Source of the DNA: Umezawaea endophytica
GTDB taxonomy: Bacteria > Actinomycetota > Actinomycetes > Mycobacteriales > Pseudonocardiaceae
DNA: 64,000 nucleotides
Assembly (NCBI RefSeq): GCF_025061645.1
Contig: NZ_JANYMP010000001.1
Span: 633,591-697,590, forward strand
Direction: 5' to 3'
The translations under genes were made by a program, and so were the position numbers. Under the pieces are notes generated by a model. That model had not been told where the DNA came from, searched no databases, and saw nothing but the letters and a program-made list of their open reading frames with translations. Below, piece after piece: positions 1 through 64,000 of this stretch (positions are counted from its first letter, which is position 1; each line of letters opens with the position of its first letter).

Positions 1-1
1 T

Positions 2-727
2 GTGCGGGGCGGCGACAAGTTCCTGCCGACCTACGGCGGCGTCCTGCTCCGGGACAGTCCATCCAGGACGGTCCCGCTGGACGACTACCCGGCGCTGACA
101 CCGCAGTCGCGCCCGCCGTGGGAGATCCACGTCAACGCGCACGGCGAGCGGTTCGTCGCCGAGGACGCGGAGAGCGTGGACGTCCGGGAGAACGCCCTGC
201 TCGCGCAGCCGGGCCTGCGGTTCTGGGTCGTCTACGACGACGCGGTACGGCGCAAGGCTCCCGCGCTGATGCCGGGCTGGTCGGCCGAGGACCTGGCGGC
301 GGCGTTCGCCGACCACCCGTCCTTCACCACCGCGGACACGCTGGTGGGTCTGGCCGAGGCCGCGGGGATCGACGCGGTCGGCCTGGTGACGGCGGTCGCC
401 GAGTACAACGCCGCCGTCGCGTCCGGCCACGACAGGTTCGGGCGCACCCACCTGCCGCTGCCCATCGAGCAGGGCCCGTTCCACGCCGTGCTGAACCACG
501 GCACCACGCTCAAGAGCCCGGCGGGCCTCGTCGTCGACGGCGACCTGCGGGTCGTCGGGCGGGACGGCCCCTTCGCGAACCTGTTCGCCGCGGGCGAGGT
601 GCTCGGCGGCAGCGCGCTGTCGGGCAAGTCGTTCGTCAGCGGCATGAGCGTGACCCCGGCCCTCGCCTTCGGCCGTCTGCTCGGCCGTCGCGCGGCGGGC
701 GTCGACACCACAACCTGGAGGTCGTGA
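2..727 (+). CDS. FAD-dependent dehydrogenase, fumarate reductase/tricarballylate dehydrogenase-like (5' truncated)
   Basis: This is the C-terminal 241 residues of a flavoprotein cut by the window edge; the true start lies upstream. The visible part matches the capping and C-terminal FAD domains of the fumarate reductase/succinate dehydrogenase flavoprotein and 3-ketosteroid dehydrogenase superfamily. It has an NAHGERFVAED segment near the start and an LFAAGEVLGG...GKSFVSGMS segment near the end, typical of the isoalloxazine-binding tail. It would oxidise or reduce a C-C bond in the substrate of the downstream operon. Its stop overlaps the next start (TGATG). The family is clear; the substrate is not. 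Confidence 0.8.
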   Translation: MRGGDKFLPTYGGVLLRDSPSRTVPLDDYPALTPQSRPPWEIHVNAHGERFVAEDAESVDVRENALLAQPGLRFWVVYDDAVRRKAPALMPGWSAEDLAAAFADHPSFTTADTLVGLAEAAGIDAVGLVTAVAEYNAAVASGHDRFGRTHLPLPIEQGPFHAVLNHGTTLKSPAGLVVDGDLRVVGRDGPFANLFAAGEVLGGSALSGKSFVSGMSVTPALAFGRLLGRRAAGVDTTTWRS

Positions 728-1494
728 TGTGGGATAGGTCCGATGTGGACTTCATCCAGAGCTCCGAAGTGCCGTGGCTGGCGGTGGCCGACGGCGAGTT
801 CGGCGCCGCGAGCGGCGGTCGGAAGCGGCTGCTCAGCCGCGATCCCGGTGACGGGGCCGAAACGTCCGTCGTGCGGCTGGTGGACCGCCACCGCGGCGTG
901 TTCGCCTCCGAGGTCGACCTGTTCGTGCTGTCCGGTTCGGGCACGCTGGACGGGAATCCGTTGGAGGTCAACGACTACGTCCACGTGCTCGCGGGCACCG
1001 CGGTCGACCTGGTCGCCGGGCCCCGTGGTCTGGTGCTGTACTGCGGCTTCTGGGGTCCGCCCGCGTTCGGCGCGGGCGAGGGCGGCGAACAGGCGACCGT
1101 GACCCGCACCGAACTGCTGAAGTGGAAGCCCGCCGAGTGGAGCGGTGACGTGAAGCTCGACCCCGGCGCGATGGCCAAGCCGTTGCGCGAGGACGACAGG
1201 GCGTTCATCTACCTCGCGGGCATGATGCCGGGCTGGCGTTCGGAAGCCGAGGAAGCGCACCCGGTGTACGAGGAGTCGTTCAAGATCTACGGCGACGTGC
1301 TGATGGGCGCGCGGGGCGTGATGCGCGAGGGCGCGTACTTCTTCCGCTCCCCCGACGTCTTCCACGGGCCGCTGTACTCGCGCGGCGGCACGATGTCGTT
1401 CATCCGGTCGGACAAGGCGACCACCACCGAGTACCGGGACCCGCCCGCGGGCGGCGCGTGGGACGAACTGGCGAGGCAGGCGTATGCCGACTGA
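727..1494 (+). CDS. cupin-fold protein, possible two-cupin enzyme
   Basis: A 255-residue protein starting at the ATG that overlaps the upstream TGA; GTG 724 is the alternative start. It looks like two beta-barrel halves. The first half has the cupin pattern LFVLSGSGTLDGNPLEVNDYVHV; the second has a YIYGDVL-like strand and a PDVFHGPLYSRGGT segment with a possible metal-binding His. Cupins of this sort are often dioxygenases, isomerases or ligand-binding proteins in catabolic operons. It lies in the operon between the flavoprotein and the ABC ATPase. No specific reaction can be assigned. Confidence 0.65.
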   Translation: MWDRSDVDFIQSSEVPWLAVADGEFGAASGGRKRLLSRDPGDGAETSVVRLVDRHRGVFASEVDLFVLSGSGTLDGNPLEVNDYVHVLAGTAVDLVAGPRGLVLYCGFWGPPAFGAGEGGEQATVTRTELLKWKPAEWSGDVKLDPGAMAKPLREDDRAFIYLAGMMPGWRSEAEEAHPVYEESFKIYGDVLMGARGVMREGAYFFRSPDVFHGPLYSRGGTMSFIRSDKATTTEYRDPPAGGAWDELARQAYAD

Positions 1495-1537
1495 AGCTGC
1501 GGGCAGCACCACCACGACGACCAGCCAGGAGAGGTCC

Positions 1538-2365
1538 ATGAGCGAGGCGAACAGCGGTCCACCGGCTGTGGTGGGGTCCGGCGCGGCCATCTCGGTGCGC
1601 GGTGTCGGGAAGACCTACCAGGCGAGTGCGGGCCCGGTGCAGGCCCTGCTGCCGACGGACCTCGAGGTGGCGCCCGGCGAGTTCGTGGTGCTGCTCGGTC
1701 CTTCCGGCTGCGGGAAGACGACGCTGCTGCGGATGCTGGCCGGGTTGATCTCCCCCACCGAGGGCACGATCGGCATCGGCGACAAGCCGCTGTTCACCGG
1801 CCGCAACAGCACTCCCGACCGCGACGCGCTCGGCTCGCTGGGCTTCGTGTTCCAGGCGCCCAACCTGATGCCGTGGCGCAAGGTGTGGCGCAACATCGCG
1901 CTCCCGTTGGAGGGCAAGGGGACCACGCGCGCGGAACGCCGCGAGCGGGCCGCCGAGATGGCGGAGAAGGTGGGGCTCGCGGACTTCCTCGACCACTACC
2001 CCAAGGCGCTGTCCGGCGGCATGCAGCAGCGGGTGGCCATCGCCAGGGCGCTGATCCACCGGCCGTCCATCCTGCTGATGGACGAGCCGTTCGGCGCGCT
2101 CGACGCGATGACCCGCGACCAGATGAACCTGTTGCTGCAACAGCTCTGGCTCGACACCGGCAAGACGATCGTGCTCGTCACGCACTCCATCACCGAGGCG
2201 GTGTTCCTGGCCGACCGCGTGGTGCTGCTGTCCCAGCGCCCCGGTCGCGTGCAGGACGTCGTCGACGTCGAGTTCGCCCGGCCGCGCGACCTGGCCGTCA
2301 CCGCCGAGCCGCACTTCGGCGAGCAGGTCGGCCACCTCCGCAAGCAGCTCGGCGGCCACCGGTGA
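1538..2365 (+). CDS. NitT/TauT-family ABC transporter ATP-binding protein
   Basis: A 275-residue ATPase of the nitrate/sulfonate/taurine importer family (SsuB/TauB-like). Walker A GPSGCGKTT is at about residues 54-62, the signature LSGGMQQRVAIARAL starts near 157, Walker B ILLMDEPFGALD is near 178, and the H-loop LVTHSITEAVFLADR follows. ATG 1538 was chosen because AGGAGAGG lies just upstream; an in-frame ATG at 1484 would overlap the cupin gene and lacks such a site. No permease or binding protein is visible, so partners are probably upstream of the window. This family imports small anions, sulfonates and pyrimidine precursors, which fits uptake of the operon's substrate. Confidence 0.9.
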   Translation: MSEANSGPPAVVGSGAAISVRGVGKTYQASAGPVQALLPTDLEVAPGEFVVLLGPSGCGKTTLLRMLAGLISPTEGTIGIGDKPLFTGRNSTPDRDALGSLGFVFQAPNLMPWRKVWRNIALPLEGKGTTRAERRERAAEMAEKVGLADFLDHYPKALSGGMQQRVAIARALIHRPSILLMDEPFGALDAMTRDQMNLLLQQLWLDTGKTIVLVTHSITEAVFLADRVVLLSQRPGRVQDVVDVEFARPRDLAVTAEPHFGEQVGHLRKQLGGHR

Positions 2366-2370
2366 ACACG

Positions 2371-2497
2371 GTGCCGGAGGCACCAATGGGCTCGGTGCCG
2401 GAGGCACCAGCGGTCTCCGTGCCGGAGGCACCAGCGGTCTCCGTGCCGGAGGCACCAGCGGTCTCCGTGCCGGAGGCACCAGTGACAGCGGTGCCGG
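2371..2497 (+). repeat. 24-bp tandem repeat, five copies plus a partial sixth, at the start of the first mmgE/prpD gene
   Basis: Copies begin at 2371, 2395, 2419, 2443 and 2467, with a 7-base partial at 2491. The unit reads GTGCCGGAGGCACCA plus nine variable bases and encodes VPEAP plus three residues in frame. Each unit contains GTGCC-GGA-GGCAC, a 5-bp dyad, and a GGAGG Shine-Dalgarno core. GGAGG-CACCA is followed by ATG in copy 1 (2386), by GCG in copies 2-4, and by GTG in copy 5 (2482). Confidence 0.95.
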
Positions 2498-3855
2498 ACA
2501 CCCTGGCACTGGCCGAGTTCGTCGCCGACCTGTCCTACGAGGACCTCCCGGCCGAGGTCACGGCCAAGGTCGGCGCGCTGGTGCTGGACTTCCTCGGCGC
2601 CGCGGTCGGCGGGTCGACCACGCCGGAGGTCGTGGCGCTGGTGGACCTCATCCGGTGGCGGGGAGGCACGCCGGAGGCGACCGTGCTCGCTGCGGGGTTC
2701 TCCGCGCCGGTGGCGGACGCGGCGTTCTGCACGGGCGTGGCGGCGGACGTGCTGGAGCACCAGGACGGCTACCGGTTCGGCGGGTTCCACCCGTCGCACA
2801 CCCTCCCGGCGCTGTTCGCCGTCGCCGAGCACGTCGACGCCGACCTGCGGTCGCTGCTGACCGCGGCTGCGGCCTCCTACGAGGTGGCGAACCGCATCGG
2901 CCGGGCCGTGCACCCGAGCGCCACGCGGGCGGGCTGGTTCCCGATCGCCGCGTCGTTCGGCGCGGCGGCGGGCTGCGCGAAGCTGCTCGGCCTGCCCGCC
3001 GCGCGGATCGCGGACGCCATCGGCGCGGCCTCGTTCTTCGCCCCCGCCGTGCTCATCGAGTCGATCTTCGTCGCGCCGTCGGCCAAACCGGCGTTCGCGG
3101 GCCAGATCGCCCGCGCGGGCGTCGAGGGGGCGCTCGCCGCGGCGGCGGGCCTGACGGGGTGGCGCGAGGTGGTCGAACACCCGCGCGGCCTGGTGTCGGT
3201 CCTGGGCGGCACGCCGGTCACCGACACGACGGCGACCGCGCTCGGTGTCGAGTGGACGGTCCTGGACGTGCACCAGAAGCGCTGGGCCGGGTGCAGGCAC
3301 ACCCACGGCGCGGCGCAGGCGGCACTGGAACTGGCCGTGGAGCACGACCTCGACCCCGACCGGGTCACCGCCGTCGACGTGGAGACCTACGACATCGCGC
3401 TGCTGCTGGTCGACCGGCCGGTCGACGACCGGCCGACCACGGTCGCGTGCACGCTGAGCCTGCCGTACACGGTGGGCGCGGCGCTGACCGACCGCGCGCT
3501 GGGCGGCGACCAGTACGCGACCGAGCGGCGCGAGGACCCGAGGGTGCTGCGGGTGGCCGACCTAGTGCGGTTGCGGCCCGCCGCGGACCTGGAGGCGCGC
3601 TACCCGGAGTTCACCGCGACCAGGGTCACGATCACCACCGACGACGGCCGGAGCCTCACCCGGCTGGTGGACGTGCCCGCCGGTGACAGCCGTGCCCCGC
3701 TGAGCACGGACGACCTGGTGGCGAAGTTCGGCGGCTACGTCGGTCCCGCGTTCGACACCGACACGGCCGACCGCGTCGCCACGGCGCTGCTCGCGCAGCC
3801 CGCGGACCTGCCCGTCCGCGTCCTGACCGGCCTGCTGGCCGTCACCCGAACCTAG
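2386..3855 (+). CDS. MmgE/PrpD family protein (first of two), repeat-extended N-terminus
   Basis: The family includes 2-methylcitrate dehydratase, cis-aconitate decarboxylase and iminodisuccinate epimerase. The core begins at LALAEFVADLSYEDLPAEV; further family features are the His-rich HQKRWAGCRHTHGAA stretch and the C-terminal small-lid domain. The start is uncertain. GTG 2362 overlaps the ATPase stop but has no clear ribosome site. ATG 2386 (489 residues) and GTG 2482 (457 residues) both have GGAGG exactly 5 bases upstream. Starting at 2386 adds four VPEAP repeats not expected in this family. It probably dehydrates, isomerises or epimerises a carboxylic-acid intermediate. Confidence 0.85.
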   Translation: MGSVPEAPAVSVPEAPAVSVPEAPAVSVPEAPVTAVPDTLALAEFVADLSYEDLPAEVTAKVGALVLDFLGAAVGGSTTPEVVALVDLIRWRGGTPEATVLAAGFSAPVADAAFCTGVAADVLEHQDGYRFGGFHPSHTLPALFAVAEHVDADLRSLLTAAAASYEVANRIGRAVHPSATRAGWFPIAASFGAAAGCAKLLGLPAARIADAIGAASFFAPAVLIESIFVAPSAKPAFAGQIARAGVEGALAAAAGLTGWREVVEHPRGLVSVLGGTPVTDTTATALGVEWTVLDVHQKRWAGCRHTHGAAQAALELAVEHDLDPDRVTAVDVETYDIALLLVDRPVDDRPTTVACTLSLPYTVGAALTDRALGGDQYATERREDPRVLRVADLVRLRPAADLEARYPEFTATRVTITTDDGRSLTRLVDVPAGDSRAPLSTDDLVAKFGGYVGPAFDTDTADRVATALLAQPADLPVRVLTGLLAVTRT

Positions 3856-3863
3856 GAGCAACG

Positions 3864-4439
3864 ATGTCCGAGACGGACGTGCGGATCCACACCATCGTCC
3901 CCGAACCCGTGACCGCGGAGGCGTTCGCGCCGTTCGGCGAGGTGGTCTCGTTCGACACCACGCCGAAGCTGCCGATCAACCTGTACTCGGGCCTCAACGC
4001 GGTGCACGGCCCGGTGCTGCTGGAGGTCGACGAGGCGCCCGAGTTCATCCTGTTCCGGGTCGGCTACCGGGGCGGCGACATCCGCTACCTGGAGCGCCAC
4101 CACGGCATGACGCAGACGTTCATCCCGCTGGGCGGGGTCCCGTACGTCTCGGTGGTCGCCAGGCCGGACGCGCCGCTGGTGGACGGGTTCCCGGACTTCG
4201 CCGAGGTGCGCGCGTTCCTGGTGCCCGGCGACGTGGTCCTCAACATCCACCGCGGCACCTGGCACGAGCCCCCGTTCCCGACCCAGGACGGGCAGAAGTT
4301 CTTCATCACCAGCACCCCCGGCGTGACCGGCGGCCTCCAGTCCTCAGTGGACGAGAACGGCGAGGTGCACAAGCTCGACGTCGACAAGCGCAACCCGTTG
4401 CACCGCACGGGCGCGCGCCTGCGGGTGGAGATGCCCTGA
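3864..4439 (+). CDS. ureidoglycolate lyase family protein
   Basis: A 191-residue cupin-fold protein resembling AllA ureidoglycolate lyase, which splits ureidoglycolate into glyoxylate and urea at the end of purine (allantoin) breakdown. Supporting segments are an N-terminal PEPVTAEAFAPFGEVV, then LERHHGMTQTFIPLGG and HRGTWHEPPF, which carry the conserved His residues. AGGAGCA precedes the ATG by a few bases. Its stop overlaps the next start (TGATG). With the amidohydrolase at 15655 it suggests that a ureido-type intermediate is cleaved in this pathway, but a relaxed or shifted specificity is possible. Confidence 0.82.
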   Translation: MSETDVRIHTIVPEPVTAEAFAPFGEVVSFDTTPKLPINLYSGLNAVHGPVLLEVDEAPEFILFRVGYRGGDIRYLERHHGMTQTFIPLGGVPYVSVVARPDAPLVDGFPDFAEVRAFLVPGDVVLNIHRGTWHEPPFPTQDGQKFFITSTPGVTGGLQSSVDENGEVHKLDVDKRNPLHRTGARLRVEMP

Positions 4440-6823
4440 TGGCCGCGCCGACCCTTCCCGACTCCGCGATCGGCGGCTCCGCGCGCAAGCGCGACGGCGC
4501 CGCGCTGCTGACCGGCCGAGCGCGGTTCGTCGACGACCACCAGCCGGACGGCGCGCTGCACGCGCACGTGGTGCGCAGCACCGTGGCGCACGGGCGGATC
4601 CTGTCGATCGACACGGCGGCGGCCGAGGCCGTGCCCGGTGTGGTGCTGGTGCTCACCGGGAAGCGGGCGGCGGAGTCGGCGGGGCCGGTGCCGTACTTCA
4701 TCGACCCGGCGGCGCGCGGGGGCAACCGCACGGACATCCGCTGCCTCCAGGTGGACGAGGTGGTGTTCGTCGGCCAGCCGGTGGCGGCCGTGGTAGCCGC
4801 GACCCGCCAGCAGGCGCAGGAGGCGGCGGCGCTGGTGGCCGTCGAGTACGAGGTGCTGCCGCACGTGCTCGACGCGGAGGAGGCGCTGCTGCCCGACGCG
4901 CCGAGGCTGTACCCGGACTGGCCCGGCAACGTGGTGATGCACAACCGCTACGGCACCGGCGACACGGACGCGGCGCTGGCCGCCGCGGACGTCGTGGTGT
5001 CCGGGGAACTGCGGATCGGCCGCTCCACCACGTCCCCGATCGAGCCGCGCGGTTACCTCGCGTCGTGGAACGCGGCCGAGGGCAAGCTGACCGTGCACGC
5101 GTCCTGCCAGAACCCGCACCAGATGCGGTGGATGCTGGCGACCAGCCTCGGGCTCGACGAGGGCGACATCCGGATCGTCACCGCGAAGGTGGGTGGCAGC
5201 TTCGGCCTGAAGATGCAGGGCCACCCCGAGGAGACGCTCGTCGCGCTGCTGAGCATCCTCACCGGCTCGCCGGTCAAGTGGATCGAGGACCGGCGCGAGA
5301 CGCTGATGGCGGGCGCGCGCCAGCAGGTGCACCGGTTCACCGTCGGCGCGACGGCCGACGGCCGGATCACCGCGCTGGTGAACAACATCGTGGCCGACGT
5401 CGGCGCGCTCACCGCGCAGGCGGGCTGGGCGATGCCGAACATGTCGGCGACCACGCTGCCCTCGGGCTACCTGGTGCCGGACTGCCGGATCGAGCTGGAC
5501 ATCGTCGTCACCAACAAGCCCCCGGTGAACGCCGCGCGCGGCTTCGGCAAGGACGCGGCGCACTTCGTGATGGAGCGCGCGGTCGACGTCGTCGCCCGCG
5601 AACTGGGTCTGGACCCGGCCGAGGTGCGCAGGCGCAACTTCATCCCCGCCGACCGGTTCCCCTACCGCACCTCGACGGGCCTCAACATCGACAGCGGCGA
5701 CTTCGTCGGTCTGCTGGACAAGGTCTGCGACACGGTCGACTACGCCGGGATCCGCCGCCGCCAGGCCGAACTCCGCCCGCTCGGGCGGTACCTGGGCATC
5801 GGGCTGGGCTTCGAGCTGACGCCGGAGTCCTCCGACAGCCCCGGCACGTTCGTCTCCGGCTTCGACACCACGACGGTGCGGATGAGCGTCACGGGGATGG
5901 TGACCGTGCTGACCGGCGTCACCTCCCCCGGCGGTGGCAACGACACCGGCATCGCGCAGATCGTCGCCACCGAGATGGGCGTGCCGATCGAGTGGGTCGA
6001 ACTGGTGCAGGGCGACACCGACCGCTGCCCCAACGGTTTCGGCAACTTCAGCGGGCGCAGCATGGTCGTCGGCGGCGGGTCCGCGACGCTGGCCGCGCGG
6101 GACGTCCGCGACAAGCTCGCCCTGCTGGGGTCCCGGATGCTGGCCGTGCCGGTCGACCGGGTCGAGGTCGCCGACGGCGTGGTGCGGGTCGTGGACGACC
6201 ACGAGCGCGCGCTGGCCGTGCCCGACGTGGCGCGGGCGCTGCTCACCAGGGCGTTCGCCATCGCCGACGGCATCGAACCGGTGCTGGAGTCCACCAGGGC
6301 GTACAAGCCGGGCAACATCGACCACGTCCCCGACCAGTTCGGCCGCATCCAGCCGTACCCCACGTACTCCAGCAGCCTGCACGCCGTGGTGGTCGACGTG
6401 GACGTCGAGACCGGCAAGGTCGTGCTGCTCGACTACGTGATGGCGCACGACTGCGGCACCATGATCAACCCCGCGCTGGTCGAGGGGCAGGCACGCGGGG
6501 CCGTGGCCATGGGGCTCGGCAGCGCGCTGTCGGAGCAGTTGGTGTTCGGGGAGGACGGGGCGCTGCTCAGCGACCGGTTCAAGACCTACCTGCTGCCGCG
6601 CGCGGGTGACGTGCCGGAACTGCGGATGGTGCACCAGGTGACGCCGAGCCCGTTCACCATGCACGGCAACAAGGGCGCGGGCGAGGCCGGTGTCGGCGGC
6701 GCGCAGGCCGCGGTCGCGAACGCCGTGGAGGACGCGCTCGCCCCGTTCGGCGTGGCGGTGCGCGGGGTGCCGCTGACCCCGCCCGTGGTGCTGGGCCTGA
6801 TCGACGAGGCGGCGGCCCGATGA
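4439..6823 (+). CDS. molybdenum hydroxylase large subunit (xanthine dehydrogenase/CoxL family)
   Basis: A 794-residue molybdopterin-binding subunit of the xanthine dehydrogenase/aldehyde oxidase family. The N-terminal hammerhead domain runs to about residue 120, followed by the two Mo-cofactor domains. Recognisable signatures are KVGGSFGLKM, the ARGFGKDAAHFVMERAVD loop, and KGAGEAGVGGAQAAVANAV with the catalytic Glu at about 749. It lacks the AYRCSFR loop of form-I CO dehydrogenase, so it is a hydroxylase of an organic, probably heterocyclic, substrate. FAD and 2Fe-2S subunits follow immediately downstream. Confidence 0.93.
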   Translation: MAAPTLPDSAIGGSARKRDGAALLTGRARFVDDHQPDGALHAHVVRSTVAHGRILSIDTAAAEAVPGVVLVLTGKRAAESAGPVPYFIDPAARGGNRTDIRCLQVDEVVFVGQPVAAVVAATRQQAQEAAALVAVEYEVLPHVLDAEEALLPDAPRLYPDWPGNVVMHNRYGTGDTDAALAAADVVVSGELRIGRSTTSPIEPRGYLASWNAAEGKLTVHASCQNPHQMRWMLATSLGLDEGDIRIVTAKVGGSFGLKMQGHPEETLVALLSILTGSPVKWIEDRRETLMAGARQQVHRFTVGATADGRITALVNNIVADVGALTAQAGWAMPNMSATTLPSGYLVPDCRIELDIVVTNKPPVNAARGFGKDAAHFVMERAVDVVARELGLDPAEVRRRNFIPADRFPYRTSTGLNIDSGDFVGLLDKVCDTVDYAGIRRRQAELRPLGRYLGIGLGFELTPESSDSPGTFVSGFDTTTVRMSVTGMVTVLTGVTSPGGGNDTGIAQIVATEMGVPIEWVELVQGDTDRCPNGFGNFSGRSMVVGGGSATLAARDVRDKLALLGSRMLAVPVDRVEVADGVVRVVDDHERALAVPDVARALLTRAFAIADGIEPVLESTRAYKPGNIDHVPDQFGRIQPYPTYSSSLHAVVVDVDVETGKVVLLDYVMAHDCGTMINPALVEGQARGAVAMGLGSALSEQLVFGEDGALLSDRFKTYLLPRAGDVPELRMVHQVTPSPFTMHGNKGAGEAGVGGAQAAVANAVEDALAPFGVAVRGVPLTPPVVLGLIDEAAAR

Positions 6824-6879
6824 GCCCGCGCGACCTGACCGGTGCCCCGACCGCGACCCCCGACGAGGTGACCCGATGA
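6820..6879 (+). CDS. 19-codon mini-ORF coupling the large and FAD subunit genes
   Basis: ATG 6820 overlaps the upstream TGA, and this frame ends in a TGA (6877-6879) that overlaps the ATG of the FAD-subunit gene. The peptide is MSPRDLTGAPTATPDEVTR. Its beginning resembles that of the next protein (MTPRYSAPRDLAG), so it may be a decayed duplication of that start region. It could serve only to carry ribosomes across the 52-base gap. I see no independent evidence that the peptide has a function. Confidence 0.45.
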   Translation: MSPRDLTGAPTATPDEVTR

Positions 6880-7697
6880 CCCCGCGCTACTCGGCGCCCC
6901 GCGACCTCGCGGGCGTGACGGCCGCGCTGGCCGACGGCGACGGCGTGGTGGTGGGCGGCGGCACGATGGTCGTGCCGGACATGACCCACGGCCGCACCAG
7001 CGCGGCGGTCGTGGTCGACCTGTCGCGCGCCGGGCTCGCGGGCGTCACGGCGGGCGAGGACGGCGCGGTGGTCGGCGCGATGACCACCTACACCGACCTG
7101 ATCACGTCCGACGTGCCGCTGCTGTCCACCGTGGCGTCGGGCATCACCGGCGGCCCGCAGATCCGCAACCGCGGCACGGCGGGCGGTTCGGCCTGCTACG
7201 CCAACCCCGCCTCCGACGTGCCCGCGTGCCTGGTCGCGCTCGGCGCGCGGATGCGGCTGGCAAGCGCGGGCGGTGCACGGGAGGTGCCCGCGGCGGAGTT
7301 CTTCCTCGGCGGGTTCCGCACCGCGCGCCGACCGGACGAGGTGCTGGAGGCGTTCGTGGTGCCACCGCTGGGAGGCGCCGCACTGGGCTACCTGAAGTTC
7401 AAGCTCGCGGAGGGCAGTTGGCCGATCGTCACGGCGGCGACCTTCGCCCCGACGGGAGGTCCTCTGCGGATCGTCGTCGGCGGTGCGGCGGCGACGCCGG
7501 TCGCGGTCGACGTTGACCGGCCGTCGGTGGGCTCCGACGACCCGGCGTGGCGCGAGCACGTGCGCGAGGCCGTGCACACCGCGCTGGACGCGGCCGAGCC
7601 GTGGACCGACGTGCTCGCCCCCGCCGCGTACCGGCGGCGCATCGCCCCGGTGATCGCCGCCCGTTCCGCGGGCCGTGCCCTGGAGGAGGACAGATGA
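6876..7697 (+). CDS. molybdenum hydroxylase FAD-binding subunit (CoxM-like)
   Basis: A 273-residue FAD subunit of the xanthine dehydrogenase family, passing electrons from the 2Fe-2S subunit to the acceptor. It has the FAD_binding_5 features: VVGGGTMVVPDM near residue 30 and the second glycine-rich segment GGPQIRNRGTAGGSACYANPAS near residue 95, which bind the FAD pyrophosphate. The C-terminal CO_deh_flav_C region follows. ATGA overlaps occur at both ends, so the subunits are translationally coupled. Confidence 0.92.
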   Translation: MTPRYSAPRDLAGVTAALADGDGVVVGGGTMVVPDMTHGRTSAAVVVDLSRAGLAGVTAGEDGAVVGAMTTYTDLITSDVPLLSTVASGITGGPQIRNRGTAGGSACYANPASDVPACLVALGARMRLASAGGAREVPAAEFFLGGFRTARRPDEVLEAFVVPPLGGAALGYLKFKLAEGSWPIVTAATFAPTGGPLRIVVGGAAATPVAVDVDRPSVGSDDPAWREHVREAVHTALDAAEPWTDVLAPAAYRRRIAPVIAARSAGRALEEDR

Positions 7698-8191
7698 CCG
7701 CGATGAGGCTGACCGTCAACGGGGTCCAGCGCGAGATCGACGTCGACCCCCGCACCCTGCTGGTGCACGCGATCCGCGAGCAGGTCGGGCTGACCGGCAC
7801 GCACGTCGGGTGCCTGACCGGGGACTGCGGCGCCTGCACGGTCGTGCTGGACGGGCGCACCGCGAAGTCCTGCTCGGTGCTCGCCCTGTCCGCCGACGGG
7901 TCGGCGGTCGACACCGTCGAATCGCTGGCCGACGGCGACGACCTGCACCCCGTGCAGCAGGCGTTCTGGGACGAGTTCGCGTTCCAGTGCGGCTTCTGCC
8001 TGCCGGGGATGCTGCTGACGGCGAAGGAGCTGCTGGAGTCCACACCGGACCCCGACGACGCGCAGGTGCTGGCCGCCCTCAACGGGAACCTGTGCCGCTG
8101 CACCGGGTACAACACCATCGTCTCCGCCGTCCGCAAGGCCTCCGGCTGCGCCACGACGTGCGTGAAGGAGTCACCGTGCCGGAAGAGCTGA
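7694..8191 (+). CDS. molybdenum hydroxylase (2Fe-2S) small subunit (CoxS-like)
   Basis: A 165-residue electron-transfer subunit with two 2Fe-2S clusters. The plant-ferredoxin-type cluster uses Cys 40, 45, 48 and 60; the four-helix-bundle cluster uses Cys 99, 102, 134 and 136 (CGFC and CRC). ATG 7694 overlaps the stop of the FAD subunit; ATG 7703 is a near alternative. A C-terminal tail with three extra Cys-containing segments (CATTC, PCRKS) follows the second cluster, slightly beyond the usual end. With the two genes before it, this completes the hydroxylase. Confidence 0.94.
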   Translation: MTAMRLTVNGVQREIDVDPRTLLVHAIREQVGLTGTHVGCLTGDCGACTVVLDGRTAKSCSVLALSADGSAVDTVESLADGDDLHPVQQAFWDEFAFQCGFCLPGMLLTAKELLESTPDPDDAQVLAALNGNLCRCTGYNTIVSAVRKASGCATTCVKESPCRKS

Positions 8192-8604
8192 TGAACGCCG
8201 TGGCGCTGGTCGAGGACTACCTCGCCGCCATGGGCGCGGGCCGGGTCGACGACGCCCGGCGGCACCTGTCGCCGGACGCGACCCTGGTCTTCCCCGGCGG
8301 GAAGACCTACCGGACCCTCGCCGAGCTGGCCGAGGGCTCGGCGGGCCGGTACCGGTTCGTCGACAAGCACCGCGACGAGTACGACACGCTGTCCACTGTG
8401 GACGGCGAGGTGGTGTACTCGCTCGGCAGGCTGTTCGGCGAGAACATCCACGGCGTCGCCTTCGACGGCGTGCGGTACGTCGACCGGTTCCTGGTGCGCG
8501 ACGGGCTGGTCGTCGAGCAGCGGGTGTGGAACGACCTGGCGGAGTCCGGCGTGCTGCTGGCGCGCACCGCCGAGGAGCTGGACGAGCGGTGGCGGGTCCC
8601 GTGA
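8176..8604 (+). CDS. NTF2/SnoaL-like small protein
   Basis: A 142-residue alpha+beta cone-fold protein. It begins with an amphipathic helix (ALVEDYLAAMGAG), then DDARRHLSPDATLVFPGG, the usual NTF2-like start, and ends with FLVRDGLVVEQRVWNDLAE. GTG 8176 has AAGGAG five bases upstream; ATG 8191, which overlaps the previous TGA, is an alternative. SnoaL-like proteins are isomerases, cyclases, hydrolases or accessory subunits. Here it sits between the hydroxylase and the flavin reductase, so action on the hydroxylated intermediate is plausible but unproven. Confidence 0.75.
   Translation: MPEELMNAVALVEDYLAAMGAGRVDDARRHLSPDATLVFPGGKTYRTLAELAEGSAGRYRFVDKHRDEYDTLSTVDGEVVYSLGRLFGENIHGVAFDGVRYVDRFLVRDGLVVEQRVWNDLAESGVLLARTAEELDERWRVP
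8392..8402. repeat. TCCACTGTGGA palindrome, copy 1
   Basis: Within the NTF2-like gene; read in frame as part of LSTVDGE. Flanked by G and C, so the symmetry reaches 13 bases. Confidence 0.7.
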
Positions 8605-10535
8605 CCGCGTACCCGAGGGTGTTCTCGCCCGTCGAGATCGGCGGGATCACCTTGCGCAACAGGGTGTTCGTGTCGGCGCACACGACGAACTTCGGTGTCG
8701 ACTTCCTGCCGACGGACCGGCACGTGGCCTACCACGCCGAGCGGGCCCGCGGAGGGGTCGGGCTCATCGTCACGGAACCGCTGCGGGTGCACGGGACCAG
8801 CCTCGGGCGCGCGGGCGGCCTGTCCGCCGATCCCGCCGCGCTGCCGGGGCTGGCCCGGATCGTGGAGGCGGTGCGCGCGGAGGGCGCCGCCGTCTTCACC
8901 CAGATCACCCACGCGGGCAGGCACAGCGAGAACGTGTTCCGCCGTGCCGCCGCGTGGGGTCCCGCCGCGAGGCCGTGGGCCACGTCCGGCGCGGTGCCGC
9001 ACGTGATGTCCAGGCGCGACATGGCCGAGGTGCGCGACGCGTACGCAGACGCGGCCCGGCTGGCGCGCTCGGCGGGGTTCCAGGGCGTGGAGGTCCACTT
9101 CGGCCACGGCCACCTGCCGCACCAGTTCCTCTCCCCCGCCGCCAACGACCGGACCGACGCCTACGGCGGGTCGGAGGAGAACCGCCTGCGGTTCCCCCTC
9201 GAAGTGCTGGACGCGGTGCTCGACGCCGTGGGCGGCGACCTCGCTGTCGGCGTGCGGATGAGCGCGGACGAGTTCGTCGAGGGCGGCCAGGACCTCGCCG
9301 CCGGACGGCGGCTCGCGCACCTGCTGGACACCACCCGGCCGCTCGCGTTCCTCAACGTCTCGGTGGCGTCGTACACGGTCCCGTCGATCGGCCACCACGT
9401 GGCGGACATGAGCGAGGGCCACACCCCGTACCTGGCGCAGACCCTCGCCGTGGCGGCGGAGTGCGCGTCCACCCCGGTGCTGGCCGCCTGCCGGTTCGTC
9501 GACCTCGACGACGCCGAACGCGGTCTGGCGGGCGGGCTGGCCGCGGTCGCGATGACCCGCGCGCACATCGCCGACCCGCACCTGCTGGCGAAGGCCGCGG
9601 CGGGCCGGGAGCGGGACATCCGTCCTTGCGTGTCGTGCAACTTCTGCATCGGCGAGATCGCGGGCCACCGGCCGATGACGTGCATGGTGAACCCCGCGGT
9701 CGGCAACGAGGAGCGCTGGCCGCAAACACCCGAGCCCGCCGCGCTGCCGAAGCGGGTGCTGGTGCTGGGCGGCGGCCCGGCGGGGCTGGAGACCGCGAAG
9801 GTCGCCGCCGAACGCGGGCACGAGGTCTCGCTGCGCGAGTCCGACGCCGAACTGGGCGGCCAGCTCCGGCTGGGCCGCCGGGGCGCGGGGCGGGGTCACC
9901 TCGACCGGCTCCGCGACCACCAGCAGCACCGGCTCGCCGCGCTCGGCGTCACCGTCCGCACGGGCGTGCCCGCCACCCCGGAGGACGTGTTCGCCGATCC
10001 GCCGGACGTCGTCGTGGTCGCCACCGGCGCCACCCGGCACGCCCGTGACGTGCCCGGCTGGGGCCTCGCGCTGACCGCGAAGGACGTGCTGCGCGGACGC
10101 CCCTGGGTGGGTCGCACGGTGGTGGTGCTCGACGGCGACGGCGGCTGGACCGCGTCGTCGGTCGCCGAGACCGCCGCCCGCGGCGGCGCGGCCGTGCACG
10201 TGGTGGCCCGCGCGGGCACACCGCTCTGGGGCGTGAGCGAGTACAGCCGGATGACGGCGGTGCAGCGGCTGCGCGGCCTCGGGGTGCAGCTCTGGACCTC
10301 GGCGGACGTCCGGTTCGCCGACGGGACCGCCACCGTGACCAGTTCGCTGGTCTCCACGACGACCGCCTTCGCCGTCACCGACGTGGTCGTGCTCGACCCG
10401 CCGCACGCCGAGGACGGCCTGGTCGCCCCGCTGCTCGACGCGGGGGTGCCGGTGCACGTCATCGGCGACGCCGTCGCCCCGCGCTCCCTGTTGGAAGCCA
10501 TGGCCGAGGGGCACGCCCTCGGTCGCGCGCTCTAG
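8601..10535 (+). CDS. NADH:flavin oxidoreductase / 2,4-dienoyl-CoA reductase-type Fe-S flavoenzyme
   Basis: A 644-residue three-part enzyme. The N-terminal half is an Old-Yellow-Enzyme FMN barrel (FSPVEIGGITLRNRVF, ITHAGRHSEN, VEVHFGHGHLPHQFLSP). A 4Fe-4S site follows with Cys 343, 346, 349 and 361. The C-terminal half is an FAD/NAD(P) domain with LVLGGGPAGLETAKVAAERG. The Cys spacing C-x2-C-x2-C-x11-C is closer to trimethylamine dehydrogenase than to E. coli FadH. The enzyme probably reduces an activated C=C, or demethylates an amine, in the pathway. GTG 8601 overlaps the previous stop (GTGA). Confidence 0.9.
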   Translation: MTAYPRVFSPVEIGGITLRNRVFVSAHTTNFGVDFLPTDRHVAYHAERARGGVGLIVTEPLRVHGTSLGRAGGLSADPAALPGLARIVEAVRAEGAAVFTQITHAGRHSENVFRRAAAWGPAARPWATSGAVPHVMSRRDMAEVRDAYADAARLARSAGFQGVEVHFGHGHLPHQFLSPAANDRTDAYGGSEENRLRFPLEVLDAVLDAVGGDLAVGVRMSADEFVEGGQDLAAGRRLAHLLDTTRPLAFLNVSVASYTVPSIGHHVADMSEGHTPYLAQTLAVAAECASTPVLAACRFVDLDDAERGLAGGLAAVAMTRAHIADPHLLAKAAAGRERDIRPCVSCNFCIGEIAGHRPMTCMVNPAVGNEERWPQTPEPAALPKRVLVLGGGPAGLETAKVAAERGHEVSLRESDAELGGQLRLGRRGAGRGHLDRLRDHQQHRLAALGVTVRTGVPATPEDVFADPPDVVVVATGATRHARDVPGWGLALTAKDVLRGRPWVGRTVVVLDGDGGWTASSVAETAARGGAAVHVVARAGTPLWGVSEYSRMTAVQRLRGLGVQLWTSADVRFADGTATVTSSLVSTTTAFAVTDVVVLDPPHAEDGLVAPLLDAGVPVHVIGDAVAPRSLLEAMAEGHALGRAL

Positions 10536-10553
10536 AACGACCGGAGGACACCC

Positions 10554-10907
10554 ATGGCCCGCAAGCTCGTCCTGCTCACCTACAACATCAAGCCGGGCGT
10601 CCCGCTGGAGGAGTACGAGGAGTACACCCGCTCCGTCGACTACCCGATCTTCCGCGCGCACCCCGGCGTCGTGGACTACTCCAACTACGTCGTGCGGCAG
10701 AACGCGCGCGGCGAGGAGTGGTTCAAGCACTTCGACCTCATGTTCGTGGAGGACCTCGACGCCTTCCACGCGGGCGGCGCGCTGCACCACGGCGACCCGA
10801 CCGTCCTGGCGCACGCGGCGGGCTGGCGGGAGAAGTGGGGCGCCGACCCCGCCACCGGCTGGCGGACCGACGTGAACATCACCTACGCCGACGAGATCCA
10901 GGGGTGA
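10554..10907 (+). CDS. EthD-like/dimeric alpha-beta barrel protein
   Basis: A 117-residue protein of the ferredoxin-like dimeric barrel type. It starts with ARKLVLLTYNIKPGVPLEEYEEY and has the typical YPIFRAHPGVVDYSNYVV strand-turn region. GGAGGACACCC lies before the ATG. Members act as EthD-like accessory proteins, isomerases or monooxygenases. Its stop overlaps the start of the transporter (GTGA). The role in this operon is unknown. Confidence 0.65.
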   Translation: MARKLVLLTYNIKPGVPLEEYEEYTRSVDYPIFRAHPGVVDYSNYVVRQNARGEEWFKHFDLMFVEDLDAFHAGGALHHGDPTVLAHAAGWREKWGADPATGWRTDVNITYADEIQG

Positions 10908-13354
10908 CGAGCCCGCCCGCCGACGACACCGCCGGGCGGGCCGTGGCGCTCGCCGTCCTGATCGGCGCGAGCTACATGTTCCCGCTCTACCTGACCGGGG
11001 CGGTGGGCGTCGCCGTCCGGACCGACCTCGGCCTGGACTCGACGGCGTTCGGCGCGGCGATCTCGGTGTTCTTCGCCGTGGGCGCGGTGCTCATGCCGGT
11101 GGGCGGTCGGATCGTCGACCGCACCGGGCCGGGGCCCGCCGTCCGGCTGGCGCTGGTGGGCGCGGCGACGTGCCTGGTCTCGGTGGCCGCGCTCGGTGGC
11201 ACCTACGCCGGGCTGTGCGTCGCCATGGCGGTCGGCGGGGTCGGGTCCGCGGTCGCGGCCCCGGTCGGCGGGATGCTGATCGCCCGCGGGGTGCCGCCCG
11301 GTCGCCGGGCGCTGGCGTTCGCGCTGGAGCGCTCGTCCATCCCGGCGGCGACGCTGGTGGCGGGGATCTGCGTGCCGACGCTGGCGGCGGTGCTGCCGTG
11401 GCGGGCGGTGTTCCTCTGCGCCGCGGTGCTGGTGGCCCTCGTGCTGCTGCTGCCGGTGCCCCACGTGGGCCGGGCGGCGGTGACGTCGTCGGCCAGGACA
11501 CCGCTGCGGCCGCTGGCGCCGCTGCTGCTGGTCGTCGGCATGTTCGTGCTGGGTTCGGCCGCCGCGACCGCGCTGAGCACGTTCCTGGTCGGCTACGGCG
11601 TATTCCTCGGCCTGTCCGCGGGCACCGCCGGGGTGGTGCTGGCCGTCATGAGCGCGGCGACGATCGGGGTGCGGATGCTGTCCGGCGTCGTCGGCGCCCG
11701 CGTGTCCGGCCGGGTCGTGGTGAGCGGGCTGCTGTTCCTCGGCGTGGCCGGGTTCCTGCTGCTCACCGTGCCGCTCCCGGTCGCCGCCCTGGTGGGCGCG
11801 GTGGTCGCCGGGGCGGCGGGCTGGGGCTGGACGGGGGTGCTGGGGCACGCCGTGGTGCGGGCCCACGCGGGCGCTCCCGGCGCGGCCACCGCGCTGGTCC
11901 AGGCGGGCGGGTGCGTCGGCGGCGTGGTGGGGCCGCTGCTGATGGGCGTGCTCGTCGAGCACGGCTCGTACGCGGTGGCGTGGGCGGCGATGGCGGCGCT
12001 GGTCGCCGTCGCCGGGGTCGCCGCGCTGGCCAACCGGCGGATCTTGGCGACCTCCGACGAAGAACCGGGTGTTGACCCCGACAAGGACACCGACCTAACC
12101 TCTGAGCGGACCAGCGTTCGCCTCAGCGGAACAGGGAACGCGACGAAAGGGGCCGCTGTGCAAGACGGACCGCTCACCGGAGTGCGGGTGCTGGACGTCT
12201 CCACGATCCTGGCCGGCCCGCTGTGCTGCCGGATCCTCGGCGACCACGGGGCCGAGGTCATCAAGGTCGAACACCCCGAGGCGGGTGACGGGATGCGGGG
12301 CCACGGGCAGGCCAAGGACGGCGTGCCGCTGTGGTGGAAGGAGATCTCCCGCAACAAGCGCGCGCTCGGCCTGAAGCTGTCCACACCGGACGGCGCCGAC
12401 CTGCTGCTGCGGCTGGCCGCCACCGCCGACGTGCTGGTGGAGAACTTCCGCCCCGGCACCCTGGAGCGCTGGGGCATCGGGCCGGACCGGCTGCACGAGG
12501 TCAACCCCGGTCTGGTCGTCGTGCGGGTCACCGGCTTCGGCCAGACCGGTCCGTACGCCGGCCGCGCCGGGTTCGGCACGCTCGCCGAGGCGATGAGCGG
12601 CTTCGCGCACCTGACCGGCGAGGCGGGCGGGCCGCCCACGCTGCCCGCGTTCGGCCTGGCCGACAGCATCTGCGGGATGGCCGCCTCGACGGCCGCGATG
12701 ACGGCCCTGTTCGCGCGGGAGCGCAACGGCGGTCGCGGCGACGTGGTCGACATCAACCTGCTGGAGCCGATCATGGCGGCGGTGGGCCCCGGCCCGACCG
12801 TCTACGACCAGCTCGGCGAGGTGGGCGAGCGGCACGGCAACCGCTCCACCCACAACTCGCCCCGCAACACCTACCGCACCAAGGACGGCCGCTGGGTGGC
12901 CGTGTCCAGCAGCGCGCAGAGCATCGCCGAGCGGGTCCTGCGGCTGGTCGGGCACCCGGAGGTGGTCGAGGAGCCGTGGTTCGCCACGGGGCTGGGCCGC
13001 GCCGGGCACGCCGACCTGATCGACGGGCACGTCGGCGGCTGGATCGCGGAGCGGACCGAGGCCGAGGTGACCGAGGCCTTCGAGGCGGCGGGCGCCGCCG
13101 TGGCCCCGATCTACTCCGCCCGCGACCTGGTGGAGGACGAGCACGTGCGCGAGACGGGGATGCTGACCAGCGTCCCCGACGACGACCTGGGGCCGGTGCT
13201 CATGCAGAACGTGCTGTGGCGCAGCGCCGGGGCTCCCGGCCGGATCAGGTTCACCGGCAGGGCGCTCGGCGCCGACACCGACGACATCCTCGCCGAACTC
13301 GGTGTGCACGCGCCCGAGGTGGCGCGCCTGCGAGCCGATCGGACCGTGGCGTGA
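10904..13354 (+). CDS. MFS transporter, open in frame into the downstream CoA-transferase
   Basis: From GTG 10904 an MFS permease of about 390 residues can be read: many hydrophobic helices, the loop-2/3 signature GGRIVDRTGPG, and an RILA end near 12050. No stop codon closes it. The same frame runs through an Asp/Glu/Thr-rich linker (about 40 residues, 12051-12157) straight into the CaiB-like gene, giving one 816-residue frame. The linker has poorer codon bias and contains a promoter-like sequence. So either a genuine fusion exists, or the permease stop was lost by mutation or sequencing error. It presumably imports the pathway substrate. Confidence 0.7.
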   Translation: MTSPPADDTAGRAVALAVLIGASYMFPLYLTGAVGVAVRTDLGLDSTAFGAAISVFFAVGAVLMPVGGRIVDRTGPGPAVRLALVGAATCLVSVAALGGTYAGLCVAMAVGGVGSAVAAPVGGMLIARGVPPGRRALAFALERSSIPAATLVAGICVPTLAAVLPWRAVFLCAAVLVALVLLLPVPHVGRAAVTSSARTPLRPLAPLLLVVGMFVLGSAAATALSTFLVGYGVFLGLSAGTAGVVLAVMSAATIGVRMLSGVVGARVSGRVVVSGLLFLGVAGFLLLTVPLPVAALVGAVVAGAAGWGWTGVLGHAVVRAHAGAPGAATALVQAGGCVGGVVGPLLMGVLVEHGSYAVAWAAMAALVAVAGVAALANRRILATSDEEPGVDPDKDTDLTSERTSVRLSGTGNATKGAAVQDGPLTGVRVLDVSTILAGPLCCRILGDHGAEVIKVEHPEAGDGMRGHGQAKDGVPLWWKEISRNKRALGLKLSTPDGADLLLRLAATADVLVENFRPGTLERWGIGPDRLHEVNPGLVVVRVTGFGQTGPYAGRAGFGTLAEAMSGFAHLTGEAGGPPTLPAFGLADSICGMAASTAAMTALFARERNGGRGDVVDINLLEPIMAAVGPGPTVYDQLGEVGERHGNRSTHNSPRNTYRTKDGRWVAVSSSAQSIAERVLRLVGHPEVVEEPWFATGLGRAGHADLIDGHVGGWIAERTEAEVTEAFEAAGAAVAPIYSARDLVEDEHVRETGMLTSVPDDDLGPVLMQNVLWRSAGAPGRIRFTGRALGADTDDILAELGVHAPEVARLRADRTVA
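12072..12101 (+). promoter_or_regulatory. promoter candidate inside the permease/CoA-transferase linker
   Basis: TTGACC (12072-12077) and TAACCT (12096-12101) are separated by 18 bases, a good -35/-10 pair for an actinobacterial housekeeping sigma factor. Transcription would start near 12108, about 50 bases before GTG 12158. It lies within the long open frame, where an internal promoter is only expected if this was once an intergenic region. Confidence 0.55.
12158..13354 (+). CDS. CaiB/BaiF family CoA-transferase (class III)
   Basis: A 398-residue class III CoA-transferase starting at GTG 12158, with AAAGGGG five bases upstream. Hallmarks are GVRVLDVSTILAGPLCCRILGD at the start, GAEVIKVEHPEAGDGMRG, the DVLVENFRPGTLERWG region, and the catalytic Asp in DVVDINLLEP. 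It would move CoA from a donor such as succinyl- or acetyl-CoA onto the ring-opened acid, preparing it for the CitE/HpcH lyase at 17115. It shares its frame with the upstream permease. Its stop overlaps the next ATG (TGATG). Confidence 0.9.
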   Translation: MQDGPLTGVRVLDVSTILAGPLCCRILGDHGAEVIKVEHPEAGDGMRGHGQAKDGVPLWWKEISRNKRALGLKLSTPDGADLLLRLAATADVLVENFRPGTLERWGIGPDRLHEVNPGLVVVRVTGFGQTGPYAGRAGFGTLAEAMSGFAHLTGEAGGPPTLPAFGLADSICGMAASTAAMTALFARERNGGRGDVVDINLLEPIMAAVGPGPTVYDQLGEVGERHGNRSTHNSPRNTYRTKDGRWVAVSSSAQSIAERVLRLVGHPEVVEEPWFATGLGRAGHADLIDGHVGGWIAERTEAEVTEAFEAAGAAVAPIYSARDLVEDEHVRETGMLTSVPDDDLGPVLMQNVLWRSAGAPGRIRFTGRALGADTDDILAELGVHAPEVARLRADRTVA

Positions 13355-14202
13355 TGGGGGCGACTTTGACGACACCACAGGGAACGGCCGCGCTGCTGGC
13401 GGCCGTCGCGGGTGGACTGGCCGTGCACGACCTTGGCAGGCAGCTCGTCCAGGGGATGCCGCAGTCGCCCAACCACCCGCCGTACTGGCACGCGCTGCCC
13501 CGCAGGCACGGTGACGTGGTGCGGGCGGACGGCGGATCGGCGGCCAACGACCTGATCACCATGGGCACGCACGTGGGGACGCACATCGACGCGTTCGCCC
13601 ACGTCTCCCACGACGGGAAGCTGTTCGACGGCTCCGACGCGGCGGAGGCGGGCCGCGGCGGCCGGTTCGCCGAACTGGGCGTGCACACGATCGAGCCGAT
13701 GGTGCGCCGGGGCGTGCTGCTGGACGTGCCCGCAGCGCTGGGCGAGCCGACCGGCTGCCCGGCGGGCTACGAGATCACGGCCGACGACCTGGCCGCCGCC
13801 GAACGCCTCCAGGGCACGCCCGTGCGCCCCGGTGACGTCGTGCTGGTGCGCAGCGGCTGGGGCAGGCTGTTCGACGACCCCGACCGGACCGTCTACCAGG
13901 GCAAGGAGACCGGCGTACCCGGTGTGGGCGAGGCGGGAGCCCGGTGGCTCGCCGACCGCGGCGCGCACGCGGCGGGCGCCGACACGATCGCGTTCGAGCG
14001 GCTCGCCCCCGGCGGCGGCCACGCCTCGCTGCCCGCGCACCGCGTGCTGCTGGTGGAGCGCGGCGTGTACATCATCGAAACCCTGGTGCTGGACGGCATC
14101 GCCGCGGCGGGCGTGCACGAGTTCCTGTTCGTGCTGTCCCCGCTGCCGCTGTTCGGCGCCACCGGCTCCCCGGTCCGCCCGCTGGCGGTGGTGGGCGCGT
14201 GA
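13354..14202 (+). CDS. cyclase family protein (kynurenine formamidase-like metal hydrolase)
   Basis: A 282-residue member of the cyclase superfamily. The metal site HVGTHIDAFAH is present, with Ala in place of the common Pro. GDVVLVRSGWG and VERGVYIIETL, typical of the swapped beta-barrel core, follow. Family members hydrolyse formyl-kynurenine, cyclic imides, isatin or similar amide bonds. It is therefore a good candidate for opening a ring or cleaving an amide or formamide. The start overlaps the previous TGA; GTG 13351 is an alternative. Confidence 0.85.
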   Translation: MGATLTTPQGTAALLAAVAGGLAVHDLGRQLVQGMPQSPNHPPYWHALPRRHGDVVRADGGSAANDLITMGTHVGTHIDAFAHVSHDGKLFDGSDAAEAGRGGRFAELGVHTIEPMVRRGVLLDVPAALGEPTGCPAGYEITADDLAAAERLQGTPVRPGDVVLVRSGWGRLFDDPDRTVYQGKETGVPGVGEAGARWLADRGAHAAGADTIAFERLAPGGGHASLPAHRVLLVERGVYIIETLVLDGIAAAGVHEFLFVLSPLPLFGATGSPVRPLAVVGA

Positions 14203-15665
14203 CGACGATCGCCTCCCCCACCGCGGCGCGGCGGCTCGCCTCCTTCGCCTCGACGGCGCTGGCCGACGGCGTGCCGGACGAGGTCGCCGCCAGCGTCCGA
14301 CGACGGGTGCTCGACGTGCTCGGGCTGTGCGTCGCGGCCTACCGGCTGCCGACCAGCCACGCCATCGCGGCGCACGTCGCGGACCAGGGCGGCCGGGCCG
14401 AGGCGACCGCCATCGGCGTCGCCGCGCAGGTCCCCGCCGTGGGCGCCGCGTTCGTGAACGGCGTGCTGGCGCACTCGCTGGACTACGACGACACGCACCT
14501 GCCGTCCGTGCTGCACCCGAGCGCCAGCGTGGTGCCCGCCGCGCTGGCCGCCGCGCAGGCGTCCGGCGCGAGCGGCGCGGACGTCGTGGCCGCCGTCGCG
14601 GTCGGCCTGGAGATCACCGTCCGGCTCGGGATGGCGGGCTACGACAGCGAACTGGGCAACTCCGTCTACTTCGAACACGGTCAGCACGCCACGTCGATCT
14701 GCGGTGCGATGGGGTCCGCGGCGGCCGCCGCGCTGCTCTACGGGCTCGGCGAGGAGGGCGTGCTGAACGCGATGGGCGTCACGGCGTCGTTCGCCTCCGG
14801 GGTCATCGAGGCCAACCGGACCGGCGGCACGGTCAAGCGGCTGCACTGCGGCTGGGCCGCGCAGTCCGGCGTGACGGCGGCGCAGCTCGTCCGGCGCGGC
14901 TTCACCGGGCCGCCGACGGTGCTGGAGGGCAGGTTCGGGTTCTTCCAGTCGTTCCTGCGCGGCCAGGTCGACCTCGACCAGGTGACCGACGGGCTCGGCG
15001 AGGACTGGGCGGTGCCGGGCATCTTCTTCAAGCCCTACCCCGCCAACCACTTCACCCACACCGCGATCGACGCCGGGCTCCGGCTGCGCGCCGACGGCGC
15101 CCCGACCGACCCGGCCGACGTCGCCTCGATCGAGCTGCGCGTGCCGAACGCCGTCATCCGCACCATCGGTCAGCCCATCGAGACGAAGCGCGCCCCGGAA
15201 ACCGGCTACCAGGCCCAGTTCAGCGGCCCATACGCCGTGGTGACCGGTCTGCTGGGCGGGTCGGGGCTCGGGGCGGGGCTGGCCGACTACAGCGACGACC
15301 TCGCCGCCGACCCGCTGCGCCGGGCGCTGATGTCCACTGTGGACGTCGTACCGGACGAGCGCTGCGACGCCATCTTCCCCCACCAGTTCCCGGCCGTCGT
15401 CACCGTGCGCGGCACCGACGGTCGCGAGTGGACGGCCGAGGTGCTCACCAACCGCGGCGGTCCGCAGCGCCCCCTCACCGACGCCGAACTGGCGGCGAAG
15501 TTCACCGACAACGTGGCCGACCGGCTACCGCCCGAGATCGCGGCCTCCGTCCGGGACCTCGTGCTGGGCCTGGAGGACGTCACCGACGTGGGCGAGCTGC
15601 TGCGCCCGCTGGCACTGGCCACCGACCACACCCCGACGACTGGAGACGATCACGATGTCCCTTGA
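14199..15665 (+). CDS. MmgE/PrpD family protein (second of two)
   Basis: A 488-residue MmgE/PrpD protein with the complete family layout. Alpha-helical domain features include NGVLAHSLDYDDTH, LHPSASVVPAALAAAQ and GTVKRLHCGWAAQSGV; the lid domain follows (FKPYPANHFTHTAIDA). It differs markedly from the gene at 2386, which lacks the LDYDDTH and KRLHCGWAAQ forms, so the two probably act on different intermediates. GTG 14199 overlaps the upstream stop, and its 3' end overlaps the amidohydrolase by 11 bases. A TCCACTGTGGA palindrome lies within it (15333). Confidence 0.9.
   Translation: MTTIASPTAARRLASFASTALADGVPDEVAASVRRRVLDVLGLCVAAYRLPTSHAIAAHVADQGGRAEATAIGVAAQVPAVGAAFVNGVLAHSLDYDDTHLPSVLHPSASVVPAALAAAQASGASGADVVAAVAVGLEITVRLGMAGYDSELGNSVYFEHGQHATSICGAMGSAAAAALLYGLGEEGVLNAMGVTASFASGVIEANRTGGTVKRLHCGWAAQSGVTAAQLVRRGFTGPPTVLEGRFGFFQSFLRGQVDLDQVTDGLGEDWAVPGIFFKPYPANHFTHTAIDAGLRLRADGAPTDPADVASIELRVPNAVIRTIGQPIETKRAPETGYQAQFSGPYAVVTGLLGGSGLGAGLADYSDDLAADPLRRALMSTVDVVPDERCDAIFPHQFPAVVTVRGTDGREWTAEVLTNRGGPQRPLTDAELAAKFTDNVADRLPPEIAASVRDLVLGLEDVTDVGELLRPLALATDHTPTTGDDHDVP
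15333..15343. repeat. TCCACTGTGGA palindrome, copy 2
   Basis: Within the second MmgE/PrpD gene; in frame as MSTVDVV, the same reading as copy 1. Confidence 0.7.
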
Positions 15666-17118
15666 CCTACTCGTCACCAACGTCCGCGTCGTCCACCACG
15701 ACCGGCCGGAAGCGGAACGCGCCGACATCGGTGTCGTGGACGGGCGGATCGTGCGCGTCGCCCCCGGCATCGACCCGGCCGAGGCGAAGACCGTCGTCGA
15801 CGGCGGCGGCAGGCTCGCGTTCCCCGGCGTGGTCGACGCCCACCAGCACTGGGGCATCTACAACCCGCTGGGGGTCGACGCGGCCACCGAGAGCCGGGCG
15901 TGCGCCCAGGGCGGGGTCACCACCGCGCTCAACTACATGCGCACCGGCCAGTACTACCTGAACCGGGGCGGCGACTACGCCGACGTGTTCCCCGAGGTGC
16001 TCGCCGCCTCGGAGGGCAAGTCCTACGTGGACTACGCCTACCACCTCGCGCCGATGTCCCGCAGGCACATCGAGGAGATCCCGGACCTGGTCGCCGAGCA
16101 CGGCGTGACCTCGTTCAAGGTGTTCATGTTCTACGGCAGCCACGGCCTGCACGGCCGGTCGGCGGACCAGAACTCGTTCCTGATGATCCCGGAGGGCGAG
16201 CGCTACGACTACGCGCACTTCGAGTTCGTCATGCGCGGCATCCAGGCCGCGCGCGAGCGGTTCCCGGAGCTGGCCGACGAGATCTCGCTGTCGCTGCACT
16301 GCGAGACCGCCGAGATCATGAGCGCCTACACCAAGCTCGTCGAGGAGGACGGCAGCCTCACCGGTCTCGCCGCCTACAGCGCGTCCCGGCCGCAGCACTC
16401 CGAGGGCCTGGCCGTGTCGATCGCGTCCTACCTGGCGCACGAGACCGGGCTGCCCACGATCAACCTGCTGCACCTGTCGTCGGCCAAGGCGATGGACGCG
16501 GCGCTGCGGATGGCGACCGCGTTCCCGCACATCCGGTTCCGCCGCGAGGTGACCGTCGGGCACCTGCTGGCCGACATCGACACCGCGTCCGGCATCGGCG
16601 CCAAGGTGAACCCGCCCATCCGGCCGCGCGAGGACGTCGAGGCGCTGTGGGGCCACGTGCTCGCGGGCGAGGTGGACTGGGTCGTCAGCGACCACGCGTG
16701 CTGCCGCGACGAGGACAAGTTCGGCGACCCGCGCGACGACGTGTTCGTGGCCAAGTCCGGGTTCGGCGGCGCCGAGTACCTGCTGCCCGGCCTGGTCACC
16801 GAGGGCGTGCGGCGCGGGCTGTCGCTGGGCGACATCGCGAAGCTCACCGCGTGGAACCCGGCCACCCGCTTCGGGCTGCGCACCAAGGGCGCCATCGGGG
16901 TCGGCTTCGACGCCGACTTCAGCCTCGTCGACCCGGCCGTCGACTGGACGGTCCGCGCGGCCGACTCCGAGTCGACGCAGGAGTACACGCCGTTCGAGGG
17001 CTTCTCGATGACCGCGGCGGTCACCGACACCTTCGTGCGGGGCCACCACGTCCTGGCCGCGGGCAAGGTCGTCGGCGACCCCGTCGGCCGCTACCTCAAG
17101 CGCCCCACCGGCGCATGA
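15655..17118 (+). CDS. dihydropyrimidinase/hydantoinase/allantoinase-like amidohydrolase
   Basis: A 487-residue cyclic amidase of the dihydropyrimidinase/allantoinase superfamily. The binuclear metal site is visible: DAHQHWG (HxH), TSFKVFMFYGS with the Lys expected to be carbamylated, SLHCETAE, LLHLSSAKA, and the Asp in SDHACC. Such enzymes open cyclic ureides and imides (dihydropyrimidines, hydantoins, allantoin). It is the strongest sign that the operon's substrate is a nitrogen ring. The ATG lies 11 bases inside the previous gene; the stop overlaps the next ATG. Confidence 0.9.
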   Translation: MSLDLLVTNVRVVHHDRPEAERADIGVVDGRIVRVAPGIDPAEAKTVVDGGGRLAFPGVVDAHQHWGIYNPLGVDAATESRACAQGGVTTALNYMRTGQYYLNRGGDYADVFPEVLAASEGKSYVDYAYHLAPMSRRHIEEIPDLVAEHGVTSFKVFMFYGSHGLHGRSADQNSFLMIPEGERYDYAHFEFVMRGIQAARERFPELADEISLSLHCETAEIMSAYTKLVEEDGSLTGLAAYSASRPQHSEGLAVSIASYLAHETGLPTINLLHLSSAKAMDAALRMATAFPHIRFRREVTVGHLLADIDTASGIGAKVNPPIRPREDVEALWGHVLAGEVDWVVSDHACCRDEDKFGDPRDDVFVAKSGFGGAEYLLPGLVTEGVRRGLSLGDIAKLTAWNPATRFGLRTKGAIGVGFDADFSLVDPAVDWTVRAADSESTQEYTPFEGFSMTAAVTDTFVRGHHVLAAGKVVGDPVGRYLKRPTGA

Positions 17119-17927
17119 CGCCCCGCAGCTACCTCTACGTGCCGGGCGACCAGCCCGACAAGCTGGCGGGCGCGGCGGGTCGGGGCGCCGACGCCCTGAT
17201 CCTGGACCTGGAGGACGCCGTCTCGGCGCCCCGCAAGGACCTCGCCCGCCAGGTCGTCGCCGACCACCTGGCGGCGCCGGGGGTCAGCGCGTGGGTGCGG
17301 ATCAACGCCGACACGGCGGCGGCCGACGTCGCCGCGATCGGCGGCGCGGCGGGCCTCGCGGGCGTCGTGGTCCCGAAGGCCGAACCGGAGTCGCTGGCCG
17401 AGGTCGACCGGCTGCTGGCGGCGTTCGACCGCTCCCCCGTGCCGGTGATCGCGATGCTGGAGACGGCACGGGGCATCCGGCAGCTCGACGCGGTCGCCGC
17501 GGCGCCGAGGGTGGTGCGGCTGGGACTGGGCGAGGCGGACCTGGCCGGGGAACTGGGCATCCGCCCCGACGAGTGGCGCACCGAGCTGTGGCCCATCAGG
17601 TCCCAGGTCGTCGTCGCCTCGGCGGCGGCACGCCTGACGGCACCCACGGGACCGGTCGACACCGACGCCCGCGGCACCGGCACGCTCCGCGCGACCACGA
17701 CGCTGCTGCTCAACCAGGGCTTCCGGGCACGCACCGCCATCACGCCTGCCCAGGTGGCGGTGATCAACGCGGTGTTCACCCCCACACCGGAGGAGGTCGC
17801 CGCGGCCACCGGGGTCCTGAAACGCCTGGCGGACTCCGCGTCCGGCATCGCCGTCGACGACGACGGCAGGCTCATCGACGCCGCGGTGGCCCGCACGGCC
17901 CAGGAGGTGCTGAACCGCGCGGGCTGA
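17115..17927 (+). CDS. HpcH/HpaI aldolase / CitE-type CoA-ester lyase
   Basis: A 270-residue CitE/HpcH lyase. Seen in order: PRSYLYVPGDQPDKL, the Mg-binding DLEDAV, VVPKAEP, MLETARGI and LGLGEADLAGELG. These enzymes split beta-hydroxyacyl-CoA thioesters such as malyl-CoA or citramalyl-CoA into acetyl-CoA (or similar) plus a 2-oxo acid. As the last gene of the operon, it would finish the pathway after CoA transfer. ATGA overlap with the amidohydrolase. A strong hairpin follows. Confidence 0.9.
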   Translation: MTPRSYLYVPGDQPDKLAGAAGRGADALILDLEDAVSAPRKDLARQVVADHLAAPGVSAWVRINADTAAADVAAIGGAAGLAGVVVPKAEPESLAEVDRLLAAFDRSPVPVIAMLETARGIRQLDAVAAAPRVVRLGLGEADLAGELGIRPDEWRTELWPIRSQVVVASAAARLTAPTGPVDTDARGTGTLRATTTLLLNQGFRARTAITPAQVAVINAVFTPTPEEVAAATGVLKRLADSASGIAVDDDGRLIDAAVARTAQEVLNRAG

Positions 17928-17934
17928 CACGGGC

Positions 17935-17975
17935 CCCGTCCGGGCCGCGTCACGGGGTGACGCGGCCCGGACGGG
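17935..17975 (+). terminator. operon terminator hairpin, 18-bp perfect stem
   Basis: The arms at 17935-17952 and 17958-17975 are exactly complementary, with a 5-base loop (CGGGG). No U-tract follows, as is usual in high-GC actinomycetes. It begins 8 bases after the CitE-like stop and marks the end of the long + strand operon. Confidence 0.88.
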
Positions 17976-18119
17976 TGCCGGTGGTGGCGACCAGGCCCTC
18001 GTCGACGGACCCCGGCCACTGGCGCGCACGGGAGCTTGTCGGTGGTGCAGACGTCCGGTCCGGCTCTTGTCGTCGCAAGCACAAGCCCTGCCCCCTTGGC
18101 ACGTCTGATGATTCCGGTC

Positions 18120-19235
18120 ATGGCACGCCAGCGAATCCTCATCATCGGCGGGGGCATGGCAGGGGTCTCCCTCGGCAGCGAGCTCGCCGTCGACCACGAC
18201 GTGGTCCTGCTGGAGGCCGAGTCGTCGCTCGCCGTTCACAGCACCGGTCGGTCGGCCGCGCTCTTCCTCGCGGACTACGGTCCGCCGCCCGTCCGCGAGC
18301 TGACGCGGCGCAGTGAACCGGAGTTCGCCCGGCTGTCGGCGCTGCCGGACGTGCCCCCGCTGCTGACGCCCCGCGGCGGGCTCTTCACCACGTGGGACGA
18401 GCCGAGTGCCGCGGCGTTGACGGCCGCCGTCGCGAGCAGCCCGTCCATGGTCGCGGTGACCGCCGACCGGGTCCGGGAGCTGTGCCCCGTGCTGCGGACC
18501 GACGAGCTGGCCGGGTGCGCGTTCGACGCGGACGTGCGGGACATCGACGTCGCCGCACTGCACGGCCACTACGCCGGGACGCTGCGCCGACGGGGCGGGC
18601 GGATCACGACCGGTGCCCGCGTGGTGGCGGCGGACAGGGTCGGGGCCGGGTGGGAGGTCCGCACCGCGGACGGTCGGACGTGGCACGCCGACGCGCTGGT
18701 GAACGCGGCGGGCGCGTGGGGCGACCAGGTCGCGGAACTCTGCGCCGGTGTCGGGCACAGGCTGTCGCCGCGGCGGCGCACGGTGGCCATCGCCCGCTCG
18801 CGCGTGCCGATCCCGGCCCAGTGGCCGGTCGTCGCGGACTTCGCGGAAGCCTGGTACTTCAAGCCCGAGAGCGGGGCGCTGCTGCTGTCGCCGGGCGACG
18901 AGACCGAGGTTCCGCCGGGGGACGTCGAGTCGGACCCCCTCGACGTCGCGCTGGTGCTGGAACGGGTCAACGCCGCGACGACGCTGGACCTGCGCAGCGT
19001 GCGGACGAGCTGGGCCGGGCTGCGGACCTTCGCCCCGGACCGGGCGCCGGTGGTCGGTCCGCACCCCGAGGAGCCGACGCTGTTCAGCTTCGTCGGCCAG
19101 GGCGGCTACGGGATCCAGATGGCGCCCGCGCTGGCCGGGGTCGGCGCGCGGCTCTTCCGAACGGGCACCCTGGACGACGCCGTGCTGGCCGCCGCCATCG
19201 ACCCCGGCCGGGCGCGCACCGCGCTCGACCGCTGA
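18120..19235 (+). CDS. FAD-dependent D-amino-acid dehydrogenase-like oxidoreductase (DAO family)
   Basis: A 371-residue flavoprotein with an N-terminal Rossmann motif (ILIIGGGMAGVSLGSELA), LEAESSLAVHSTGRSAALF, and the C-terminal GQGGYGIQMAPALAG FAD segment. It resembles bacterial D-arginine/D-amino-acid dehydrogenases of the DauA type, which deaminate D-amino acids to 2-oxo acids. ATG 18120 is placed right before the Rossmann strand; earlier in-frame starts (18108, 18036) add non-homologous residues. A deacylase gene follows after 18 bases, consistent with release and oxidation of D-amino acids. Confidence 0.85.
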   Translation: MARQRILIIGGGMAGVSLGSELAVDHDVVLLEAESSLAVHSTGRSAALFLADYGPPPVRELTRRSEPEFARLSALPDVPPLLTPRGGLFTTWDEPSAAALTAAVASSPSMVAVTADRVRELCPVLRTDELAGCAFDADVRDIDVAALHGHYAGTLRRRGGRITTGARVVAADRVGAGWEVRTADGRTWHADALVNAAGAWGDQVAELCAGVGHRLSPRRRTVAIARSRVPIPAQWPVVADFAEAWYFKPESGALLLSPGDETEVPPGDVESDPLDVALVLERVNAATTLDLRSVRTSWAGLRTFAPDRAPVVGPHPEEPTLFSFVGQGGYGIQMAPALAGVGARLFRTGTLDDAVLAAAIDPGRARTALDR

Positions 19236-19253
19236 CCCCACCGAGGAGCGCGC

Positions 19254-20852
19254 ATGACCACCGAACAGGCCCTCACCAGGGTGATCCGCGGCGGCCTCGT
19301 CCACGACGGCCTCGGCGGCGAGCCGCGCCGCGCCGACGTGGGGATCGCCGGGGACCGGATCGCGGCCGTCGGGGACGTCCCGGCCGCGGGGTGCCCCGAG
19401 GTCGACGCGACCGGGCTGGTCGTCGCACCGGGCCTGATCAACGTGCTCAGCCACGCCTGGCAGACGATCCAGCTCGACGGGAGCTGCCTGTCGGACCTGG
19501 TGCAGGGGGTGACGACGGAGGTGTTCGGCGAGGCGGTGTCCCTCGGCCCGTCGAGCCCGGCGCTGCTGGACGTCGTGCCCGTGCGCGAGGGCGCCCGGCT
19601 GGACTTCCCCCGGCTCTCCGACGGGCTCGACCACGTCGAAGCCCTCGGGACCAGCGTCAACGTCGCCTCGTTCCTCGGCGGGCAGAACCTGCGCGCGCTG
19701 GCGGCGGGCGCCGACGACCGGCCGCTGACCGACGACGAGCTGGACTCGCTGTGCGCGCTCGTCGACGAGGAGATGGCCGCCGGGGCGCTGGGCATCGCGA
19801 CCGCGCTGATCTACGCGCCGGAGAACTACGCGACGACGGCGGAGCTGACCCGGTTGTGCGCCGTGGTGGGCAGGCACGACGGCCTCTACATCTCCCACCT
19901 GAGGTCGGAGGGCGACCGGTTCCTCGAAGCGCTCGACGAGCTGATCACCATCGGCCGGGACGCGGCGTGCCGGGCGCAGGTCTACCACCTGAAGGCGGCC
20001 GGAACACGGAACCACCACAAGATGCGGGTGGCGATCGAGGTGATCGAGTCGGTCCGCGCGACCGGCCAGCAGGTCGGCGCGGACATGTACCCGTACGTCG
20101 CCGCCTGCACCGACCTCGCGGCGGCGATCCCCCCTCGCCACCACGCGGGCGGAACGGCGGCGCTGCTGGCCCGGCTGTCCGACCCGGCCGTCCGCGCGGA
20201 GATCGTCGCGGAACTGGACTCCGCCGACGGCGACTTCGAGAACCTGTACTTCGGCGCCGAGCAGGGGCGGGGCATCGTTTTCCTGGCAGACCTCGCCGAC
20301 GGCACTCCCGCCGCCGGTCGCACGCTGGTCGACGTGGCCGCGGCGCTCGGCGCCACCCACCCGGCGGCGGCGCTGCTGGACGTCGTGCGCGCCGAACCGA
20401 ACCTCCAGGTCTGCTACTTCGTCATGTCCGAGGACGGCGTCCGGCTCGGCCTCGCCCAGCCGTGGGTGTCGATCTGCTCCGACGCGGAGGCCGTCGGACC
20501 GGGCTCGTCGTCCGACGACCTGACCCACCCGCGCGCCTACGGCAGCTTCGCCAGGGTCCTCGGCCACTACAGCCGCGACCTGGGCCTGTTCCCGCTCGCC
20601 GAGGCGATCCGCAAGATGACCTCGCTGCCCGCCGACGCGCTGCGGCTGACCGACCGCGGCCGGATCGCCCCCGGCGCGTTCGCCGACCTGATCGCGTTCG
20701 ACCCAGCGGAGGTCCGCGACACCGCCCGCTACGACGACCCCCGCCGGTACGCGACCGGGATGGTCCACGTCCTGGTCAACGGCGAACCGGTGCTCGCGAA
20801 CGGCGAAGCCCTCCCGGCCCGCCCCGGCAGGCGGCTGCGGCGCGGGCGCTGA
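19254..20852 (+). CDS. N-acyl-D-amino-acid deacylase-family amidohydrolase
   Basis: A 532-residue metal-dependent amidohydrolase related to D-aminoacylases. It has the leading VIRGGLVHDG strand, SDLVQGVTTEVFGEAVSLGP, YISHLRSEGDRFLEAL, YHLKAAGTRNHHKM, and the C-terminal GRIAPGAFADLIAFDP. The usual HxH metal motif after the first strand is replaced by LINVLSHAW, a variant I recall from a D-aminoacylase-like subgroup, so metal binding may differ. GAGGAGCG precedes the ATG. It probably frees D-amino acids or cleaves a related amide for the upstream flavoprotein. It converges on the PucR gene with 4 bases between. Confidence 0.8.
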   Translation: MTTEQALTRVIRGGLVHDGLGGEPRRADVGIAGDRIAAVGDVPAAGCPEVDATGLVVAPGLINVLSHAWQTIQLDGSCLSDLVQGVTTEVFGEAVSLGPSSPALLDVVPVREGARLDFPRLSDGLDHVEALGTSVNVASFLGGQNLRALAAGADDRPLTDDELDSLCALVDEEMAAGALGIATALIYAPENYATTAELTRLCAVVGRHDGLYISHLRSEGDRFLEALDELITIGRDAACRAQVYHLKAAGTRNHHKMRVAIEVIESVRATGQQVGADMYPYVAACTDLAAAIPPRHHAGGTAALLARLSDPAVRAEIVAELDSADGDFENLYFGAEQGRGIVFLADLADGTPAAGRTLVDVAAALGATHPAAALLDVVRAEPNLQVCYFVMSEDGVRLGLAQPWVSICSDAEAVGPGSSSDDLTHPRAYGSFARVLGHYSRDLGLFPLAEAIRKMTSLPADALRLTDRGRIAPGAFADLIAFDPAEVRDTARYDDPRRYATGMVHVLVNGEPVLANGEALPARPGRRLRRGR

Positions 20853-20856
20853 CCCG

Positions 20857-22452
20857 TCAGCCCCGGTCCGGCGGGTGCGCCTTGAGCCGGATGTCCACCA
20901 TCAGCGCGAACCGGGTGTCCGCGTCGGTGAGGTCGAGCCCGAAGATCTCGTGCAGGCGGCGCAGCCGGTAGCGCAGGGTGTTGGTGTGCACGTTCAGGGC
21001 TTTCGACGCCACGGTCGGGTCGCCGAAGGACGACAGGTAGACGCGCAGCGTCCGGCCGTAGTCGGCGGCGTGCGCGACGTCGTGGTCGTCGATGTCGTCG
21101 AGCACGCTGCGCTGCCCGGCCCGCCTGGCCGACTCCAGGTCGGCCAGCCGCAGCACGCTGACCGCCAGCCCGACCTCCCCCACCTCCGCGCAGCCGTCGT
21201 GGGAGCGGGCGCCGCACAGGACCCGCACCACCTGGTCGGCCTCCTCCTTGGCCTCGTTGAGGTCGGCGAGCGTCGACACCGGACCGCTCATCCCGATGGT
21301 GACCAGGTCCGGGGAGTCCGGGCGCGCCGCGGTCCGGGCGGACAGCAGCAGGCCGCGCAGCTCCCGCAGGCTCACGACGGGATCAGCGGGTCCGGGCACC
21401 ACCCCGTACACGGTGTCCTCGATGCGCGCGGTCGCGCCGACCGCGCGGGCGAGTGAGAGCTGGCGGACCAGCGCGGTCGCGCACTGGTCGAGCAGCCGGT
21501 CGTCGCGGCGGCCGTCCGCGCGGGTGGCCGTGACGGCCGCCAGCCGGTAGCCGGGACCGGTCATCCCCAGCCGGTGGCCCGTTTCCACCGCGGACTCCCC
21601 GCCTCGCAGGAGCAGCCCCATGGTCGCGGTCTGGTGCTGGTGCTGGAGGTCGGTGGTGAGCCGGTGGTGGGCCAGCCGGACGGCGATGTTCTGCGCCGCC
21701 TCGGCCAGCGCCGCCGTGCGCGGCGCGTCGAGCGGGGTGTCCGTGACGGCCCAGATCGAGCCGAGCAGCTCACCGTGCGCGCGCAGCGGGACCACCGTGC
21801 GGGAGCTGATGCCGGGTGTGGTCGAGACCAGGAAGAAGGGCTCGGTCTCGGTCAGCAGCCGCTTGACGACGCCGAGGCGGCGCACCTGCTTGAGGAAAGC
21901 GTCGGGCACCCGGTGGCCGAGGATCGTCGCGGACCTGGCCACGTCCGCCACCTCGTGCAGCGCGGAGTACGCGAGCAGCCGCGACTGGTTGTCCTCGATG
22001 GTGACCGGCGCGCAGAGCGCGTCGGCGAGCGCGTTGGCGACCACGAACAGGTCGCTGATCAACTCCGATCCGGACACCGAGTCGGCGCGGACCGGCGGCA
22101 TCCGACCGGGCAACGACGCGGCGATGCTGTGCAGGTGCGACCAGTTGCACCCGCTGGGCACGACGAGCAGGGCCACGCCCGCGCTGAGCGCCTCCGCCAG
22201 CAGCGCCTGCCCCAGCGGGCCGTCGTGGCGCAGCAGCAGCGCCGCGGGCCCGGCCGCCGCCAGCCGCAGCGCCAACGGCGACGCCGCGGCCACGCCGACG
22301 GCGAGCACCAGGTCGCCGGACTCGAACGCGGGCACGTCCAGCGGGTCGTGGACGACCACCGACGTGAACTCGACGGCCAGGTCGGACGGCCCGACCGGCG
22401 CGGTGATCAGCTCGGGTCCGAGCCGCGTCACCAGGTCGCGCACGGATGGCAC
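20857..22452 (-). CDS. PucR family transcriptional regulator
   Basis: A 531-residue regulator. The N-terminus carries the purine-catabolism PucR domain (VRDLVTRLG...FESGDLVLAVG, about 1-120). A central GAF/GGDEF-like sensor region follows. The C-terminus has the PucR helix-turn-helix (VHTNTLRYRLRRLHEIFGLDL, about 495-515). GTG 22452 was chosen because GGAGGAGGGG ends three bases upstream. It is divergent from the serine hydrolase/IOR genes and convergent with the deacylase, so it probably controls both. PucR proteins often sense nitrogen compounds and activate their catabolic genes. Confidence 0.9.
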   Translation of the reverse strand: MPSVRDLVTRLGPELITAPVGPSDLAVEFTSVVVHDPLDVPAFESGDLVLAVGVAAASPLALRLAAAGPAALLLRHDGPLGQALLAEALSAGVALLVVPSGCNWSHLHSIAASLPGRMPPVRADSVSGSELISDLFVVANALADALCAPVTIEDNQSRLLAYSALHEVADVARSATILGHRVPDAFLKQVRRLGVVKRLLTETEPFFLVSTTPGISSRTVVPLRAHGELLGSIWAVTDTPLDAPRTAALAEAAQNIAVRLAHHRLTTDLQHQHQTATMGLLLRGGESAVETGHRLGMTGPGYRLAAVTATRADGRRDDRLLDQCATALVRQLSLARAVGATARIEDTVYGVVPGPADPVVSLRELRGLLLSARTAARPDSPDLVTIGMSGPVSTLADLNEAKEEADQVVRVLCGARSHDGCAEVGEVGLAVSVLRLADLESARRAGQRSVLDDIDDHDVAHAADYGRTLRVYLSSFGDPTVASKALNVHTNTLRYRLRRLHEIFGLDLTDADTRFALMVDIRLKAHPPDRG

Positions 22453-22536
22453 AGGCCCCTCCTCCCGGCCGCGGCGCGGCGCTTTGGCACGGAGCAAACC
22501 ACCTCGGCGGGCGGCACGCTCATCCGGTCAGGGCGG

Positions 22537-22554
22537 TTGGTGGCGCTCCACCAA
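22537..22554. promoter_or_regulatory. dyad between pucR-like gene and serine hydrolase, candidate operator
   Basis: TTGGTGG and CCACCAA form a perfect 7-bp inverted repeat around CGCT in the 168-base divergent region. It is the clearest symmetric element there and lies about 70 bases before the mini-ORF at 22621. It is a reasonable binding site for the PucR-type regulator, though no second copy was found. Confidence 0.4.
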
Positions 22555-22608
22555 GCACCGCCGCCGGGGTTGCGCTCGCGCACGAGGACGGCGCCACCGC
22601 CCCGCGGA

Positions 22609-22614
22609 TAGCTT
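22609..22614 (+). promoter_or_regulatory. -10 element TAGCTT for a probable leaderless transcript
   Basis: TAGCTT fits the actinobacterial TAnnnT consensus and ends six bases before ATG 22621. That would place the transcript start at or next to this ATG. No clear -35 is visible. Confidence 0.5.
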
Positions 22615-22620
22615 GCCGAC

Positions 22621-22653
22621 ATGACCCGAACCGCTGGTGGGAGCGCCCGATGA
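22621..22653 (+). CDS. 10-codon leader ORF ahead of the serine hydrolase
   Basis: ATG 22621 opens a 10-residue frame (MTRTAGGSAR) whose TGA overlaps the ATG of the hydrolase (ATGA). If transcription begins at the TAGCTT-driven start, this leader would be translated first, without a ribosome-binding site, and would hand ribosomes to the hydrolase. There is no run of a single amino acid to suggest attenuation. Confidence 0.4.
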   Translation: MTRTAGGSAR

Positions 22654-24332
22654 TCGACGAGCTGCGCGACGTCATCACGACCGAGCAGGCGCGGTTCGGC
22701 GTCCCCGGTGTCGCCGTCGCCGTGGTGCTGGACGGCGACGTGGTGCTGTGCGAGGGGTTCGGCCACGCCGACCTCGACACCGGTGAACCCGTCGGGGCGG
22801 GCACGCACTTCCCGATCGCGTCCGACACCAAGGCGTTCACCGCCGCCGTGACCTGCCTGCTCGCGGACGGCGGGCTGCTCGACCTGGACGCGCCGGTCCG
22901 CGAGGTGGTGCCGTGGTTCGCGATGCACGACCCGCACGCCACCGACCTCGTCACCCCGCGCGACCTGCTCAGCCACCGCACCGGACTCCCCCGCCACGAC
23001 CTCGTGTGGTTCGGCGACACCCCGATGTCGTTGGAGGAGACCACCCGCGGGCTCCGGCACCTGCCGTCGAGCCGACCGGTGCGGACCGCCTGGGACTACA
23101 ACAACCTGTGCTACATCGCCGCCGGGCACCTGACCGAGGTGGTGACCGGCACGCCGTGGCCCGACGCGGTGCGGTCGCTGCTGCTGACCCCGCTCGGCAT
23201 GACCGGCACCGGGTTCGCGGTGCAGGACGAGGTGGTCGACCTGCTGGCGTTGCCCTACAAGGCGACCCGCGCGGGTTTCGCCCGGCAGGCGCTGCCCGCC
23301 CGGACGACCGCGCGCAAGGCCGGGCCCGCGGGCGGTCTCGTGTCCACCGCGGCCGACCTCGCCCGGTGGCTGCTGGCCCGGCTCGGCCACCGCCCCGACG
23401 TGCTGCCCGCGTCCGCCGTGGAGCAACTGCACCGCCCGGCGATGCTCGGCGGGATCACCACCGACCTCTTCGACGAGATCACCTCGCTCGGCTACGCGCT
23501 CGGCTGCCAGGTCGAGAGCTACCGCGGCACGCGGATCGTCCACCACGGCGGCAACACGCTCGGCTACTCCTCCGACGTGTGCGTGGTCCCCGCCTCGGGC
23601 ATCGGCGTCGCCGTGCTCACCAACCTGGACAGCAGCTACCTGCGCCTGCCACTGGTGTACTCGATCATCGACGCGCTGCACGGGCACGCCGACGCCCACT
23701 GGGGCAAGAGGATCCACTCGGTGCAGACCGCCGTGCACACCGGTCACGACGAGGCCCGCGAGCACCACCGGGCCAGGGCGTCCGCCGCTCCCCCGTCGCG
23801 CCCGCTGACCGGGTTCACCGGCACCTACACCCACCCCGCCTACGGCGACCTCGTCATCCGCGCCGAGGGCGACGGGCTCGTCCCCGACTTCCACGACGCC
23901 GGGGACCGGGTGCGGCTGGACCACCGCGGCCACGACGCGTGGGACCTGGTGTTCGTCGAGGACGAGGTCACCTGCCCGCTCGTCTTCACCCAGGACCTGG
24001 ACGGCGCCGTCACCGGGCTCGTCGTCGCGACCGAGCCCGCGGTCGGTCCGGCGATCTTCGACCGCCTGCCCGAGCCCGTGCCCGCCGACCTGCTGACCGC
24101 GATGGTCGGCACCTACCGGATGGGGCCGATGACGCTGGTGGTCCGCGGCCGGGGCGCCGGGCTCGTCGCGTCCTCCGCCGTCCTGGGTGACCTCGTCCTC
24201 ACCGGTGCGGGCGGGACCGCGTTCCGCTGCCCCACCATGCCGGGTGTGGGCGTCACCGCGGAACTCGATCCGGACGGCGCCGTCGCCCGGATCGTCGTCG
24301 ACACCGTCGGAATCTTCCTCCCGGAGGCGTGA
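22650..24332 (+). CDS. class C beta-lactamase-family serine hydrolase (first of two)
   Basis: A 560-residue cytosolic-looking serine hydrolase of the class C beta-lactamase/D-aminopeptidase/esterase fold. The SxxK motif is SDTK (Ser 58, Lys 61) and the second motif YNN lies near 149 (WDYNNLCY). HHGGNTLGYSSD supplies the K/HxG motif. About 160 extra C-terminal residues form a likely beta-barrel domain, as in D-aminopeptidases. GGGAGCGCCC precedes the ATG. With the deacylase and D-amino-acid flavoprotein it suggests cleavage of D-peptide or D-amide bonds. The next gene overlaps its stop. Confidence 0.87.
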   Translation: MIDELRDVITTEQARFGVPGVAVAVVLDGDVVLCEGFGHADLDTGEPVGAGTHFPIASDTKAFTAAVTCLLADGGLLDLDAPVREVVPWFAMHDPHATDLVTPRDLLSHRTGLPRHDLVWFGDTPMSLEETTRGLRHLPSSRPVRTAWDYNNLCYIAAGHLTEVVTGTPWPDAVRSLLLTPLGMTGTGFAVQDEVVDLLALPYKATRAGFARQALPARTTARKAGPAGGLVSTAADLARWLLARLGHRPDVLPASAVEQLHRPAMLGGITTDLFDEITSLGYALGCQVESYRGTRIVHHGGNTLGYSSDVCVVPASGIGVAVLTNLDSSYLRLPLVYSIIDALHGHADAHWGKRIHSVQTAVHTGHDEAREHHRARASAAPPSRPLTGFTGTYTHPAYGDLVIRAEGDGLVPDFHDAGDRVRLDHRGHDAWDLVFVEDEVTCPLVFTQDLDGAVTGLVVATEPAVGPAIFDRLPEPVPADLLTAMVGTYRMGPMTLVVRGRGAGLVASSAVLGDLVLTGAGGTAFRCPTMPGVGVTAELDPDGAVARIVVDTVGIFLPEA

Positions 24333-25681
24333 TGGACCAGCTCGCGTTGCAGGACCGGCTCACCGCTCTCGCCGACCGGCACCACGTCGTCGGGGCCGGC
24401 CTCGCCGTCGCCGTCGGCGACGACACCGCCGTGGCCGCGTCCGGTGTGCTGAACCTGCGGACCGGCGCGCCCGCCACCGCGGACAGCGTGTTCCAGATCG
24501 GCAGCATCACCAAGATCTGGACCACCACGCTGGCGATGCAGCTCGTGGACGAGGGGCTGCTCGACCTCGACGCGCCGCTCGTCACCTACCTGCCCGACTT
24601 CCGCGTCCTGGACGAGGAGACCACGGCGTCGGTGACGGCCCGCCACCTCCTCAACCACACCAGCGGCATCGCCGGGGACTTCTTCCCCTACACCGGCCGC
24701 GGCGACGACAACCTCTCCCGCTTCGTCACCGAGATGGCCGACCTCGCCGCGAGCCACCCGCTCGGCGCGACGATGAGCTACAGCAACGCCGGGTTCTCCC
24801 TGCTCGGCAGGCTCGTCGAGGTGCTGCGCGGGGCGACGTGGGACGAGGTGCTGCGCGAACACCTCCTCGACCCGCTCGGCCTGGACGCGGCGGGCACCCT
24901 CCCGGAGGAGGCGCTGCTGTGGGGCGCGGCCGTCGGCCACATCGGCGGCGAGGTCACGCCGCAGTGGGGGCTGCCCCGGTGCATCGGCCCCGCCGGGCTG
25001 ATCCACGCCCGCGCGGCGGACCTGCTGGCGTTCGCCCGGCTCCACCTCGCCGACGGCGTCACCGCCACCGGGCGGCGGCTGCTGTCGGCCGACTCGGCGG
25101 CGGCCATGCGCCGCGCCGAGGTGGCGATCCCCGAGCCGTGGACGTCCGGCTCGCACGTCGGGCTCGGCTGGATGCTGTTCGACTGGGGCACGCCGGTGTA
25201 CGGCCACGACGGGTCGACGCTCGGGCAGCACGCGTTCCTGCGGATCGTCCCCGGACCGGTGCCGGTGGTCGTCGCGCTGCTCACCACCGGTGGCGACGCC
25301 GAGCAGCTCTACCAGGACCTGTTCACCGAACTGCTGGCCGACCACGCGAACGTCACCGTGCCACCGCCTCCGCGGCCACCGGCGGAACCGCTGCCCGCCA
25401 CGTCGGCCGACATCGCGGGCAGCTACGACCGGCCCTCCATGGCGTGCGTCGTGGAGGACCGCGCCGACGGTGCCGTGCTCATCGCCCGGCCCAGCGGTGT
25501 GGTCGCCACCTCGCTCGGCACGGACCAGCTCGAAGGCCCGCTGGTCCCCTTCGGGCCCGACGCGTTCCTCACCCGGTTCCCCGGCAGGCCGGGGTGGCTG
25601 CCGGTGGTGTTCTACCGGCTCGCGGACGGGACGCGCTACGTGCACGTCAGCGGCCTGGCCACAGCGCGCAAGGAGCCGTGA
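24332..25681 (+). CDS. class C beta-lactamase-family serine hydrolase (second of two)
   Basis: A 449-residue paralogue-like hydrolase. SxxK is SITK (Ser 58, Lys 61), YxN is YSN (Tyr 150), and HDG lies in YGHDGSTLGQHAF. There is no signal peptide, so it acts in the cytosol like its neighbour. The ATG overlaps the previous TGA; GTG 24329 would add one residue. Having two different enzymes of this family in tandem suggests different substrates or successive cuts. Its stop overlaps the IOR start. Confidence 0.87.
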   Translation: MDQLALQDRLTALADRHHVVGAGLAVAVGDDTAVAASGVLNLRTGAPATADSVFQIGSITKIWTTTLAMQLVDEGLLDLDAPLVTYLPDFRVLDEETTASVTARHLLNHTSGIAGDFFPYTGRGDDNLSRFVTEMADLAASHPLGATMSYSNAGFSLLGRLVEVLRGATWDEVLREHLLDPLGLDAAGTLPEEALLWGAAVGHIGGEVTPQWGLPRCIGPAGLIHARAADLLAFARLHLADGVTATGRRLLSADSAAAMRRAEVAIPEPWTSGSHVGLGWMLFDWGTPVYGHDGSTLGQHAFLRIVPGPVPVVVALLTTGGDAEQLYQDLFTELLADHANVTVPPPPRPPAEPLPATSADIAGSYDRPSMACVVEDRADGAVLIARPSGVVATSLGTDQLEGPLVPFGPDAFLTRFPGRPGWLPVVFYRLADGTRYVHVSGLATARKEP

Positions 25682-28600
25682 TGACCTCGCTCGACCAGCG
25701 CTACCTGGCGACCGAGGGCGTCGTGCACATGACCGGTGTCCACGCGCTCGCCCGGCTGGCGCTGGACGTGCGGCGGGCCGACGAGCTGGCGGGCCACGAC
25801 TCCGCGCTGTTCATCTCCGGCTACGAGGGCTCTCCCCTCGGTGGTTACGACCTCGAACTCCACAAGCACTCCGCGCTGCTCGACGAGCACCGCGTCGTCT
25901 TCCGCCCGGCGGTCAACGAGGAACTCGCCGCGACCGCCGTGGCGGGCACCCAGCTCGCCGCGACGATGGACGACAAGGTCGTCGAGGGCGTCACCGGCTT
26001 CTGGTACGGCAAGTCGCCCGGTGCCGACCGCGCCGCCGACGCGCTGCGGCACGCCAACCTGTGCGGCACCCACCACTCCGGCGGGGCCGTCGCGTTCGTC
26101 GGGGACGACCCCAGCGCGAAGTCCTCCACCGTTCCGGGGGCGTCGGAGATGCTGCTCGCCGACCTGGGTTTCCCGACGCTCTACCCGGCGGACCCGCAGG
26201 AGGTCCTCGACCTCGGCCTGCACGCGGTCGCGATGTCGCGCGCCAGCGGGCTGTGGACGGCGCTGAAGATCGTCACCAACGTGGCAGACGGCTCCGGCAC
26301 GGTCGACGTCGATCCGGGGCGACTGACCCGCCGGATGCCCGGCACGGAGGTGGACGGGCGGCCGTTCGCGCACACGGTCACCGCGAAGCTGGCCGGACCC
26401 ACCCTCCTGGCGCTCGAACGCAGCCGCAACGGGCCGCGACTGGAACTCGCCCTCCGCTACGCCGCGCTCAACCACCTGAACACCATCACCGGCGCCACCT
26501 CCGCCGCGCGGATCGGGATCGTGGCCGCGGGCAAGAGCTACGCCGACGTGCGCCAGGGCCTGCGAATGCTCGGACTGGACGAGGGCGAACTCGTCGCCCG
26601 CGGCATCAGGCTGCTGAAGCTCGGGATGATCCACCCGCTGGAGCCGACCGTCGTCACCCGGTTCGCCGACGGGCTCGCCGAGATCGTCGTCGTCGAGGAG
26701 AAGCGGTCCTTCATCGAGGCCGCGCTCAAGGACCTGCTGTACGGCAGGCCCGACGCGCCGGTCGTGACCGGCAAGAAGTCCCCGGACGGCGGTGAACTGC
26801 TGGCCGCGCAAGGGGAACTCGGCCCGGACGCCATCGCGACCGCGCTCGCCGCCCGGATTCTGGCCCACGGCGACGCGCCGACCGTCACGGCCTGGCGCGC
26901 CGCCCGGCGCCCGCCGTCGTCCCGCGTCCCGCTGCCGCTCGCGGTCCGCACGCCGTACTTCTGCTCGGGGTGCCCGCACAACAGCTCGACCAAGACGCCG
27001 GAGGGGTCGCTCGTGGGCGCGGGCATCGGCTGCCACGCCCTGGCGCTGCTGATGAGCCCGACCCTGGTCGGCGACATCACCGGGCTGACCCAGATGGGCG
27101 GCGAGGGCGCGCAGTGGCTGGGGATGGCGCCGTTCCTGTCACGCGGGCACCTGCTCCAGAACCTCGGCGACGGCACGTTCCACCACTCCGGCAGCCTCGC
27201 CGTGCGCGCGGCGGTCGCGGGCGGCGCGAACATCACCTACAAGCTGCTGTACAACTCCGCCGTCGCCATGACCGGCGGGCAGCGGGCCGAGGGGCAGATG
27301 TCCGTCGCCGACATCACCAGGGCGATGACCGCCGAGGGCGTGCGGAAGATCATCGTCACCACCGACGACCCCCGGTCCTACCGGCGGGTCCGCCTCCCGC
27401 GCGGCGTCCGGGTCTGGCACCGCGACCGGCTCGTCGAGGCGCAGGAGGAACTCGCCGCGGTCGACGGCGTCACGATGCTCATCCACGACCAGGAGTGCGC
27501 GACCGAGCTGCGCCGCAAGCGCAAGCGCGGCCTCGCCCCGGACCCGGCCGAGCGGGTGGTGGTCAACGAGCGGGTGTGCGAGGGCTGCGGCGACTGCGGT
27601 GTGCGGTCCAACTGCCTGTCGGTCCAGCCGGTCGACACCGAGTTCGGCCGCAAGACGCGGATCGACCAGTCCTCCTGCAACAAGGACTACTCCTGCCTCA
27701 AGGGCGACTGCCCGTCGTTCCTGACCGTCACACCCGGCAAGGCGGGACCGACCAGGCCGCCATCGTCCACTGTGGACGCGGACTCGCTGCCTCCCCCGGT
27801 CCTCCGCGGCACGACGGGACGGCACACCACCCGCGTCCTCGGCATCGGCGGGACCGGTGTCGTCACGGTCGCCCAGGTCCTCGGCACCGCCGCCGCGCAC
27901 GCCGGTCTGCACGTCCAGGCGCTCGACCAGACCGGTCTCGCGCAGAAGGGCGGGGCCGTCGTGTCCGACGTGAAGATCGGCCGCGACGCGCTCGACGGCG
28001 CGAACAAGGCCGCCGCGGGCGAGGTCGACCTGTACCTCGGCGCCGACCTGCTCGTCGCCGCCGACCCGGCCCACCTGGGCGCGGCGGACCCCGGCCGCAC
28101 CGTCGCCGTCGTGTCCACCGGGAAGGTGCCGACCGGCGGCATGGTGTCGGACAAGACCAAGGCGTACCCGGACCTCACCGCGCTCGTCGACCGCGTCCGG
28201 GAGGGCACCGACGCCGCGGCGAGCGTGTTCGTCGACGCCCGCGCCGCCTCGAACGCCCTGTTCGGCGGCGACCAGCACGCCACGCTGCTGCTGGTCGGCG
28301 CGGCCTACCAGTCCGGCGCGCTGCCGATCCCGGCCGAGTCGATCGAGCGGGCGATCGACCTCAACGGCGTCCAGGTCGCGAACAACGTCCAGGCGTTCCG
28401 CCGGGGCAGGCAGCTCGTGTCCGACCCCGACGCCTTCCACGCCGCCGTCGGACCGCGACCCGACCCGTCCCCACCGGTTTCCCCGGTGGCCCAAGGCGTC
28501 CTGGACGTCGTCGGCGCCGAGCCGGGCTCCGAACTGGCCCGGCTGCTCGCGATCCGCGTCCCCGACCTGATCGGCTACCAGAACGCCCGCTACGCCGCGG

Positions 28601-29154
28601 ACTACGCCGAGTTCGTCGGGCGGGTGCGCCGCGCGGAGGCCGAGCGGGTCCCCGGCTCCACGGCGGTCACCGAGGCCGTCGCCCGCCACCTGCACAAGCT
28701 CATGGCGTACAAGGACGAGTACGAGGTCGCGCGGCTCTCGCTGCTGCCGGACGTGCTCGACTCCGTCCGGGCGCACTACGGGCCGGACGCCCGGATCTCC
28801 TACCGCCTGCACCCGCCGGTGCTGCGGGCGATGGGCATGCGCGACAAGATCAGCCTCGGGCCGTGGTTCACGCCCGTCCTCCGCCTGCTGGCGGCGCTGC
28901 GGCACGTCCGGGGCACGCCGTTCGACCTGTTCGGCTACGCCGGGGTCAGGAAGGTCGAACGCGGGCTCGTCACGGAGTACCGCGCGGCCGTCGAGGCGTC
29001 GCTCGCGACGTCGTCCCCGGAGAACGCCCACCACGTCGTCAGGATCGCGAACCTCCCCGACGTCATCCGGGGCTACGAGGCGATCAAGCTGACGACCGTG
29101 GAGGCGTACCGGCGGGAACTCGCCGACGCGCGCCGCGACCTCGTCACCCGGTAG
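25681..29154 (+). CDS. indolepyruvate ferredoxin oxidoreductase, fused alpha-beta form
   Basis: A 1157-residue enzyme that oxidatively decarboxylates arylpyruvates to aryl-acetyl-CoA using ferredoxin. The TPP/pyruvate domains come first (FISGYEGSPLGGYDLEL; FCSGCPHNSSTKTPEG; GEGAQWLG). Two Cys-rich segments around residues 633-680 (VCEGCGDCGVRSNC and SCNKDYSCLKGDC) hold Fe-S clusters. A gamma-type domain (LGIGGTGVVTVAQVLG) follows. The length matches the long single-chain forms known from aerobic bacteria. It would consume indole-, phenyl- or similar pyruvates made by amino acid oxidation. It overlaps the convergent methyltransferase gene by 11 bases. Confidence 0.92.
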   Translation: MTSLDQRYLATEGVVHMTGVHALARLALDVRRADELAGHDSALFISGYEGSPLGGYDLELHKHSALLDEHRVVFRPAVNEELAATAVAGTQLAATMDDKVVEGVTGFWYGKSPGADRAADALRHANLCGTHHSGGAVAFVGDDPSAKSSTVPGASEMLLADLGFPTLYPADPQEVLDLGLHAVAMSRASGLWTALKIVTNVADGSGTVDVDPGRLTRRMPGTEVDGRPFAHTVTAKLAGPTLLALERSRNGPRLELALRYAALNHLNTITGATSAARIGIVAAGKSYADVRQGLRMLGLDEGELVARGIRLLKLGMIHPLEPTVVTRFADGLAEIVVVEEKRSFIEAALKDLLYGRPDAPVVTGKKSPDGGELLAAQGELGPDAIATALAARILAHGDAPTVTAWRAARRPPSSRVPLPLAVRTPYFCSGCPHNSSTKTPEGSLVGAGIGCHALALLMSPTLVGDITGLTQMGGEGAQWLGMAPFLSRGHLLQNLGDGTFHHSGSLAVRAAVAGGANITYKLLYNSAVAMTGGQRAEGQMSVADITRAMTAEGVRKIIVTTDDPRSYRRVRLPRGVRVWHRDRLVEAQEELAAVDGVTMLIHDQECATELRRKRKRGLAPDPAERVVVNERVCEGCGDCGVRSNCLSVQPVDTEFGRKTRIDQSSCNKDYSCLKGDCPSFLTVTPGKAGPTRPPSSTVDADSLPPPVLRGTTGRHTTRVLGIGGTGVVTVAQVLGTAAAHAGLHVQALDQTGLAQKGGAVVSDVKIGRDALDGANKAAAGEVDLYLGADLLVAADPAHLGAADPGRTVAVVSTGKVPTGGMVSDKTKAYPDLTALVDRVREGTDAAASVFVDARAASNALFGGDQHATLLLVGAAYQSGALPIPAESIERAIDLNGVQVANNVQAFRRGRQLVSDPDAFHAAVGPRPDPSPPVSPVAQGVLDVVGAEPGSELARLLAIRVPDLIGYQNARYAADYAEFVGRVRRAEAERVPGSTAVTEAVARHLHKLMAYKDEYEVARLSLLPDVLDSVRAHYGPDARISYRLHPPVLRAMGMRDKISLGPWFTPVLRLLAALRHVRGTPFDLFGYAGVRKVERGLVTEYRAAVEASLATSSPENAHHVVRIANLPDVIRGYEAIKLTTVEAYRRELADARRDLVTR
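27766..27776. repeat. TCCACTGTGGA palindrome, copy 3
   Basis: Within the IOR gene, in the linker after the Fe-S region; in frame as SSTVDAD. Confidence 0.7.
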
Positions 29155-29797
29155 CCGGGTCCTTGCGGGCCAGCAGGTGGACCTCGCGGAACTGCCGCCG
29201 GTCGTCGGGCTGGGGCTCGCGCACCATCCGGGCCACCTCGGCCAGCCCCGCCTCGCGCAGCAGCGCGGCGAGGTGGTCGGGCGACCACCGGTAGGCGGGC
29301 GCGACGGCGTGGTCGAAGACCTGCGTCGGGTGGGACGGCCCCTCGCTGGCCGAGAAGCCCAGCAGGAGGTGGCCGCCGGGCGCCAGCACGCGGTGGAACT
29401 CCGCCAGGATCGCCGGGACCTCCGGTGGCGGGGTGTGGATGATGGACCACCGCGAGAGCACGCCGTCCAGCGCGCCGTCGGCGGTGGTCAGCGCGGCCAT
29501 CGTGCCCACGTCGAACCGCAGCCCCGGACAGGCCACCCGCGCCAGCTCGACCATCGCGGGAGAGGCGTCGACGCCGAACACCGCCAACCCCAGTTCGGCC
29601 AGCCGGGCCGTGACGTCGCCGGGTCCGCAGCCCACGTCCGCGACCCGACCGCCCGGTCCGACGACCTCGGCGAAGACGCCGAGCATCGCGCGGTCAAGGG
29701 GCCGGTCGCGCAGGGCGTCGCGGAACATCCGCGCGTAGGTCGGGGCAACGGCGTCGTAGGCCTCGCGGGTCGTGCTGAGGGCGTCGTGGTCGACCAT
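29144..29797 (-). CDS. class I SAM-dependent methyltransferase
   Basis: A 217-residue methyltransferase with motif I VADVGCGPGD at about residues 50-60, the acidic VFGVDAS strand, and an LSRWSIIHTPPPEVP post-I region. ATG 29797 was chosen because a TAGAGT -10 box (29810-29805) sits seven bases upstream, implying a leaderless mRNA; GTG 29815 would overlap that box. The substrate is unknown. It is convergent with the IOR gene and directly downstream of the ABC genes on the same strand. Confidence 0.85.
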   Translation of the reverse strand: MVDHDALSTTREAYDAVAPTYARMFRDALRDRPLDRAMLGVFAEVVGPGGRVADVGCGPGDVTARLAELGLAVFGVDASPAMVELARVACPGLRFDVGTMAALTTADGALDGVLSRWSIIHTPPPEVPAILAEFHRVLAPGGHLLLGFSASEGPSHPTQVFDHAVAPAYRWSPDHLAALLREAGLAEVARMVREPQPDDRRQFREVHLLARKDPATG

Positions 29798-29804
29798 GAT
29801 CACG

Positions 29805-29810
29805 ACTCTA
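29805..29810 (-). promoter_or_regulatory. -10 element TAGAGT, leaderless promoter of the methyltransferase
   Basis: On the - strand TAGAGT matches TAnnnT and ends 7 bases before ATG 29797, the spacing expected if transcription starts at the ATG. Confidence 0.5.
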
Positions 29811-29826
29811 GCCACCGCGCGCGGAG

Positions 29827-30597
29827 CTACCGGAGCAAGGTCGGTACCGCCGCGATGAGCGTTCGCGTGTAAGGGTTCCGCGGCTGTTCGGTGACCTGGA
29901 CGGCGTCGCCGAACTCGACGACGGACCCGCCCGCCATCACCGCGATGTGGTCCGCCAGGTACCGCACCACCGCGAGGTTGTGCGAGATGAACAGGACGCT
30001 GACCCCGGTCTCGTCCTTGATGTCGCGCAGCAGGTTGAGCACGGCGCCCTGGACCGAGACGTCCAGTGCCGACGTGATCTCGTCCGCGATCAGCACCTCG
30101 GGGTCGGCGGCCAGCGCCCTGGCCAGCGCCACCCGCTGCCGCTGGCCGCCGGAGAGCTGCCGGGGCAGCAGGTGCTCGTGGTCGGGGTTCAACCGGACCA
30201 GGTCGAGCAGCCCGCCGACCGTGCGCCGCGCGTCGCGGAGCCTCCGGCCCGCGGCGATGCCCTCGGCGATCGAGTCGCCGACCGTCATCCGCGGGTCCAG
30301 CGACGAGTACGGGTCCTGGAAGACCATCTGGATGAGCGCGCCCCGGTCGCGGACGGCCCGGTCCTGCCGCTTCCCCGCCGACCTGATGACCTGCCCGTCG
30401 AGCAGGACCTCCCCGGAGCGCAGGGGCGCCAGCCCGACGACCGCGCGGGCCAGCGTCGACTTGCCCGACCCGGACTCGCCCACCAGCCCCACGACCGACC
30501 GGTCGTCGACGACCAGGTCGACGTGGTCGACCGCCGTCGTCGCGTGGGCCCCGGAACCGAAGCGCACGACCACGTCGCGCAGTTCGAGGACGCTCAT
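29827..30597 (-). CDS. dipeptide/oligopeptide ABC transporter ATP-binding protein (DppF-like)
   Basis: A 256-residue ATPase of the peptide/nickel importer family. Walker A is GESGSGKST, then the Q-loop MVFQDPYSSLDPRMTV, signature LSGGQRQRVALARAL, Walker B VLIADEITSALD, and H-loop LFISHNLAVV. The C-terminal NPYTRTLIAAVP tail is typical of Dpp/Opp ATPases. The start overlaps the stop of the fused permease-ATPase (ATGA). The two ATPases form the asymmetric motor of the transporter. Confidence 0.93.
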   Translation of the reverse strand: MSVLELRDVVVRFGSGAHATTAVDHVDLVVDDRSVVGLVGESGSGKSTLARAVVGLAPLRSGEVLLDGQVIRSAGKRQDRAVRDRGALIQMVFQDPYSSLDPRMTVGDSIAEGIAAGRRLRDARRTVGGLLDLVRLNPDHEHLLPRQLSGGQRQRVALARALAADPEVLIADEITSALDVSVQGAVLNLLRDIKDETGVSVLFISHNLAVVRYLADHIAVMAGGSVVEFGDAVQVTEQPRNPYTRTLIAAVPTLLR

Positions 30598-32504
30598 CCC
30601 CGACCTCCCTCTCCCGCGGTGGAACGGGGGCCGCCGACGTCCGACGGCGGTTTCCAGCAGGCGACCCGGCGGTTCTCGCCGATCGCCACCAGCGGCGGTG
30701 CCTGCTCCGCGCAGCCGACGTCGGCCAGCGGGCACCTCGGCGCGAACGAGCAGCCGACGGGCAGGCGGTCCGGTTCGGGCGGCCGTCCGTCGATGGTGGC
30801 CAACGGCAGCCGCCGGTCCATCCCCATGTCGGGGATGCTCGCCACGAGGGCGCGGGTGTAGGGGTGCGCCGCGTCGTCGACCAGTGCCGAGACCGGCAGC
30901 TCCTCGATGATCTGCCCCGCGTACATCACCAGGACGCGCGACGCGATCCGCGACACGACCGCGATGTCGTGGCTGATGAACAGCAGCGCGGCGTTCCGCT
31001 GCCGGACGACGTCCCGCAGCAGCGCCAGCACGCCCTGCTGCACCGTCACGTCCAGCGCGGTCGTGGGTTCGTCGGCGATGATCAGGGACGGTTCGGCCAT
31101 CAGGCTCATGCCGATCATCGCGCGCTGCCGCATGCCGCCCGAGAAGGTTCCGGGGTACTCGCGGGCGCGCCGCTCCGGCGAGGGGATGTCGACCGCGGCC
31201 AGCCGGTCGACGGCCCTGGCCGCGGCGGCGCGCCGGGACAGCCCCTGGTGCACCCGCGACACCTCGGCGAGCTGGAGGCCCACCCGGACGGCGGGGTTCA
31301 GCGCCGACATCGGGTCCTGGAAGACCGTGGCCAGCGAGGTGCCCAGCACCCGGTCGCGCTCGGCGCGGCCGAGCCGCCGGACGTCCCGGCCCGCCAGGTC
31401 GAGCCGGGTCGCCTCGACCACGCCGGGGTGGGGCACGAGCGCCCCCACGGCCGCCGCGGTGAGGCTCTTGCCCGAGCCGGACTCGCCGACCACGCCGACG
31501 ACCTCGCCCGCGCGCACCTCGAACGAGACGCCGCGCACCGGCCTGGTGCCCCGGTCGGGGAACGTGACCGTCAGGTCCTCCACCCGGAGCACGACGTCGC
31601 CCGCCGGGCCGGTGTCCTCCGCGACCGGCGCCACCGGTGCCGTGACGACCCGCCGCGCCGTTCCGCGACGGCGGGAGCGGCCGGACACCACCTGCGTGGC
31701 CACCTCGCCCGCAAGGATGAACGTCAAGCCCGCGACCACGATGGCCGCGCACGGCAGGAGGCCCGCCGCCGGGGTGGTGTAGATGCTGCCGAGGCCGTCG
31801 CTCAGCAGCCGCCCCCAGTCGTAGTCGGGCGCCTGCACGCCGAACCCGAGGTAGGACAGGCCGGAGAGGGACAGCAGCGCCGTGCCGACCGTCGTGGTCG
31901 CGTTCACCACGAGCGGTTCGGCGATGTTGGGCAGGATGTGCCGCAGGACGATCCTGGCCCGGCCGACGCGGAGCAGGCGGGCCGCCGCGATGTAGTCGCT
32001 GCCCGCCACCGCCGCGGCCGTGCTGTGGGTCAGCCGGGCGAAGCCGGGCGCCATCGCGAGCGCCAGCGTCAGGACCGCCCCCTGCGCCCCCACACCGAAG
32101 ATCATCGCCAGGAACAGGGCCAGCAGCAGGCTCGGGAAGGCGACGCTCAGGTTGATGGTGGCGACCAGGAGGCGTCCCAGCCGCCGTCCCAGCACGAACG
32201 GCAGGGCGCCCGCCAGCACGCCCACCACCGCGGCCACGACCGTGGTGATCACCGCGAGCACGACGGAGAGCCGCGTCGCCACCAGGGTTCGGGCCAGGAG
32301 GTCCCGGCCCAGCGGGTCGGTGCCGAAGAGGTGCTGGGCCGACATGCCCTGGTCCATCGCGGCCACGTCGATGGTCTCCGCCCGCGACCCCAGCACGAGC
32401 GGGGCGACGACCGCGACCCCGACGACGGCCACGAGCAGCACCAGCGTGCTGATCCCGAGCGGGGTCCGCAGCACCGCGGCGCGCCCGGACGTGCTTCGTC
32501 GCAT
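30594..32504 (-). CDS. fused peptide ABC permease-ATPase (DppC-DppD-like)
   Basis: One 636-residue polypeptide. Residues 1 to about 290 form a DppC-type permease: six hydrophobic segments, the FGTDPLGRDLLAR entry motif, and the EAA loop AAARLLRVGRARIVLRHILPN. After a short charged linker a full DppD-type ATPase follows: GESGSGKS, VFQDPMSALNP, FSGGMRQRAMIGMSL, LIIADEPTTALD, LFISHDIAVV, and a C-terminal Cys-containing FAPRCPLADVGC tail. Normally these are two proteins. No stop or start site is visible at the junction, so the fusion looks real. ATG 32504 overlaps the DppB stop. Confidence 0.92.
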   Translation of the reverse strand: MRRSTSGRAAVLRTPLGISTLVLLVAVVGVAVVAPLVLGSRAETIDVAAMDQGMSAQHLFGTDPLGRDLLARTLVATRLSVVLAVITTVVAAVVGVLAGALPFVLGRRLGRLLVATINLSVAFPSLLLALFLAMIFGVGAQGAVLTLALAMAPGFARLTHSTAAAVAGSDYIAAARLLRVGRARIVLRHILPNIAEPLVVNATTTVGTALLSLSGLSYLGFGVQAPDYDWGRLLSDGLGSIYTTPAAGLLPCAAIVVAGLTFILAGEVATQVVSGRSRRRGTARRVVTAPVAPVAEDTGPAGDVVLRVEDLTVTFPDRGTRPVRGVSFEVRAGEVVGVVGESGSGKSLTAAAVGALVPHPGVVEATRLDLAGRDVRRLGRAERDRVLGTSLATVFQDPMSALNPAVRVGLQLAEVSRVHQGLSRRAAAARAVDRLAAVDIPSPERRAREYPGTFSGGMRQRAMIGMSLMAEPSLIIADEPTTALDVTVQQGVLALLRDVVRQRNAALLFISHDIAVVSRIASRVLVMYAGQIIEELPVSALVDDAAHPYTRALVASIPDMGMDRRLPLATIDGRPPEPDRLPVGCSFAPRCPLADVGCAEQAPPLVAIGENRRVACWKPPSDVGGPRSTAGEGGRG

Positions 32505-33499
32505 CAGGTCTCCTTGATCACCGAACGGGGGTCGACCACGGCGATCAGCACGTCCACGGCCAGGTTGATCAGCAGCACCGACCCCCCGAAGAAGACCGCC
32601 ATCGCCTCCACCACGGGGAAGTCCTTCGACAGCACCGATCGCACGAGCTGGTTGCCCACGCCCGGCCAGGCGAAGACGCTCTCCACCAGCACCGTGCCCG
32701 CCAGCAGCGAGGAGAGGGCGAGCCCGCTGATGGTCAGCGCCGCGGTGAGCAGGTTGGGCAGCGCGTGGCGCAGGTACACCAGCCGCGCGGGCAGCCGCTT
32801 CGACCTGGCGGTCCGCAGGTAGTCCTCGGCCAGCACGCGTTGTGCCTCCACGCGGACGACGCGGGCCAGCAGCGCGGCCGGACCCGCCGCGAGGGCGATC
32901 ACCGGCAGGACGTACGACTCCGGCCCGGACTGGCCCGCGACCGGGAGGACCTTGAACGTCACCGAGAAGACGAACACGAGCCCCACGCCGAGGACGAAGT
33001 CCGGGACGACCGAGAACACGCCCGTCACCGAGGTGAAGGCGACGTGCGTACCGCGCGACCGCCCGTCGCGGGTGGCGATCCCGGCGAGCAGGCCGAGCGG
33101 GATCGCCACCACTACGGCAAGGACGAACGCCGCGGCGGCGAGCCCGACGGTCGCCGGGATCAGGCGCGTCATCACCTGCGCGACCGGCACGTGGCTGATC
33201 AGCGAGTCGCCCATGTCCCATGTCACCAGGCCGCGCAGGAACCGCGCGTACTGGGTCCACAGCGGATCGTCGAGGCCCAGGGTCCGGCGGGTGGCGGCCA
33301 CCACGGCGGGCTGCGCGTTCAGCCCGAGCGCGTTGCGCACCGGGTCGCCGGGGATGGCGTGCACCATCCCGAACGCGGCCGTCGCCAGCACGACCATCGA
33401 CGCGGCGAACCGGCCGAGCTGCCGTCCCAGGAACACCGGCCACGGCCCGCGGAGGCCGGAGCGGATCCGGTCCCCCCGCGGCGCTGGTCCGGCGGTCAC
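32504..33499 (-). CDS. peptide ABC transporter permease (DppB-like)
   Basis: A 331-residue inner-membrane permease with the first-helix GRFAASMVVLATAAFGMVHAIPGDPV motif, six membrane segments, and the EAA loop DYLRTARSKRLPARLVYLRHALPN. GTG 33499 was chosen for a GGAGG seven bases upstream. It pairs with the permease half of the fusion protein to form the membrane channel. Confidence 0.92.
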   Translation of the reverse strand: MTAGPAPRGDRIRSGLRGPWPVFLGRQLGRFAASMVVLATAAFGMVHAIPGDPVRNALGLNAQPAVVAATRRTLGLDDPLWTQYARFLRGLVTWDMGDSLISHVPVAQVMTRLIPATVGLAAAAFVLAVVVAIPLGLLAGIATRDGRSRGTHVAFTSVTGVFSVVPDFVLGVGLVFVFSVTFKVLPVAGQSGPESYVLPVIALAAGPAALLARVVRVEAQRVLAEDYLRTARSKRLPARLVYLRHALPNLLTAALTISGLALSSLLAGTVLVESVFAWPGVGNQLVRSVLSKDFPVVEAMAVFFGGSVLLINLAVDVLIAVVDPRSVIKET

Positions 33500-33537
33500 G
33501 TCAACGCCTCCGGACGCGGCGGCTCGGTCGTCGGCCG

Positions 33538-35139
33538 TCACGGGGCGAGCAGCCGCATGCTGGTCGGCACGATGGTGTTCGTGGCGTCGTTGACGGCGAA
33601 CGTGGCGTTCTTGCCCCACCACAGGTTCGGGCTCATCGACAGCGGCGTGACGTCCGCGCTCCCGATCAGCGCCGCTTCGGCGGCGTTCCAGTCGGCACAG
33701 CCCTCGGTGCCGGTCTTCACCACCGCCTGCTCGGACAGCGACCGGTACCGGTCGTTGGCGATGGCGGCGAAGTTCTGCCCATTGGGCGGCGTGGTGCCGG
33801 AGAAGAACGGCGCGAGCGCGGCCGGGGTGGAGACGTTGATGATGATCAGCGCCGCTCCCCAGCTCACGGTTCCGCCGAGCAGGCCGCTCGCCACCTGGTC
33901 GGAGGGTCGCTGGTCCAGGGTCACCTCGACGCCGACCTCCTTCCACCGCGAGGCGATGTACTCGGCCGACGCGCTGGTCTGCGGCTGGTTGCTCAGGTGC
34001 AGCAGGCTCAACGTCAGCCTGGCGCCGCCCTTGGCGCGGACGCCGTCGGGGCCGACCGCCCACCCGGACCGGTCCAGCAGCGCCTTCGCCTGCCCCGTGT
34101 CGTGGGCGGGGGTGCTGCCGGTCATCACGTCGCCGGGGCAGATCCTCGGCACCGGCAGGAGCCCTGCCGCCGGTCCGCCGAGCCCGCCGCTGTTCACGGC
34201 GCTGAGCTGGCCGAGGTCCAGCGCCATCACCAGCGCGCGGCGCACGTCGACGTCGGCGCCGGGGTTCCCCGCGGCCTGGTTGAACACCAGCTCGTCGTTC
34301 AGGTTCGACGGGCCCGCGGAGAACAGCCCCGCGCCCTTGAGGCGCTTCTGCTCCGAACCCACCACGGACGCGGCGTTGAGCTGGCCGTTGAGCAGGAGGT
34401 TCGCCGTGGTGGTGGGGTCGGTGACCGTCTTGACGACGACCGTCTCCGGGATGCCCTCGACGTCGGTGCCGGGGTGGTCGGCCGGGCCCCAGGAGTACCC
34501 CTTGCGCAGGGTGAACGTGACGTGGTCGCCGGGCACGTTCTGCGACACCACGTACGCGCCCGACCCGCTGCTGCCCGACGTGAGCAGGTCGCGGTTCGCC
34601 AGCCCCGGCGCGCACACGAGCTGGAGCAGGCTGAGGTTCTGGATGAAGAAGGGCGCGGGCGAGGAACTGGTCACCGCCACGCTGCCCGCCGCCACGTCCC
34701 CGACCGCCGTGGTCCCGGCCTGCACGGCGAGCCCGGTGAACGGCGACCCGTTCTCCGGGTTGGCCACGTAGTTGATGTTGTCGGCGACCGTCTTCGCGTC
34801 CAGGGGGCTGCCGTCCGAACAGGTCACGCCCGGCCGCACCGTCAGCACCCACGCGCCCGAGCCCGGCTCGTTCCGCCACGCCGTCACCACGCCGGGCACC
34901 GGCTCGTTCTTCGAGTCGAGGCTCAGCGGGGTGTCGTAGGCCAGCGTGGACGCCACCGCGTTGGCGTTGGTGGCCGACTTGTGCGGGTCAAGGCTCCCGA
35001 GGTCGACCGGGACGGCCAGCGTCAGCGTCCCACCGCTCACCACCGCACGCTCGCCGGTTCCGCCTCCCCCCGCCGAGCAGGAAACCGTCGCCGCCGTGAC
35101 GGCGGCGATCCCCACCATCACTCGAAGTGTGCGCTTCAT
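33538..35139 (-). CDS. peptide ABC transporter substrate-binding lipoprotein (DppA/OppA-like)
   Basis: A 533-residue family-5 solute-binding protein. The N-terminus MKRTLRVMVGIAAVTAATVSC is a signal with a lipobox-like TVSC, so Cys 21 would be lipidated after cleavage. Family features include TLTLAVPVDLGSLDPHKS, the PGVVTAWRNEPGSGAW region, DVDVRRALVMALD and the C-terminal NLWWGKNA. ATG 35139 is preferred over ATG 35157 because AAGGG lies upstream and the signal sequence then starts properly. It presents peptides to the permeases encoded next. Confidence 0.92.
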   Translation of the reverse strand: MKRTLRVMVGIAAVTAATVSCSAGGGGTGERAVVSGGTLTLAVPVDLGSLDPHKSATNANAVASTLAYDTPLSLDSKNEPVPGVVTAWRNEPGSGAWVLTVRPGVTCSDGSPLDAKTVADNINYVANPENGSPFTGLAVQAGTTAVGDVAAGSVAVTSSSPAPFFIQNLSLLQLVCAPGLANRDLLTSGSSGSGAYVVSQNVPGDHVTFTLRKGYSWGPADHPGTDVEGIPETVVVKTVTDPTTTANLLLNGQLNAASVVGSEQKRLKGAGLFSAGPSNLNDELVFNQAAGNPGADVDVRRALVMALDLGQLSAVNSGGLGGPAAGLLPVPRICPGDVMTGSTPAHDTGQAKALLDRSGWAVGPDGVRAKGGARLTLSLLHLSNQPQTSASAEYIASRWKEVGVEVTLDQRPSDQVASGLLGGTVSWGAALIIINVSTPAALAPFFSGTTPPNGQNFAAIANDRYRSLSEQAVVKTGTEGCADWNAAEAALIGSADVTPLSMSPNLWWGKNATFAVNDATNTIVPTSMRLLAP

Positions 35140-35488
35140 GGGCTGAATACCCTTCATCAGCGGACCAGTGGCATCCGTCGTCGGTCCGCGGGAAACGTCC
35201 ACCGCAGTCTCGGCGGCCCACCGCCGCGAAAGCTTTGTGGAATCGGCCAAAGCGCCCCGCCCCGGTTGGTGGCCCTCGTCAGACCGCACGCGCGCCAAGT
35301 ACTCCGGTCCACTGTGGATGGCGGCCCCGACCTGCGGCTCGTCGTGGTGGCTGGTGGCCTCCGCACAACGCGTCCGCGCGACTTTGAAGTCGACCCCAAC
35401 GCACCGCGACGTTCTCGTCGGTAATTTTCGGCGGTGGGCGAGCAGTGTGCCGCCACCTTTCCGTGCAACCGATCGAGGGATTTCTCCG
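35140..35488. promoter_or_regulatory. 349-base divergent intergenic region of peptide importer and peptidase
   Basis: No gene is supported here. It must hold the promoters for the importer (leftward) and the peptidase (rightward). Seen inside are AAAGCTTT near 35230, one TCCACTGTGGA palindrome (35308-35318), and TAATTT (35422-35427), a possible -10 for the peptidase with a leader of about 55 bases. It is visibly less GC-rich near 35380-35430. No clear operator was identified. Confidence 0.5.
35308..35318. repeat. TCCACTGTGGA palindrome, copy 4
   Basis: In the noncoding divergent region between the peptide importer and the S33 peptidase. Confidence 0.7.
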
Positions 35489-36973
35489 ATGAGCAAACGA
35501 TCCTTGGCCGCGGTCGTCGCCGCCGTCCTGCTGGTGGCGGGCTGCGGTGAGGACGACGAGTCGTCGGCGCCGCCCACCACGACCCCGGTCGCCCCGGCCC
35601 GGCTGTCCCCGTGCGAGGTCCCGGAGATCCCCACCGCGCAGTGCGGCAGCGTCACGGTCCCGCTGGACCGGGCCAACCCCGAGGCGGGCACGACCACGGT
35701 GGGCTTCACGCTGGTCCCGCGCACCGATCAGGCCCAGCCGTCGCTGGGCACCGTCGTCACCAACCCCGGTGGGCCGGGCACCGGCGCGGTCGACGCCGTC
35801 GGCCACGTCTACGCCGACGGCCTGAAGCCGATCCTGGACCGGCGCGACCTGCTGCTCGTCGACCCGCGCGGGGTCGGCCGGTCCAGCCCGATCCACTGTC
35901 CCGCCCTGGAGGGCCCGGAGATGGTCTTCGCGTCGGCGGACGGGCAGCGCGCCGCCATCGGCGAGTGCGGGAAGCAGTTGGGGGACAAGGCCCGGTACTA
36001 CGGCACGGCGGCCGTCGCCGACGACTTCGACGACGTGCGCGCCGCGCTGGGCCTCGACCGCCTGGACCTGCTCGGCGACTCCTACGGCACGTACCTGATG
36101 GCCACCTACGTCGCGCGGCACCCCGAGCACGTCCGCTCCGTCGTGCTGTCGGGCGCCTACCCGGTGCACACCGACGACAACGTCGCGGGCGGTGTCGCCA
36201 TCGCCGCGCTCCGGCGCGCAGTGGGCCTGGTGTGCGAGCGGACGACCTCGTGCTCCGGCGACGCGGTCCTGGGCGACCTCGACGCGCTGGCGGCGAGGCT
36301 GCGCGCCACCCCGGTGCCGACGGACCTCCAGTACGAGGGGAAGACCTACCCGATCGTCCTCGACGAGCGGATGCTCGCCGGGACCGTCGGCAAGCTCTAC
36401 GCGGGCTCGGCGGACGTCGACAAGAAGCTGGAGCTGGCCAGGGCACTGGCCGCCGCCAGGACCGGCGACCTCGCCCCGGTGCAGGACGTGGTCCGCGCGC
36501 ACCTCGTGGAACTCGCGAGCATCTTCGCCCTGGGCCCCTCGGTCGTCTCGCACGCGCTGCTGTGGGCCACCACCTGCCACGACTACCCGCAGGACTTCGA
36601 CTACTCCGACGGCGCCGCCGACCGCGAGCGCGACTTCGACGACTCGGTGAAGCGCCTGAAGACCGAGGACTACGCCCCCTTCTCCCCCACCGCCTGGCTC
36701 TCCAGGGACTTCTACGACGTCGGCGCCTGCCTCGACTGGCCGAACGACCCGACCGCGGGCGCTCCCTTCCCCAAGGGCACGAAGCTCGCCGACGTCCCCG
36801 CGCTGGTGCTCGCGGGCGACCTGGACGCCAACACCTCGACCACGTCCGGGAAGCAGGCGGCGGCCCAGTTCCCGAACGCCCGGTTCGTCGAGGTGAAGGA
36901 CGCGGGCCACACGCCCACGTCCACCCCCGAGGGTGCGAAGCTGGTCATGGAGTTCATCTCCGCGGACCGCTGA
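35489..36973 (+). CDS. secreted S33-family peptidase lipoprotein (tripeptidyl aminopeptidase-like)
   Basis: A 494-residue alpha/beta-hydrolase with a lipoprotein signal ending in LLVAGC (Cys 20). The nucleophile is Ser 198 in GDSYG, the acid is Asp 446 in GDLDANTS, and the base is His 474 in DAGHTP. The TVVTNPGGPGTGAVD oxyanion segment is typical of actinomycete tripeptidyl aminopeptidases. GAGGGA lies eight bases before the ATG. Divergence from the peptide importer suggests that it trims peptides outside the cell, which are then imported. Confidence 0.88.
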   Translation: MSKRSLAAVVAAVLLVAGCGEDDESSAPPTTTPVAPARLSPCEVPEIPTAQCGSVTVPLDRANPEAGTTTVGFTLVPRTDQAQPSLGTVVTNPGGPGTGAVDAVGHVYADGLKPILDRRDLLLVDPRGVGRSSPIHCPALEGPEMVFASADGQRAAIGECGKQLGDKARYYGTAAVADDFDDVRAALGLDRLDLLGDSYGTYLMATYVARHPEHVRSVVLSGAYPVHTDDNVAGGVAIAALRRAVGLVCERTTSCSGDAVLGDLDALAARLRATPVPTDLQYEGKTYPIVLDERMLAGTVGKLYAGSADVDKKLELARALAAARTGDLAPVQDVVRAHLVELASIFALGPSVVSHALLWATTCHDYPQDFDYSDGAADRERDFDDSVKRLKTEDYAPFSPTAWLSRDFYDVGACLDWPNDPTAGAPFPKGTKLADVPALVLAGDLDANTSTTSGKQAAAQFPNARFVEVKDAGHTPTSTPEGAKLVMEFISADR

Positions 36974-37001
36974 CACCGGGGAGCCGTCCGGTCACGGCGT
37001 T

Positions 37002-37020
37002 CCGGCCCAGCGCGGGCCGG
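37002..37020 (+). terminator. weak hairpin after the S33 peptidase
   Basis: CCGGCCC and GGGCCGG form a 7-bp stem with a 5-base loop, 29 bases past the peptidase stop. It is the only symmetric element in this gap and is a plausible but weak terminator. Confidence 0.4.
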
Positions 37021-37131
37021 ACCCATCCTCACCGCGCACCGGCCACCCCGGCTGGTTGCGCGATCGGCCACCCATCCCGCCGACTTCTTGCGTTTTCCGG
37101 GATTGGTGATGCCAGGGCGGCAAGACCGACC

Positions 37132-37137
37132 TACCGT
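37132..37137 (+). promoter_or_regulatory. -10 element TACCGT, leaderless promoter of the His-rich methyltransferase
   Basis: TACCGT matches TAnnnT and ends seven bases before ATG 37145. No good -35 or ribosome-binding site is visible, which fits a leaderless transcript. Confidence 0.45.
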
Positions 37138-37144
37138 CGTCCCC

Positions 37145-37984
37145 ATGGCCCACACCCCGCACACCCACCACCACTCGCACACCACCAGCCAGGCGGAGAT
37201 CCTCGACCTCGACGCGGAGGTGCTCGCCGAGCACCTCGCGGCCATCACGGCCTGGCTGCCCGTCAAGGAGGACCCGCGCCAGGTCCTGGACCTGGGGTGC
37301 GGCACCGGAGCGGGGACCTTCGCCCTGCTGGCCCGCTTCCCCGACGCCGAGGTGACCGCCGTCGACGCGTCGGCGGACCACCTCCACCGCCTCCAGGCGA
37401 AGGCCGAGGCGCTCGGGGTGGCCGACCGGGTGCGCGTGGTGCTCGCCGACCTCGACGCGGACTGGCCCGACCTGGGCCGGCCAGACCTGGTGTGGGCGTC
37501 GGCGTCGATGCACCACGTGGCCGACCCCGACCGGGCACTGCGCGCCGTCCACGACCTGCTGGCGCCCGGCGGCCTGTTCGCCGTCGTCGAACTGGCGGGC
37601 TTCCCGCGCTTCCTGCCCGCCGACGCCCCGGAGGAGCGGCCCGGCCTGGAGAACCGCTGCCACGCCGCGCTCGCGCACGACCACGCCGACCGCGTCCCGC
37701 ACCGCGGCGCCGACTGGGGCCCCAAGCTGACGGCCGCCGGGTTCACCGTCGAGGGCGAGCGCACGATCACCGCGAACGTCGAGGGCGCGGGGAACGAGGC
37801 CGTCGGCCGGTACGCGCTCACCAGCCTGGGGCTCATCCGCGGCAAGGCCGCCCCCGCCCTGAACACCGCCGACCTCGACGCCCTGGACCGGCTGCTCGAC
37901 ACCGACGGTCCCGCCAGCATCCTGCGCCGGCCGGACCTGGCGGTGCGCACCGAGCGCACGACGTGGGCCGCGCGCCGCGCCTGA
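37145..37984 (+). CDS. class I SAM-dependent methyltransferase with histidine-rich N-terminus
   Basis: A 279-residue methyltransferase. Motif I is VLDLGCGTGAGTFALLARFP (about residues 42-60), then VTAVDASADHL and the WASASMHHVADPDRAL post-motif. The first 15 residues, MAHTPHTHHHSHTTS, contain six His and could bind a metal or be a natural processing tail. No ribosome site precedes the ATG. Substrate unknown; it lies alone between the peptidase and a convergent hydrolase. Confidence 0.85.
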   Translation: MAHTPHTHHHSHTTSQAEILDLDAEVLAEHLAAITAWLPVKEDPRQVLDLGCGTGAGTFALLARFPDAEVTAVDASADHLHRLQAKAEALGVADRVRVVLADLDADWPDLGRPDLVWASASMHHVADPDRALRAVHDLLAPGGLFAVVELAGFPRFLPADAPEERPGLENRCHAALAHDHADRVPHRGADWGPKLTAAGFTVEGERTITANVEGAGNEAVGRYALTSLGLIRGKAAPALNTADLDALDRLLDTDGPASILRRPDLAVRTERTTWAARRA

Positions 37985-37993
37985 CCCCGTCAC

Positions 37994-38025
37994 GCGGAAG
38001 GGGGACGACACCGTCCCCCTTCCGC
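37994..38025. terminator. bidirectional terminator between convergent genes
   Basis: Exact 14-bp arms (37994-38007 and 38012-38025) enclose a 4-base loop (ACAC). It lies in the 45-base gap between two convergent genes and can serve both strands. Confidence 0.85.
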
Positions 38026-38029
38026 CTGC

Positions 38030-40042
38030 TCAGCCGACGGTCACCGGGGCCGCCAGCGGAGGCCCGCCCGCGATACGTCCACTGTGGAACCGGGACGAGG
38101 AACCCAGCGCCACCAGGGCGAGGTTCGCCGCCGCGGCCGCTCCGACGATGGCGGTGAACGGGGCCACGAGGCCGTCGGCCGCGCCGGAACCCAGCACCGC
38201 GCCGACGAACGCGGCGCCGATCACCGCGGCCAGGAACGTCCTGCGGGCCCGGCGCGGCAGGTCGCGGGGAGCCCACGCCAGGTAGGCCCCGACGCCGATC
38301 ATCAGGCTCACGCCGGGCGCGATGACCGTCGTGCTGGCGATGAAGTCGTCCGGGTTGACCGTCCACACCAGCAGGACGTCCAGGAACCACCCGCCGAGCC
38401 CGAGCGGGACCACCGTCAGCACCCGGAGCCAGACGCCCGCGCGCGGGCTGAAACCGCCGCGCACGTGCCGCCTGCGGGCCATCGCGCCGAGGAGCAGCAG
38501 GGCCAGGACCGTGACGGTGACGGTGATCCCGACGAGCAGCTTGGCGATCGTGGACATGCTCATCGGCACGTCGCCGAAGCCGACCGGCCGCGCGTCGAAC
38601 CGGGAATCGTCCACCTCGCCGGTGTCGTAGAACGTCGTCAGCAGGTGCTCGCTCGCCTCGGGGCGGTGCTCCCAGAAGTCGCTGGTGTGGCCCAGCCCCG
38701 GCAGGACCACCTGCTTGCCGCGGGACAGCGTGGGCAGGAGTTCGTCGGTGGCGAGTTGGGACGGGGTGGAGAAGTCGACCGAGCCGCTGACGAGGAGGGT
38801 CTCGACGTCGCTCGGCCGCAGCTCCCGGTACTCGGCGTTGTCGGGGCTGTCCGGCCACACCGTGGAGAAGCCCGACTTCCCGGTCCAGAGGAAGTCGGAG
38901 GAGGCGTTGCCCAGCACCGAACCGGGATCACCGCCGCCCTCGTAGTAGCGCCGGGCCGCCGGGGCGTCGATCATGGCGAACGAGGCGAACTCGCCCCAGA
39001 CGATCGAACTGGGCAGCATGACGTCGCCGAGGACCGACATCGCCCACAGCGCGCCGGTGTCCCCGCTGAGGTAGGCGTCGACGAGGGTCGGCGCGTTGTT
39101 CGGCGCCGAGCCCGCGCCGTTGTGGTGCATGCCGTACTGGCTCAGGATTCGGACGTTCGTGTCCTTGACGCGGAACGGGCCCCAGCGTTCGGGGATGGTC
39201 GTGGCGACGTCCCGGATCGAGGCGGCGAGGTCGGGCGTCCGCGCGGCGCAGTCGGCGTCGGCGCGGCACAGCTCGGCGTACTGGGCGAACTGCGAGTCGG
39301 TGATGCGCGGGTCCCAGACGAAGTGGCCGGGAGGGTTGACCGACACCATCGCGGACCGGTGCAGCGCCTCGGGGTGCCGCCAGGAGTAGACCATGGCGGT
39401 CCGCGTCCCGGCGCTGGAGCTGAGCAGGTTGATCTTCGAGTAGCCCAGCGCGGTGCGGGCCGCCTCCAGGTCCTCGACGCGCTGGACGACCGAGTAGCCG
39501 GTGAGGTCGACGCCCTCGCGGGTCAGCCGGGTCGCGCACAGCTCGAACGCGCGGGTGGTGGCGGGCAGGTCCTTCGCGCCCGCGAGTTCGTCCGAGGCGT
39601 GCATCGCGCCCTCGAACTCGGGGCAGTCCAGCCTGCGCGACCCGTCGATGCCGCGGTAGCCGACCAGGACGACGTCGTGGTCGGCGTTGAGCCTGCTCGC
39701 CTGCGGGAACGCCATGTTGGTCCCGCCGGGACCGCCCGCGAGCCGGAAGACCGGTGCGCCGGGGTTCGGGGAGCTGGCGCGCACCCGCACCACGGGCAGC
39801 GCGATCAGGTCGGACGACGGGTCGCGCCTGCTCTCCGAGACCACGAGCGTGCCGCAGTCGGCCGCGACGGGACCGGCCTCGGTGTCGAAGTCGCACTGCT
39901 CCAGTGCGAGCGACCCCGCCCCCGCCCCGTCTGGCACCGCGAGGGTGGGGTCCGGCCGGGCGGTCAGGTAGACGAGGGAGAGGAGCACGCCCCCGGTGAT
40001 CGCGAGTGCGACGACGCGGGGGCCGGGCTTGGTCAGTGCCAT
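38030..40042 (-). CDS. alpha/beta hydrolase with C-terminal membrane domain
   Basis: A 670-residue protein. A membrane anchor (VVALAITGGVLLSLVYL, about 10-26) is followed by an S33-like hydrolase domain with FRLAGGPGGTNMAF as oxyanion segment and a nucleophile elbow LSSSAGT (Ser 210), in which the first Gly of GxSxG is Ser. The likely catalytic His is in LPGLGHTSDF. From about residue 500 there are five or so hydrophobic segments. The hydrolase part would face outside. ATG 40042 has TACTGT six bases upstream, suggesting a leaderless mRNA. Function unknown; it could be a peptidase or esterase. Confidence 0.8.
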   Translation of the reverse strand: MALTKPGPRVVALAITGGVLLSLVYLTARPDPTLAVPDGAGAGSLALEQCDFDTEAGPVAADCGTLVVSESRRDPSSDLIALPVVRVRASSPNPGAPVFRLAGGPGGTNMAFPQASRLNADHDVVLVGYRGIDGSRRLDCPEFEGAMHASDELAGAKDLPATTRAFELCATRLTREGVDLTGYSVVQRVEDLEAARTALGYSKINLLSSSAGTRTAMVYSWRHPEALHRSAMVSVNPPGHFVWDPRITDSQFAQYAELCRADADCAARTPDLAASIRDVATTIPERWGPFRVKDTNVRILSQYGMHHNGAGSAPNNAPTLVDAYLSGDTGALWAMSVLGDVMLPSSIVWGEFASFAMIDAPAARRYYEGGGDPGSVLGNASSDFLWTGKSGFSTVWPDSPDNAEYRELRPSDVETLLVSGSVDFSTPSQLATDELLPTLSRGKQVVLPGLGHTSDFWEHRPEASEHLLTTFYDTGEVDDSRFDARPVGFGDVPMSMSTIAKLLVGITVTVTVLALLLLGAMARRRHVRGGFSPRAGVWLRVLTVVPLGLGGWFLDVLLVWTVNPDDFIASTTVIAPGVSLMIGVGAYLAWAPRDLPRRARRTFLAAVIGAAFVGAVLGSGAADGLVAPFTAIVGAAAAANLALVALGSSSRFHSGRIAGGPPLAAPVTVG
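38078..38088. repeat. TCCACTGTGGA palindrome, copy 5
   Basis: At the 3' end of the membrane hydrolase gene, read in a different frame (FHSGR) on the - strand. Confidence 0.7.
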
Positions 40043-40048
40043 GCCGGA

Positions 40049-40054
40049 ACAGTA
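40049..40054 (-). promoter_or_regulatory. -10 element TACTGT for the membrane hydrolase
   Basis: On the - strand TACTGT ends six bases before ATG 40042, in the same arrangement seen at several other genes of this window. Confidence 0.45.
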
Positions 40055-40121
40055 GAAACCCGGAGGGCCCCGATCTTCCCTCCGCGGATCGACCACTCCT
40101 CCCCCTCCGGGGTGATGCGGG

Positions 40122-41012
40122 TCAGGCGGTGGCCATGATCCGCAGCCGGGGATCGCCCACCGTCGTGAGCATGTCGGTGTGCTCGGGCCGCCACCCCAGC
40201 TCCCCGCGGGCCCGCGGCGCGCGGATGCGGCTGGACGCGGAGAGGATCAGCGCGTCGAACTCCCCCCACACGGTGACGGCCTCGTCCGGCGAGAGGCCGC
40301 GCGTCGGGCGGCCCAGGTCCTCGGCTACCGCCTGGGCGATCCACCAACCCGGCGTCTCACCGGCGACCGCGTGGTAGAGCGCTCCCGGTGACCCATTGGT
40401 GAGCGCGAGCGAGACGAGCGCCGCCACGTCGTCGACGTGCACGTTGGAGTAGGTGTTGAGGCCTTCCCCGACGTAGCAGGCGGCGCCCGTCACGGCGACC
40501 GAGCGGTAGACCTTCGACACGTGGCCGTGGTCGCCCGGCCCCCAGACCAGCCCCGGCCGGACGACCATCGCCCGGACCCGGTCGGCCGCGGCCCGCACCG
40601 CCTCCTCGACGGCGAGTCGGCGGGCGGCCAGCGGCTCGACGGTGAACGGGTCGTCCTCGGCGAAGCTGTCCTCGCTCCACCCGCCCGCCGTGCGCTGGAG
40701 GAGGACGCCGCTGCCGGACGTGAACAGGAACGTCCTCCCGGCGAGCGGGGCGAGCAGCTCCGCGACGACGTGCTCCTCGTGCGCCGCCGCCAACTGGGCG
40801 GCGAACACCACCGCGTCGGACCGCGCGGCCACCGCGACGACCTCGGCCAGTCCCCCGTCCAGGTCACCCGGCAGCGGGATGACGCCCGCCGCCAGGCTCC
40901 GGGCCGAGTCGGCGGAGCGGGCCAGGCCGGTGACGCGGTGGCCGTTCCCGGCGAGGTGGCGCGCGATCCCCCCGCCGACGAAGCCGGTGGCGCCGACGAC
41001 GAGGACGTTCAC
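40122..41012 (-). CDS. NAD-dependent epimerase/dehydratase family protein
   Basis: A 296-residue extended SDR. It begins VLVVGATGFVGGGIARHLAGNGH, the GxxGxxG NAD(P) motif, and has a VRPGLVWGPGDHGHVSKVYRS segment plus YSNVHVDDVAALV. The canonical YxxxK is not obvious, so it may be an atypical, non-catalytic or NmrA-like member. GTG 41012 overlaps the stop of the SDR gene (GTGA); the two form an operon under the divergent TetR regulator. Confidence 0.82.
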   Translation of the reverse strand: MNVLVVGATGFVGGGIARHLAGNGHRVTGLARSADSARSLAAGVIPLPGDLDGGLAEVVAVAARSDAVVFAAQLAAAHEEHVVAELLAPLAGRTFLFTSGSGVLLQRTAGGWSEDSFAEDDPFTVEPLAARRLAVEEAVRAAADRVRAMVVRPGLVWGPGDHGHVSKVYRSVAVTGAACYVGEGLNTYSNVHVDDVAALVSLALTNGSPGALYHAVAGETPGWWIAQAVAEDLGRPTRGLSPDEAVTVWGEFDALILSASSRIRAPRARGELGWRPEHTDMLTTVGDPRLRIMATA

Positions 41013-41746
41013 GAGGGCAGCGAGCTGGGTTCGCCGCCGTTGGCCACGACGACGGTGCCGTTGATGTAGCTGCTGCCCGCGTCGACGAGGAACCGGACGA
41101 CGGCGGCGATCTCCTCCGGCTCCCCGATCCGGTCGCGGAGGTTGGCCCGGCCCAGCGCGTCGACGTGCTCGCCGAGCATCGCGGTGGTGCCCGCGGTGCG
41201 GACCGGGCCGGGTGAGACACCGTTGACCCGGACACCGCTTGCCCCGAACTCGGTGGCCCACGAGCGGGTCAGCAGTTCGATGGCCGCCTTGGAGGCGCCG
41301 TACGCGCCACCGATGGGCGCCGGGGACGTCGCCGCGGTCGAGGTGATGTTGACGACCGTCCCGTGCCCCCGGCCCGCCATCGCCGGGACGAGCGCGCCGA
41401 CCAGCAGGAACGGCGCGCGGGTGTTGAGGGCGAACTGCCGGTCGAAGCTGTCGGCGGTGGTGTCCGGCGTGTTGGTGAACGCGTAGACCCCCGCGTTGTT
41501 GACCAGGATGTCGACGTCGCCCGCCTCCGCGGCGAGTGCCAGCACCTCGTCGGGGTTCGTGAGGTCGGCGGTGACGAAGCGGGCGGTACCGCCCTTCGCG
41601 CCGATCTCCTCGACGAGCCGGGCACCCCGCTCCGGGTCGCGGCCGTGGGCGATCACGTCGATGCCGCCCGCGGCCAGTTCGATCGCAACGGCGCGGCCGA
41701 TGCCCGCGGTGGCTCCGGTGACGAGGGCGGTTCGGGTGGTGGTCAT
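41009..41746 (-). CDS. classical short-chain dehydrogenase/reductase
   Basis: A 245-residue classical SDR. TGATAGIGRA binds the cofactor, NNAG is in LVNNAGVYAF, the catalytic Ser is in NITSTAA, and YxxxK is YGASK. The C-terminal SPGPVRTAGT and FLVDAGSSYINGTVVVANGG are typical of FabG-like enzymes. GAGG precedes the ATG by seven bases. TetR-paired SDRs usually detoxify or metabolise the inducing carbonyl or alcohol compound; that role is inferred here. Confidence 0.92.
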   Translation of the reverse strand: MTTTRTALVTGATAGIGRAVAIELAAGGIDVIAHGRDPERGARLVEEIGAKGGTARFVTADLTNPDEVLALAAEAGDVDILVNNAGVYAFTNTPDTTADSFDRQFALNTRAPFLLVGALVPAMAGRGHGTVVNITSTAATSPAPIGGAYGASKAAIELLTRSWATEFGASGVRVNGVSPGPVRTAGTTAMLGEHVDALGRANLRDRIGEPEEIAAVVRFLVDAGSSYINGTVVVANGGEPSSLPS

Positions 41747-41760
41747 GGGACGACCTCACT

Positions 41761-41815
41761 TTCTGGGTTGTTCTGTCCAGAACCGTAGGGACGAATTCTG
41801 GATTGCGCAACCCAG
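41761..41815. promoter_or_regulatory. paired operator between SDR operon and TetR gene
   Basis: Two inverted copies of the pattern CTGGGTTG-n5-TCCAGAA face each other: CTGGGTTG at 41763-41770 with CCAGAA at 41777-41782, and TTCTGG at 41796-41801 with CAACCCAG at 41808-41815. The element fills most of the divergent gap and touches the -10 of the TetR gene, as expected for an autoregulated TetR operator. Confidence 0.65.
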
Positions 41816-41822
41816 TCCGAGG

Positions 41823-41828
41823 TAGGCT
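41823..41828 (+). promoter_or_regulatory. -10 element TAGGCT of the TetR gene
   Basis: TAGGCT matches TAnnnT. It directly touches GTG 41829 and lies six bases before GTG 41835, which favours the second GTG as a leaderless start. Confidence 0.5.
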
Positions 41829-41834
41829 GTGACC

Positions 41835-42464
41835 GTGACCGAGGAACCGAAGCCGCGCCGCCTGACCCCGAAGGGCCGGGCGACCAGGGACCGCATCATC
41901 GAGGCCGCGACCGAGCTGATCGCCCGCAACGGCGTCGCGGGCACCGGCATCGAGGACGTGCGCGCGGCGGCCGGGGTGAGCGGCTCGCAGCTCTACCACT
42001 ACTTCGACAGCAAGCAGGCCCTGATCAGGGCGGTCATCACCAGGCAGGCCGACTCGGTCCTGCACCCCGACCAACCGCGGGTCACGGCGCTGGACAGCTT
42101 CGACGCGCTGCGCGCCTGGGCCGACGCCGCGATCGAGCGGCAGCGGGAGAACGGCTGCCGCGGCGACTGCACCCTCGGCTCGCTCGCCGGCGAGCTGAGC
42201 GTCAGCGACGAGGAGTCCAGGACCGACCTCGCCACCGGCTTCCTGCGCTGGAAGGACCTCATCCTCGACGGGCTGCGGGCCATGCGGGACCGCGGGGGGC
42301 TGCGCGCGGACGCCGACCTGGACGAACTCGCGCTGTCGCTGCTCACGGCCTTGCAGGGCGGCGTCCTGCTCTCGCAGACCATGCTCCACGTGCGACCGCT
42401 CGAAGCGGCGATGAACGCCTCGCTGGCCTACGTCCACTCGTTCGCCACGACCGCGGGCCGCTGA
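41835..42464 (+). CDS. TetR/AcrR family regulator (divergent to SDR operon)
   Basis: A 209-residue repressor. The helix-turn-helix is within IIEAATELIARNGVAGTGIE, DVRAAAGVSGSQLYHYFDSK, then QALIRAVI. The ligand domain contains GCRGDCTLGSLAGELS, the TetR_C_16-like pattern common in regulators next to SDR genes. It probably represses its own gene and the SDR/epimerase operon through the paired site at 41761-41815. Confidence 0.9.
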   Translation: MTEEPKPRRLTPKGRATRDRIIEAATELIARNGVAGTGIEDVRAAAGVSGSQLYHYFDSKQALIRAVITRQADSVLHPDQPRVTALDSFDALRAWADAAIERQRENGCRGDCTLGSLAGELSVSDEESRTDLATGFLRWKDLILDGLRAMRDRGGLRADADLDELALSLLTALQGGVLLSQTMLHVRPLEAAMNASLAYVHSFATTAGR

Positions 42465-42566
42465 CCCCGCACCGGGGTTCGTCTCCCCCGGCGGAGTGAC
42501 TACCCGGCGTGGGGCGAACGGCAGGATGTCCGCTCAGGACGTTCCACCGATCGGGAGAACCACCAC

Positions 42567-43016
42567 GTGACCACCACAGCCGACACCATCGACCGCTTCG
42601 TCGCGAGCTTCAACGTGCAGGACCTCGACGACACCATGTCCTTCTTCGCCGACGGCGCCGAGTACCTTCCCGGCGACGGGAAGACCCACCGCGGCCACGC
42701 CGAGATCCGCGCGGCGTTCGAGCCGATGTTCTCCGGGGCGTTCGGACTGGTCACGTTCGACGAGCACGACCGGCTCATCGACGAACCGGCCCGCCGCGCG
42801 GCCATCCGCTGGACCTGCCGCCTCGACCTCACGGCGGGGCCCGCCCGCGGCGGGAACCCGCTGCTGCGCTGGTTCCTCCTCGCCCGCTACGGCAAGCGGA
42901 TCAGTTGGGAGGGCACCGACATCTTCCACTTCGACGAGGAGCAGCGGATCACCGGCAAGTACACCTACGGCGGCTTCCGCAGGCCGGTCATGCGCAAGGA
43001 CGTCCCAGCGAGCTGA
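42567..43016 (+). CDS. NTF2/SnoaL-like nuclear transport factor 2 family protein
   Basis: A 149-residue cone-fold protein: DTIDRFVASFNVQDLDDTMSFFADGAEYLPG opens the fold, with HRGHAEIRAAFEPMF and a C-terminal FHFDEEQRITGKYTYGGFR. The GTG has GGGAG upstream. Proteins of this type may be small isomerases or lyases, or may have no catalytic role. It lies between two TetR genes and shares no overlap with either. Confidence 0.78.
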   Translation: MTTTADTIDRFVASFNVQDLDDTMSFFADGAEYLPGDGKTHRGHAEIRAAFEPMFSGAFGLVTFDEHDRLIDEPARRAAIRWTCRLDLTAGPARGGNPLLRWFLLARYGKRISWEGTDIFHFDEEQRITGKYTYGGFRRPVMRKDVPAS

Positions 43017-43022
43017 TCCCCC

Positions 43023-43050
43023 TTTACAATACAGTTCTGCACTGTATTGT
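43023..43050 (+). promoter_or_regulatory. promoter with embedded 25-bp operator of the second TetR gene
   Basis: ACAATACAGT (43026-43035) and ACTGTATTGT (43041-43050) form a perfect 10-bp inverted repeat around TCTGC. TTTACA (43023-43028) and TATTGT (43045-43050) are spaced 16 bases as -35 and -10, so the operator covers the spacer and the -10. TATTGT ends seven bases before ATG 43058. It is AT-rich compared with the surroundings. This is a textbook autorepression layout. Confidence 0.75.
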
Positions 43051-43057
43051 ATCCGTC

Positions 43058-43666
43058 ATGGACACCGACGACCGCGCCCCCGGACGACCGCGGAGCGCGG
43101 AAGCCGACGCCGCGATCCTGGACGCCGCGCTCGACCTGCTGATCGAGCGCGGCGCGGAGGCGACCAGCATCGAGCAGGTGGCCCGGCGAGCCGGGGTCAC
43201 CAGGGCCACGGTGTACCGGCGCTTCCCCGACAAGGTCAGCCTGCTGATCGCCACGGTCGAGGCCGCGTACGGCGATCCCCCGCCCACACCGGACATCGTC
43301 GACGTGGAGCACCTGCTGGCCGGGTGGGCGTCCGTGCTCGCCGACCCGCGCCTGCGGCGGCTCCTGCGCCGCCTCTACGGCGCGATCGAGGACTTCCCGG
43401 ACGTCGCCCGCGCCTACCAGGGCTCCCTCGGCGACCAGCGCGACCAGGCCCGCCGCGAGGTGTTCCGGCGGGCCCGCGACCTCGGGCAGTTCCCCGCGGA
43501 CACCGATCCGGACGTGCTGCTGGACCTGCTCACCGGCGCGGGCTGGCAGCACCTGGCCGTCCACCCGGACACCTGCGCGGTCGAGGACGCCGAACGGTTC
43601 CTGCGCGCCGTGCTCCACCAGGCCGGGTACCGGCCCGGCGGTCACCGACGAGCGGAAGAGGAGTAG
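43058..43666 (+). CDS. TetR/AcrR family regulator
   Basis: A 202-residue repressor. After a GRPRSAEAD lead come ILDAALDLLIERGAEATSIE and QVARRAGVTRATVYRRFPDK, the helix-turn-helix. The C-terminal domain is TetR_C-like. The likely operator overlaps its own promoter just upstream. The membrane protein gene starts 6 bases after its stop, so that gene is a probable co-regulated partner. Confidence 0.92.
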   Translation: MDTDDRAPGRPRSAEADAAILDAALDLLIERGAEATSIEQVARRAGVTRATVYRRFPDKVSLLIATVEAAYGDPPPTPDIVDVEHLLAGWASVLADPRLRRLLRRLYGAIEDFPDVARAYQGSLGDQRDQARREVFRRARDLGQFPADTDPDVLLDLLTGAGWQHLAVHPDTCAVEDAERFLRAVLHQAGYRPGGHRRAEEE

Positions 43667-43671
43667 CCACC

Positions 43672-44145
43672 ATGTCCACGGCCACCGTCGAGGCCCAGGA
43701 GCGCACCAGGGCGTTCGCCCGCGTCATCGGGCCCTACGTCGCCACCTTCACCACGTTCTACGCGTTCCGCCTGCCCGACCTGCTGGGGCTGCTCGACGAC
43801 CTGCTGGCCCAACCCGTGCTGGTCTGGCTGCTCGGCGCCCTGATGCTCGGCGCCGGACTCGTCATCATCGGCGCGCACCGCAACTGGCGCGGTCCGCTCG
43901 CGGTCACCGTGTCGCTGTTCGGCTGGTTCGTCGCCGTGCGCGGGTTCCTCCTGGTCGTCACCCCCGACACGATCCGATCGGCTGCCGTCTCCACGGTCCT
44001 GTCCCCCACCGGTTTGACCCTGGCCCGCGTCTTCTTCGGCGTCCTGGCGGTGATCGGCCTCCTGCTGACCTACGCGGGCTGGTTCACCGGCGGGCGAAGC
44101 GCGGGAGAAGCCGCGGCGAAGGGCTCCTCCCTACCTTCCACGTGA
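43672..44145 (+). CDS. small four-helix membrane protein
   Basis: A 157-residue membrane protein with four hydrophobic stretches, for instance VLVWLLGALMLGAGLVIIGA and VFFGVLAVIGLLLTYAGWF. GGAAGAGGAG lies upstream of the ATG. It shows no catalytic motif that I recognise. It appears to be co-transcribed with the TetR gene and is probably what that regulator controls. Similar hypothetical proteins with a GAHRNWRGP loop occur beside TetR genes in actinomycetes, as far as I recall. Confidence 0.75.
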   Translation: MSTATVEAQERTRAFARVIGPYVATFTTFYAFRLPDLLGLLDDLLAQPVLVWLLGALMLGAGLVIIGAHRNWRGPLAVTVSLFGWFVAVRGFLLVVTPDTIRSAAVSTVLSPTGLTLARVFFGVLAVIGLLLTYAGWFTGGRSAGEAAAKGSSLPST

Positions 44146-44171
44146 CTGGTCCACGAGGAAAGGTGAAACGC

Positions 44172-44591
44172 ATGGTGGCGACGAAACGCCTGGCGGCGGC
44201 GACGTTCATGGCGCTGGCCACGGGGCTCGGGATGGTGGCGACGGCGTCGCCCGCCGTTGCCCAGACCAACACCGAGGTCTACAGCGACGACGACAACCCC
44301 GGTGGCATGGCCTGGTTCGTGGCGGAGGGAGAGCACTTCGGCGTCTGCGACCGGCAGAACGACTCGCTCGGCGTGCGCGGCAAGCTGACCTGGACGGACA
44401 GCGGCGGGTCGCACGAGCGGAAGCTCTGGCACCACAACGGTCACTGGCCCGACCGGCCGGACCTGAGCTGCTCCGAGTACACGAAGGACTTCAACATCCC
44501 CGAGGGCACGACCGTGTACCTCCAGGTGTGCCTCCAGAAGGAGAAGGGCGCCACCCTCAAGTTCTGCGACACCGACACCGGCGTCGCCTGA
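44172..44591 (+). CDS. small secreted protein with four cysteines
   Basis: A 139-residue exported protein. The signal peptide is ATKRLAAATFMALATGLGMVATASPAVA, with likely cleavage after AVA. The mature part (about 100 residues) has four Cys (GVCDR, LSCSEY, QVCLQ, KFCDT), suggesting two disulfides, and several aromatic-acidic stretches. AGGAAAGG precedes the ATG, and a TACCTT -10-like box sits at 44132. I do not recognise the family; a beta-sandwich is possible. Confidence 0.7.
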   Translation: MVATKRLAAATFMALATGLGMVATASPAVAQTNTEVYSDDDNPGGMAWFVAEGEHFGVCDRQNDSLGVRGKLTWTDSGGSHERKLWHHNGHWPDRPDLSCSEYTKDFNIPEGTTVYLQVCLQKEKGATLKFCDTDTGVA

Positions 44592-44602
44592 ACCGACGGG
44601 AG

Positions 44603-47600
44603 CTAGCGCGGCGCGCGTGCGGCGAGGTCCTCCAGCGAGCGCGTCGCCCGCGCCGCACCGGTGACGTGCCCGGTGGCCTGCCAGATGCGCAGGGCCTCGC
44701 GCACCGCGTCCTCGGCTCGGGCGGGCCGTCCGGCGGCGATCTCCACGGCTGACGCGCTCATCAGCGCCTCGGCCTCCAGCAGCCGGTAGCCGCCCGCCCG
44801 CGCCGACTCCAGCGCACCGCGCGCGTGCTCGTCCGCCTCGACCACCCGACCCGTGGCGGCGAGCACGCGCGCCAGTGCCGCCGACGCGTCCGCGAGGTGG
44901 ACGCGCAACCCGGACCGGGTGGCCGTCTCCCACGCCGACCGCAGGTGGTCCTCGGCCGCCGCGAGGTCGCCCAGGCCCTGCCGGGCCCGACCCAGCGCGA
45001 TCAGCGCGCCGACCTCGACCGGGCGGTCACCGTCCTGCCGGGCGAACCCCAGTGCCTCCTCCGCCGCGTCCCCGGCGGCCCCGTACCGCCCACCCGCTTC
45101 GTGCAGCGCGCTCAGCCCGTTGAGCGCGGTCGCCTGGCCGAACCGGGAACCCAGGGCACCGAACGACTCCAGCGCGCGCAGCAGCGTCAGCTCGGCCTCC
45201 GCGGCCCGGCCGGTGCCGAGCAGGACGGACCCGAGGTCGGCGAGGTTCGCGGCCTCCCAGAAACCGAGTTCCTCCCCGCGGCACAGCGCGATCGCCTCAC
45301 CCAGGCGCTCCTCGGCCTCCGCCAGCCTGCCGAGCTGCCGGTAGTGGCAGCTCAGCGAGTTCAGCGCGAGGTTCTCCCCCGACCGGTTGCCCAGCTCGCG
45401 GAACAGCTCGATCGCGCGGGAGCTGTGCTCGACGGCCTCGGTGAGCCTGCCGGTCCACTCCAGCATCGAGCCCAGGTTCGCCACGGCCGTCGCCTCGCAC
45501 TCCCGCCACCCGCACGCCCGGCTGGCCAGCACCGCCTCCGTCGAGTGGTGGACGCCCTCCTCGTGCCTGCCCTCGCGGAAGTACGCGCCGCCGATGCTCA
45601 GGTGCACCAGCGCCGCGGCGGAACGGGCCCCGCGCCGCACGGCGGCGTCCAGCACGACCGGGGCCAGCTCCAGCCACTCCGCGCGCCTGCCGTGGTCGTG
45701 GAAGAACCGCCGCAACGAGTCGGTGAGGTACCACGCCCAGGGGTGCGGACCGTGCGCCGCCGCGTGCCGCAGCGCGGCGGACAGGTTCGGCACCTCGACG
45801 TCCAGCCAGGCCACCGCCTCGGCGGCGTCGGCAAAGCGCACCGGGCTGTCCGGCGCGGGCGACCCGTCCCTGGGCAGCGACACGATCCGCGCGCCCAGCA
45901 GCGCGACCGCCGCGTCGGTCGCGGCGAGGTAGCACCCGAACAGCCGCTCCCACGCGGCGGCGCGGGTGACCTCGTCCTCCTCGGTGCGGACGCGTTCCCC
46001 GGCGTAGCGCCGGACGAGGTCGTGGAACCGGAACCGGCCGGGCGTGCGCGCCTCGACCAGGTTCGCCGCGGCCAGCCCGCGCAGCCGCCGGGTCGCCTCG
46101 GCGGGCGGGACGTCCATCAGCGCGGCCGTCGCGTACGACGTGAAGTCGGGGCCGGGCACCAGCGCGAGCAGCCGGAACGCCCGGCGCTGGTCCGGTGTGA
46201 GCGCCCGGTAGGACACCGAGAAGGCGGCGGTGACCGCGCTCTCCTCGGCGCCGTCCAGGGCGAGTTCACCGAGCGGGTCACCCCGCAGCTCCGCCACGGC
46301 CGCCGCGAAGCTCGTCGTCTCGCCGATGTTCGCCGCGGCGATGCGCAGCGCGAGCGGGTGGTGGCCGCACAGCGCGGCCAGCTCGGCGGCGGCTTCCGGC
46401 TCGGCGGCGACCCGGTCGCCGCCCACCACGGCCGTCAGCAGGGCGTGCGAGTCCCGCTCGGGTAGCTGCGCCAGCGTCAGCGACCGGGCGCCGGTGCGGG
46501 CGACCAGCTCACCGAGCCGGTGGCGGCTCGTCACGAGCACCCGGCCCGACGACGGCAGCAGCGGGAGGACCTGCTCGGCGTCGCGGGCGTTGTCCAGCAC
46601 CACCAGCGCCTTCCGGTCGGCCAGCAGCGACCGGTACAGCCCGCTCTGGTCGTCCTGGCCGAGCGGCACGTCCCGCATGTCCACGCCGAGCGTCCGCAGG
46701 AGCTGGGCCAGCGCCGCGGCGGGCGTCAGCGGCTCGTCGTGGGCGTGGAAACCGCGCAGGTCCACGTAGAGCTGCCCGTCCGGGAAGCGGTCGCGCGACG
46801 CGTGCGCCCACCGCACGGCGAGCGCGGTCTTGCCGACGCCGGGTGATCCGGTGACGACCCAGACGTCGCCGGGTCCGTCCAGTTCGGCCAGTTCCGCCGA
46901 CCGGCCCGCGAAGCCGCGCACGTCCAGCGGCAGCTCGGCCGGGCGCGGCGCGGGCGGCTGGGGCGCGGGCGGCGCGGGTACCGGCGGCTCGTCCTCCCCG
47001 CGCAGGATGCGCTGCCTCAGGTCCCGCAACGGTTTTCCCGGTTCGATGCCGAGTTCGTCGACCAGCCGCTCGTGCGCCTGGTCGTAGGCCTCCAGGGCTT
47101 CCGGTGTGCGACCGCAGCGGTGCAGTGCCAGCACCAGCGCGGCCCGCAGCCGTTCCCGGTACGGGTTCGCGTCGACGTCCCGCCGCAGCTCGCCGGTGAT
47201 CCGGGCGTGCCCGCCCACGGCGAGTTCGAGCTCGTAGAGCTCTTCGAGCACGACCAGCCTCCGCTCGTGCAGGGCCGGGCGCTCCTGCTCGGCGAGTTCC
47301 GGGCTCACCCCGCCCAGCGGGGTGCCCTCCCACAGGTCGAGCGCGGCCCGGAACAGCTCGACCGCGGCCGGACCCCCGGTGGCCCGCGCCCGTGCCGCCG
47401 TCTCCTCGAACACGTCGAGGTCGCGCTCGCCGGGCGCCACCTCCAGGACGTAGCCGGACGACCGCCGGATGATCGCGTCGGGGCCCAGCAGCTTGCGCAG
47501 GTCGGAGACGAGCACCTGGAGCCTGCCGCGCACGCTGCGCGGCGCGTGCTCGCCCCAGGTCACGTCGATCAGCCGGTCCTCCGGCACGACGCGGTTCGGG

Positions 47601-47704
47601 CTGAGCAGCAGCGCGGCCAGCACGGACGTCTGCTTCTCGCCACCGGGCCTGGCCGCGTCCGCGGCGCCGAGCACCGCGACCGGTCCCAGCAGGCGGTAGC
47701 GCAC
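44603..47704 (-). CDS. AfsR/SARP-type regulator with NB-ARC ATPase and TPR domains
   Basis: A 1033-residue regulator. The N-terminal winged-helix DNA-binding domain (MRYRLLGPVAVLG, then SVRGRLQVLVSDLRKLLG) is followed by a BTAD domain to about residue 245. A Pro-rich linker leads to an NB-ARC domain: P-loop GSPGVGKTA near 288, ALVVLDNARDAEQVLPLLP, and the GHHPLALRIAAA GLPL-like motif. Ten or so TPR-like helical repeats fill the C-terminus. Such proteins activate antibiotic or developmental genes after signal-induced assembly. The GTG start lies 3 bases after the small secreted protein gene. No biosynthetic cluster is visible next to it. Confidence 0.93.
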   Translation of the reverse strand: MRYRLLGPVAVLGAADAARPGGEKQTSVLAALLLSPNRVVPEDRLIDVTWGEHAPRSVRGRLQVLVSDLRKLLGPDAIIRRSSGYVLEVAPGERDLDVFEETAARARATGGPAAVELFRAALDLWEGTPLGGVSPELAEQERPALHERRLVVLEELYELELAVGGHARITGELRRDVDANPYRERLRAALVLALHRCGRTPEALEAYDQAHERLVDELGIEPGKPLRDLRQRILRGEDEPPVPAPPAPQPPAPRPAELPLDVRGFAGRSAELAELDGPGDVWVVTGSPGVGKTALAVRWAHASRDRFPDGQLYVDLRGFHAHDEPLTPAAALAQLLRTLGVDMRDVPLGQDDQSGLYRSLLADRKALVVLDNARDAEQVLPLLPSSGRVLVTSRHRLGELVARTGARSLTLAQLPERDSHALLTAVVGGDRVAAEPEAAAELAALCGHHPLALRIAAANIGETTSFAAAVAELRGDPLGELALDGAEESAVTAAFSVSYRALTPDQRRAFRLLALVPGPDFTSYATAALMDVPPAEATRRLRGLAAANLVEARTPGRFRFHDLVRRYAGERVRTEEDEVTRAAAWERLFGCYLAATDAAVALLGARIVSLPRDGSPAPDSPVRFADAAEAVAWLDVEVPNLSAALRHAAAHGPHPWAWYLTDSLRRFFHDHGRRAEWLELAPVVLDAAVRRGARSAAALVHLSIGGAYFREGRHEEGVHHSTEAVLASRACGWRECEATAVANLGSMLEWTGRLTEAVEHSSRAIELFRELGNRSGENLALNSLSCHYRQLGRLAEAEERLGEAIALCRGEELGFWEAANLADLGSVLLGTGRAAEAELTLLRALESFGALGSRFGQATALNGLSALHEAGGRYGAAGDAAEEALGFARQDGDRPVEVGALIALGRARQGLGDLAAAEDHLRSAWETATRSGLRVHLADASAALARVLAATGRVVEADEHARGALESARAGGYRLLEAEALMSASAVEIAAGRPARAEDAVREALRIWQATGHVTGAARATRSLEDLAARAPR

Positions 47705-47707
47705 GGG

Positions 47708-48124
47708 CTACCTGAGCTCGGCCTTGGCCGAGCAGCCGGAGCCCCCGCCGGAGAAGGACACCGCGACGGCGGCCTCGTTCGTCCTGGGCAGGCTGGTGCC
47801 CGAGGGGATGGTGAAGCTGAACCGGCCCGCCGGGACGCCCGTCCTCGTCTTGAGGTAGGCCTCGTGCTCGACTCCGGTGGCGTCGACGTGCGACAGCCGG
47901 ATCTTCACCGTGCCCGAGTCGCCGATGTACGGGCCGACACCGCCGCGCACAGCGGTCGGGAGGTAGGCCTCCCCGTCGGCCTCGTACGCCAGCGTGAAGC
48001 TCCCGCTGAAGGAACCGGAACGGCAGCTCCCGCTCACCTGGTTCCCCGCCGCGCCCGCCTCCGGCACCAGCACCACGGCCGCGAGCACCGCGACCACCGC
48101 GCCCTTCACCACAACTGCGCCCAC
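47708..48124 (-). CDS. small secreted protein upstream of the AfsR-like regulator
   Basis: A 138-residue exported protein. GTG 48124 was chosen for an AGGGGGG just upstream and a signal peptide starting there (VVKGAVVAVLAAVVLVPEAGA). The mature part has a Cys near each end (GSCRSG and GSGCSAK), which could pair. It is rich in Gly and Ser and looks all-beta. Family unknown. It ends three bases before the regulator's start, so the two are co-transcribed. Confidence 0.65.
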   Translation of the reverse strand: MGAVVVKGAVVAVLAAVVLVPEAGAAGNQVSGSCRSGSFSGSFTLAYEADGEAYLPTAVRGGVGPYIGDSGTVKIRLSHVDATGVEHEAYLKTRTGVPAGRFSFTIPSGTSLPRTNEAAVAVSFSGGGSGCSAKAELR

Positions 48125-48245
48125 CGTCGCCCCCCTGGTCGCGCGGACGTGCTCCGCGCCGATGTCCAGGAGTAGAACACACGGGGGTCGTCCGACGATC
48201 AACCGCGTCGCGACCCTGTCCGATCCGGACGCCGGGACCGGCGCG

Positions 48246-48272
48246 GGCGCGCCCCGGAATTCGGGGCGCGCC
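48246..48272 (-). terminator. terminator of the ebo-like operon
   Basis: Perfect 11-bp arms (48246-48256 and 48262-48272) around a GAATT loop, 13 bases beyond the last gene of the operon on the - strand. The gap up to the next gene (48125-48245) shows nothing else. Confidence 0.8.
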
Positions 48273-48284
48273 AACGGTGTCCGG

Positions 48285-49127
48285 TCAGAACCTCAGGTCG
48301 CGCAGGTACTTGTAACCCACCTCCGCCGTGACCAGCGCGTCCGCGGGCTGGTCGTTCTCCACGATGTACTCGTCGACGTGGTGGTGCCAGGTCTCGCGGA
48401 AGATCCGGCCGAAGTCGATCGTGCCCTTGCCCAGGTCGGCGAAGCTGCCGTCGGGCTTGCGGTCCTTGACGTGGTACTGCCGCACGCGCGGGAAGTTCTG
48501 CCGGAACACCTCCACCGGGTCGACCCCCGCCGTGACGACCCAGTACAGGTCGACCTCCAGGTGCACGTCCCGCCGCGACGTGCCCTTCGCGATCACGTCG
48601 ATCGGGCGCTTGCCCTCCAGCACCTGGAACTCGTGCGCGTGGTTGTGGTAGCCCATCTTCAGGCCCGCCTTGCGCAGCACCTTCGACGCCGCGTCCAGGC
48701 GTTGGGTGAACGACACCCACTCGGCGAGCGTCGGGTAGTTCACGTACGGCACGTTGACGTAGGTGTTGCGCAGCGCTTTCGCGTCCGCCACCAGCTTGTT
48801 CAGGTCGCCGTCGATGCCCACGTGCGCGGACGTCGCCGAGATGCGGTACTTGCGCAGGAGCTTCGCGAACTCCTCGGCGGTGCGGCCGTAGGTCCCGGCC
48901 AGTTCCACCTTGCGGTAGCCGATGTCCGCCAACGCCTCCAGCACGGGCGCCGGGTTGTCGCCGATGACACCGCGCAGCGTGTAGAGCTGGATGCTGATCG
49001 ACTCGCGCGGCACGCGGCGGCCGTGCCACCCGCCGCCGGTGGCGGACGCCGTGCCGGGCAGCGCCGCGACGGCCGCGGCCGCTCCCAGTGCGCCGAGAAC
49101 TGCTCTTCTGGACGGGCTTTGCGTCAT
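48285..49127 (-). CDS. Tat-exported sugar phosphate isomerase/epimerase-like TIM barrel
   Basis: A 280-residue xylose-isomerase-like TIM-barrel protein with a twin-arginine signal (SRRAVLGALGAAAAVAALPGTASA). The barrel shows SISIQLYTLRG, YRKVELAGTYGRT, MGYHNHAHEF and LEVDLYWVVTAG, the last with metal-binding acidic residues. Exported proteins of this kind accompany ThuA and 3-keto-sugar enzymes in actinomycetes. It would act outside the membrane on a sugar or cyclitol. It follows the cytosolic epimerase gene after 14 bases. Confidence 0.88.
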   Translation of the reverse strand: MTQSPSRRAVLGALGAAAAVAALPGTASATGGGWHGRRVPRESISIQLYTLRGVIGDNPAPVLEALADIGYRKVELAGTYGRTAEEFAKLLRKYRISATSAHVGIDGDLNKLVADAKALRNTYVNVPYVNYPTLAEWVSFTQRLDAASKVLRKAGLKMGYHNHAHEFQVLEGKRPIDVIAKGTSRRDVHLEVDLYWVVTAGVDPVEVFRQNFPRVRQYHVKDRKPDGSFADLGKGTIDFGRIFRETWHHHVDEYIVENDQPADALVTAEVGYKYLRDLRF

Positions 49128-49141
49128 GACGCGCTGTCCTC

Positions 49142-50152
49142 TCAGGATTCTTCTCGGGTGGAGAACGCGGCGTCGAAAGCCGCCGCGGGCGGGTCGAACA
49201 CGAGCCCCCTGATGAACTTCACGGCTTCCTCGGCGCCGCGCAGCCGGTCCATCCCGGCGTCCTCCCACTCGACGGAGATGGGTCCGGTGTAGCCGATGGC
49301 GTTGAGCGCCCGGAACGACTGCTCCCACGGGACGTCGCCGTGACCCGTCGACACGAAGTCCCAGCCGCGCCTCGGGTCCGCCCACGCGAGGTGCGAGCCG
49401 AGGCGGCCGTTTCGGCCGTCGAACCGCTTCTTCGTGTCCTTGCAGTCGACGTGGTAGATCCGGTCGGCGAAGTCGAGGATGAAGCCGACCGGGTCGAGGT
49501 CCTGCCACACGAAGTGCGACGGGTCCCAGTTGAGGCCGAAGGCCGGGCGGTTGCCCAGCGCGTCCAGGGTCTTGCGGGTCGTCCAGTAGTCGTAGGCGAT
49601 CTCGGACGGGTGCACCTCGTGGGCGAAGCGGACACCGACCTCGTCGAACACGTCGAGGATCGGGTTCCACCGGTTCGCGAAGTCGGTGTAGCCGTCGTCG
49701 ATCACGGCCTGCGACACCGGCGGGAACATCGCCACGTACTTCCAGATCTTCGACCCGGTGAAGCCGACGACGGTGTCCACGCCCAGCTTCGCCGCCGCGC
49801 GGGCCGTGTCGGCGATCTCGGCCGCGGCGCGCTTGCGCACGCCCTCCGGCTCGCCGTCGCCCCAGATGCGGGCGGGCAGGATGTTGCGGTGCCGCTCGTC
49901 GATCGGGTCGTCGCAGACGGCCTGGCCCACGAGGTGGTTGGAGATCGCGTACACCTTGAGCCCGTGGGACTCCAACTGCGCGAGCTTCGCGGGCACGTAG
50001 TCGGGCTCGGCCAGCGCCCGGTCGACCTCGAAGTGGTCACCGGAGCAGGCGATCTCCAGCCCGTCGTAGCCCCAGCCCGCTGCGAGGCGGCAGACCTCCT
50101 CGAACGGCAGGTCGGCCCACTGGCCCGTGAACAGGGTGACGGGTCGGCTCAT
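49142..50152 (-). CDS. sugar phosphate isomerase/epimerase (cytosolic TIM barrel)
   Basis: A 336-residue xylose-isomerase-like protein without a signal. Metal-site and substrate segments are [21 protein letters not shown], the [17 protein letters not shown] loop, [28 protein letters not shown], and [19 protein letters not shown]. Relatives in keto-sugar and inositol loci act as dehydratases, epimerases or isomerases. The start overlaps the EboF stop (TGATG). Confidence 0.9.
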
Positions 50153-51546
50153 CAGCGATCTCCTCTCGTGTGCACCGCGGGTGCCCGCAGTCCTTGCAGT
50201 TCCAGCAGGAAGTCCTTGACCTCGGTCGCGGCGATCCGCTCGCGCGGCTCGACGGTGGTGTCCGAGCACAGCAGGACCGGTCCGTCGGAGGGGTCGTCCG
50301 GCAGGCGGCCGTGGCTGCCCCGGACCGGGGACGGGTCGAGCGGGACCACGCTCATCGCGTACCGCAGACCCGCCTTCTTGCGCACGAGGTTCAGCCCCGC
50401 CTTGGCCTTCGCCAGCGGATCGGCCGGGTTGAAGAACAGCTCGGCCGGGTCGTAGCCCGGTTTGCGGTGGATCTCCACCCCCCGCGCGAAGTCCGGCGCG
50501 CGGTCGTCGTCGAGCCAGTAGTAGTAGGTGAACCACGCGTCGGGCTCGGCGACCGCGACGAGTTCGCCCGAGCGCTCGTGGTCGAGGCCGAACTCCGCCT
50601 GTGCCGCGCGGTCCAGGACGCGGTCCACGCCGGGCAGCGCCTCGACGACCGCCTTCGCCCTCGGCACGTCCGCCGGGTCCGCGACGTAGACGTGGGCGAT
50701 CTGGTGGTCGGCCACGGCGAAGGCCCGCGACGTCCACGGGTCGAGGTACTCCATGCCCGCCTGCGAGTAGACCTCCAGCAGGCCTTCCCCGCGCAGCGCC
50801 CGGTTCACGTCGACGGCTCGGCGCGCCTCGGTGATGCCGTACTCGGACAGGGCGACCACGGTGGCGCCCGCGCCGAGCGCGTCGGTCAGCAGCGGCGCGA
50901 TCTCCGCGTCCACGGCCTTCGCGGCGGCCACGGCCTGCGGGGAGTTCGGGCCGAACCGCTGGAGGTCGTAGTCCAGGTGCGGCACGTAGACCAGCAGCAG
51001 GTCGGGGCGCTGCTCGACGAGGATCTTGCGGGCGGCGCCGACGATCCAGCGGCTGGACGCGATGGACGCCGTCGGACCCCAGTACTGGAACAGCGGGAAC
51101 TCGCCCAGCGCGGCCACGAGCCGGTCGTGCAGCTCCGGCGGGCGGACGTAGGCGTCGGGCGACTTGCGGCCGTCGGCGTGGTAGATCGGCCGGGGCGTGA
51201 TCGTCACGTCGGTGGTCGCGCCCATCGCGTACCACCAGCAGACGTTGGCGGCGGTGTAGCCGGGGTGGGCGCGGCGCGCGGTCTCCCACAGCTTCTCCCC
51301 GCCCACCAGGCGGTTGTGCTGGCGCCACAGGTGGACCTCGCCGAGGTCGCGGAAGTACCAGCCGTTGCCGACGACCCCGTGCTCCGCCGGGGTGAGGCCG
51401 GTGAGGAACGTGGACTGGGCGCTGCACGTCACGGCGGGCAGCACCGTGCCCAGTTCCGCCTGCCAGCCCAGGCGCGAGAGGTTCGGCATGTGCGGCAGCA
51501 GCGCCGGGGTCATCCCGACGACGTCGATCACGACCAGCGGCTTCAC
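50152..51546 (-). CDS. EboF-like nucleotide pyrophosphatase/alkaline phosphatase superfamily protein
   Basis: A 464-residue alkaline-phosphatase-superfamily protein, equivalent to EboF of the ebo operon. The first metal Asp is Asp 8 ([10 protein letters not shown]), the nucleophile Thr 40 is in [13 protein letters not shown], then the [21 protein letters not shown] and [12 protein letters not shown] segments. Where nucleotide pyrophosphatases read SDHGM, this protein has SEYGI, a change I associate with this subfamily. Likely a phosphodiesterase or phosphatase acting on a pathway intermediate. GTG 51546 overlaps the EboE stop. Confidence 0.85.
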
Positions 51547-52703
51547 GGGCGCGCCCCTTCCTCGACGGTGAGGTCCCGCGCGGGGACCGCGTTCTCCAGC
51601 GCTCCCAGGTGTTCGCGGGCCCAGCGCAGTTCGGCGGCGATGCCGCGGACGAGCGCGGTGTCGTCCTGGCCGACGGCGCCGGGGAGCACGCTCCACGTGT
51701 ACGTCTCGACCTCCACGTGCGGCAGCGGACCGTCGGCGGCCAGCGCCCCCACGGCTTCGCGCAGCACGTCCGTGGTCGCCGACAGGGGCGCGGCGGGCCG
51801 GGCGTGCAGCGGCACGTGGAAGTGCACGCGCCACGGGTCCCGGCCGGGCAGCTCGTGGTGGGCCTGCGGCAGGTCGTCGGAGGCGAACACCACTCCCCCG
51901 CGCAGTTCGCGGACCTGGTGCAGGTAGCGGGGTTCGGTGAACGCCGCCAGCGCGCGGCGGCTCTCCGGCGAGCCGGGCCGGGTCACCTCCAGCGCCGCGG
52001 AGGCCTGCACCTTGACCACGCGCAGCCCGGCCGCGCGGATCTCGGCGACGGCGGCGGCCGGGTCGGCGAAGGACACCGCGAGGTGGCAGGTGTCCAGGCA
52101 GATCCCGACGTGCTCGGGGTCGACGCGCCCGGCGAGCCGGGTCACGGTGTCGTGCACGGTGTCCAGGACGCAGCCCGGTTCGGGTTCGACGGCCAGCGCG
52201 ATCGGCCTGCCGGTCCACGCGGCCTGCGCGCGCAGCACCCGCGCCATCTCCTCGAGGGCGGCGAACGCCAGGGTGTCGTCCGACCGGGTCCACGGGGTGC
52301 GCCACCCCAGCGGCAGCGTGGAGATGGAGCCGCTCGCGGCGTCGTCGGGCAGCAGGTCGCCGAGCACGGTCGCGCAGTCGGTGGTGTAGCTCAGCCGTTC
52401 CGGGTCGGTCCAGCGCGGCTGGTACACCGAGTGCTTCACCACGGCGTCGTGGAAACCGCCGTAGGGGAAGGCGTTGAGGGTCCGGACCTCCAGGCCGCGC
52501 GCGTCGAGTTCGGCGCGCAGCCGCCGCCGGGACACCTCGTCCTCGGCGAGGCCGCGGGCCACATCCGCGGACAGCCACAGGCCGAGGCCCAGGTGGTCGA
52601 CGCCGAGCAGTCGGCGCACGGGCAGGGCGAACCGGTCGAGTTGGGCGAGGACGCCGCGCAGGTCCTCGGCGGGGTGCACGTTGGTGCAGTAGGACAGGTC
52701 CAT
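51543..52703 (-). CDS. eboE: metabolite traffic protein EboE-like TIM barrel
   Basis: A 386-residue protein that closely follows the EboE pattern: [13 protein letters not shown] start, [61 protein letters not shown], then LAVEPEPGC and [12 protein letters not shown]. The fold is a xylose-isomerase-like barrel with plausible metal ligands. In cyanobacteria the ebo genes are needed to move a scytonemin precursor to the periplasm; the chemical step of EboE is not known. It overlaps EboB upstream and EboF downstream. Confidence 0.92.
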
Positions 52704-53569
52704 CAGCGGTCACCGCCGCCGCGCAGCACGGAGTTGCCGGAGAACGTGTCCGAGGACGCGGTGAAGCCGGGCAGGTCGTCCAGCAGGAGGCGTCCGCTCT
52801 GCCCGTAGAACTCCACCGGGTTGCGCCACAGCACGTCGTCCACATCGGACTCGCTGAAACCGGCCTCCAGCATCGCCAGTCCGGTCTTGTGGGTCTTGAG
52901 CGGGTCGGACCGGCCCCAGTCGGCGGCGGAGTTCACCAGCACCCGCTCGGTGCCGTACTCCTTGAGGAGCGCGACCATCCGGTGCTCGTCCATCTTGGTG
53001 TCCGGGTAGATGGAGAAGCCCATCCACGCGCCGGAGTCGGCGACCGCGCGCACGGTCGTCTCGTTGAGGTGGTCCACGGCGACCCGTTCCACCGGAAGGC
53101 CGGACTCCTTGACCAGGTCGAGGGTTCGGCGCGTGCCCGCCGCCTTGTCGCGGTGCGGGGTGTGCACCAGCGCGGGCAGGTCGTGCTCGACCGCGAGCTG
53201 GAGCTGGCGGGCGAACGCCTCGTCCTCCTCCGGGGTCATCGAGTCGAAGCCGATCTCGCCGACCGCGACGACGCCGTCCTTCTCCAGGTAGCGCGGCAGC
53301 ACGTCCAGCACGGGCGTGCAGCGCGGATCGTTGGCCTCCTTGGGGTTCAGCGCGATGGTGCAGTGGTGGCGGATGCCGAACTGGGCGGCGCGGAAGCGCT
53401 CCCACCCGATGAGCGCGTCGAAGTAGTCGGTGAACGAGCCGACCGAGGTGCGGGGCTGGCCCAGCCAGAACGCCGGTTCCACCAGTGCGCGCACCCCGGC
53501 CGCGCGCATGGCCTCGTAGTCGTCGGTCGTGCGGGACGTCATGTGGACGTGCGGGTCGAAGATGCGCAT
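52703..53569 (-). CDS. eboB: EboB-like TatD family metal hydrolase
   Basis: A 288-residue TatD-type amidohydrolase of the EboB kind. Metal residues: FDPHVHM (His 7 and His 9), Glu in VGEIGFD, His in LVHTPHRDK, His in VDHLNETT, and Asp in SAADWGRSD. The MTSRTTDDYEAMRAAGV start is diagnostic of this group. ATG 53569 is chosen; GTG 53575, which overlaps the previous stop, is possible. A hydrolytic role on the trafficked metabolite is inferred. Confidence 0.9.
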   Translation of the reverse strand: MRIFDPHVHMTSRTTDDYEAMRAAGVRALVEPAFWLGQPRTSVGSFTDYFDALIGWERFRAAQFGIRHHCTIALNPKEANDPRCTPVLDVLPRYLEKDGVVAVGEIGFDSMTPEEDEAFARQLQLAVEHDLPALVHTPHRDKAAGTRRTLDLVKESGLPVERVAVDHLNETTVRAVADSGAWMGFSIYPDTKMDEHRMVALLKEYGTERVLVNSAADWGRSDPLKTHKTGLAMLEAGFSESDVDDVLWRNPVEFYGQSGRLLLDDLPGFTASSDTFSGNSVLRGGGDR

Positions 53570-53571
53570 CC

Positions 53572-55002
53572 TCACTCACCCTTCCCGAGCAGTCGTGCGG
53601 CGTCGGCGGGCACGTCACGGCCCGCGGCGGTGCGTTCGGCGGCGTAGTCGGCGACCATGCGCAGCAGCTCGTCGTCGGTCCGCCGCTCCAGCCCCGCCAC
53701 GGCGGCCAGCGGCACGCCGGTGAACAGGCACTTGAGGACGCCGTGCCGCCAGCCGTGGTCGTCGAGGTGGTCGGCGGCGAACGGGCCGAGCGCGGCGGCG
53801 ACGAGGCGGACGTCGTTGGTGCGCAAGGCGTCCCGGACGACCTCCAGTCCCGCGGCCGACGCCCGGTCGCCGACCAGGGCGAGGCCGCGCAGCACGCCGC
53901 GCTTCTCCGCGTCGTCGCCGTGCCGGTAGAGCGCGAGCAGTTCGGCGGACAGGGCGTCGTCGTCCAGCATGGTGGCGAGCGCGCCGAGGAGTTCGGCGCG
54001 GGCCGCGTCGTCGACGCTGCCGTGCACCAGGCCCTGCGGGTCGTCGGGCCGGTTGAGGCCGCGGCCGACCCGACGGCCCACCGCGGGGAACAGCCGTCCC
54101 ACGACGGCGGGGTCGCGGCGCACCGCGCGCTGGGCATCGGCCAGCCACGGGTGTCGGGGCTTGGCGGGCTCGTCCGGCATCGCCGCCTTGAGCGCCTCCA
54201 CCGCCCGGCGGGCCACGTCGGGGGCGGCGTGGCTGTGCCGGGGCAGTTCGACGGCGGCGACGCCGACGTAGTTGACGGCGGCGAGCGCGGCGAGGGTGGC
54301 ACCCAGGTCCAGGTCGCCCTCGCCGAACTCCAGGTGCTCGTGCACGCCCGGCAGCATGTCGTCGAGCTGCACGTTCACCAGCAGCCCACCCGCGCGGCGC
54401 ACGCACGTGGCGGCGTCGTCGGGTTCCACGGCCACGCAGTGCCCCACGTCGAGGGTGACGCCGAACAGCGACGGCGAACCCAGTTCCTCGCGCAGCCGCA
54501 GCGCCTGGGTGAGGTGCTGCACGAACATCCCCGGCTCGGGTTCGAGGCCGAGGGTGACGCCGAGCGGTTCGGCGCCCTCCAGCACAGCGGCGACGCCGGA
54601 GCGCATCCGGTTCCAGGCCTCGTCAGCGGGCACGTCGGCCGGTTTGATGCCGGACCAGAACGACACGCAGTCGGCGTTCAGCTCGGCCGCGATCCGCACC
54701 GCGCGGAGCAGGAAGTCCACCCGGACCTCCTGGGCCTCGCTGACCAGGGTCGGGTGGTGCTTGCGGTGCGGGTCGAGCAGGAACCGGGCGCCGGTCTCCA
54801 CGACGCAGCGCAGGCCGAGCCGGTCGAGCTTCGCGGCGACGTGCGACACCCTGGCGGGCAGGTCGTCGGCGAACGGGTCGAGGTGGTGGTGGTCCAGGGT
54901 CAGCGCCACGGACGTGAAGCCGAGCCCGGCGATGATGTCGAGCGCGTCGTCGAGGCGGTGGTTGGAGAACCCGTTGGTGCCGTAACCGAGGTGGAAGGTC
55001 AC
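53572..55002 (-). CDS. TIM-barrel/EboA fusion protein
   Basis: A 476-residue protein in two parts. Residues 1 to about 270 form a sugar isomerase-like TIM barrel (VTFHLGYGTNGFSNHRL, FTSVALTLDHHHLDPF, LGLEPEPGM, VTLDVGHCVAV, GVAAVELPRHSHA). Residues from about 295 match the helical EboA domain (ELLALYRHGDDAEKRGVLRGL, DALRTNDVRLVAAALGPFAA, WRHGVLKCLFTGVPLAAVAGLE). In cyanobacteria EboA is a stand-alone helical protein. The fusion may couple an isomerase step to the trafficking helix. GTG 55002 overlaps the prenyltransferase stop. Confidence 0.88.
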   Translation of the reverse strand: MTFHLGYGTNGFSNHRLDDALDIIAGLGFTSVALTLDHHHLDPFADDLPARVSHVAAKLDRLGLRCVVETGARFLLDPHRKHHPTLVSEAQEVRVDFLLRAVRIAAELNADCVSFWSGIKPADVPADEAWNRMRSGVAAVLEGAEPLGVTLGLEPEPGMFVQHLTQALRLREELGSPSLFGVTLDVGHCVAVEPDDAATCVRRAGGLLVNVQLDDMLPGVHEHLEFGEGDLDLGATLAALAAVNYVGVAAVELPRHSHAAPDVARRAVEALKAAMPDEPAKPRHPWLADAQRAVRRDPAVVGRLFPAVGRRVGRGLNRPDDPQGLVHGSVDDAARAELLGALATMLDDDALSAELLALYRHGDDAEKRGVLRGLALVGDRASAAGLEVVRDALRTNDVRLVAAALGPFAADHLDDHGWRHGVLKCLFTGVPLAAVAGLERRTDDELLRMVADYAAERTAAGRDVPADAARLLGKGE

Positions 55003-55853
55003 GTCGGGCTCACCTTCCGGCCCAGCCGCCGGGCGAGCGGCAGTGCCAGAGCGACGGCGGCGGCCCCGACGACCGACCCGGCCCGTGCGGCGAGCGCCGA
55101 CTGGAGCGGGACCATGCCGTGGATGCCCGCCTTCGTCGCGGTCCGCACGGACGCCGCGTCGGGCGTCCGCAGCGCGTCGAGCTGCGCGCGGCCGACGGTG
55201 GCGGCGTAGCCGGTGGCCGCGACGAGCCCGGCCAGGCGGTGCCGCCAGCAGGCCGACGGCCCGACGACGGCGGCGAACGCGCTGAGCGCCGTGCCGCCGA
55301 GCACCGCGCGGGCGACGGGCGCGGACGTGCCGTGCACCTCGCCGCGCGACAGCGCCGTCACGCCGAGGGTGTGCCCCGCCACGGCCGCGGCGGCGGGCAG
55401 CGCCCTCCGCGCGTCCAGTGCGCCCGCGCCGAGCAGGACGTCCAGCGCCCGGCACGCGGCCATCCCGACCGGACCGGCCGGGGTGGACTTCAGCACGGTG
55501 TCGTAGGACCACACGGCCAGCGCGAGCGGCACGGCGACGCGCAGCGAGTCCCGTCCACCCGCCCAGGCCGCGATCCCGAGACCGGTGGCGCTCAGCCCGG
55601 CCGCGACGGCCAGCGCCCGGTTCGGCGAGATCCGCCCCGACGGCACCGGCCGCTCCGGCCGCTCGACCGCGTCGAGGTCCCGGTCGGCCCAGTCGTTGAG
55701 GGCCATGCCCGACCAGTACAGCGCCACCGACGCGAGCGGCAGCAGCGCACGACGGCCGCGCAGCGGGTTCCCGGACGCCGCGGCCCCGGCGACGGTGTCA
55801 CCGAGGACGGTGAGCGCGGCGGGCGCGCGCACCAGCTCCACGTACGCCCTCAC
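54999..55853 (-). CDS. EboC/SCO3242-family UbiA prenyltransferase
   Basis: A 284-residue membrane prenyltransferase of the UbiA fold. The Asp-rich motif NDWADRDLD (residues 53-61) and the second site around YDTVLKSTPAGP are present, with eight or so hydrophobic helices. It starts at GTG 55853 with GGAGG eight bases upstream; 115 bases with no gene separate it from the cyclase. It would attach a polyprenyl group to a polar acceptor, perhaps a cyclitol or sugar phosphate. Family named after Streptomyces coelicolor SCO3242 and equivalent to EboC. Confidence 0.9.
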   Translation of the reverse strand: MRAYVELVRAPAALTVLGDTVAGAAASGNPLRGRRALLPLASVALYWSGMALNDWADRDLDAVERPERPVPSGRISPNRALAVAAGLSATGLGIAAWAGGRDSLRVAVPLALAVWSYDTVLKSTPAGPVGMAACRALDVLLGAGALDARRALPAAAAVAGHTLGVTALSRGEVHGTSAPVARAVLGGTALSAFAAVVGPSACWRHRLAGLVAATGYAATVGRAQLDALRTPDAASVRTATKAGIHGMVPLQSALAARAGSVVGAAAVALALPLARRLGRKVSPT

Positions 55854-55968
55854 GCCGTCCACCTCCTCGACCCGCGCACTCGCACGACCGCGAACCGACC
55901 CGGAACGGGCAGGTCCGCGCACCCGACACCCTGCACGCCGCTCTGGGCCGGCGCGCACACGACGTCCC

Positions 55969-57138
55969 TCATGCCCCGTACCTCCCCAGCTCACGGGCCC
56001 ACGCGTGCAGGTCGCGGGTCTGCTCGGCGAAGCGGTGCTCGTCGTGGCCGAGGGGGTCCTTGAAGAAGAACGCCAGCGCTCCCAGCGCGCCGGACTGGCC
56101 GTCGGCGTGCGCGGCGGCCACGAGGCGGGCCAGGTCGAGCACGAGCGGCGCGGCCAGTGAGGAGTCCAGGCCGGTCCAGGTGAACTGGAGGCTCATCCGC
56201 GCGCCGAGGAACCCCTCGAACGACACGTGGTCCCACGCGGTCTTCTGCTCGCCGAGGTCGGGGACGTTGTCGATGTGCAGCGGCGCGGTGACCGGCTCCC
56301 CCAGCAGCGCGGCCAGGCCGCGGGCCTTGGACTCCAGCTTGCTGGCCGCGTGCTCGGGGTCCTCCAGCGTCGCCCCGTCGCCGCCGCCGAGCAGGTTGGT
56401 GCCCGACCAGGAGCGCACGCGAAGGCCGCGGGCGGTGAACATGGGCGCGAGGACGGTCCGCAGCAGCGTCTCGCCGGTCTTGCCATCGCGCCCGGCGTAG
56501 GGCAGGCCGAGGTCCACGGCGAGCTGGTGCAGCGCGGGCAGCGCGACACCGGTGGACGGGGTGAAGTCGACGAACGGGCAGCCCGCGCGCAGCGCCGCGT
56601 ACGCGGTCAGCGAGCTGGGCGGCAGGACCGCGCGCTCCGGGTCGGCCAGCGCGGCCTCCAGCAGCGCGAGGTCGTCGTGCTCCGGCAGGTGCGGCACGGG
56701 TGGTTCGGTGGAGGACACGTTGACCACGACGACCCGCGCCAGGTCGTGCCGCTCCCGGAAGGACACCAGGTCGGCCGTGAGTCGTTGGGCGGCGGTGGCC
56801 TGCGCGCCGCGGTGGGTGGCCGGGTGGTAGCCCTCGCGGACCTCCGCGTCGACCGCGGCCAGCCCGTCGACCAGCGACGGCAGCAGGTGGTGCGGCAGGA
56901 CGCCCGCGTGCGCGAGCTGCTCGGCGCGCTTCTCCAGGCAGGTGGTCACGACGTCGTGGCCGCCGACGACCAGGTCGTCCCACGACGGCAGGTCGACCTC
57001 GGCCAGTTCCGGTCTCGCGGTGACGCACCCGGTGGGCGGCGCGAGTCCCGCCCGCAAGGCGAGCAGTCCGCTCACGGCGGTGGTCGCCACCGATCCGCGC
57101 GCCCCGATCAACCACAGCCCGGTCCGCTGGTCCGCCAT
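55969..57138 (-). CDS. myo-inositol-1-phosphate synthase-like protein
   Basis: A 389-residue protein of the inositol-3-phosphate synthase family: NAD-binding LIGARGSVATTAVSG at the start, VVVNVSSTEPP, PSSLTAYAALRAGCPFVDFTPS, GRDGKTGETLLRTVLAPMF, and the SGTNLLGGGDGATLEDPE motif equivalent to NxLGNxDG. It has low similarity to housekeeping synthases and is probably a specialised sugar-phosphate cyclase or reductase. It heads the ebo-like gene run in the position where other bacteria have the EboD dehydroquinate-synthase-like cyclase. AAGGGCGG precedes ATG 57138. Confidence 0.87.
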   Translation of the reverse strand: MADQRTGLWLIGARGSVATTAVSGLLALRAGLAPPTGCVTARPELAEVDLPSWDDLVVGGHDVVTTCLEKRAEQLAHAGVLPHHLLPSLVDGLAAVDAEVREGYHPATHRGAQATAAQRLTADLVSFRERHDLARVVVVNVSSTEPPVPHLPEHDDLALLEAALADPERAVLPPSSLTAYAALRAGCPFVDFTPSTGVALPALHQLAVDLGLPYAGRDGKTGETLLRTVLAPMFTARGLRVRSWSGTNLLGGGDGATLEDPEHAASKLESKARGLAALLGEPVTAPLHIDNVPDLGEQKTAWDHVSFEGFLGARMSLQFTWTGLDSSLAAPLVLDLARLVAAAHADGQSGALGALAFFFKDPLGHDEHRFAEQTRDLHAWARELGRYGA

Positions 57139-57226
57139 CACGGCCGCCCTTCTTCGCAGGGGGAAAGCTGGGTGGTGCGGGGCCGGGCAGACGCGGGTGA
57201 CCGCGCCCGCCCGACCCGTGTGCGGC

Positions 57227-60200
57227 CTACTTCAAGCGCCGCGACGTGCCGTCGAGCAGGGCGATCACCGCGTCGGTGTCGCGGACGAGCACGGCGCGCA
57301 CGCCGGTGTCCGGAACACCGACGGCCAGGACGCGGAACGCCCGCAGCTCCTTGACCGCCTTCGTGTCGTTGCCGTCCGCCTCCGCCTTGCGCGCCTTGGC
57401 GAGCTGCTTGGTCAGCTTGTCGTAGGACGCCTTCGGCAGCCGGTTGGTCGCCTTGAACCGGTCGAGGAGCTGGGACACGTCCCGCAGCGACGTGGTGACC
57501 GCGAACGGCACCGTCCTGGTGGTGGCGTTGCCCGCGACGTCGGTCGCGACGACCTTCAACTCGTGCACGCCGAGCGCCAGCTCGTGCAGCGGCAGGGCCG
57601 CGCCCGAGGTCAGCGCCCGCTGGCCGACGGTCGCGGTGACCGCGCGGACGCCGGAGGTGGCGTCACCGGCCTCCCACGACACGACCACGTCGGTCGCGTC
57701 GCCGTACACCCGGCCGTTGGCCACGCCCGCGACGATCAGCGTGGGCGAGGTGCCGTCGATCTCGATCGTCACCGCGCGGTCGGCCTCGGTGTTGCCCGCG
57801 ACGTCGACCGACCGGTGCAGCAGGGTGTGGGTGCCGTCGCCGGACACCGCCACCGGGCGGAGGTAGGGCGTCCACGCCCCGCCGTCCAGGCTCCACTCGG
57901 TGCGCGCCACCCCGGAGGCCGGGTCGGCGGCGGTCAGCGCCACCGACACGGCGCCGCCGTGCCAGCCGCTCTCGCCGGGTGCGGCGAACGTGGCGGTGGT
58001 GACGGGGGCGGTGCCGTCGATCTTGACGTCCAGCGCCTTGACCTGCTCGACGTTGCCCGAGGTGTCGGTCGAGCGGTACTCGACCTTGTGGGCGCCGTCG
58101 GAGGCGACCACGACCGGCTCGGTGTAGGCGGTCCAGTCACCGCCGTCGAGCCGGTACTCGGTGCGCGCCACACCACCCGCGTCGGTGGCGACCAGCTCCA
58201 CCGAGACCGGGGCCGCCGTGTACCAACCGGATCCGCCGGGGGGCGTGCCGGTCTTGGCGGTGGTCACCGGCGCCACCACGTCGAGGTCCTTGACGCGCAC
58301 GTTGCGGAACCGCACGTCGTCGGAGTCGCCGTGGTTCTGGAGGCCGATGAAGCCCCGCGTCAGGTCGCGGGCCGGATCGGTGCTGGTGTAGTCGTTGATC
58401 TTCACCCCGTTCAGCAGCACCTGGATGCGCTGGTCGGTGACGAGGATCTCGTAGGCGTTCCACTGACCCGCCGGCTTGAGCGCCGCGTCGCGGGCGGCGA
58501 TGTCGGCCGCCTTGAACGTGTAGATCGCACCGGTGGTGCGGTCCACGGCGTCGGTCGGGTCGATCTGGATCTCGTAGCCCTGGTTCACCGCGACCCACGG
58601 GTCGTCGCCGGGGTCGGGGAACCCGATGAAGACACCGGAGTTGTCGTCACCGGCGAGCTTCCAGTCGAGCTTGAGGCTGTACGAGCCGAGCTCGCCCTCG
58701 TGCCACAGCAGGCCCATGCCGCCCTCGGAGCGGATGGAGCAGTCGTTCTGGTGGACGAAGCGACCGGGACCGGCCTGGTTCCACGCCTCCAGGCTGCCGG
58801 GCGTGCCGTCGTAGAGGCTGCGGTAGCCCTCCTCGGGCGTGACCGGCGTGCACGCGGCGGGCTGGTCGGTGCTGAAGGTCAGCGAGTCCACGTCGAACAG
58901 CGCGCCCGAGCCGCCCTTGAACACGAGGTACATCTCGTGCGTGCCACCGGGATCGGTGATCGGGGTCGGGTCGAGGTCGACGTAGTTGTCCCAGCCGCCG
59001 GTGTTGGCGACGTACAGCGACTGCACGAGCGGGCCGTCCGGCGCGTCGAGCCGGACCTCCAGCGTGCCGCCGGACCCGCCGGACGAGACGCGGTACCCGA
59101 TCCCGGTCACCCCGGCGAGGTTCACCGGGCTGAACTTGATCCAGTCGCCGTTCTCGATCTCGCCGACGCGCTTCTTGCCCTCCGCGGTGTCGCGTTCCAG
59201 CGCCCGCGCGCCCTGCGCGCCGGTGTAGAACTCGGCCTGCTTGTGCTTGGGCTGGAGCACCGCCTCGTCGGAGCCGGTCAGCGCCGGGGCACCGGGCGCG
59301 CCGTTGTCGGTGTAGGTGGCGTTGATGACGCCGAAGACGTTGGCGTCCGCGCCGTGACCGCCGTCGGCCGGGGTCGGGATGGTGCCCTGGCAGCCCGTGG
59401 CCCTGCTGAGCGGGTGGCCGTGGCTGTCGTGGCCGAGGATGTACTCCACGACCACCTTGGAGCAGTCGACCGGCTGGTCCTCGGGGTCGACGACGGTCAC
59501 CGAGAACGGCACCTGGTCGCCGAAGCTGAACACCGAGCCGTCGAGCGGGGTGTTGAGGGTGACCACGGGGGCGGTGTTGCCGACGTTGATCACCACGCTG
59601 GCCGAGCCGGTCAGCCCGGTCGGGTCGGTCACCGACAGCTTCGCGCTGTACCGGCCGACGGTGTCGTAGGTGTGGCTCACCGGTCCGGCCTGCGTGGAGT
59701 CGGTGGTGCCGTCACCGTCGAAGTCCCACGCCCAGGTCAGCTCGGGACCGTCCTCGTCGGTGGTGCCCGTCGGGTCGAAGTTCACCGTCAGCGGCGCCGG
59801 GCCCGACGTCTTGTCGGCCGCCAGCTTCGCCACGGGCGTGTGGTTGCCCTGGGTGTAGTCGATCCGGTAGACCGCCGAGTCGGCCGCCCCGCCGAAGTAG
59901 CCGCTGCCGTAGTCGAGGACGTAGAGCGAGCCGTCCGGCCCGAACTCCAGGTTCATCGGCCTGGTCAGGGTCATCGAGTCGAAGAACGGCGTGATCGCGC
60001 CGCGTTCGCCGTTCGCGCCGACGTCGATGGTCTTGATCCAGCCGCGGTCCCACTCGTACGCGAAGTTCTTGTTGTCGAAGAACTTCGGGAACTTCGTCAC
60101 CTGGTTCAGGTTCGGGTCGTAGTTGTAGGTCGGGCCGCCCATGGGCGACTCGCCGCCGGTGCCGAACTCCGGCACGGAACCGCCGTCGTAGGGGATCCAC

Positions 60201-62065
60201 GCGGCCTTGGCGGGCGGCAGGTCGACCAGACCGGTGTTGTGCGGGCTGTCGTTGCGCGGGTTGGCGCAGTCGAACTTGGCGCCGGACGTGCCGGTGGCGA
60301 AGTCGTAGTCGTTGAACGCCAGGTTGTCCCCGACGCACAGCGGCCAGCCGTAGTTGCCCGGCTCCTTGATCAGGTTGAACTCGACGGTCCCGCCGGGACC
60401 GCGGTTCGGGTTGGCCGACCCGGCGTCGGGACCGTAGTCGCCGAGGTGGATCCAGCCGGTCTTCTTGTCCACGGCGAACCGGAACGGGTTGCGGAAGCCC
60501 ATCGCGTAGATCTCGGGACGGGTCTTCTCGGTGCCCGGCGCGAACAGGTTGCCCGCGGGCACCGTGTACGAGCCGTCGGCGGCGACCTTGATGCGGACGA
60601 TCTTGCCGCGCAGGTCGTTGGTGTTGGCCGAGGAGCGGCGGGCGTCGAACGCGGGGTTGCGGTCGGCGCGCTCGTCGATCGGCGAGTAGCCGTCCGAGGC
60701 GAACGGGTTGGTGTCGTCCCCGGTGGACAGCAGCAGGTTGCCCTGCGCGTCGAAGTCGATCTCCCCGCCCGCGTGGCAGCACAGGCCGCGGTCGGCCGGG
60801 ATCTGGATGATCTTCTGCTCGCTCGCCAGGCTCAGGGTGCCGTCGTCGGACAGCGTGAACCGGGAGAGCTGGTTGTGGCCCTTGAACCGCTCGAAGTCCG
60901 CCGCGGTGCCGTTCTCCGGCGCGTCACCCGCGGGGGTGTCCAGCGGTGGCGCGTAGTAGAGGTAGACCCACTTGTTGGTGGCGAAGTCCGCGTCGACCGC
61001 GATGCCCTGGAGGCCGTCCTCGTCGTGGTTGTACACGGCGATCTGGCCCGCGAGCGACGTCGTCGCCTCCGGCGTGGTCAGCCACACGCGACCGTCGCGG
61101 GAGGTGTGCAACACCCGGCGGTCGGGCAGGACGGCGAGCGCGATCGGCTCACCGGTCTTCTCCTCGCCCAGCGCCAGCGTGATCTGGTCGAAGTCCGCGT
61201 CGGTCGGCGGCTCGTTCGGCGTCGTGCCGCCCGGCTCGCATCCGGCGGCCGCGGAGCCCGCGGCGTACTTGATGCCGCCCAGCAGGTGCTGCCGGAACGC
61301 CGCGTCCGCGTAGGACTCCTTGGTGTGGCCCATCCCCGTGTACCAGGAACGGCCCGAACCCTGCGTGTGGCACCACACGATGGGGTGGTCGCCAGCGGGG
61401 TCGGTGGGCGTGTAGCTGGTCTCGTCCAGCGCCGCCAGCACGTGCACGTCGGTGCGCGGGTTGCTCTGGTAGCTGTACCACTCGTCGGTGCGCGTCCACT
61501 TGTCCGGCAGGTGCGCCGTGGAGGCGTGGTCGTGGTCCTCGACGAGGACGTCGGCCTGCTGGATGGCCGGGTGGGACTTGAAGTACGAGCCCACCAGGTC
61601 GCCGTACCAGGGCCACGAGTACTCGGTGTCCGCGGCGGCGTGCACGCCCGCGTAGCCGCCGCCGTCCTGGATGAACCGCTCGAAGGCGCCCTGCTGGTCG
61701 TTGTTCAGGACGTCACCGGTCGTCGACAGCCACACGACCGCGTCGAAGCGGTCGAGGTTGGCGTCGGTGAACGCCCCCGCGTCCTCGGTGGCCTCCACGT
61801 GGAAGTCGTTGGCCGCGCCCAGGGCCTGGATGGCGGCGATCCCGTCCGGGATGGAGTCGTGCCGGAAGCCCGCGGTCTTGGAGAACACCAGGACGTGCTC
61901 GCCGTCCGGGTGGGCCGCGGCGGGCGCGGCGGCGCCGACGAGACCGGCGCCCACGCCGGTCAACAGGGCCAGGGCGGCGACCCCGAGGCGCGCCGCCGGT
62001 GGACGTAGGTTCGGGGGTGGTGTCCGCAACTGCGGGTCGTGCTCCACGCTTCGCTTACCACGCAC
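57227..62065 (-). CDS. secreted multidomain ThuA/sugar dehydrogenase/PKD/CBM/DUF1080 protein
   Basis: A 1612-residue exported protein starting at GTG 62065 (GAGGAGAG upstream), with signal ARLGVAALALLTGVGAGLVG to about residue 51. Domains: ThuA-like glutamine-amidotransferase fold (57-270, VLVFSKTAGFRHDSI, GYAGVHAAADTEYSWPW), glucose/sorbosone-type PQQ sugar dehydrogenase propeller (290-737, EKTGEPIALAVLPDRR, GFRNPFRFAVD), PKD (745-828), a CBM6-like region (about 955-1075), DUF1080/3-keto-disaccharide hydrolase (about 1080-1260, RSLYDGTPGSLEAWNQ), Ig-like repeats with EYRLDGGDWTAY (1265-1500) and a helical tail (1526-1612). It probably oxidises and cleaves a glycan outside the cell. Confidence 0.93.
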   Translation of the reverse strand: MRGKRSVEHDPQLRTPPPNLRPPAARLGVAALALLTGVGAGLVGAAAPAAAHPDGEHVLVFSKTAGFRHDSIPDGIAAIQALGAANDFHVEATEDAGAFTDANLDRFDAVVWLSTTGDVLNNDQQGAFERFIQDGGGYAGVHAAADTEYSWPWYGDLVGSYFKSHPAIQQADVLVEDHDHASTAHLPDKWTRTDEWYSYQSNPRTDVHVLAALDETSYTPTDPAGDHPIVWCHTQGSGRSWYTGMGHTKESYADAAFRQHLLGGIKYAAGSAAAGCEPGGTTPNEPPTDADFDQITLALGEEKTGEPIALAVLPDRRVLHTSRDGRVWLTTPEATTSLAGQIAVYNHDEDGLQGIAVDADFATNKWVYLYYAPPLDTPAGDAPENGTAADFERFKGHNQLSRFTLSDDGTLSLASEQKIIQIPADRGLCCHAGGEIDFDAQGNLLLSTGDDTNPFASDGYSPIDERADRNPAFDARRSSANTNDLRGKIVRIKVAADGSYTVPAGNLFAPGTEKTRPEIYAMGFRNPFRFAVDKKTGWIHLGDYGPDAGSANPNRGPGGTVEFNLIKEPGNYGWPLCVGDNLAFNDYDFATGTSGAKFDCANPRNDSPHNTGLVDLPPAKAAWIPYDGGSVPEFGTGGESPMGGPTYNYDPNLNQVTKFPKFFDNKNFAYEWDRGWIKTIDVGANGERGAITPFFDSMTLTRPMNLEFGPDGSLYVLDYGSGYFGGAADSAVYRIDYTQGNHTPVAKLAADKTSGPAPLTVNFDPTGTTDEDGPELTWAWDFDGDGTTDSTQAGPVSHTYDTVGRYSAKLSVTDPTGLTGSASVVINVGNTAPVVTLNTPLDGSVFSFGDQVPFSVTVVDPEDQPVDCSKVVVEYILGHDSHGHPLSRATGCQGTIPTPADGGHGADANVFGVINATYTDNGAPGAPALTGSDEAVLQPKHKQAEFYTGAQGARALERDTAEGKKRVGEIENGDWIKFSPVNLAGVTGIGYRVSSGGSGGTLEVRLDAPDGPLVQSLYVANTGGWDNYVDLDPTPITDPGGTHEMYLVFKGGSGALFDVDSLTFSTDQPAACTPVTPEEGYRSLYDGTPGSLEAWNQAGPGRFVHQNDCSIRSEGGMGLLWHEGELGSYSLKLDWKLAGDDNSGVFIGFPDPGDDPWVAVNQGYEIQIDPTDAVDRTTGAIYTFKAADIAARDAALKPAGQWNAYEILVTDQRIQVLLNGVKINDYTSTDPARDLTRGFIGLQNHGDSDDVRFRNVRVKDLDVVAPVTTAKTGTPPGGSGWYTAAPVSVELVATDAGGVARTEYRLDGGDWTAYTEPVVVASDGAHKVEYRSTDTSGNVEQVKALDVKIDGTAPVTTATFAAPGESGWHGGAVSVALTAADPASGVARTEWSLDGGAWTPYLRPVAVSGDGTHTLLHRSVDVAGNTEADRAVTIEIDGTSPTLIVAGVANGRVYGDATDVVVSWEAGDATSGVRAVTATVGQRALTSGAALPLHELALGVHELKVVATDVAGNATTRTVPFAVTTSLRDVSQLLDRFKATNRLPKASYDKLTKQLAKARKAEADGNDTKAVKELRAFRVLAVGVPDTGVRAVLVRDTDAVIALLDGTSRRLK

Positions 62066-62133
62066 GGGTATTCTCTCCTCGTTCTCACCGAACTGGGAAC
62101 CGCGGAAGGCTGGGAAAACCCTCCTCTCGTGTC

Positions 62134-62171
62134 GCGGCACCGACCCGGCCCGTCCGCCGGGTCGGTGCCGC
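62134..62171 (-). terminator. terminator after the Gfo/Idh/MocA gene
   Basis: Perfect 16-bp arms (62134-62149 and 62156-62171) around a 6-base loop, 30 bases past the oxidoreductase stop on the - strand and before the ThuA gene, so that gene probably has its own promoter in the remaining 68 bases. Confidence 0.85.
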
Positions 62172-62200
62172 ACTTGCTCCGGACCGTTCTCGGGGTGCCG

Positions 62201-63346
62201 TCAGGCGGGCACCGGCTGCCAGTTCGCCGCCACCGCGCTGTCCTCCACCGCCGCGAGCACCCGCTGGACCTGGAGCCCGTCGGCGAAGCTCGGCGCCGGG
62301 TCGGTCCCGGCGGCGATGGCGCCCACCAGGTCGACGACCTCGTGGACGAACGTGTGCTCGTAGCCGAGCAGGTGGCCGGGCGGCCACCACGCGCCGACGT
62401 ACGGGTGGTCCCCCTCGGTGACCAGGACCCGGCGGAACCCGGCCTCGGAGTCGGGGGAGTCCCCGTCGAAGAACTGGAGTTCGTTCATCGACTCGAAGTC
62501 GAAGGCCAGGCTGCCGCGCGAGCCGTTGACCTCCAGGCGCATCGCGTTCTTGCGGCCCAGCGCGTAGCGGGTGGCCTCGAAGCTGCCGACCGCGCCGCCG
62601 GTGAAGCGGGCCAGGAACAGGGCCGCGTCGTCCACCGTGACCTGGCCCGTGCCGCCCGCGCCGTCCGGGCGGGACGTCGTGAACGTCTCGGTCAGCGCGG
62701 ACACGCCGGTGATCGTGAGGCCGGTAACGAACTGCGCGGCGTCCACGATGTGCGCGCCGAGGTCGCCCAGCGCGCCGGAGCCCGCCTTCTCCCGGTCCAT
62801 CCGCCACGTCATCGGCGAAGCCGGGTCGGACAGCCAGTCCTGGAGGTACACGGCGCGGACGTGCCGCACCTCGCCGAGCCGCCCGTCCGCGACGAGCTTG
62901 CGGGCGAACGCCAGCGCGGGCACCCGCCGGTAGTTGAACGCCACCATCGACCGCACACCGCGGGCGGCGGCGGCCACCGCGGCGGCGGCCATCTTCTCCG
63001 CCTCCGCGACCGAGTTGGCCAGCGGCTTCTCGCACAGCACGTGCTTGCCCGCCTCCAGCGCCGCCACCGCGATGTCGCAGTGCGAGTCGCCGGGCGTGCA
63101 GATGTCGACCAGGTGCACGTCGTCGCGCTGGACCAGCGCGGTCCAGTCGGTCTCGACCGCGGCCCAGCCGTACTTGTCCGCCGCTTCCCTCGTGCGGGTC
63201 GCGTCGCGGCCGCCCAGCACCGAGAGCCTCGGCACCAGCGGCAGGTCGAAGAAGCGGTGCGCGTTGCGCCAGGCCTGGGAGTGCACCGCGCCCATGAACG
63301 CGTGCCCCACCATCCCGACGCCGATCTCCCCGCGGTTGTCGTTCAT
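62201..63346 (-). CDS. Gfo/Idh/MocA family sugar oxidoreductase
   Basis: A 381-residue NAD(P)-dependent oxidoreductase. The N-terminal Rossmann motif is GVGMVGHAFMGAVHS, and CEKPLA is the catalytic Lys motif. TWRMDREKAGSGALGDLGAHIVD is typical of sugar and inositol dehydrogenases that work with a ThuA or TIM-barrel partner. AAGGGCC lies seven bases before ATG 63346. It would reduce or oxidise a keto-sugar or inositol released by the secreted protein. Confidence 0.92.
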   Translation of the reverse strand: MNDNRGEIGVGMVGHAFMGAVHSQAWRNAHRFFDLPLVPRLSVLGGRDATRTREAADKYGWAAVETDWTALVQRDDVHLVDICTPGDSHCDIAVAALEAGKHVLCEKPLANSVAEAEKMAAAAVAAAARGVRSMVAFNYRRVPALAFARKLVADGRLGEVRHVRAVYLQDWLSDPASPMTWRMDREKAGSGALGDLGAHIVDAAQFVTGLTITGVSALTETFTTSRPDGAGGTGQVTVDDAALFLARFTGGAVGSFEATRYALGRKNAMRLEVNGSRGSLAFDFESMNELQFFDGDSPDSEAGFRRVLVTEGDHPYVGAWWPPGHLLGYEHTFVHEVVDLVGAIAAGTDPAPSFADGLQVQRVLAAVEDSAVAANWQPVPA

Positions 63347-63390
63347 CCGTCTAGGCCCTTCGTCGCTCCTGCGGTTCCACCTCGCCACGG

Positions 63391-63424
63391 GGTCCCGGCG
63401 CCGCCGCGCTGCGGCGCCGGGACC
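63391..63424 (-). terminator. terminator after the sugar-binding protein
   Basis: Perfect 14-bp arms (63391-63404 and 63411-63424) with a CGCGCT loop, 6 bases after the binding-protein stop on the - strand. The remaining gap holds the start region of the oxidoreductase. Confidence 0.85.
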
Positions 63425-63429
63425 ACCCG

Positions 63430-64000
63430 TCAGGAGTCGAACCCGACGTCGAGGTAGGAGTCCACGTTCTCCTTGCTCACCACGGCGGAGTAGGTCGTGA
63501 TGAGCGCCGGGATCTCGTGCTCCGCGAGGTCGCCGATGCCCTTGGCCTGGCCGAGCAGGCGGGCCAGCGCGATGGCGGAGGAGGCCATGGACGGGCTGTA
63601 GAGCACCGTCGCCTTGACCACGCCGCTGTCGGCCTTGATCAGGTCCATCATGTTCCGCGACCCGGCGCCGCCGACCATGATGAAGTCCTTGCGGCCCGCG
63701 CCGTCGATCGCCGCGAGGACGCCGATGCCCTGGTCGTCGTCGTGGTTCCACAGCGCGTCGAGCTTGCTCGCGCCCTGGAGCAGGTTCGCGGTCTGCTGCT
63801 CGCCGGACTCCGGGGTGAACTGGGCGGACACCCGCGGGCCGACGGAGAAGCCCGCGCGGGCCAGCGCGTCCTTGAAGCCCTTGCTGCGTTCCTGGGTCAA
63901 CGGTAGCGAGTCGATGCCCGCGACCTCGCCGATGATCGGGGCGGAGATGTTCTTCGCCTTCATCTGGGAGGCGATGTAGTTGCCCGCGTTGACACCCATG
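63430..64000 (-). CDS. sugar ABC transporter substrate-binding protein (N-terminus missing)
   Basis: The C-terminal 189 residues of a periplasmic-binding-protein-type-1 (RbsB-like) sugar binder. The start is beyond the right edge. Visible family features are GVNAGNYIASQMKAK, IGEVAGIDSLPLTQERSKGF, LDALWNHDDDQGIGVLAAI, and the hinge YSPSMASSAIALARLLG. It would bring a sugar or cyclitol to an importer whose permease and ATPase must lie outside the window, to the right. Confidence 0.9.
   Translation of the reverse strand, partial: MGVNAGNYIASQMKAKNISAPIIGEVAGIDSLPLTQERSKGFKDALARAGFSVGPRVSAQFTPESGEQQTANLLQGASKLDALWNHDDDQGIGVLAAIDGAGRKDFIMVGGAGSRNMMDLIKADSGVVKATVLYSPSMASSAIALARLLGQAKGIGDLAEHEIPALITTYSAVVSKENVDSYLDVGFDS

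Follow-up and report, generated by a model that had tools for sequence, protein, structure and literature searches.

A candidate inositol-type variant of the Ebo metabolite-traffic operon in Umezawaea endophytica

The window, by which we mean the whole 64,000-nucleotide stretch of U. endophytica DNA that was analysed, carries the following genes on its minus strand, listed here from the upstream end:

62201..63751, minus strand: Gfo/Idh/MocA oxidoreductase, levoglucosan-dehydrogenase/IolG-like (NF052479, 350 bits, below the cut-off of 650; start uncertain)
57227..62173, minus strand: large protein with ThuA, GSDH, PKD, CBM6, 3-keto-disaccharide hydrolase, OmpL47 and FIMAH domains (putatively exported; start uncertain)
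55969..57138, minus strand: archaeal-type myo-inositol-phosphate-synthase-like protein (MIPS), the cyclase of the variant, 389 aa (PF07994 and PF01658)
54999..55853, minus strand: UbiA-family prenyltransferase of the SCO3242 family, EboC counterpart (NF045897; the start is our choice)
53572..55002, minus strand: XI-EboA fusion, whole protein
54181..55002, minus strand: XI, xylose-isomerase-like TIM barrel, N-terminal portion of the fusion (PF01261)
53572..54180, minus strand: EboA domain, C-terminal portion of the fusion (NF035938; border approximate)
52703..53569, minus strand: EboB, TatD-like metallo-hydrolase (PF01026, 55 bits; alternative GTG start at 53575)
51543..52703, minus strand: EboE, TIM barrel (NF035939, 428 bits)
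50152..51546, minus strand: EboF, nucleotide pyrophosphatase/phosphodiesterase-like (PF01663, 205 bits)
49142..50152, minus strand: XI2, sugar-isomerase-like barrel (PF01261, 132 bits; overlaps EboF by one base)
48285..49127, minus strand: XI3, barrel with an N-terminus that looks Tat-like by eye (PF01261, 40 bits)

The UbiA/XI-EboA and EboE/EboF frames overlap by four bases, EboB/EboE and EboF/XI2 both meet in TGATG, EboB follows XI-EboA after two bases (or overlaps it by four if translation begins at the GTG at 53575), and XI2 and XI3 lie 14 bases apart. The gap between MIPS and UbiA is 115 bases in the window; we nonetheless count MIPS as an operon member because the two frames overlap by four bases in 8 of 14 relatives examined (e.g., L266, L267, L285). 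A 40-codon ORF within this gap was rejected as a conserved gene, having no counterpart in the same 14 relatives. Identical gene order recurs in 16 of 20 other EboE loci taken from the phylum draw, which argues that the arrangement is not due to chance. An earlier note on this DNA had described an Ebo-like gene string with a MIPS-like gene and without EboD, a description that the family profiles and the recurring order confirm. Eight of the proteins were also compared with PADLOC, and a defence system was set aside when none matched at 1e-5.

From the canonical six-gene ebo set, EboA, EboB, EboE and EboF are present in the window, and EboD is missing from it. The EboA domain, all-helical in the predicted structure model, scores 157 bits against a cut-off of 50, and EboE exceeds its cut-off of 250; the EboE profile found no match among PDB sequences. 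EboB and EboF are 43% and 51% identical, respectively, to the TatD-like EboB gene product and the EboF of the EboD-type locus L029, and EboD-type and MIPS-type EboB sequences fall within one tree. The Pfam TatD match of EboB is weak, as it is in the available passages of PMC5133447. The UbiA protein shares motifs with EboD-type UbiA proteins and reaches 374 bits with the SCO3242 family model (curated cut-off 260) versus 151 bits with the EboC model NF035940 (cut-off 250). The earlier note called it an EboC homologue; we amend this to a UbiA homologue of the SCO3242 family that scores under the EboC cut-off.

The cyclase matches PF07994 (175 bits) and PF01658 (105 bits), both above the gathering score. 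Its closest solved relative is A. fulgidus MIPS (1u1i), a full-length match of 213 bits and similar length, and K267, K271, K299 and K360 align in register with K274, K278, K306 and K367 of that enzyme. These four lysines of archaeal MIPS, which we take to be catalytic, are invariant across 17 sequences; aligned with 1u1i, 3qvw and 3qvx carry alanine for lysine at two of the four sites. The gene is not the ordinary mycothiol enzyme INO1, for which TIGR03450 gives 25 bits against a cut-off of 638. A second MIPS-family gene lies elsewhere in the host genome, on contig C35. In the MIPS tree the operon clade stands apart from four other placeable actinobacterial MIPS rows, these being the 4 retained of 18 such MIPS-family rows (the remainder gave no match or too short a one), with canonical mycothiol-type INO1 rows (too divergent) and the g278 rows left out.

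XI goes together with MIPS. It was found in 48 of 49 MIPS-type loci and in none of 92 EboD-side loci (0/12 and 0/80), and by structure comparison its modelled fold is most like ketose 3-epimerases, the model-based matches of both XI and EboE remaining at the level of the sugar isomerase/epimerase superfamily. XI also accompanies MIPS in non-Ebo clusters (L105, L106, L303, L304). Unlike the canonical operon, Ebo loci of the window's family commonly carry the XI-EboA fusion, which the passages of PMC5133447 seen already mention in 2016 as data not shown.

Of 200 genomes sampled from the window's family, 103 have EboE, and these represent 28 of 46 genera; the MIPS of the operon is present in 102 of them and in none of the remaining 97 (Fisher p 1.2e-57, from rows that are not phylogenetically independent). 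For genera g258, g262 and g269, a listed genome without EboE is also without this MIPS, and congeners have both; G846 has an EboE fragment and no MIPS. Three genomes of one genus (G790, G806 and G832; L323, L324) retain MIPS about 27 kb from EboE. Only these were taken as separated, because the placement of MIPS on its own contig in G717 proved to be a contig break inside UbiA (L297, L305) and the apparent separations in G744, G753 and G658 may be contig breaks too. The EboD profile at E 1e-60 matched nothing in any of the 200 genomes. Two DHQS-like genes of the host genome score 197 and 147 bits with this profile, versus 541-578 for true EboD, and were rejected as a concealed EboD. When 396 actinobacterial genomes were drawn, 19 carried EboE, which adjoins MIPS in 17 and EboD in one, the remaining locus being decayed. 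These two draws are unbiased. We also compared the 49 MIPS-type loci with 12 + 80 EboD-side loci; the absence of MIPS from all 80 is a biased count because these loci are the ones that rank highest against an alignment led by a Deinococcus EboE. EboD and MIPS were together in none of the loci examined. The mutual exclusivity proposed as a check by the earlier note thus held in these loci, and the observations that it named as contrary, an eboD elsewhere in the genome or frequent co-occurrence, were looked for and not found. Its claim that MIPS replaces EboD needs one amendment: the swap holds, but the replacement is MIPS plus XI, not MIPS alone.

Outside the family, a Gemmatirosa plasmid carries MIPS and XI together with an EboB and an EboF that are nested among EboD types in our trees, from which we infer that the cyclase has been exchanged at least twice; the UbiA tree does not settle the Gemmatirosa position (36/84). 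The EboB and UbiA trees label L026 as MIPS-type although this locus is without MIPS, and a long-branch warning applies to L103 in the latter and to an 11-row group of L103 and haloarchaeal sequences in the former. L026 is an Ebo copy without a cyclase that has an inositol-monophosphatase-family gene (PF00459, a broad family). The other Ebo copy of the same genome, G128, has MIPS, which could serve L026 in trans.

The ebo operon (eboA-F) was linked to traffic of a scytonemin precursor by Klicki et al. 2018 (PMC6282210), and Yurchenko et al. 2016, in the passages seen, proposed a product made of a sugar-derived cyclitol and an isoprenoid, the sedoheptulose 7-phosphate substrate of EboD being a guess (PMC5133447). 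The window operon shares with the canonical one the EboA domain, EboB, a UbiA prenyltransferase, EboE, EboF and tight packing, and differs in having MIPS and XI for EboD and a UbiA protein under the EboC cut-off. From these sequence comparisons, it is almost certain that archaeal-type MIPS plus XI hold the EboD slot while UbiA, EboA, EboB, EboE and EboF are kept. For the locus as a whole, we favour an inositol-type variant of the Ebo operon (probability roughly 0.55). MIPS would cyclise a sugar phosphate, for which glucose 6-phosphate is the simplest candidate, into an inositol phosphate, and XI, perhaps with EboE or EboB, would remodel or dephosphorylate it; that MIPS and XI make an inositol-type cyclitol is probable. 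The UbiA enzyme would then attach an isoprenoid to the cyclitol, a step that we consider somewhat better than an even bet; against it stands an EboC-type UbiA that farnesylates quinoline acids in vitro, in a paper whose passages seen do not mention cyclitols (PMC9235831). By analogy with the proposal of Klicki et al. for EboD-type Ebo, the amphiphile may be a carrier or cofactor that takes a client metabolite outside, and we hold this export role only tentatively. There, exported redox enzymes of the GSDH/ThuA, ScyE-like and multicopper oxidase kinds could complete the client metabolite.

MIPS homologues are able to form other rings, which counts against the favoured reading: the PDB list includes a distant relative, 6k96, that is a five-membered-cyclitol-phosphate synthase. 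MIPS and XI might accordingly occupy the cyclase slot and form a non-inositol cyclitol (another ring size, or a deoxy or keto form) that is then prenylated, as the separation of the operon clade from the four other placeable rows and the second MIPS-family gene on C35 would allow. We regard this as unlikely, given that the nearest relative of known structure is itself a MIPS, similar in length and with all four lysines in register, and that the cyclase-less L026 has an inositol-monophosphatase-family gene. Actinobacteria need inositol in any case, and EboD might simply have been lost beside an unrelated MIPS that provides inositol for mycothiol or phospholipids. This is highly improbable: the host has its separate MIPS-family gene, strong matches to the operon MIPS in the 200-genome draw occur solely with EboE (102/102), in one genus even at 27 kb, and MIPS with XI recurs beside Ebo genes in Gemmatirosa.

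The flanking genes bear on another alternative, somewhat less likely than a non-inositol cyclitol, in which the locus imports and breaks down an unusual sugar or cyclitol and the Ebo genes serve degradation or recycling, not synthesis. The ThuA/GSDH/3-keto-hydrolase protein, XI2, XI3 (IolE NCBIfam match of 59 bits, below cut-off) and the Gfo/Idh/MocA oxidoreductase surround the operon, and a PQQ sugar dehydrogenase and a substrate-binding protein adjoin the Natronococcus locus. Importer-like or regulatory neighbours occur in 5-9 of 52 loci (ATPase 9, permease 8, periplasmic binding protein 6, ROK regulator 5), counted in a scan whose incomplete ORF caller overlooked most UbiA genes and served solely to find neighbours. 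The flanking set is variable, however: GSDH is found in 36, XI3-like in 31, KDH in 30, ThuA and XI2 in 29 each and the oxidoreductase in 15 of the 49 MIPS-type loci. XI2, XI3 and ThuA, missing from many of these loci, were rejected as Ebo core. In the 80 EboD-side loci ThuA is found in 6 and GSDH in 5, which counts against the favoured reading; the two barrels and ThuA that the earlier note included are present in the window but belong to a flanking set found in 29-36 of 49 loci. The cyclase and prenyltransferase families are moreover biosynthetic, and some Streptomyces plasmids place the operon within polyketide (type II PKS), NRPS or ScyE-like clusters, some of these loci having members of the ScyD/ScyE family and multicopper oxidase genes, in mostly secondary-metabolite settings without those importer genes.

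The inositol-type variant is the only part of the favoured reading that is new, since an isoprenoid-cyclitol product had been proposed in 2016 (PMC5133447, in the passages seen), and our literature search found no paper describing a MIPS variant of Ebo. New are the MIPS-plus-XI exchange, the retained lysines, the Gemmatirosa case and the Streptomyces natural-product-cluster settings. SCO3242 of Streptomyces coelicolor is the namesake of the UbiA family, and the passages seen of PMC3610822 list SCO3243 as myo-inositol phosphate synthase and both as calcium-dependent-antibiotic (CDA) cluster genes, with no Ebo link in those passages; the variant would tie this listed pair to a possible export function. 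The prevalence of the MIPS-type operon in most sampled Ebo-bearing actinobacteria hints at the kind of molecule that the poorly understood Ebo system makes. In the variant an enzyme family of known chemistry takes the first step, which makes the head group directly testable and, by analogy, the product of EboD too. The variant also offers many actinomycete hosts for Ebo study.

A broader and doubtful extension is that Ebo is a chassis with an exchangeable cyclitol head group, C7 (EboD) or C6 inositol (MIPS plus XI), swapped at least twice and reaching archaea, whose prenylated cyclitols would ferry aromatic polyketides, indole-phenols and peptides over the membrane; EboE would then be a component on the client's side, able to stand alone in a client cluster. 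MIPS matches at 1e-60 were found in 4 of 144 Acidobacteriota genomes, with no Ebo gene in those four stretches; the Chloroflexota gave 0 of 148 genomes, a set without a positive control. Haloarchaeal plasmid clusters (Halobaculum, Halocatena, Natronococcus), which we also count in favour of the inositol-type reading, encode TatD, XI, UbiA, a second XI, MIPS and NPP. Their enzyme kinds match the Ebo variant and their MIPS adjoins the actinobacterial clade with moderate support (88/91), but, unlike the window operon, they have no gene annotated EboA or eboE. Scored with the EboE model, the two barrels of the haloarchaeal locus L102 reach 22 and 20 bits.

The genes and tight junctions that the earlier note had described for the Ebo operon of the window were borne out by gene, junction and domain scans. 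The enzyme in the cyclase slot is a protein of 389 aa that both of its Pfam domains identify as a myo-inositol-phosphate synthase (MIPS); mycothiol INO1 was ruled out as its identity (TIGR03450, 25 bits vs a cut-off of 638). The EboA domain makes up the C-terminal part of a fusion that begins with a xylose-isomerase-like barrel (XI), an arrangement already mentioned for Actinobacteria, as data not shown, in a passage of Yurchenko et al. (PMC5133447). Features in window coordinates are:

55969-57138, minus strand: MIPS
55854-55968: MIPS-UbiA spacer of 115 bases, holding a 40-codon ORF
44603-47704, minus strand, downstream of the operon: large regulator, SARP/AfsR-type in appearance by eye

The start of the spacer ORF overlaps the MIPS stop (ATGA) and its stop overlaps the UbiA start (GTGA); a 4-base MIPS/UbiA overlap stands in place of the spacer in 8 of the 14 relatives examined.

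MIPS-type Ebo is a real, widespread variant of the known operon with an exchanged cyclase, and the replacement of EboD by MIPS inferred in the earlier note held in draws of 396 actinobacterial genomes and of 200 genomes (46 genera) from the window's family. EboE is carried by 19 of the 396 (18 above cut-off), and the cyclase beside it in the 20 stretches fetched, window not counted, is MIPS in 16, EboD in one (L029) and neither in three, namely a second copy in genome G128 (L026), an orphan EboE of the window's own genome (L039) and a decayed locus (L044). Strong MIPS matches (at least 260 bits) occur in 17/396 genomes, every one an EboE carrier; the two carriers lacking one are G381, which has EboD, and G279, which is decayed and belongs to the 61 genomes with distant MIPS alone (at most 223 bits). 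The family draw has EboE in 103 genomes (101 above cut-off), and all 102 with strong MIPS (at least 405 bits) fall within these, the sole remaining carrier being an 83% complete genome with a 40-bit EboE fragment; eight genomes of genus g278 have distant MIPS only (210-236 bits) and no EboE. The EboD profile matched none of these 200 genomes at E 1e-60, a meaningful negative because it separates true EboD (541-578 bits) from other DHQS-like genes (at most 197 bits). Among 251 Chloroflexota genomes, six have EboE above cut-off, and their loci (five newly fetched, plus L114) are all EboD-type. The best 80 EboE loci of a genome-contig scan, which are best matches to an alignment headed by Deinococcus EboE and not an unbiased count, include EboD in 76 (in one of them as a 59-bit fragment, the contig being 3.6 kb long) and MIPS in none; three of the other four genomes carry EboD elsewhere, and the fourth, its locus truncated by the contig end, has none. 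EboD and MIPS occurred together in none of the loci examined, the mutual exclusivity for which the earlier note had proposed to survey Ebo neighbourhoods.

XI is found in 48 of 49 loci having MIPS and EboE, in 0/12 EboD loci and in none of the best 80 EboE loci, and is retained in three MIPS-less copies of the MIPS-type side (L026, L271 and L297). Fusion of XI with EboA was seen in 24 of the 55 loci where XI was matched; in the others the two are separate. MIPS also pairs with an XI orthologue (43-48% identical) where EboE is lacking: on Roseomonas and Hymenobacter plasmids the clusters (L105, L106) include Gfo/Idh, YcaO and PIG-L deacetylase genes, and in two genomes of g278 (L303, L304) they include Gfo/Idh; judged by this co-occurrence, MIPS and XI look like a single cyclitol-making unit. 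In the alignment the barrel retains the Glu, Asp/His, His and Glu that a metal site would be expected to have in its superfamily. The closest folds to the predicted structure of the XI-EboA fusion (pLDDT 91, pTM 0.60) are those of ketose 3-epimerases; IolI ranks 30th.

Actinobacterial MIPS-type rows and the cyclase-less L026 form one group in the EboE and EboF trees (100/100 in each) and in the EboB tree (98/99), and the EboD-type actinobacterium G381 groups with EboD types. The Gemmatirosa plasmid locus L103 carries MIPS and XI; EboD was not found on this plasmid, the single Gemmatimonadota record searched. The EboF of L103 joins four EboD types from proteobacteria (100/97) and the EboB falls inside EboD types (99/94); the EboE lies on the EboD side (100/100), at a base with uncertain branching order, and alone would be compatible with a single change. 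Taken together, the EboF and EboB positions need at least two changes between cyclase types, whose direction is left open because the trees are unrooted. In the MIPS tree, 24 actinobacterial rows form one group (100/97), haloarchaeal MIPS is adjacent (88/91) and Gemmatirosa is separate.

We treat the product and transport role of MIPS-type Ebo as hypotheses. MIPS residues K267, K271, K299 and K360 are invariant in 17/17 sequences and in register with K274, K278, K306 and K367 of the archaeal enzyme. Across 16 aligned rows, UbiA of the two Ebo types has an NDxxDxxxDxxxxPxRxxPxG motif and a Y(D/N)...M...R stretch in common; the haloarchaeal L102 row among them starts late, without the N-terminal part. 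The flanks of L026, whose genome has MIPS in its other Ebo copy, hold Gfo/Idh and the following:

L026:6477-7763 and 13912-18740: P450, FAD amine-oxidase-like, inositol-monophosphatase-family (194 bits) and gamma-glutamyltranspeptidase genes

No paper describing MIPS inside an Ebo operon was found among the matches listed from the open-licence PMC literature, preprints excluded, and the word "inositol" is absent from the main texts of Yurchenko et al., Klicki et al. (PMC6282210) and the Ubi-297 paper. Klicki et al. mention a Pseudomonas Ebo cluster linked to nematodes, and the CDA cluster genes listed in PMC3610822 include SCO3242 (transferase) and SCO3243 (myo-inositol phosphate synthase).

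The MIPS-type operon is frequently flanked by a ThuA-GSDH-3-keto-hydrolase protein, XI2 and XI3 (49 loci: GSDH 36, XI3 31, ThuA 29, XI2 29, Gfo/Idh 15), and less often by importer genes and a ROK regulator (5-9 of 52 loci). The 80 EboD-side loci, with the same selection, have ThuA in 6, GSDH in 5, Gfo/Idh in 2 and XI3 and ScyE in 1 each; in Salipiger a PQQ dehydrogenase gene comes next after the EboD-type set. Sequence search found ScyE at 1/49 MIPS-type loci. On some Streptomyces plasmids a ScyD/ScyE family gene precedes the MIPS-type operon and a multicopper oxidase gene lies downstream. These sites resemble the scytonemin arrangement, with another cyclase, because Ebo there is required to bring the monomer to the periplasm, the proposed site of ScyE action. 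On other Streptomyces plasmids the operon adjoins NRPS or type II PKS genes; L329 and L330 have the same type II PKS genes, beside which L329 carries the full operon and L330, in the stretch covered, eboE alone (L330:8971-10149). Haloarchaeal plasmids (L102, L104, L325) carry TatD, XI, UbiA, a second XI, MIPS and NPP genes, with no EboA or eboE annotated. The orphan EboE of the window's own genome (L039:8883-10121, contig C16; 382 bits) is enclosed by ThuA and GSDH genes and by a gene for a large ThuA-GSDH protein that resembles the one encoded at 57227-62173 of the window.
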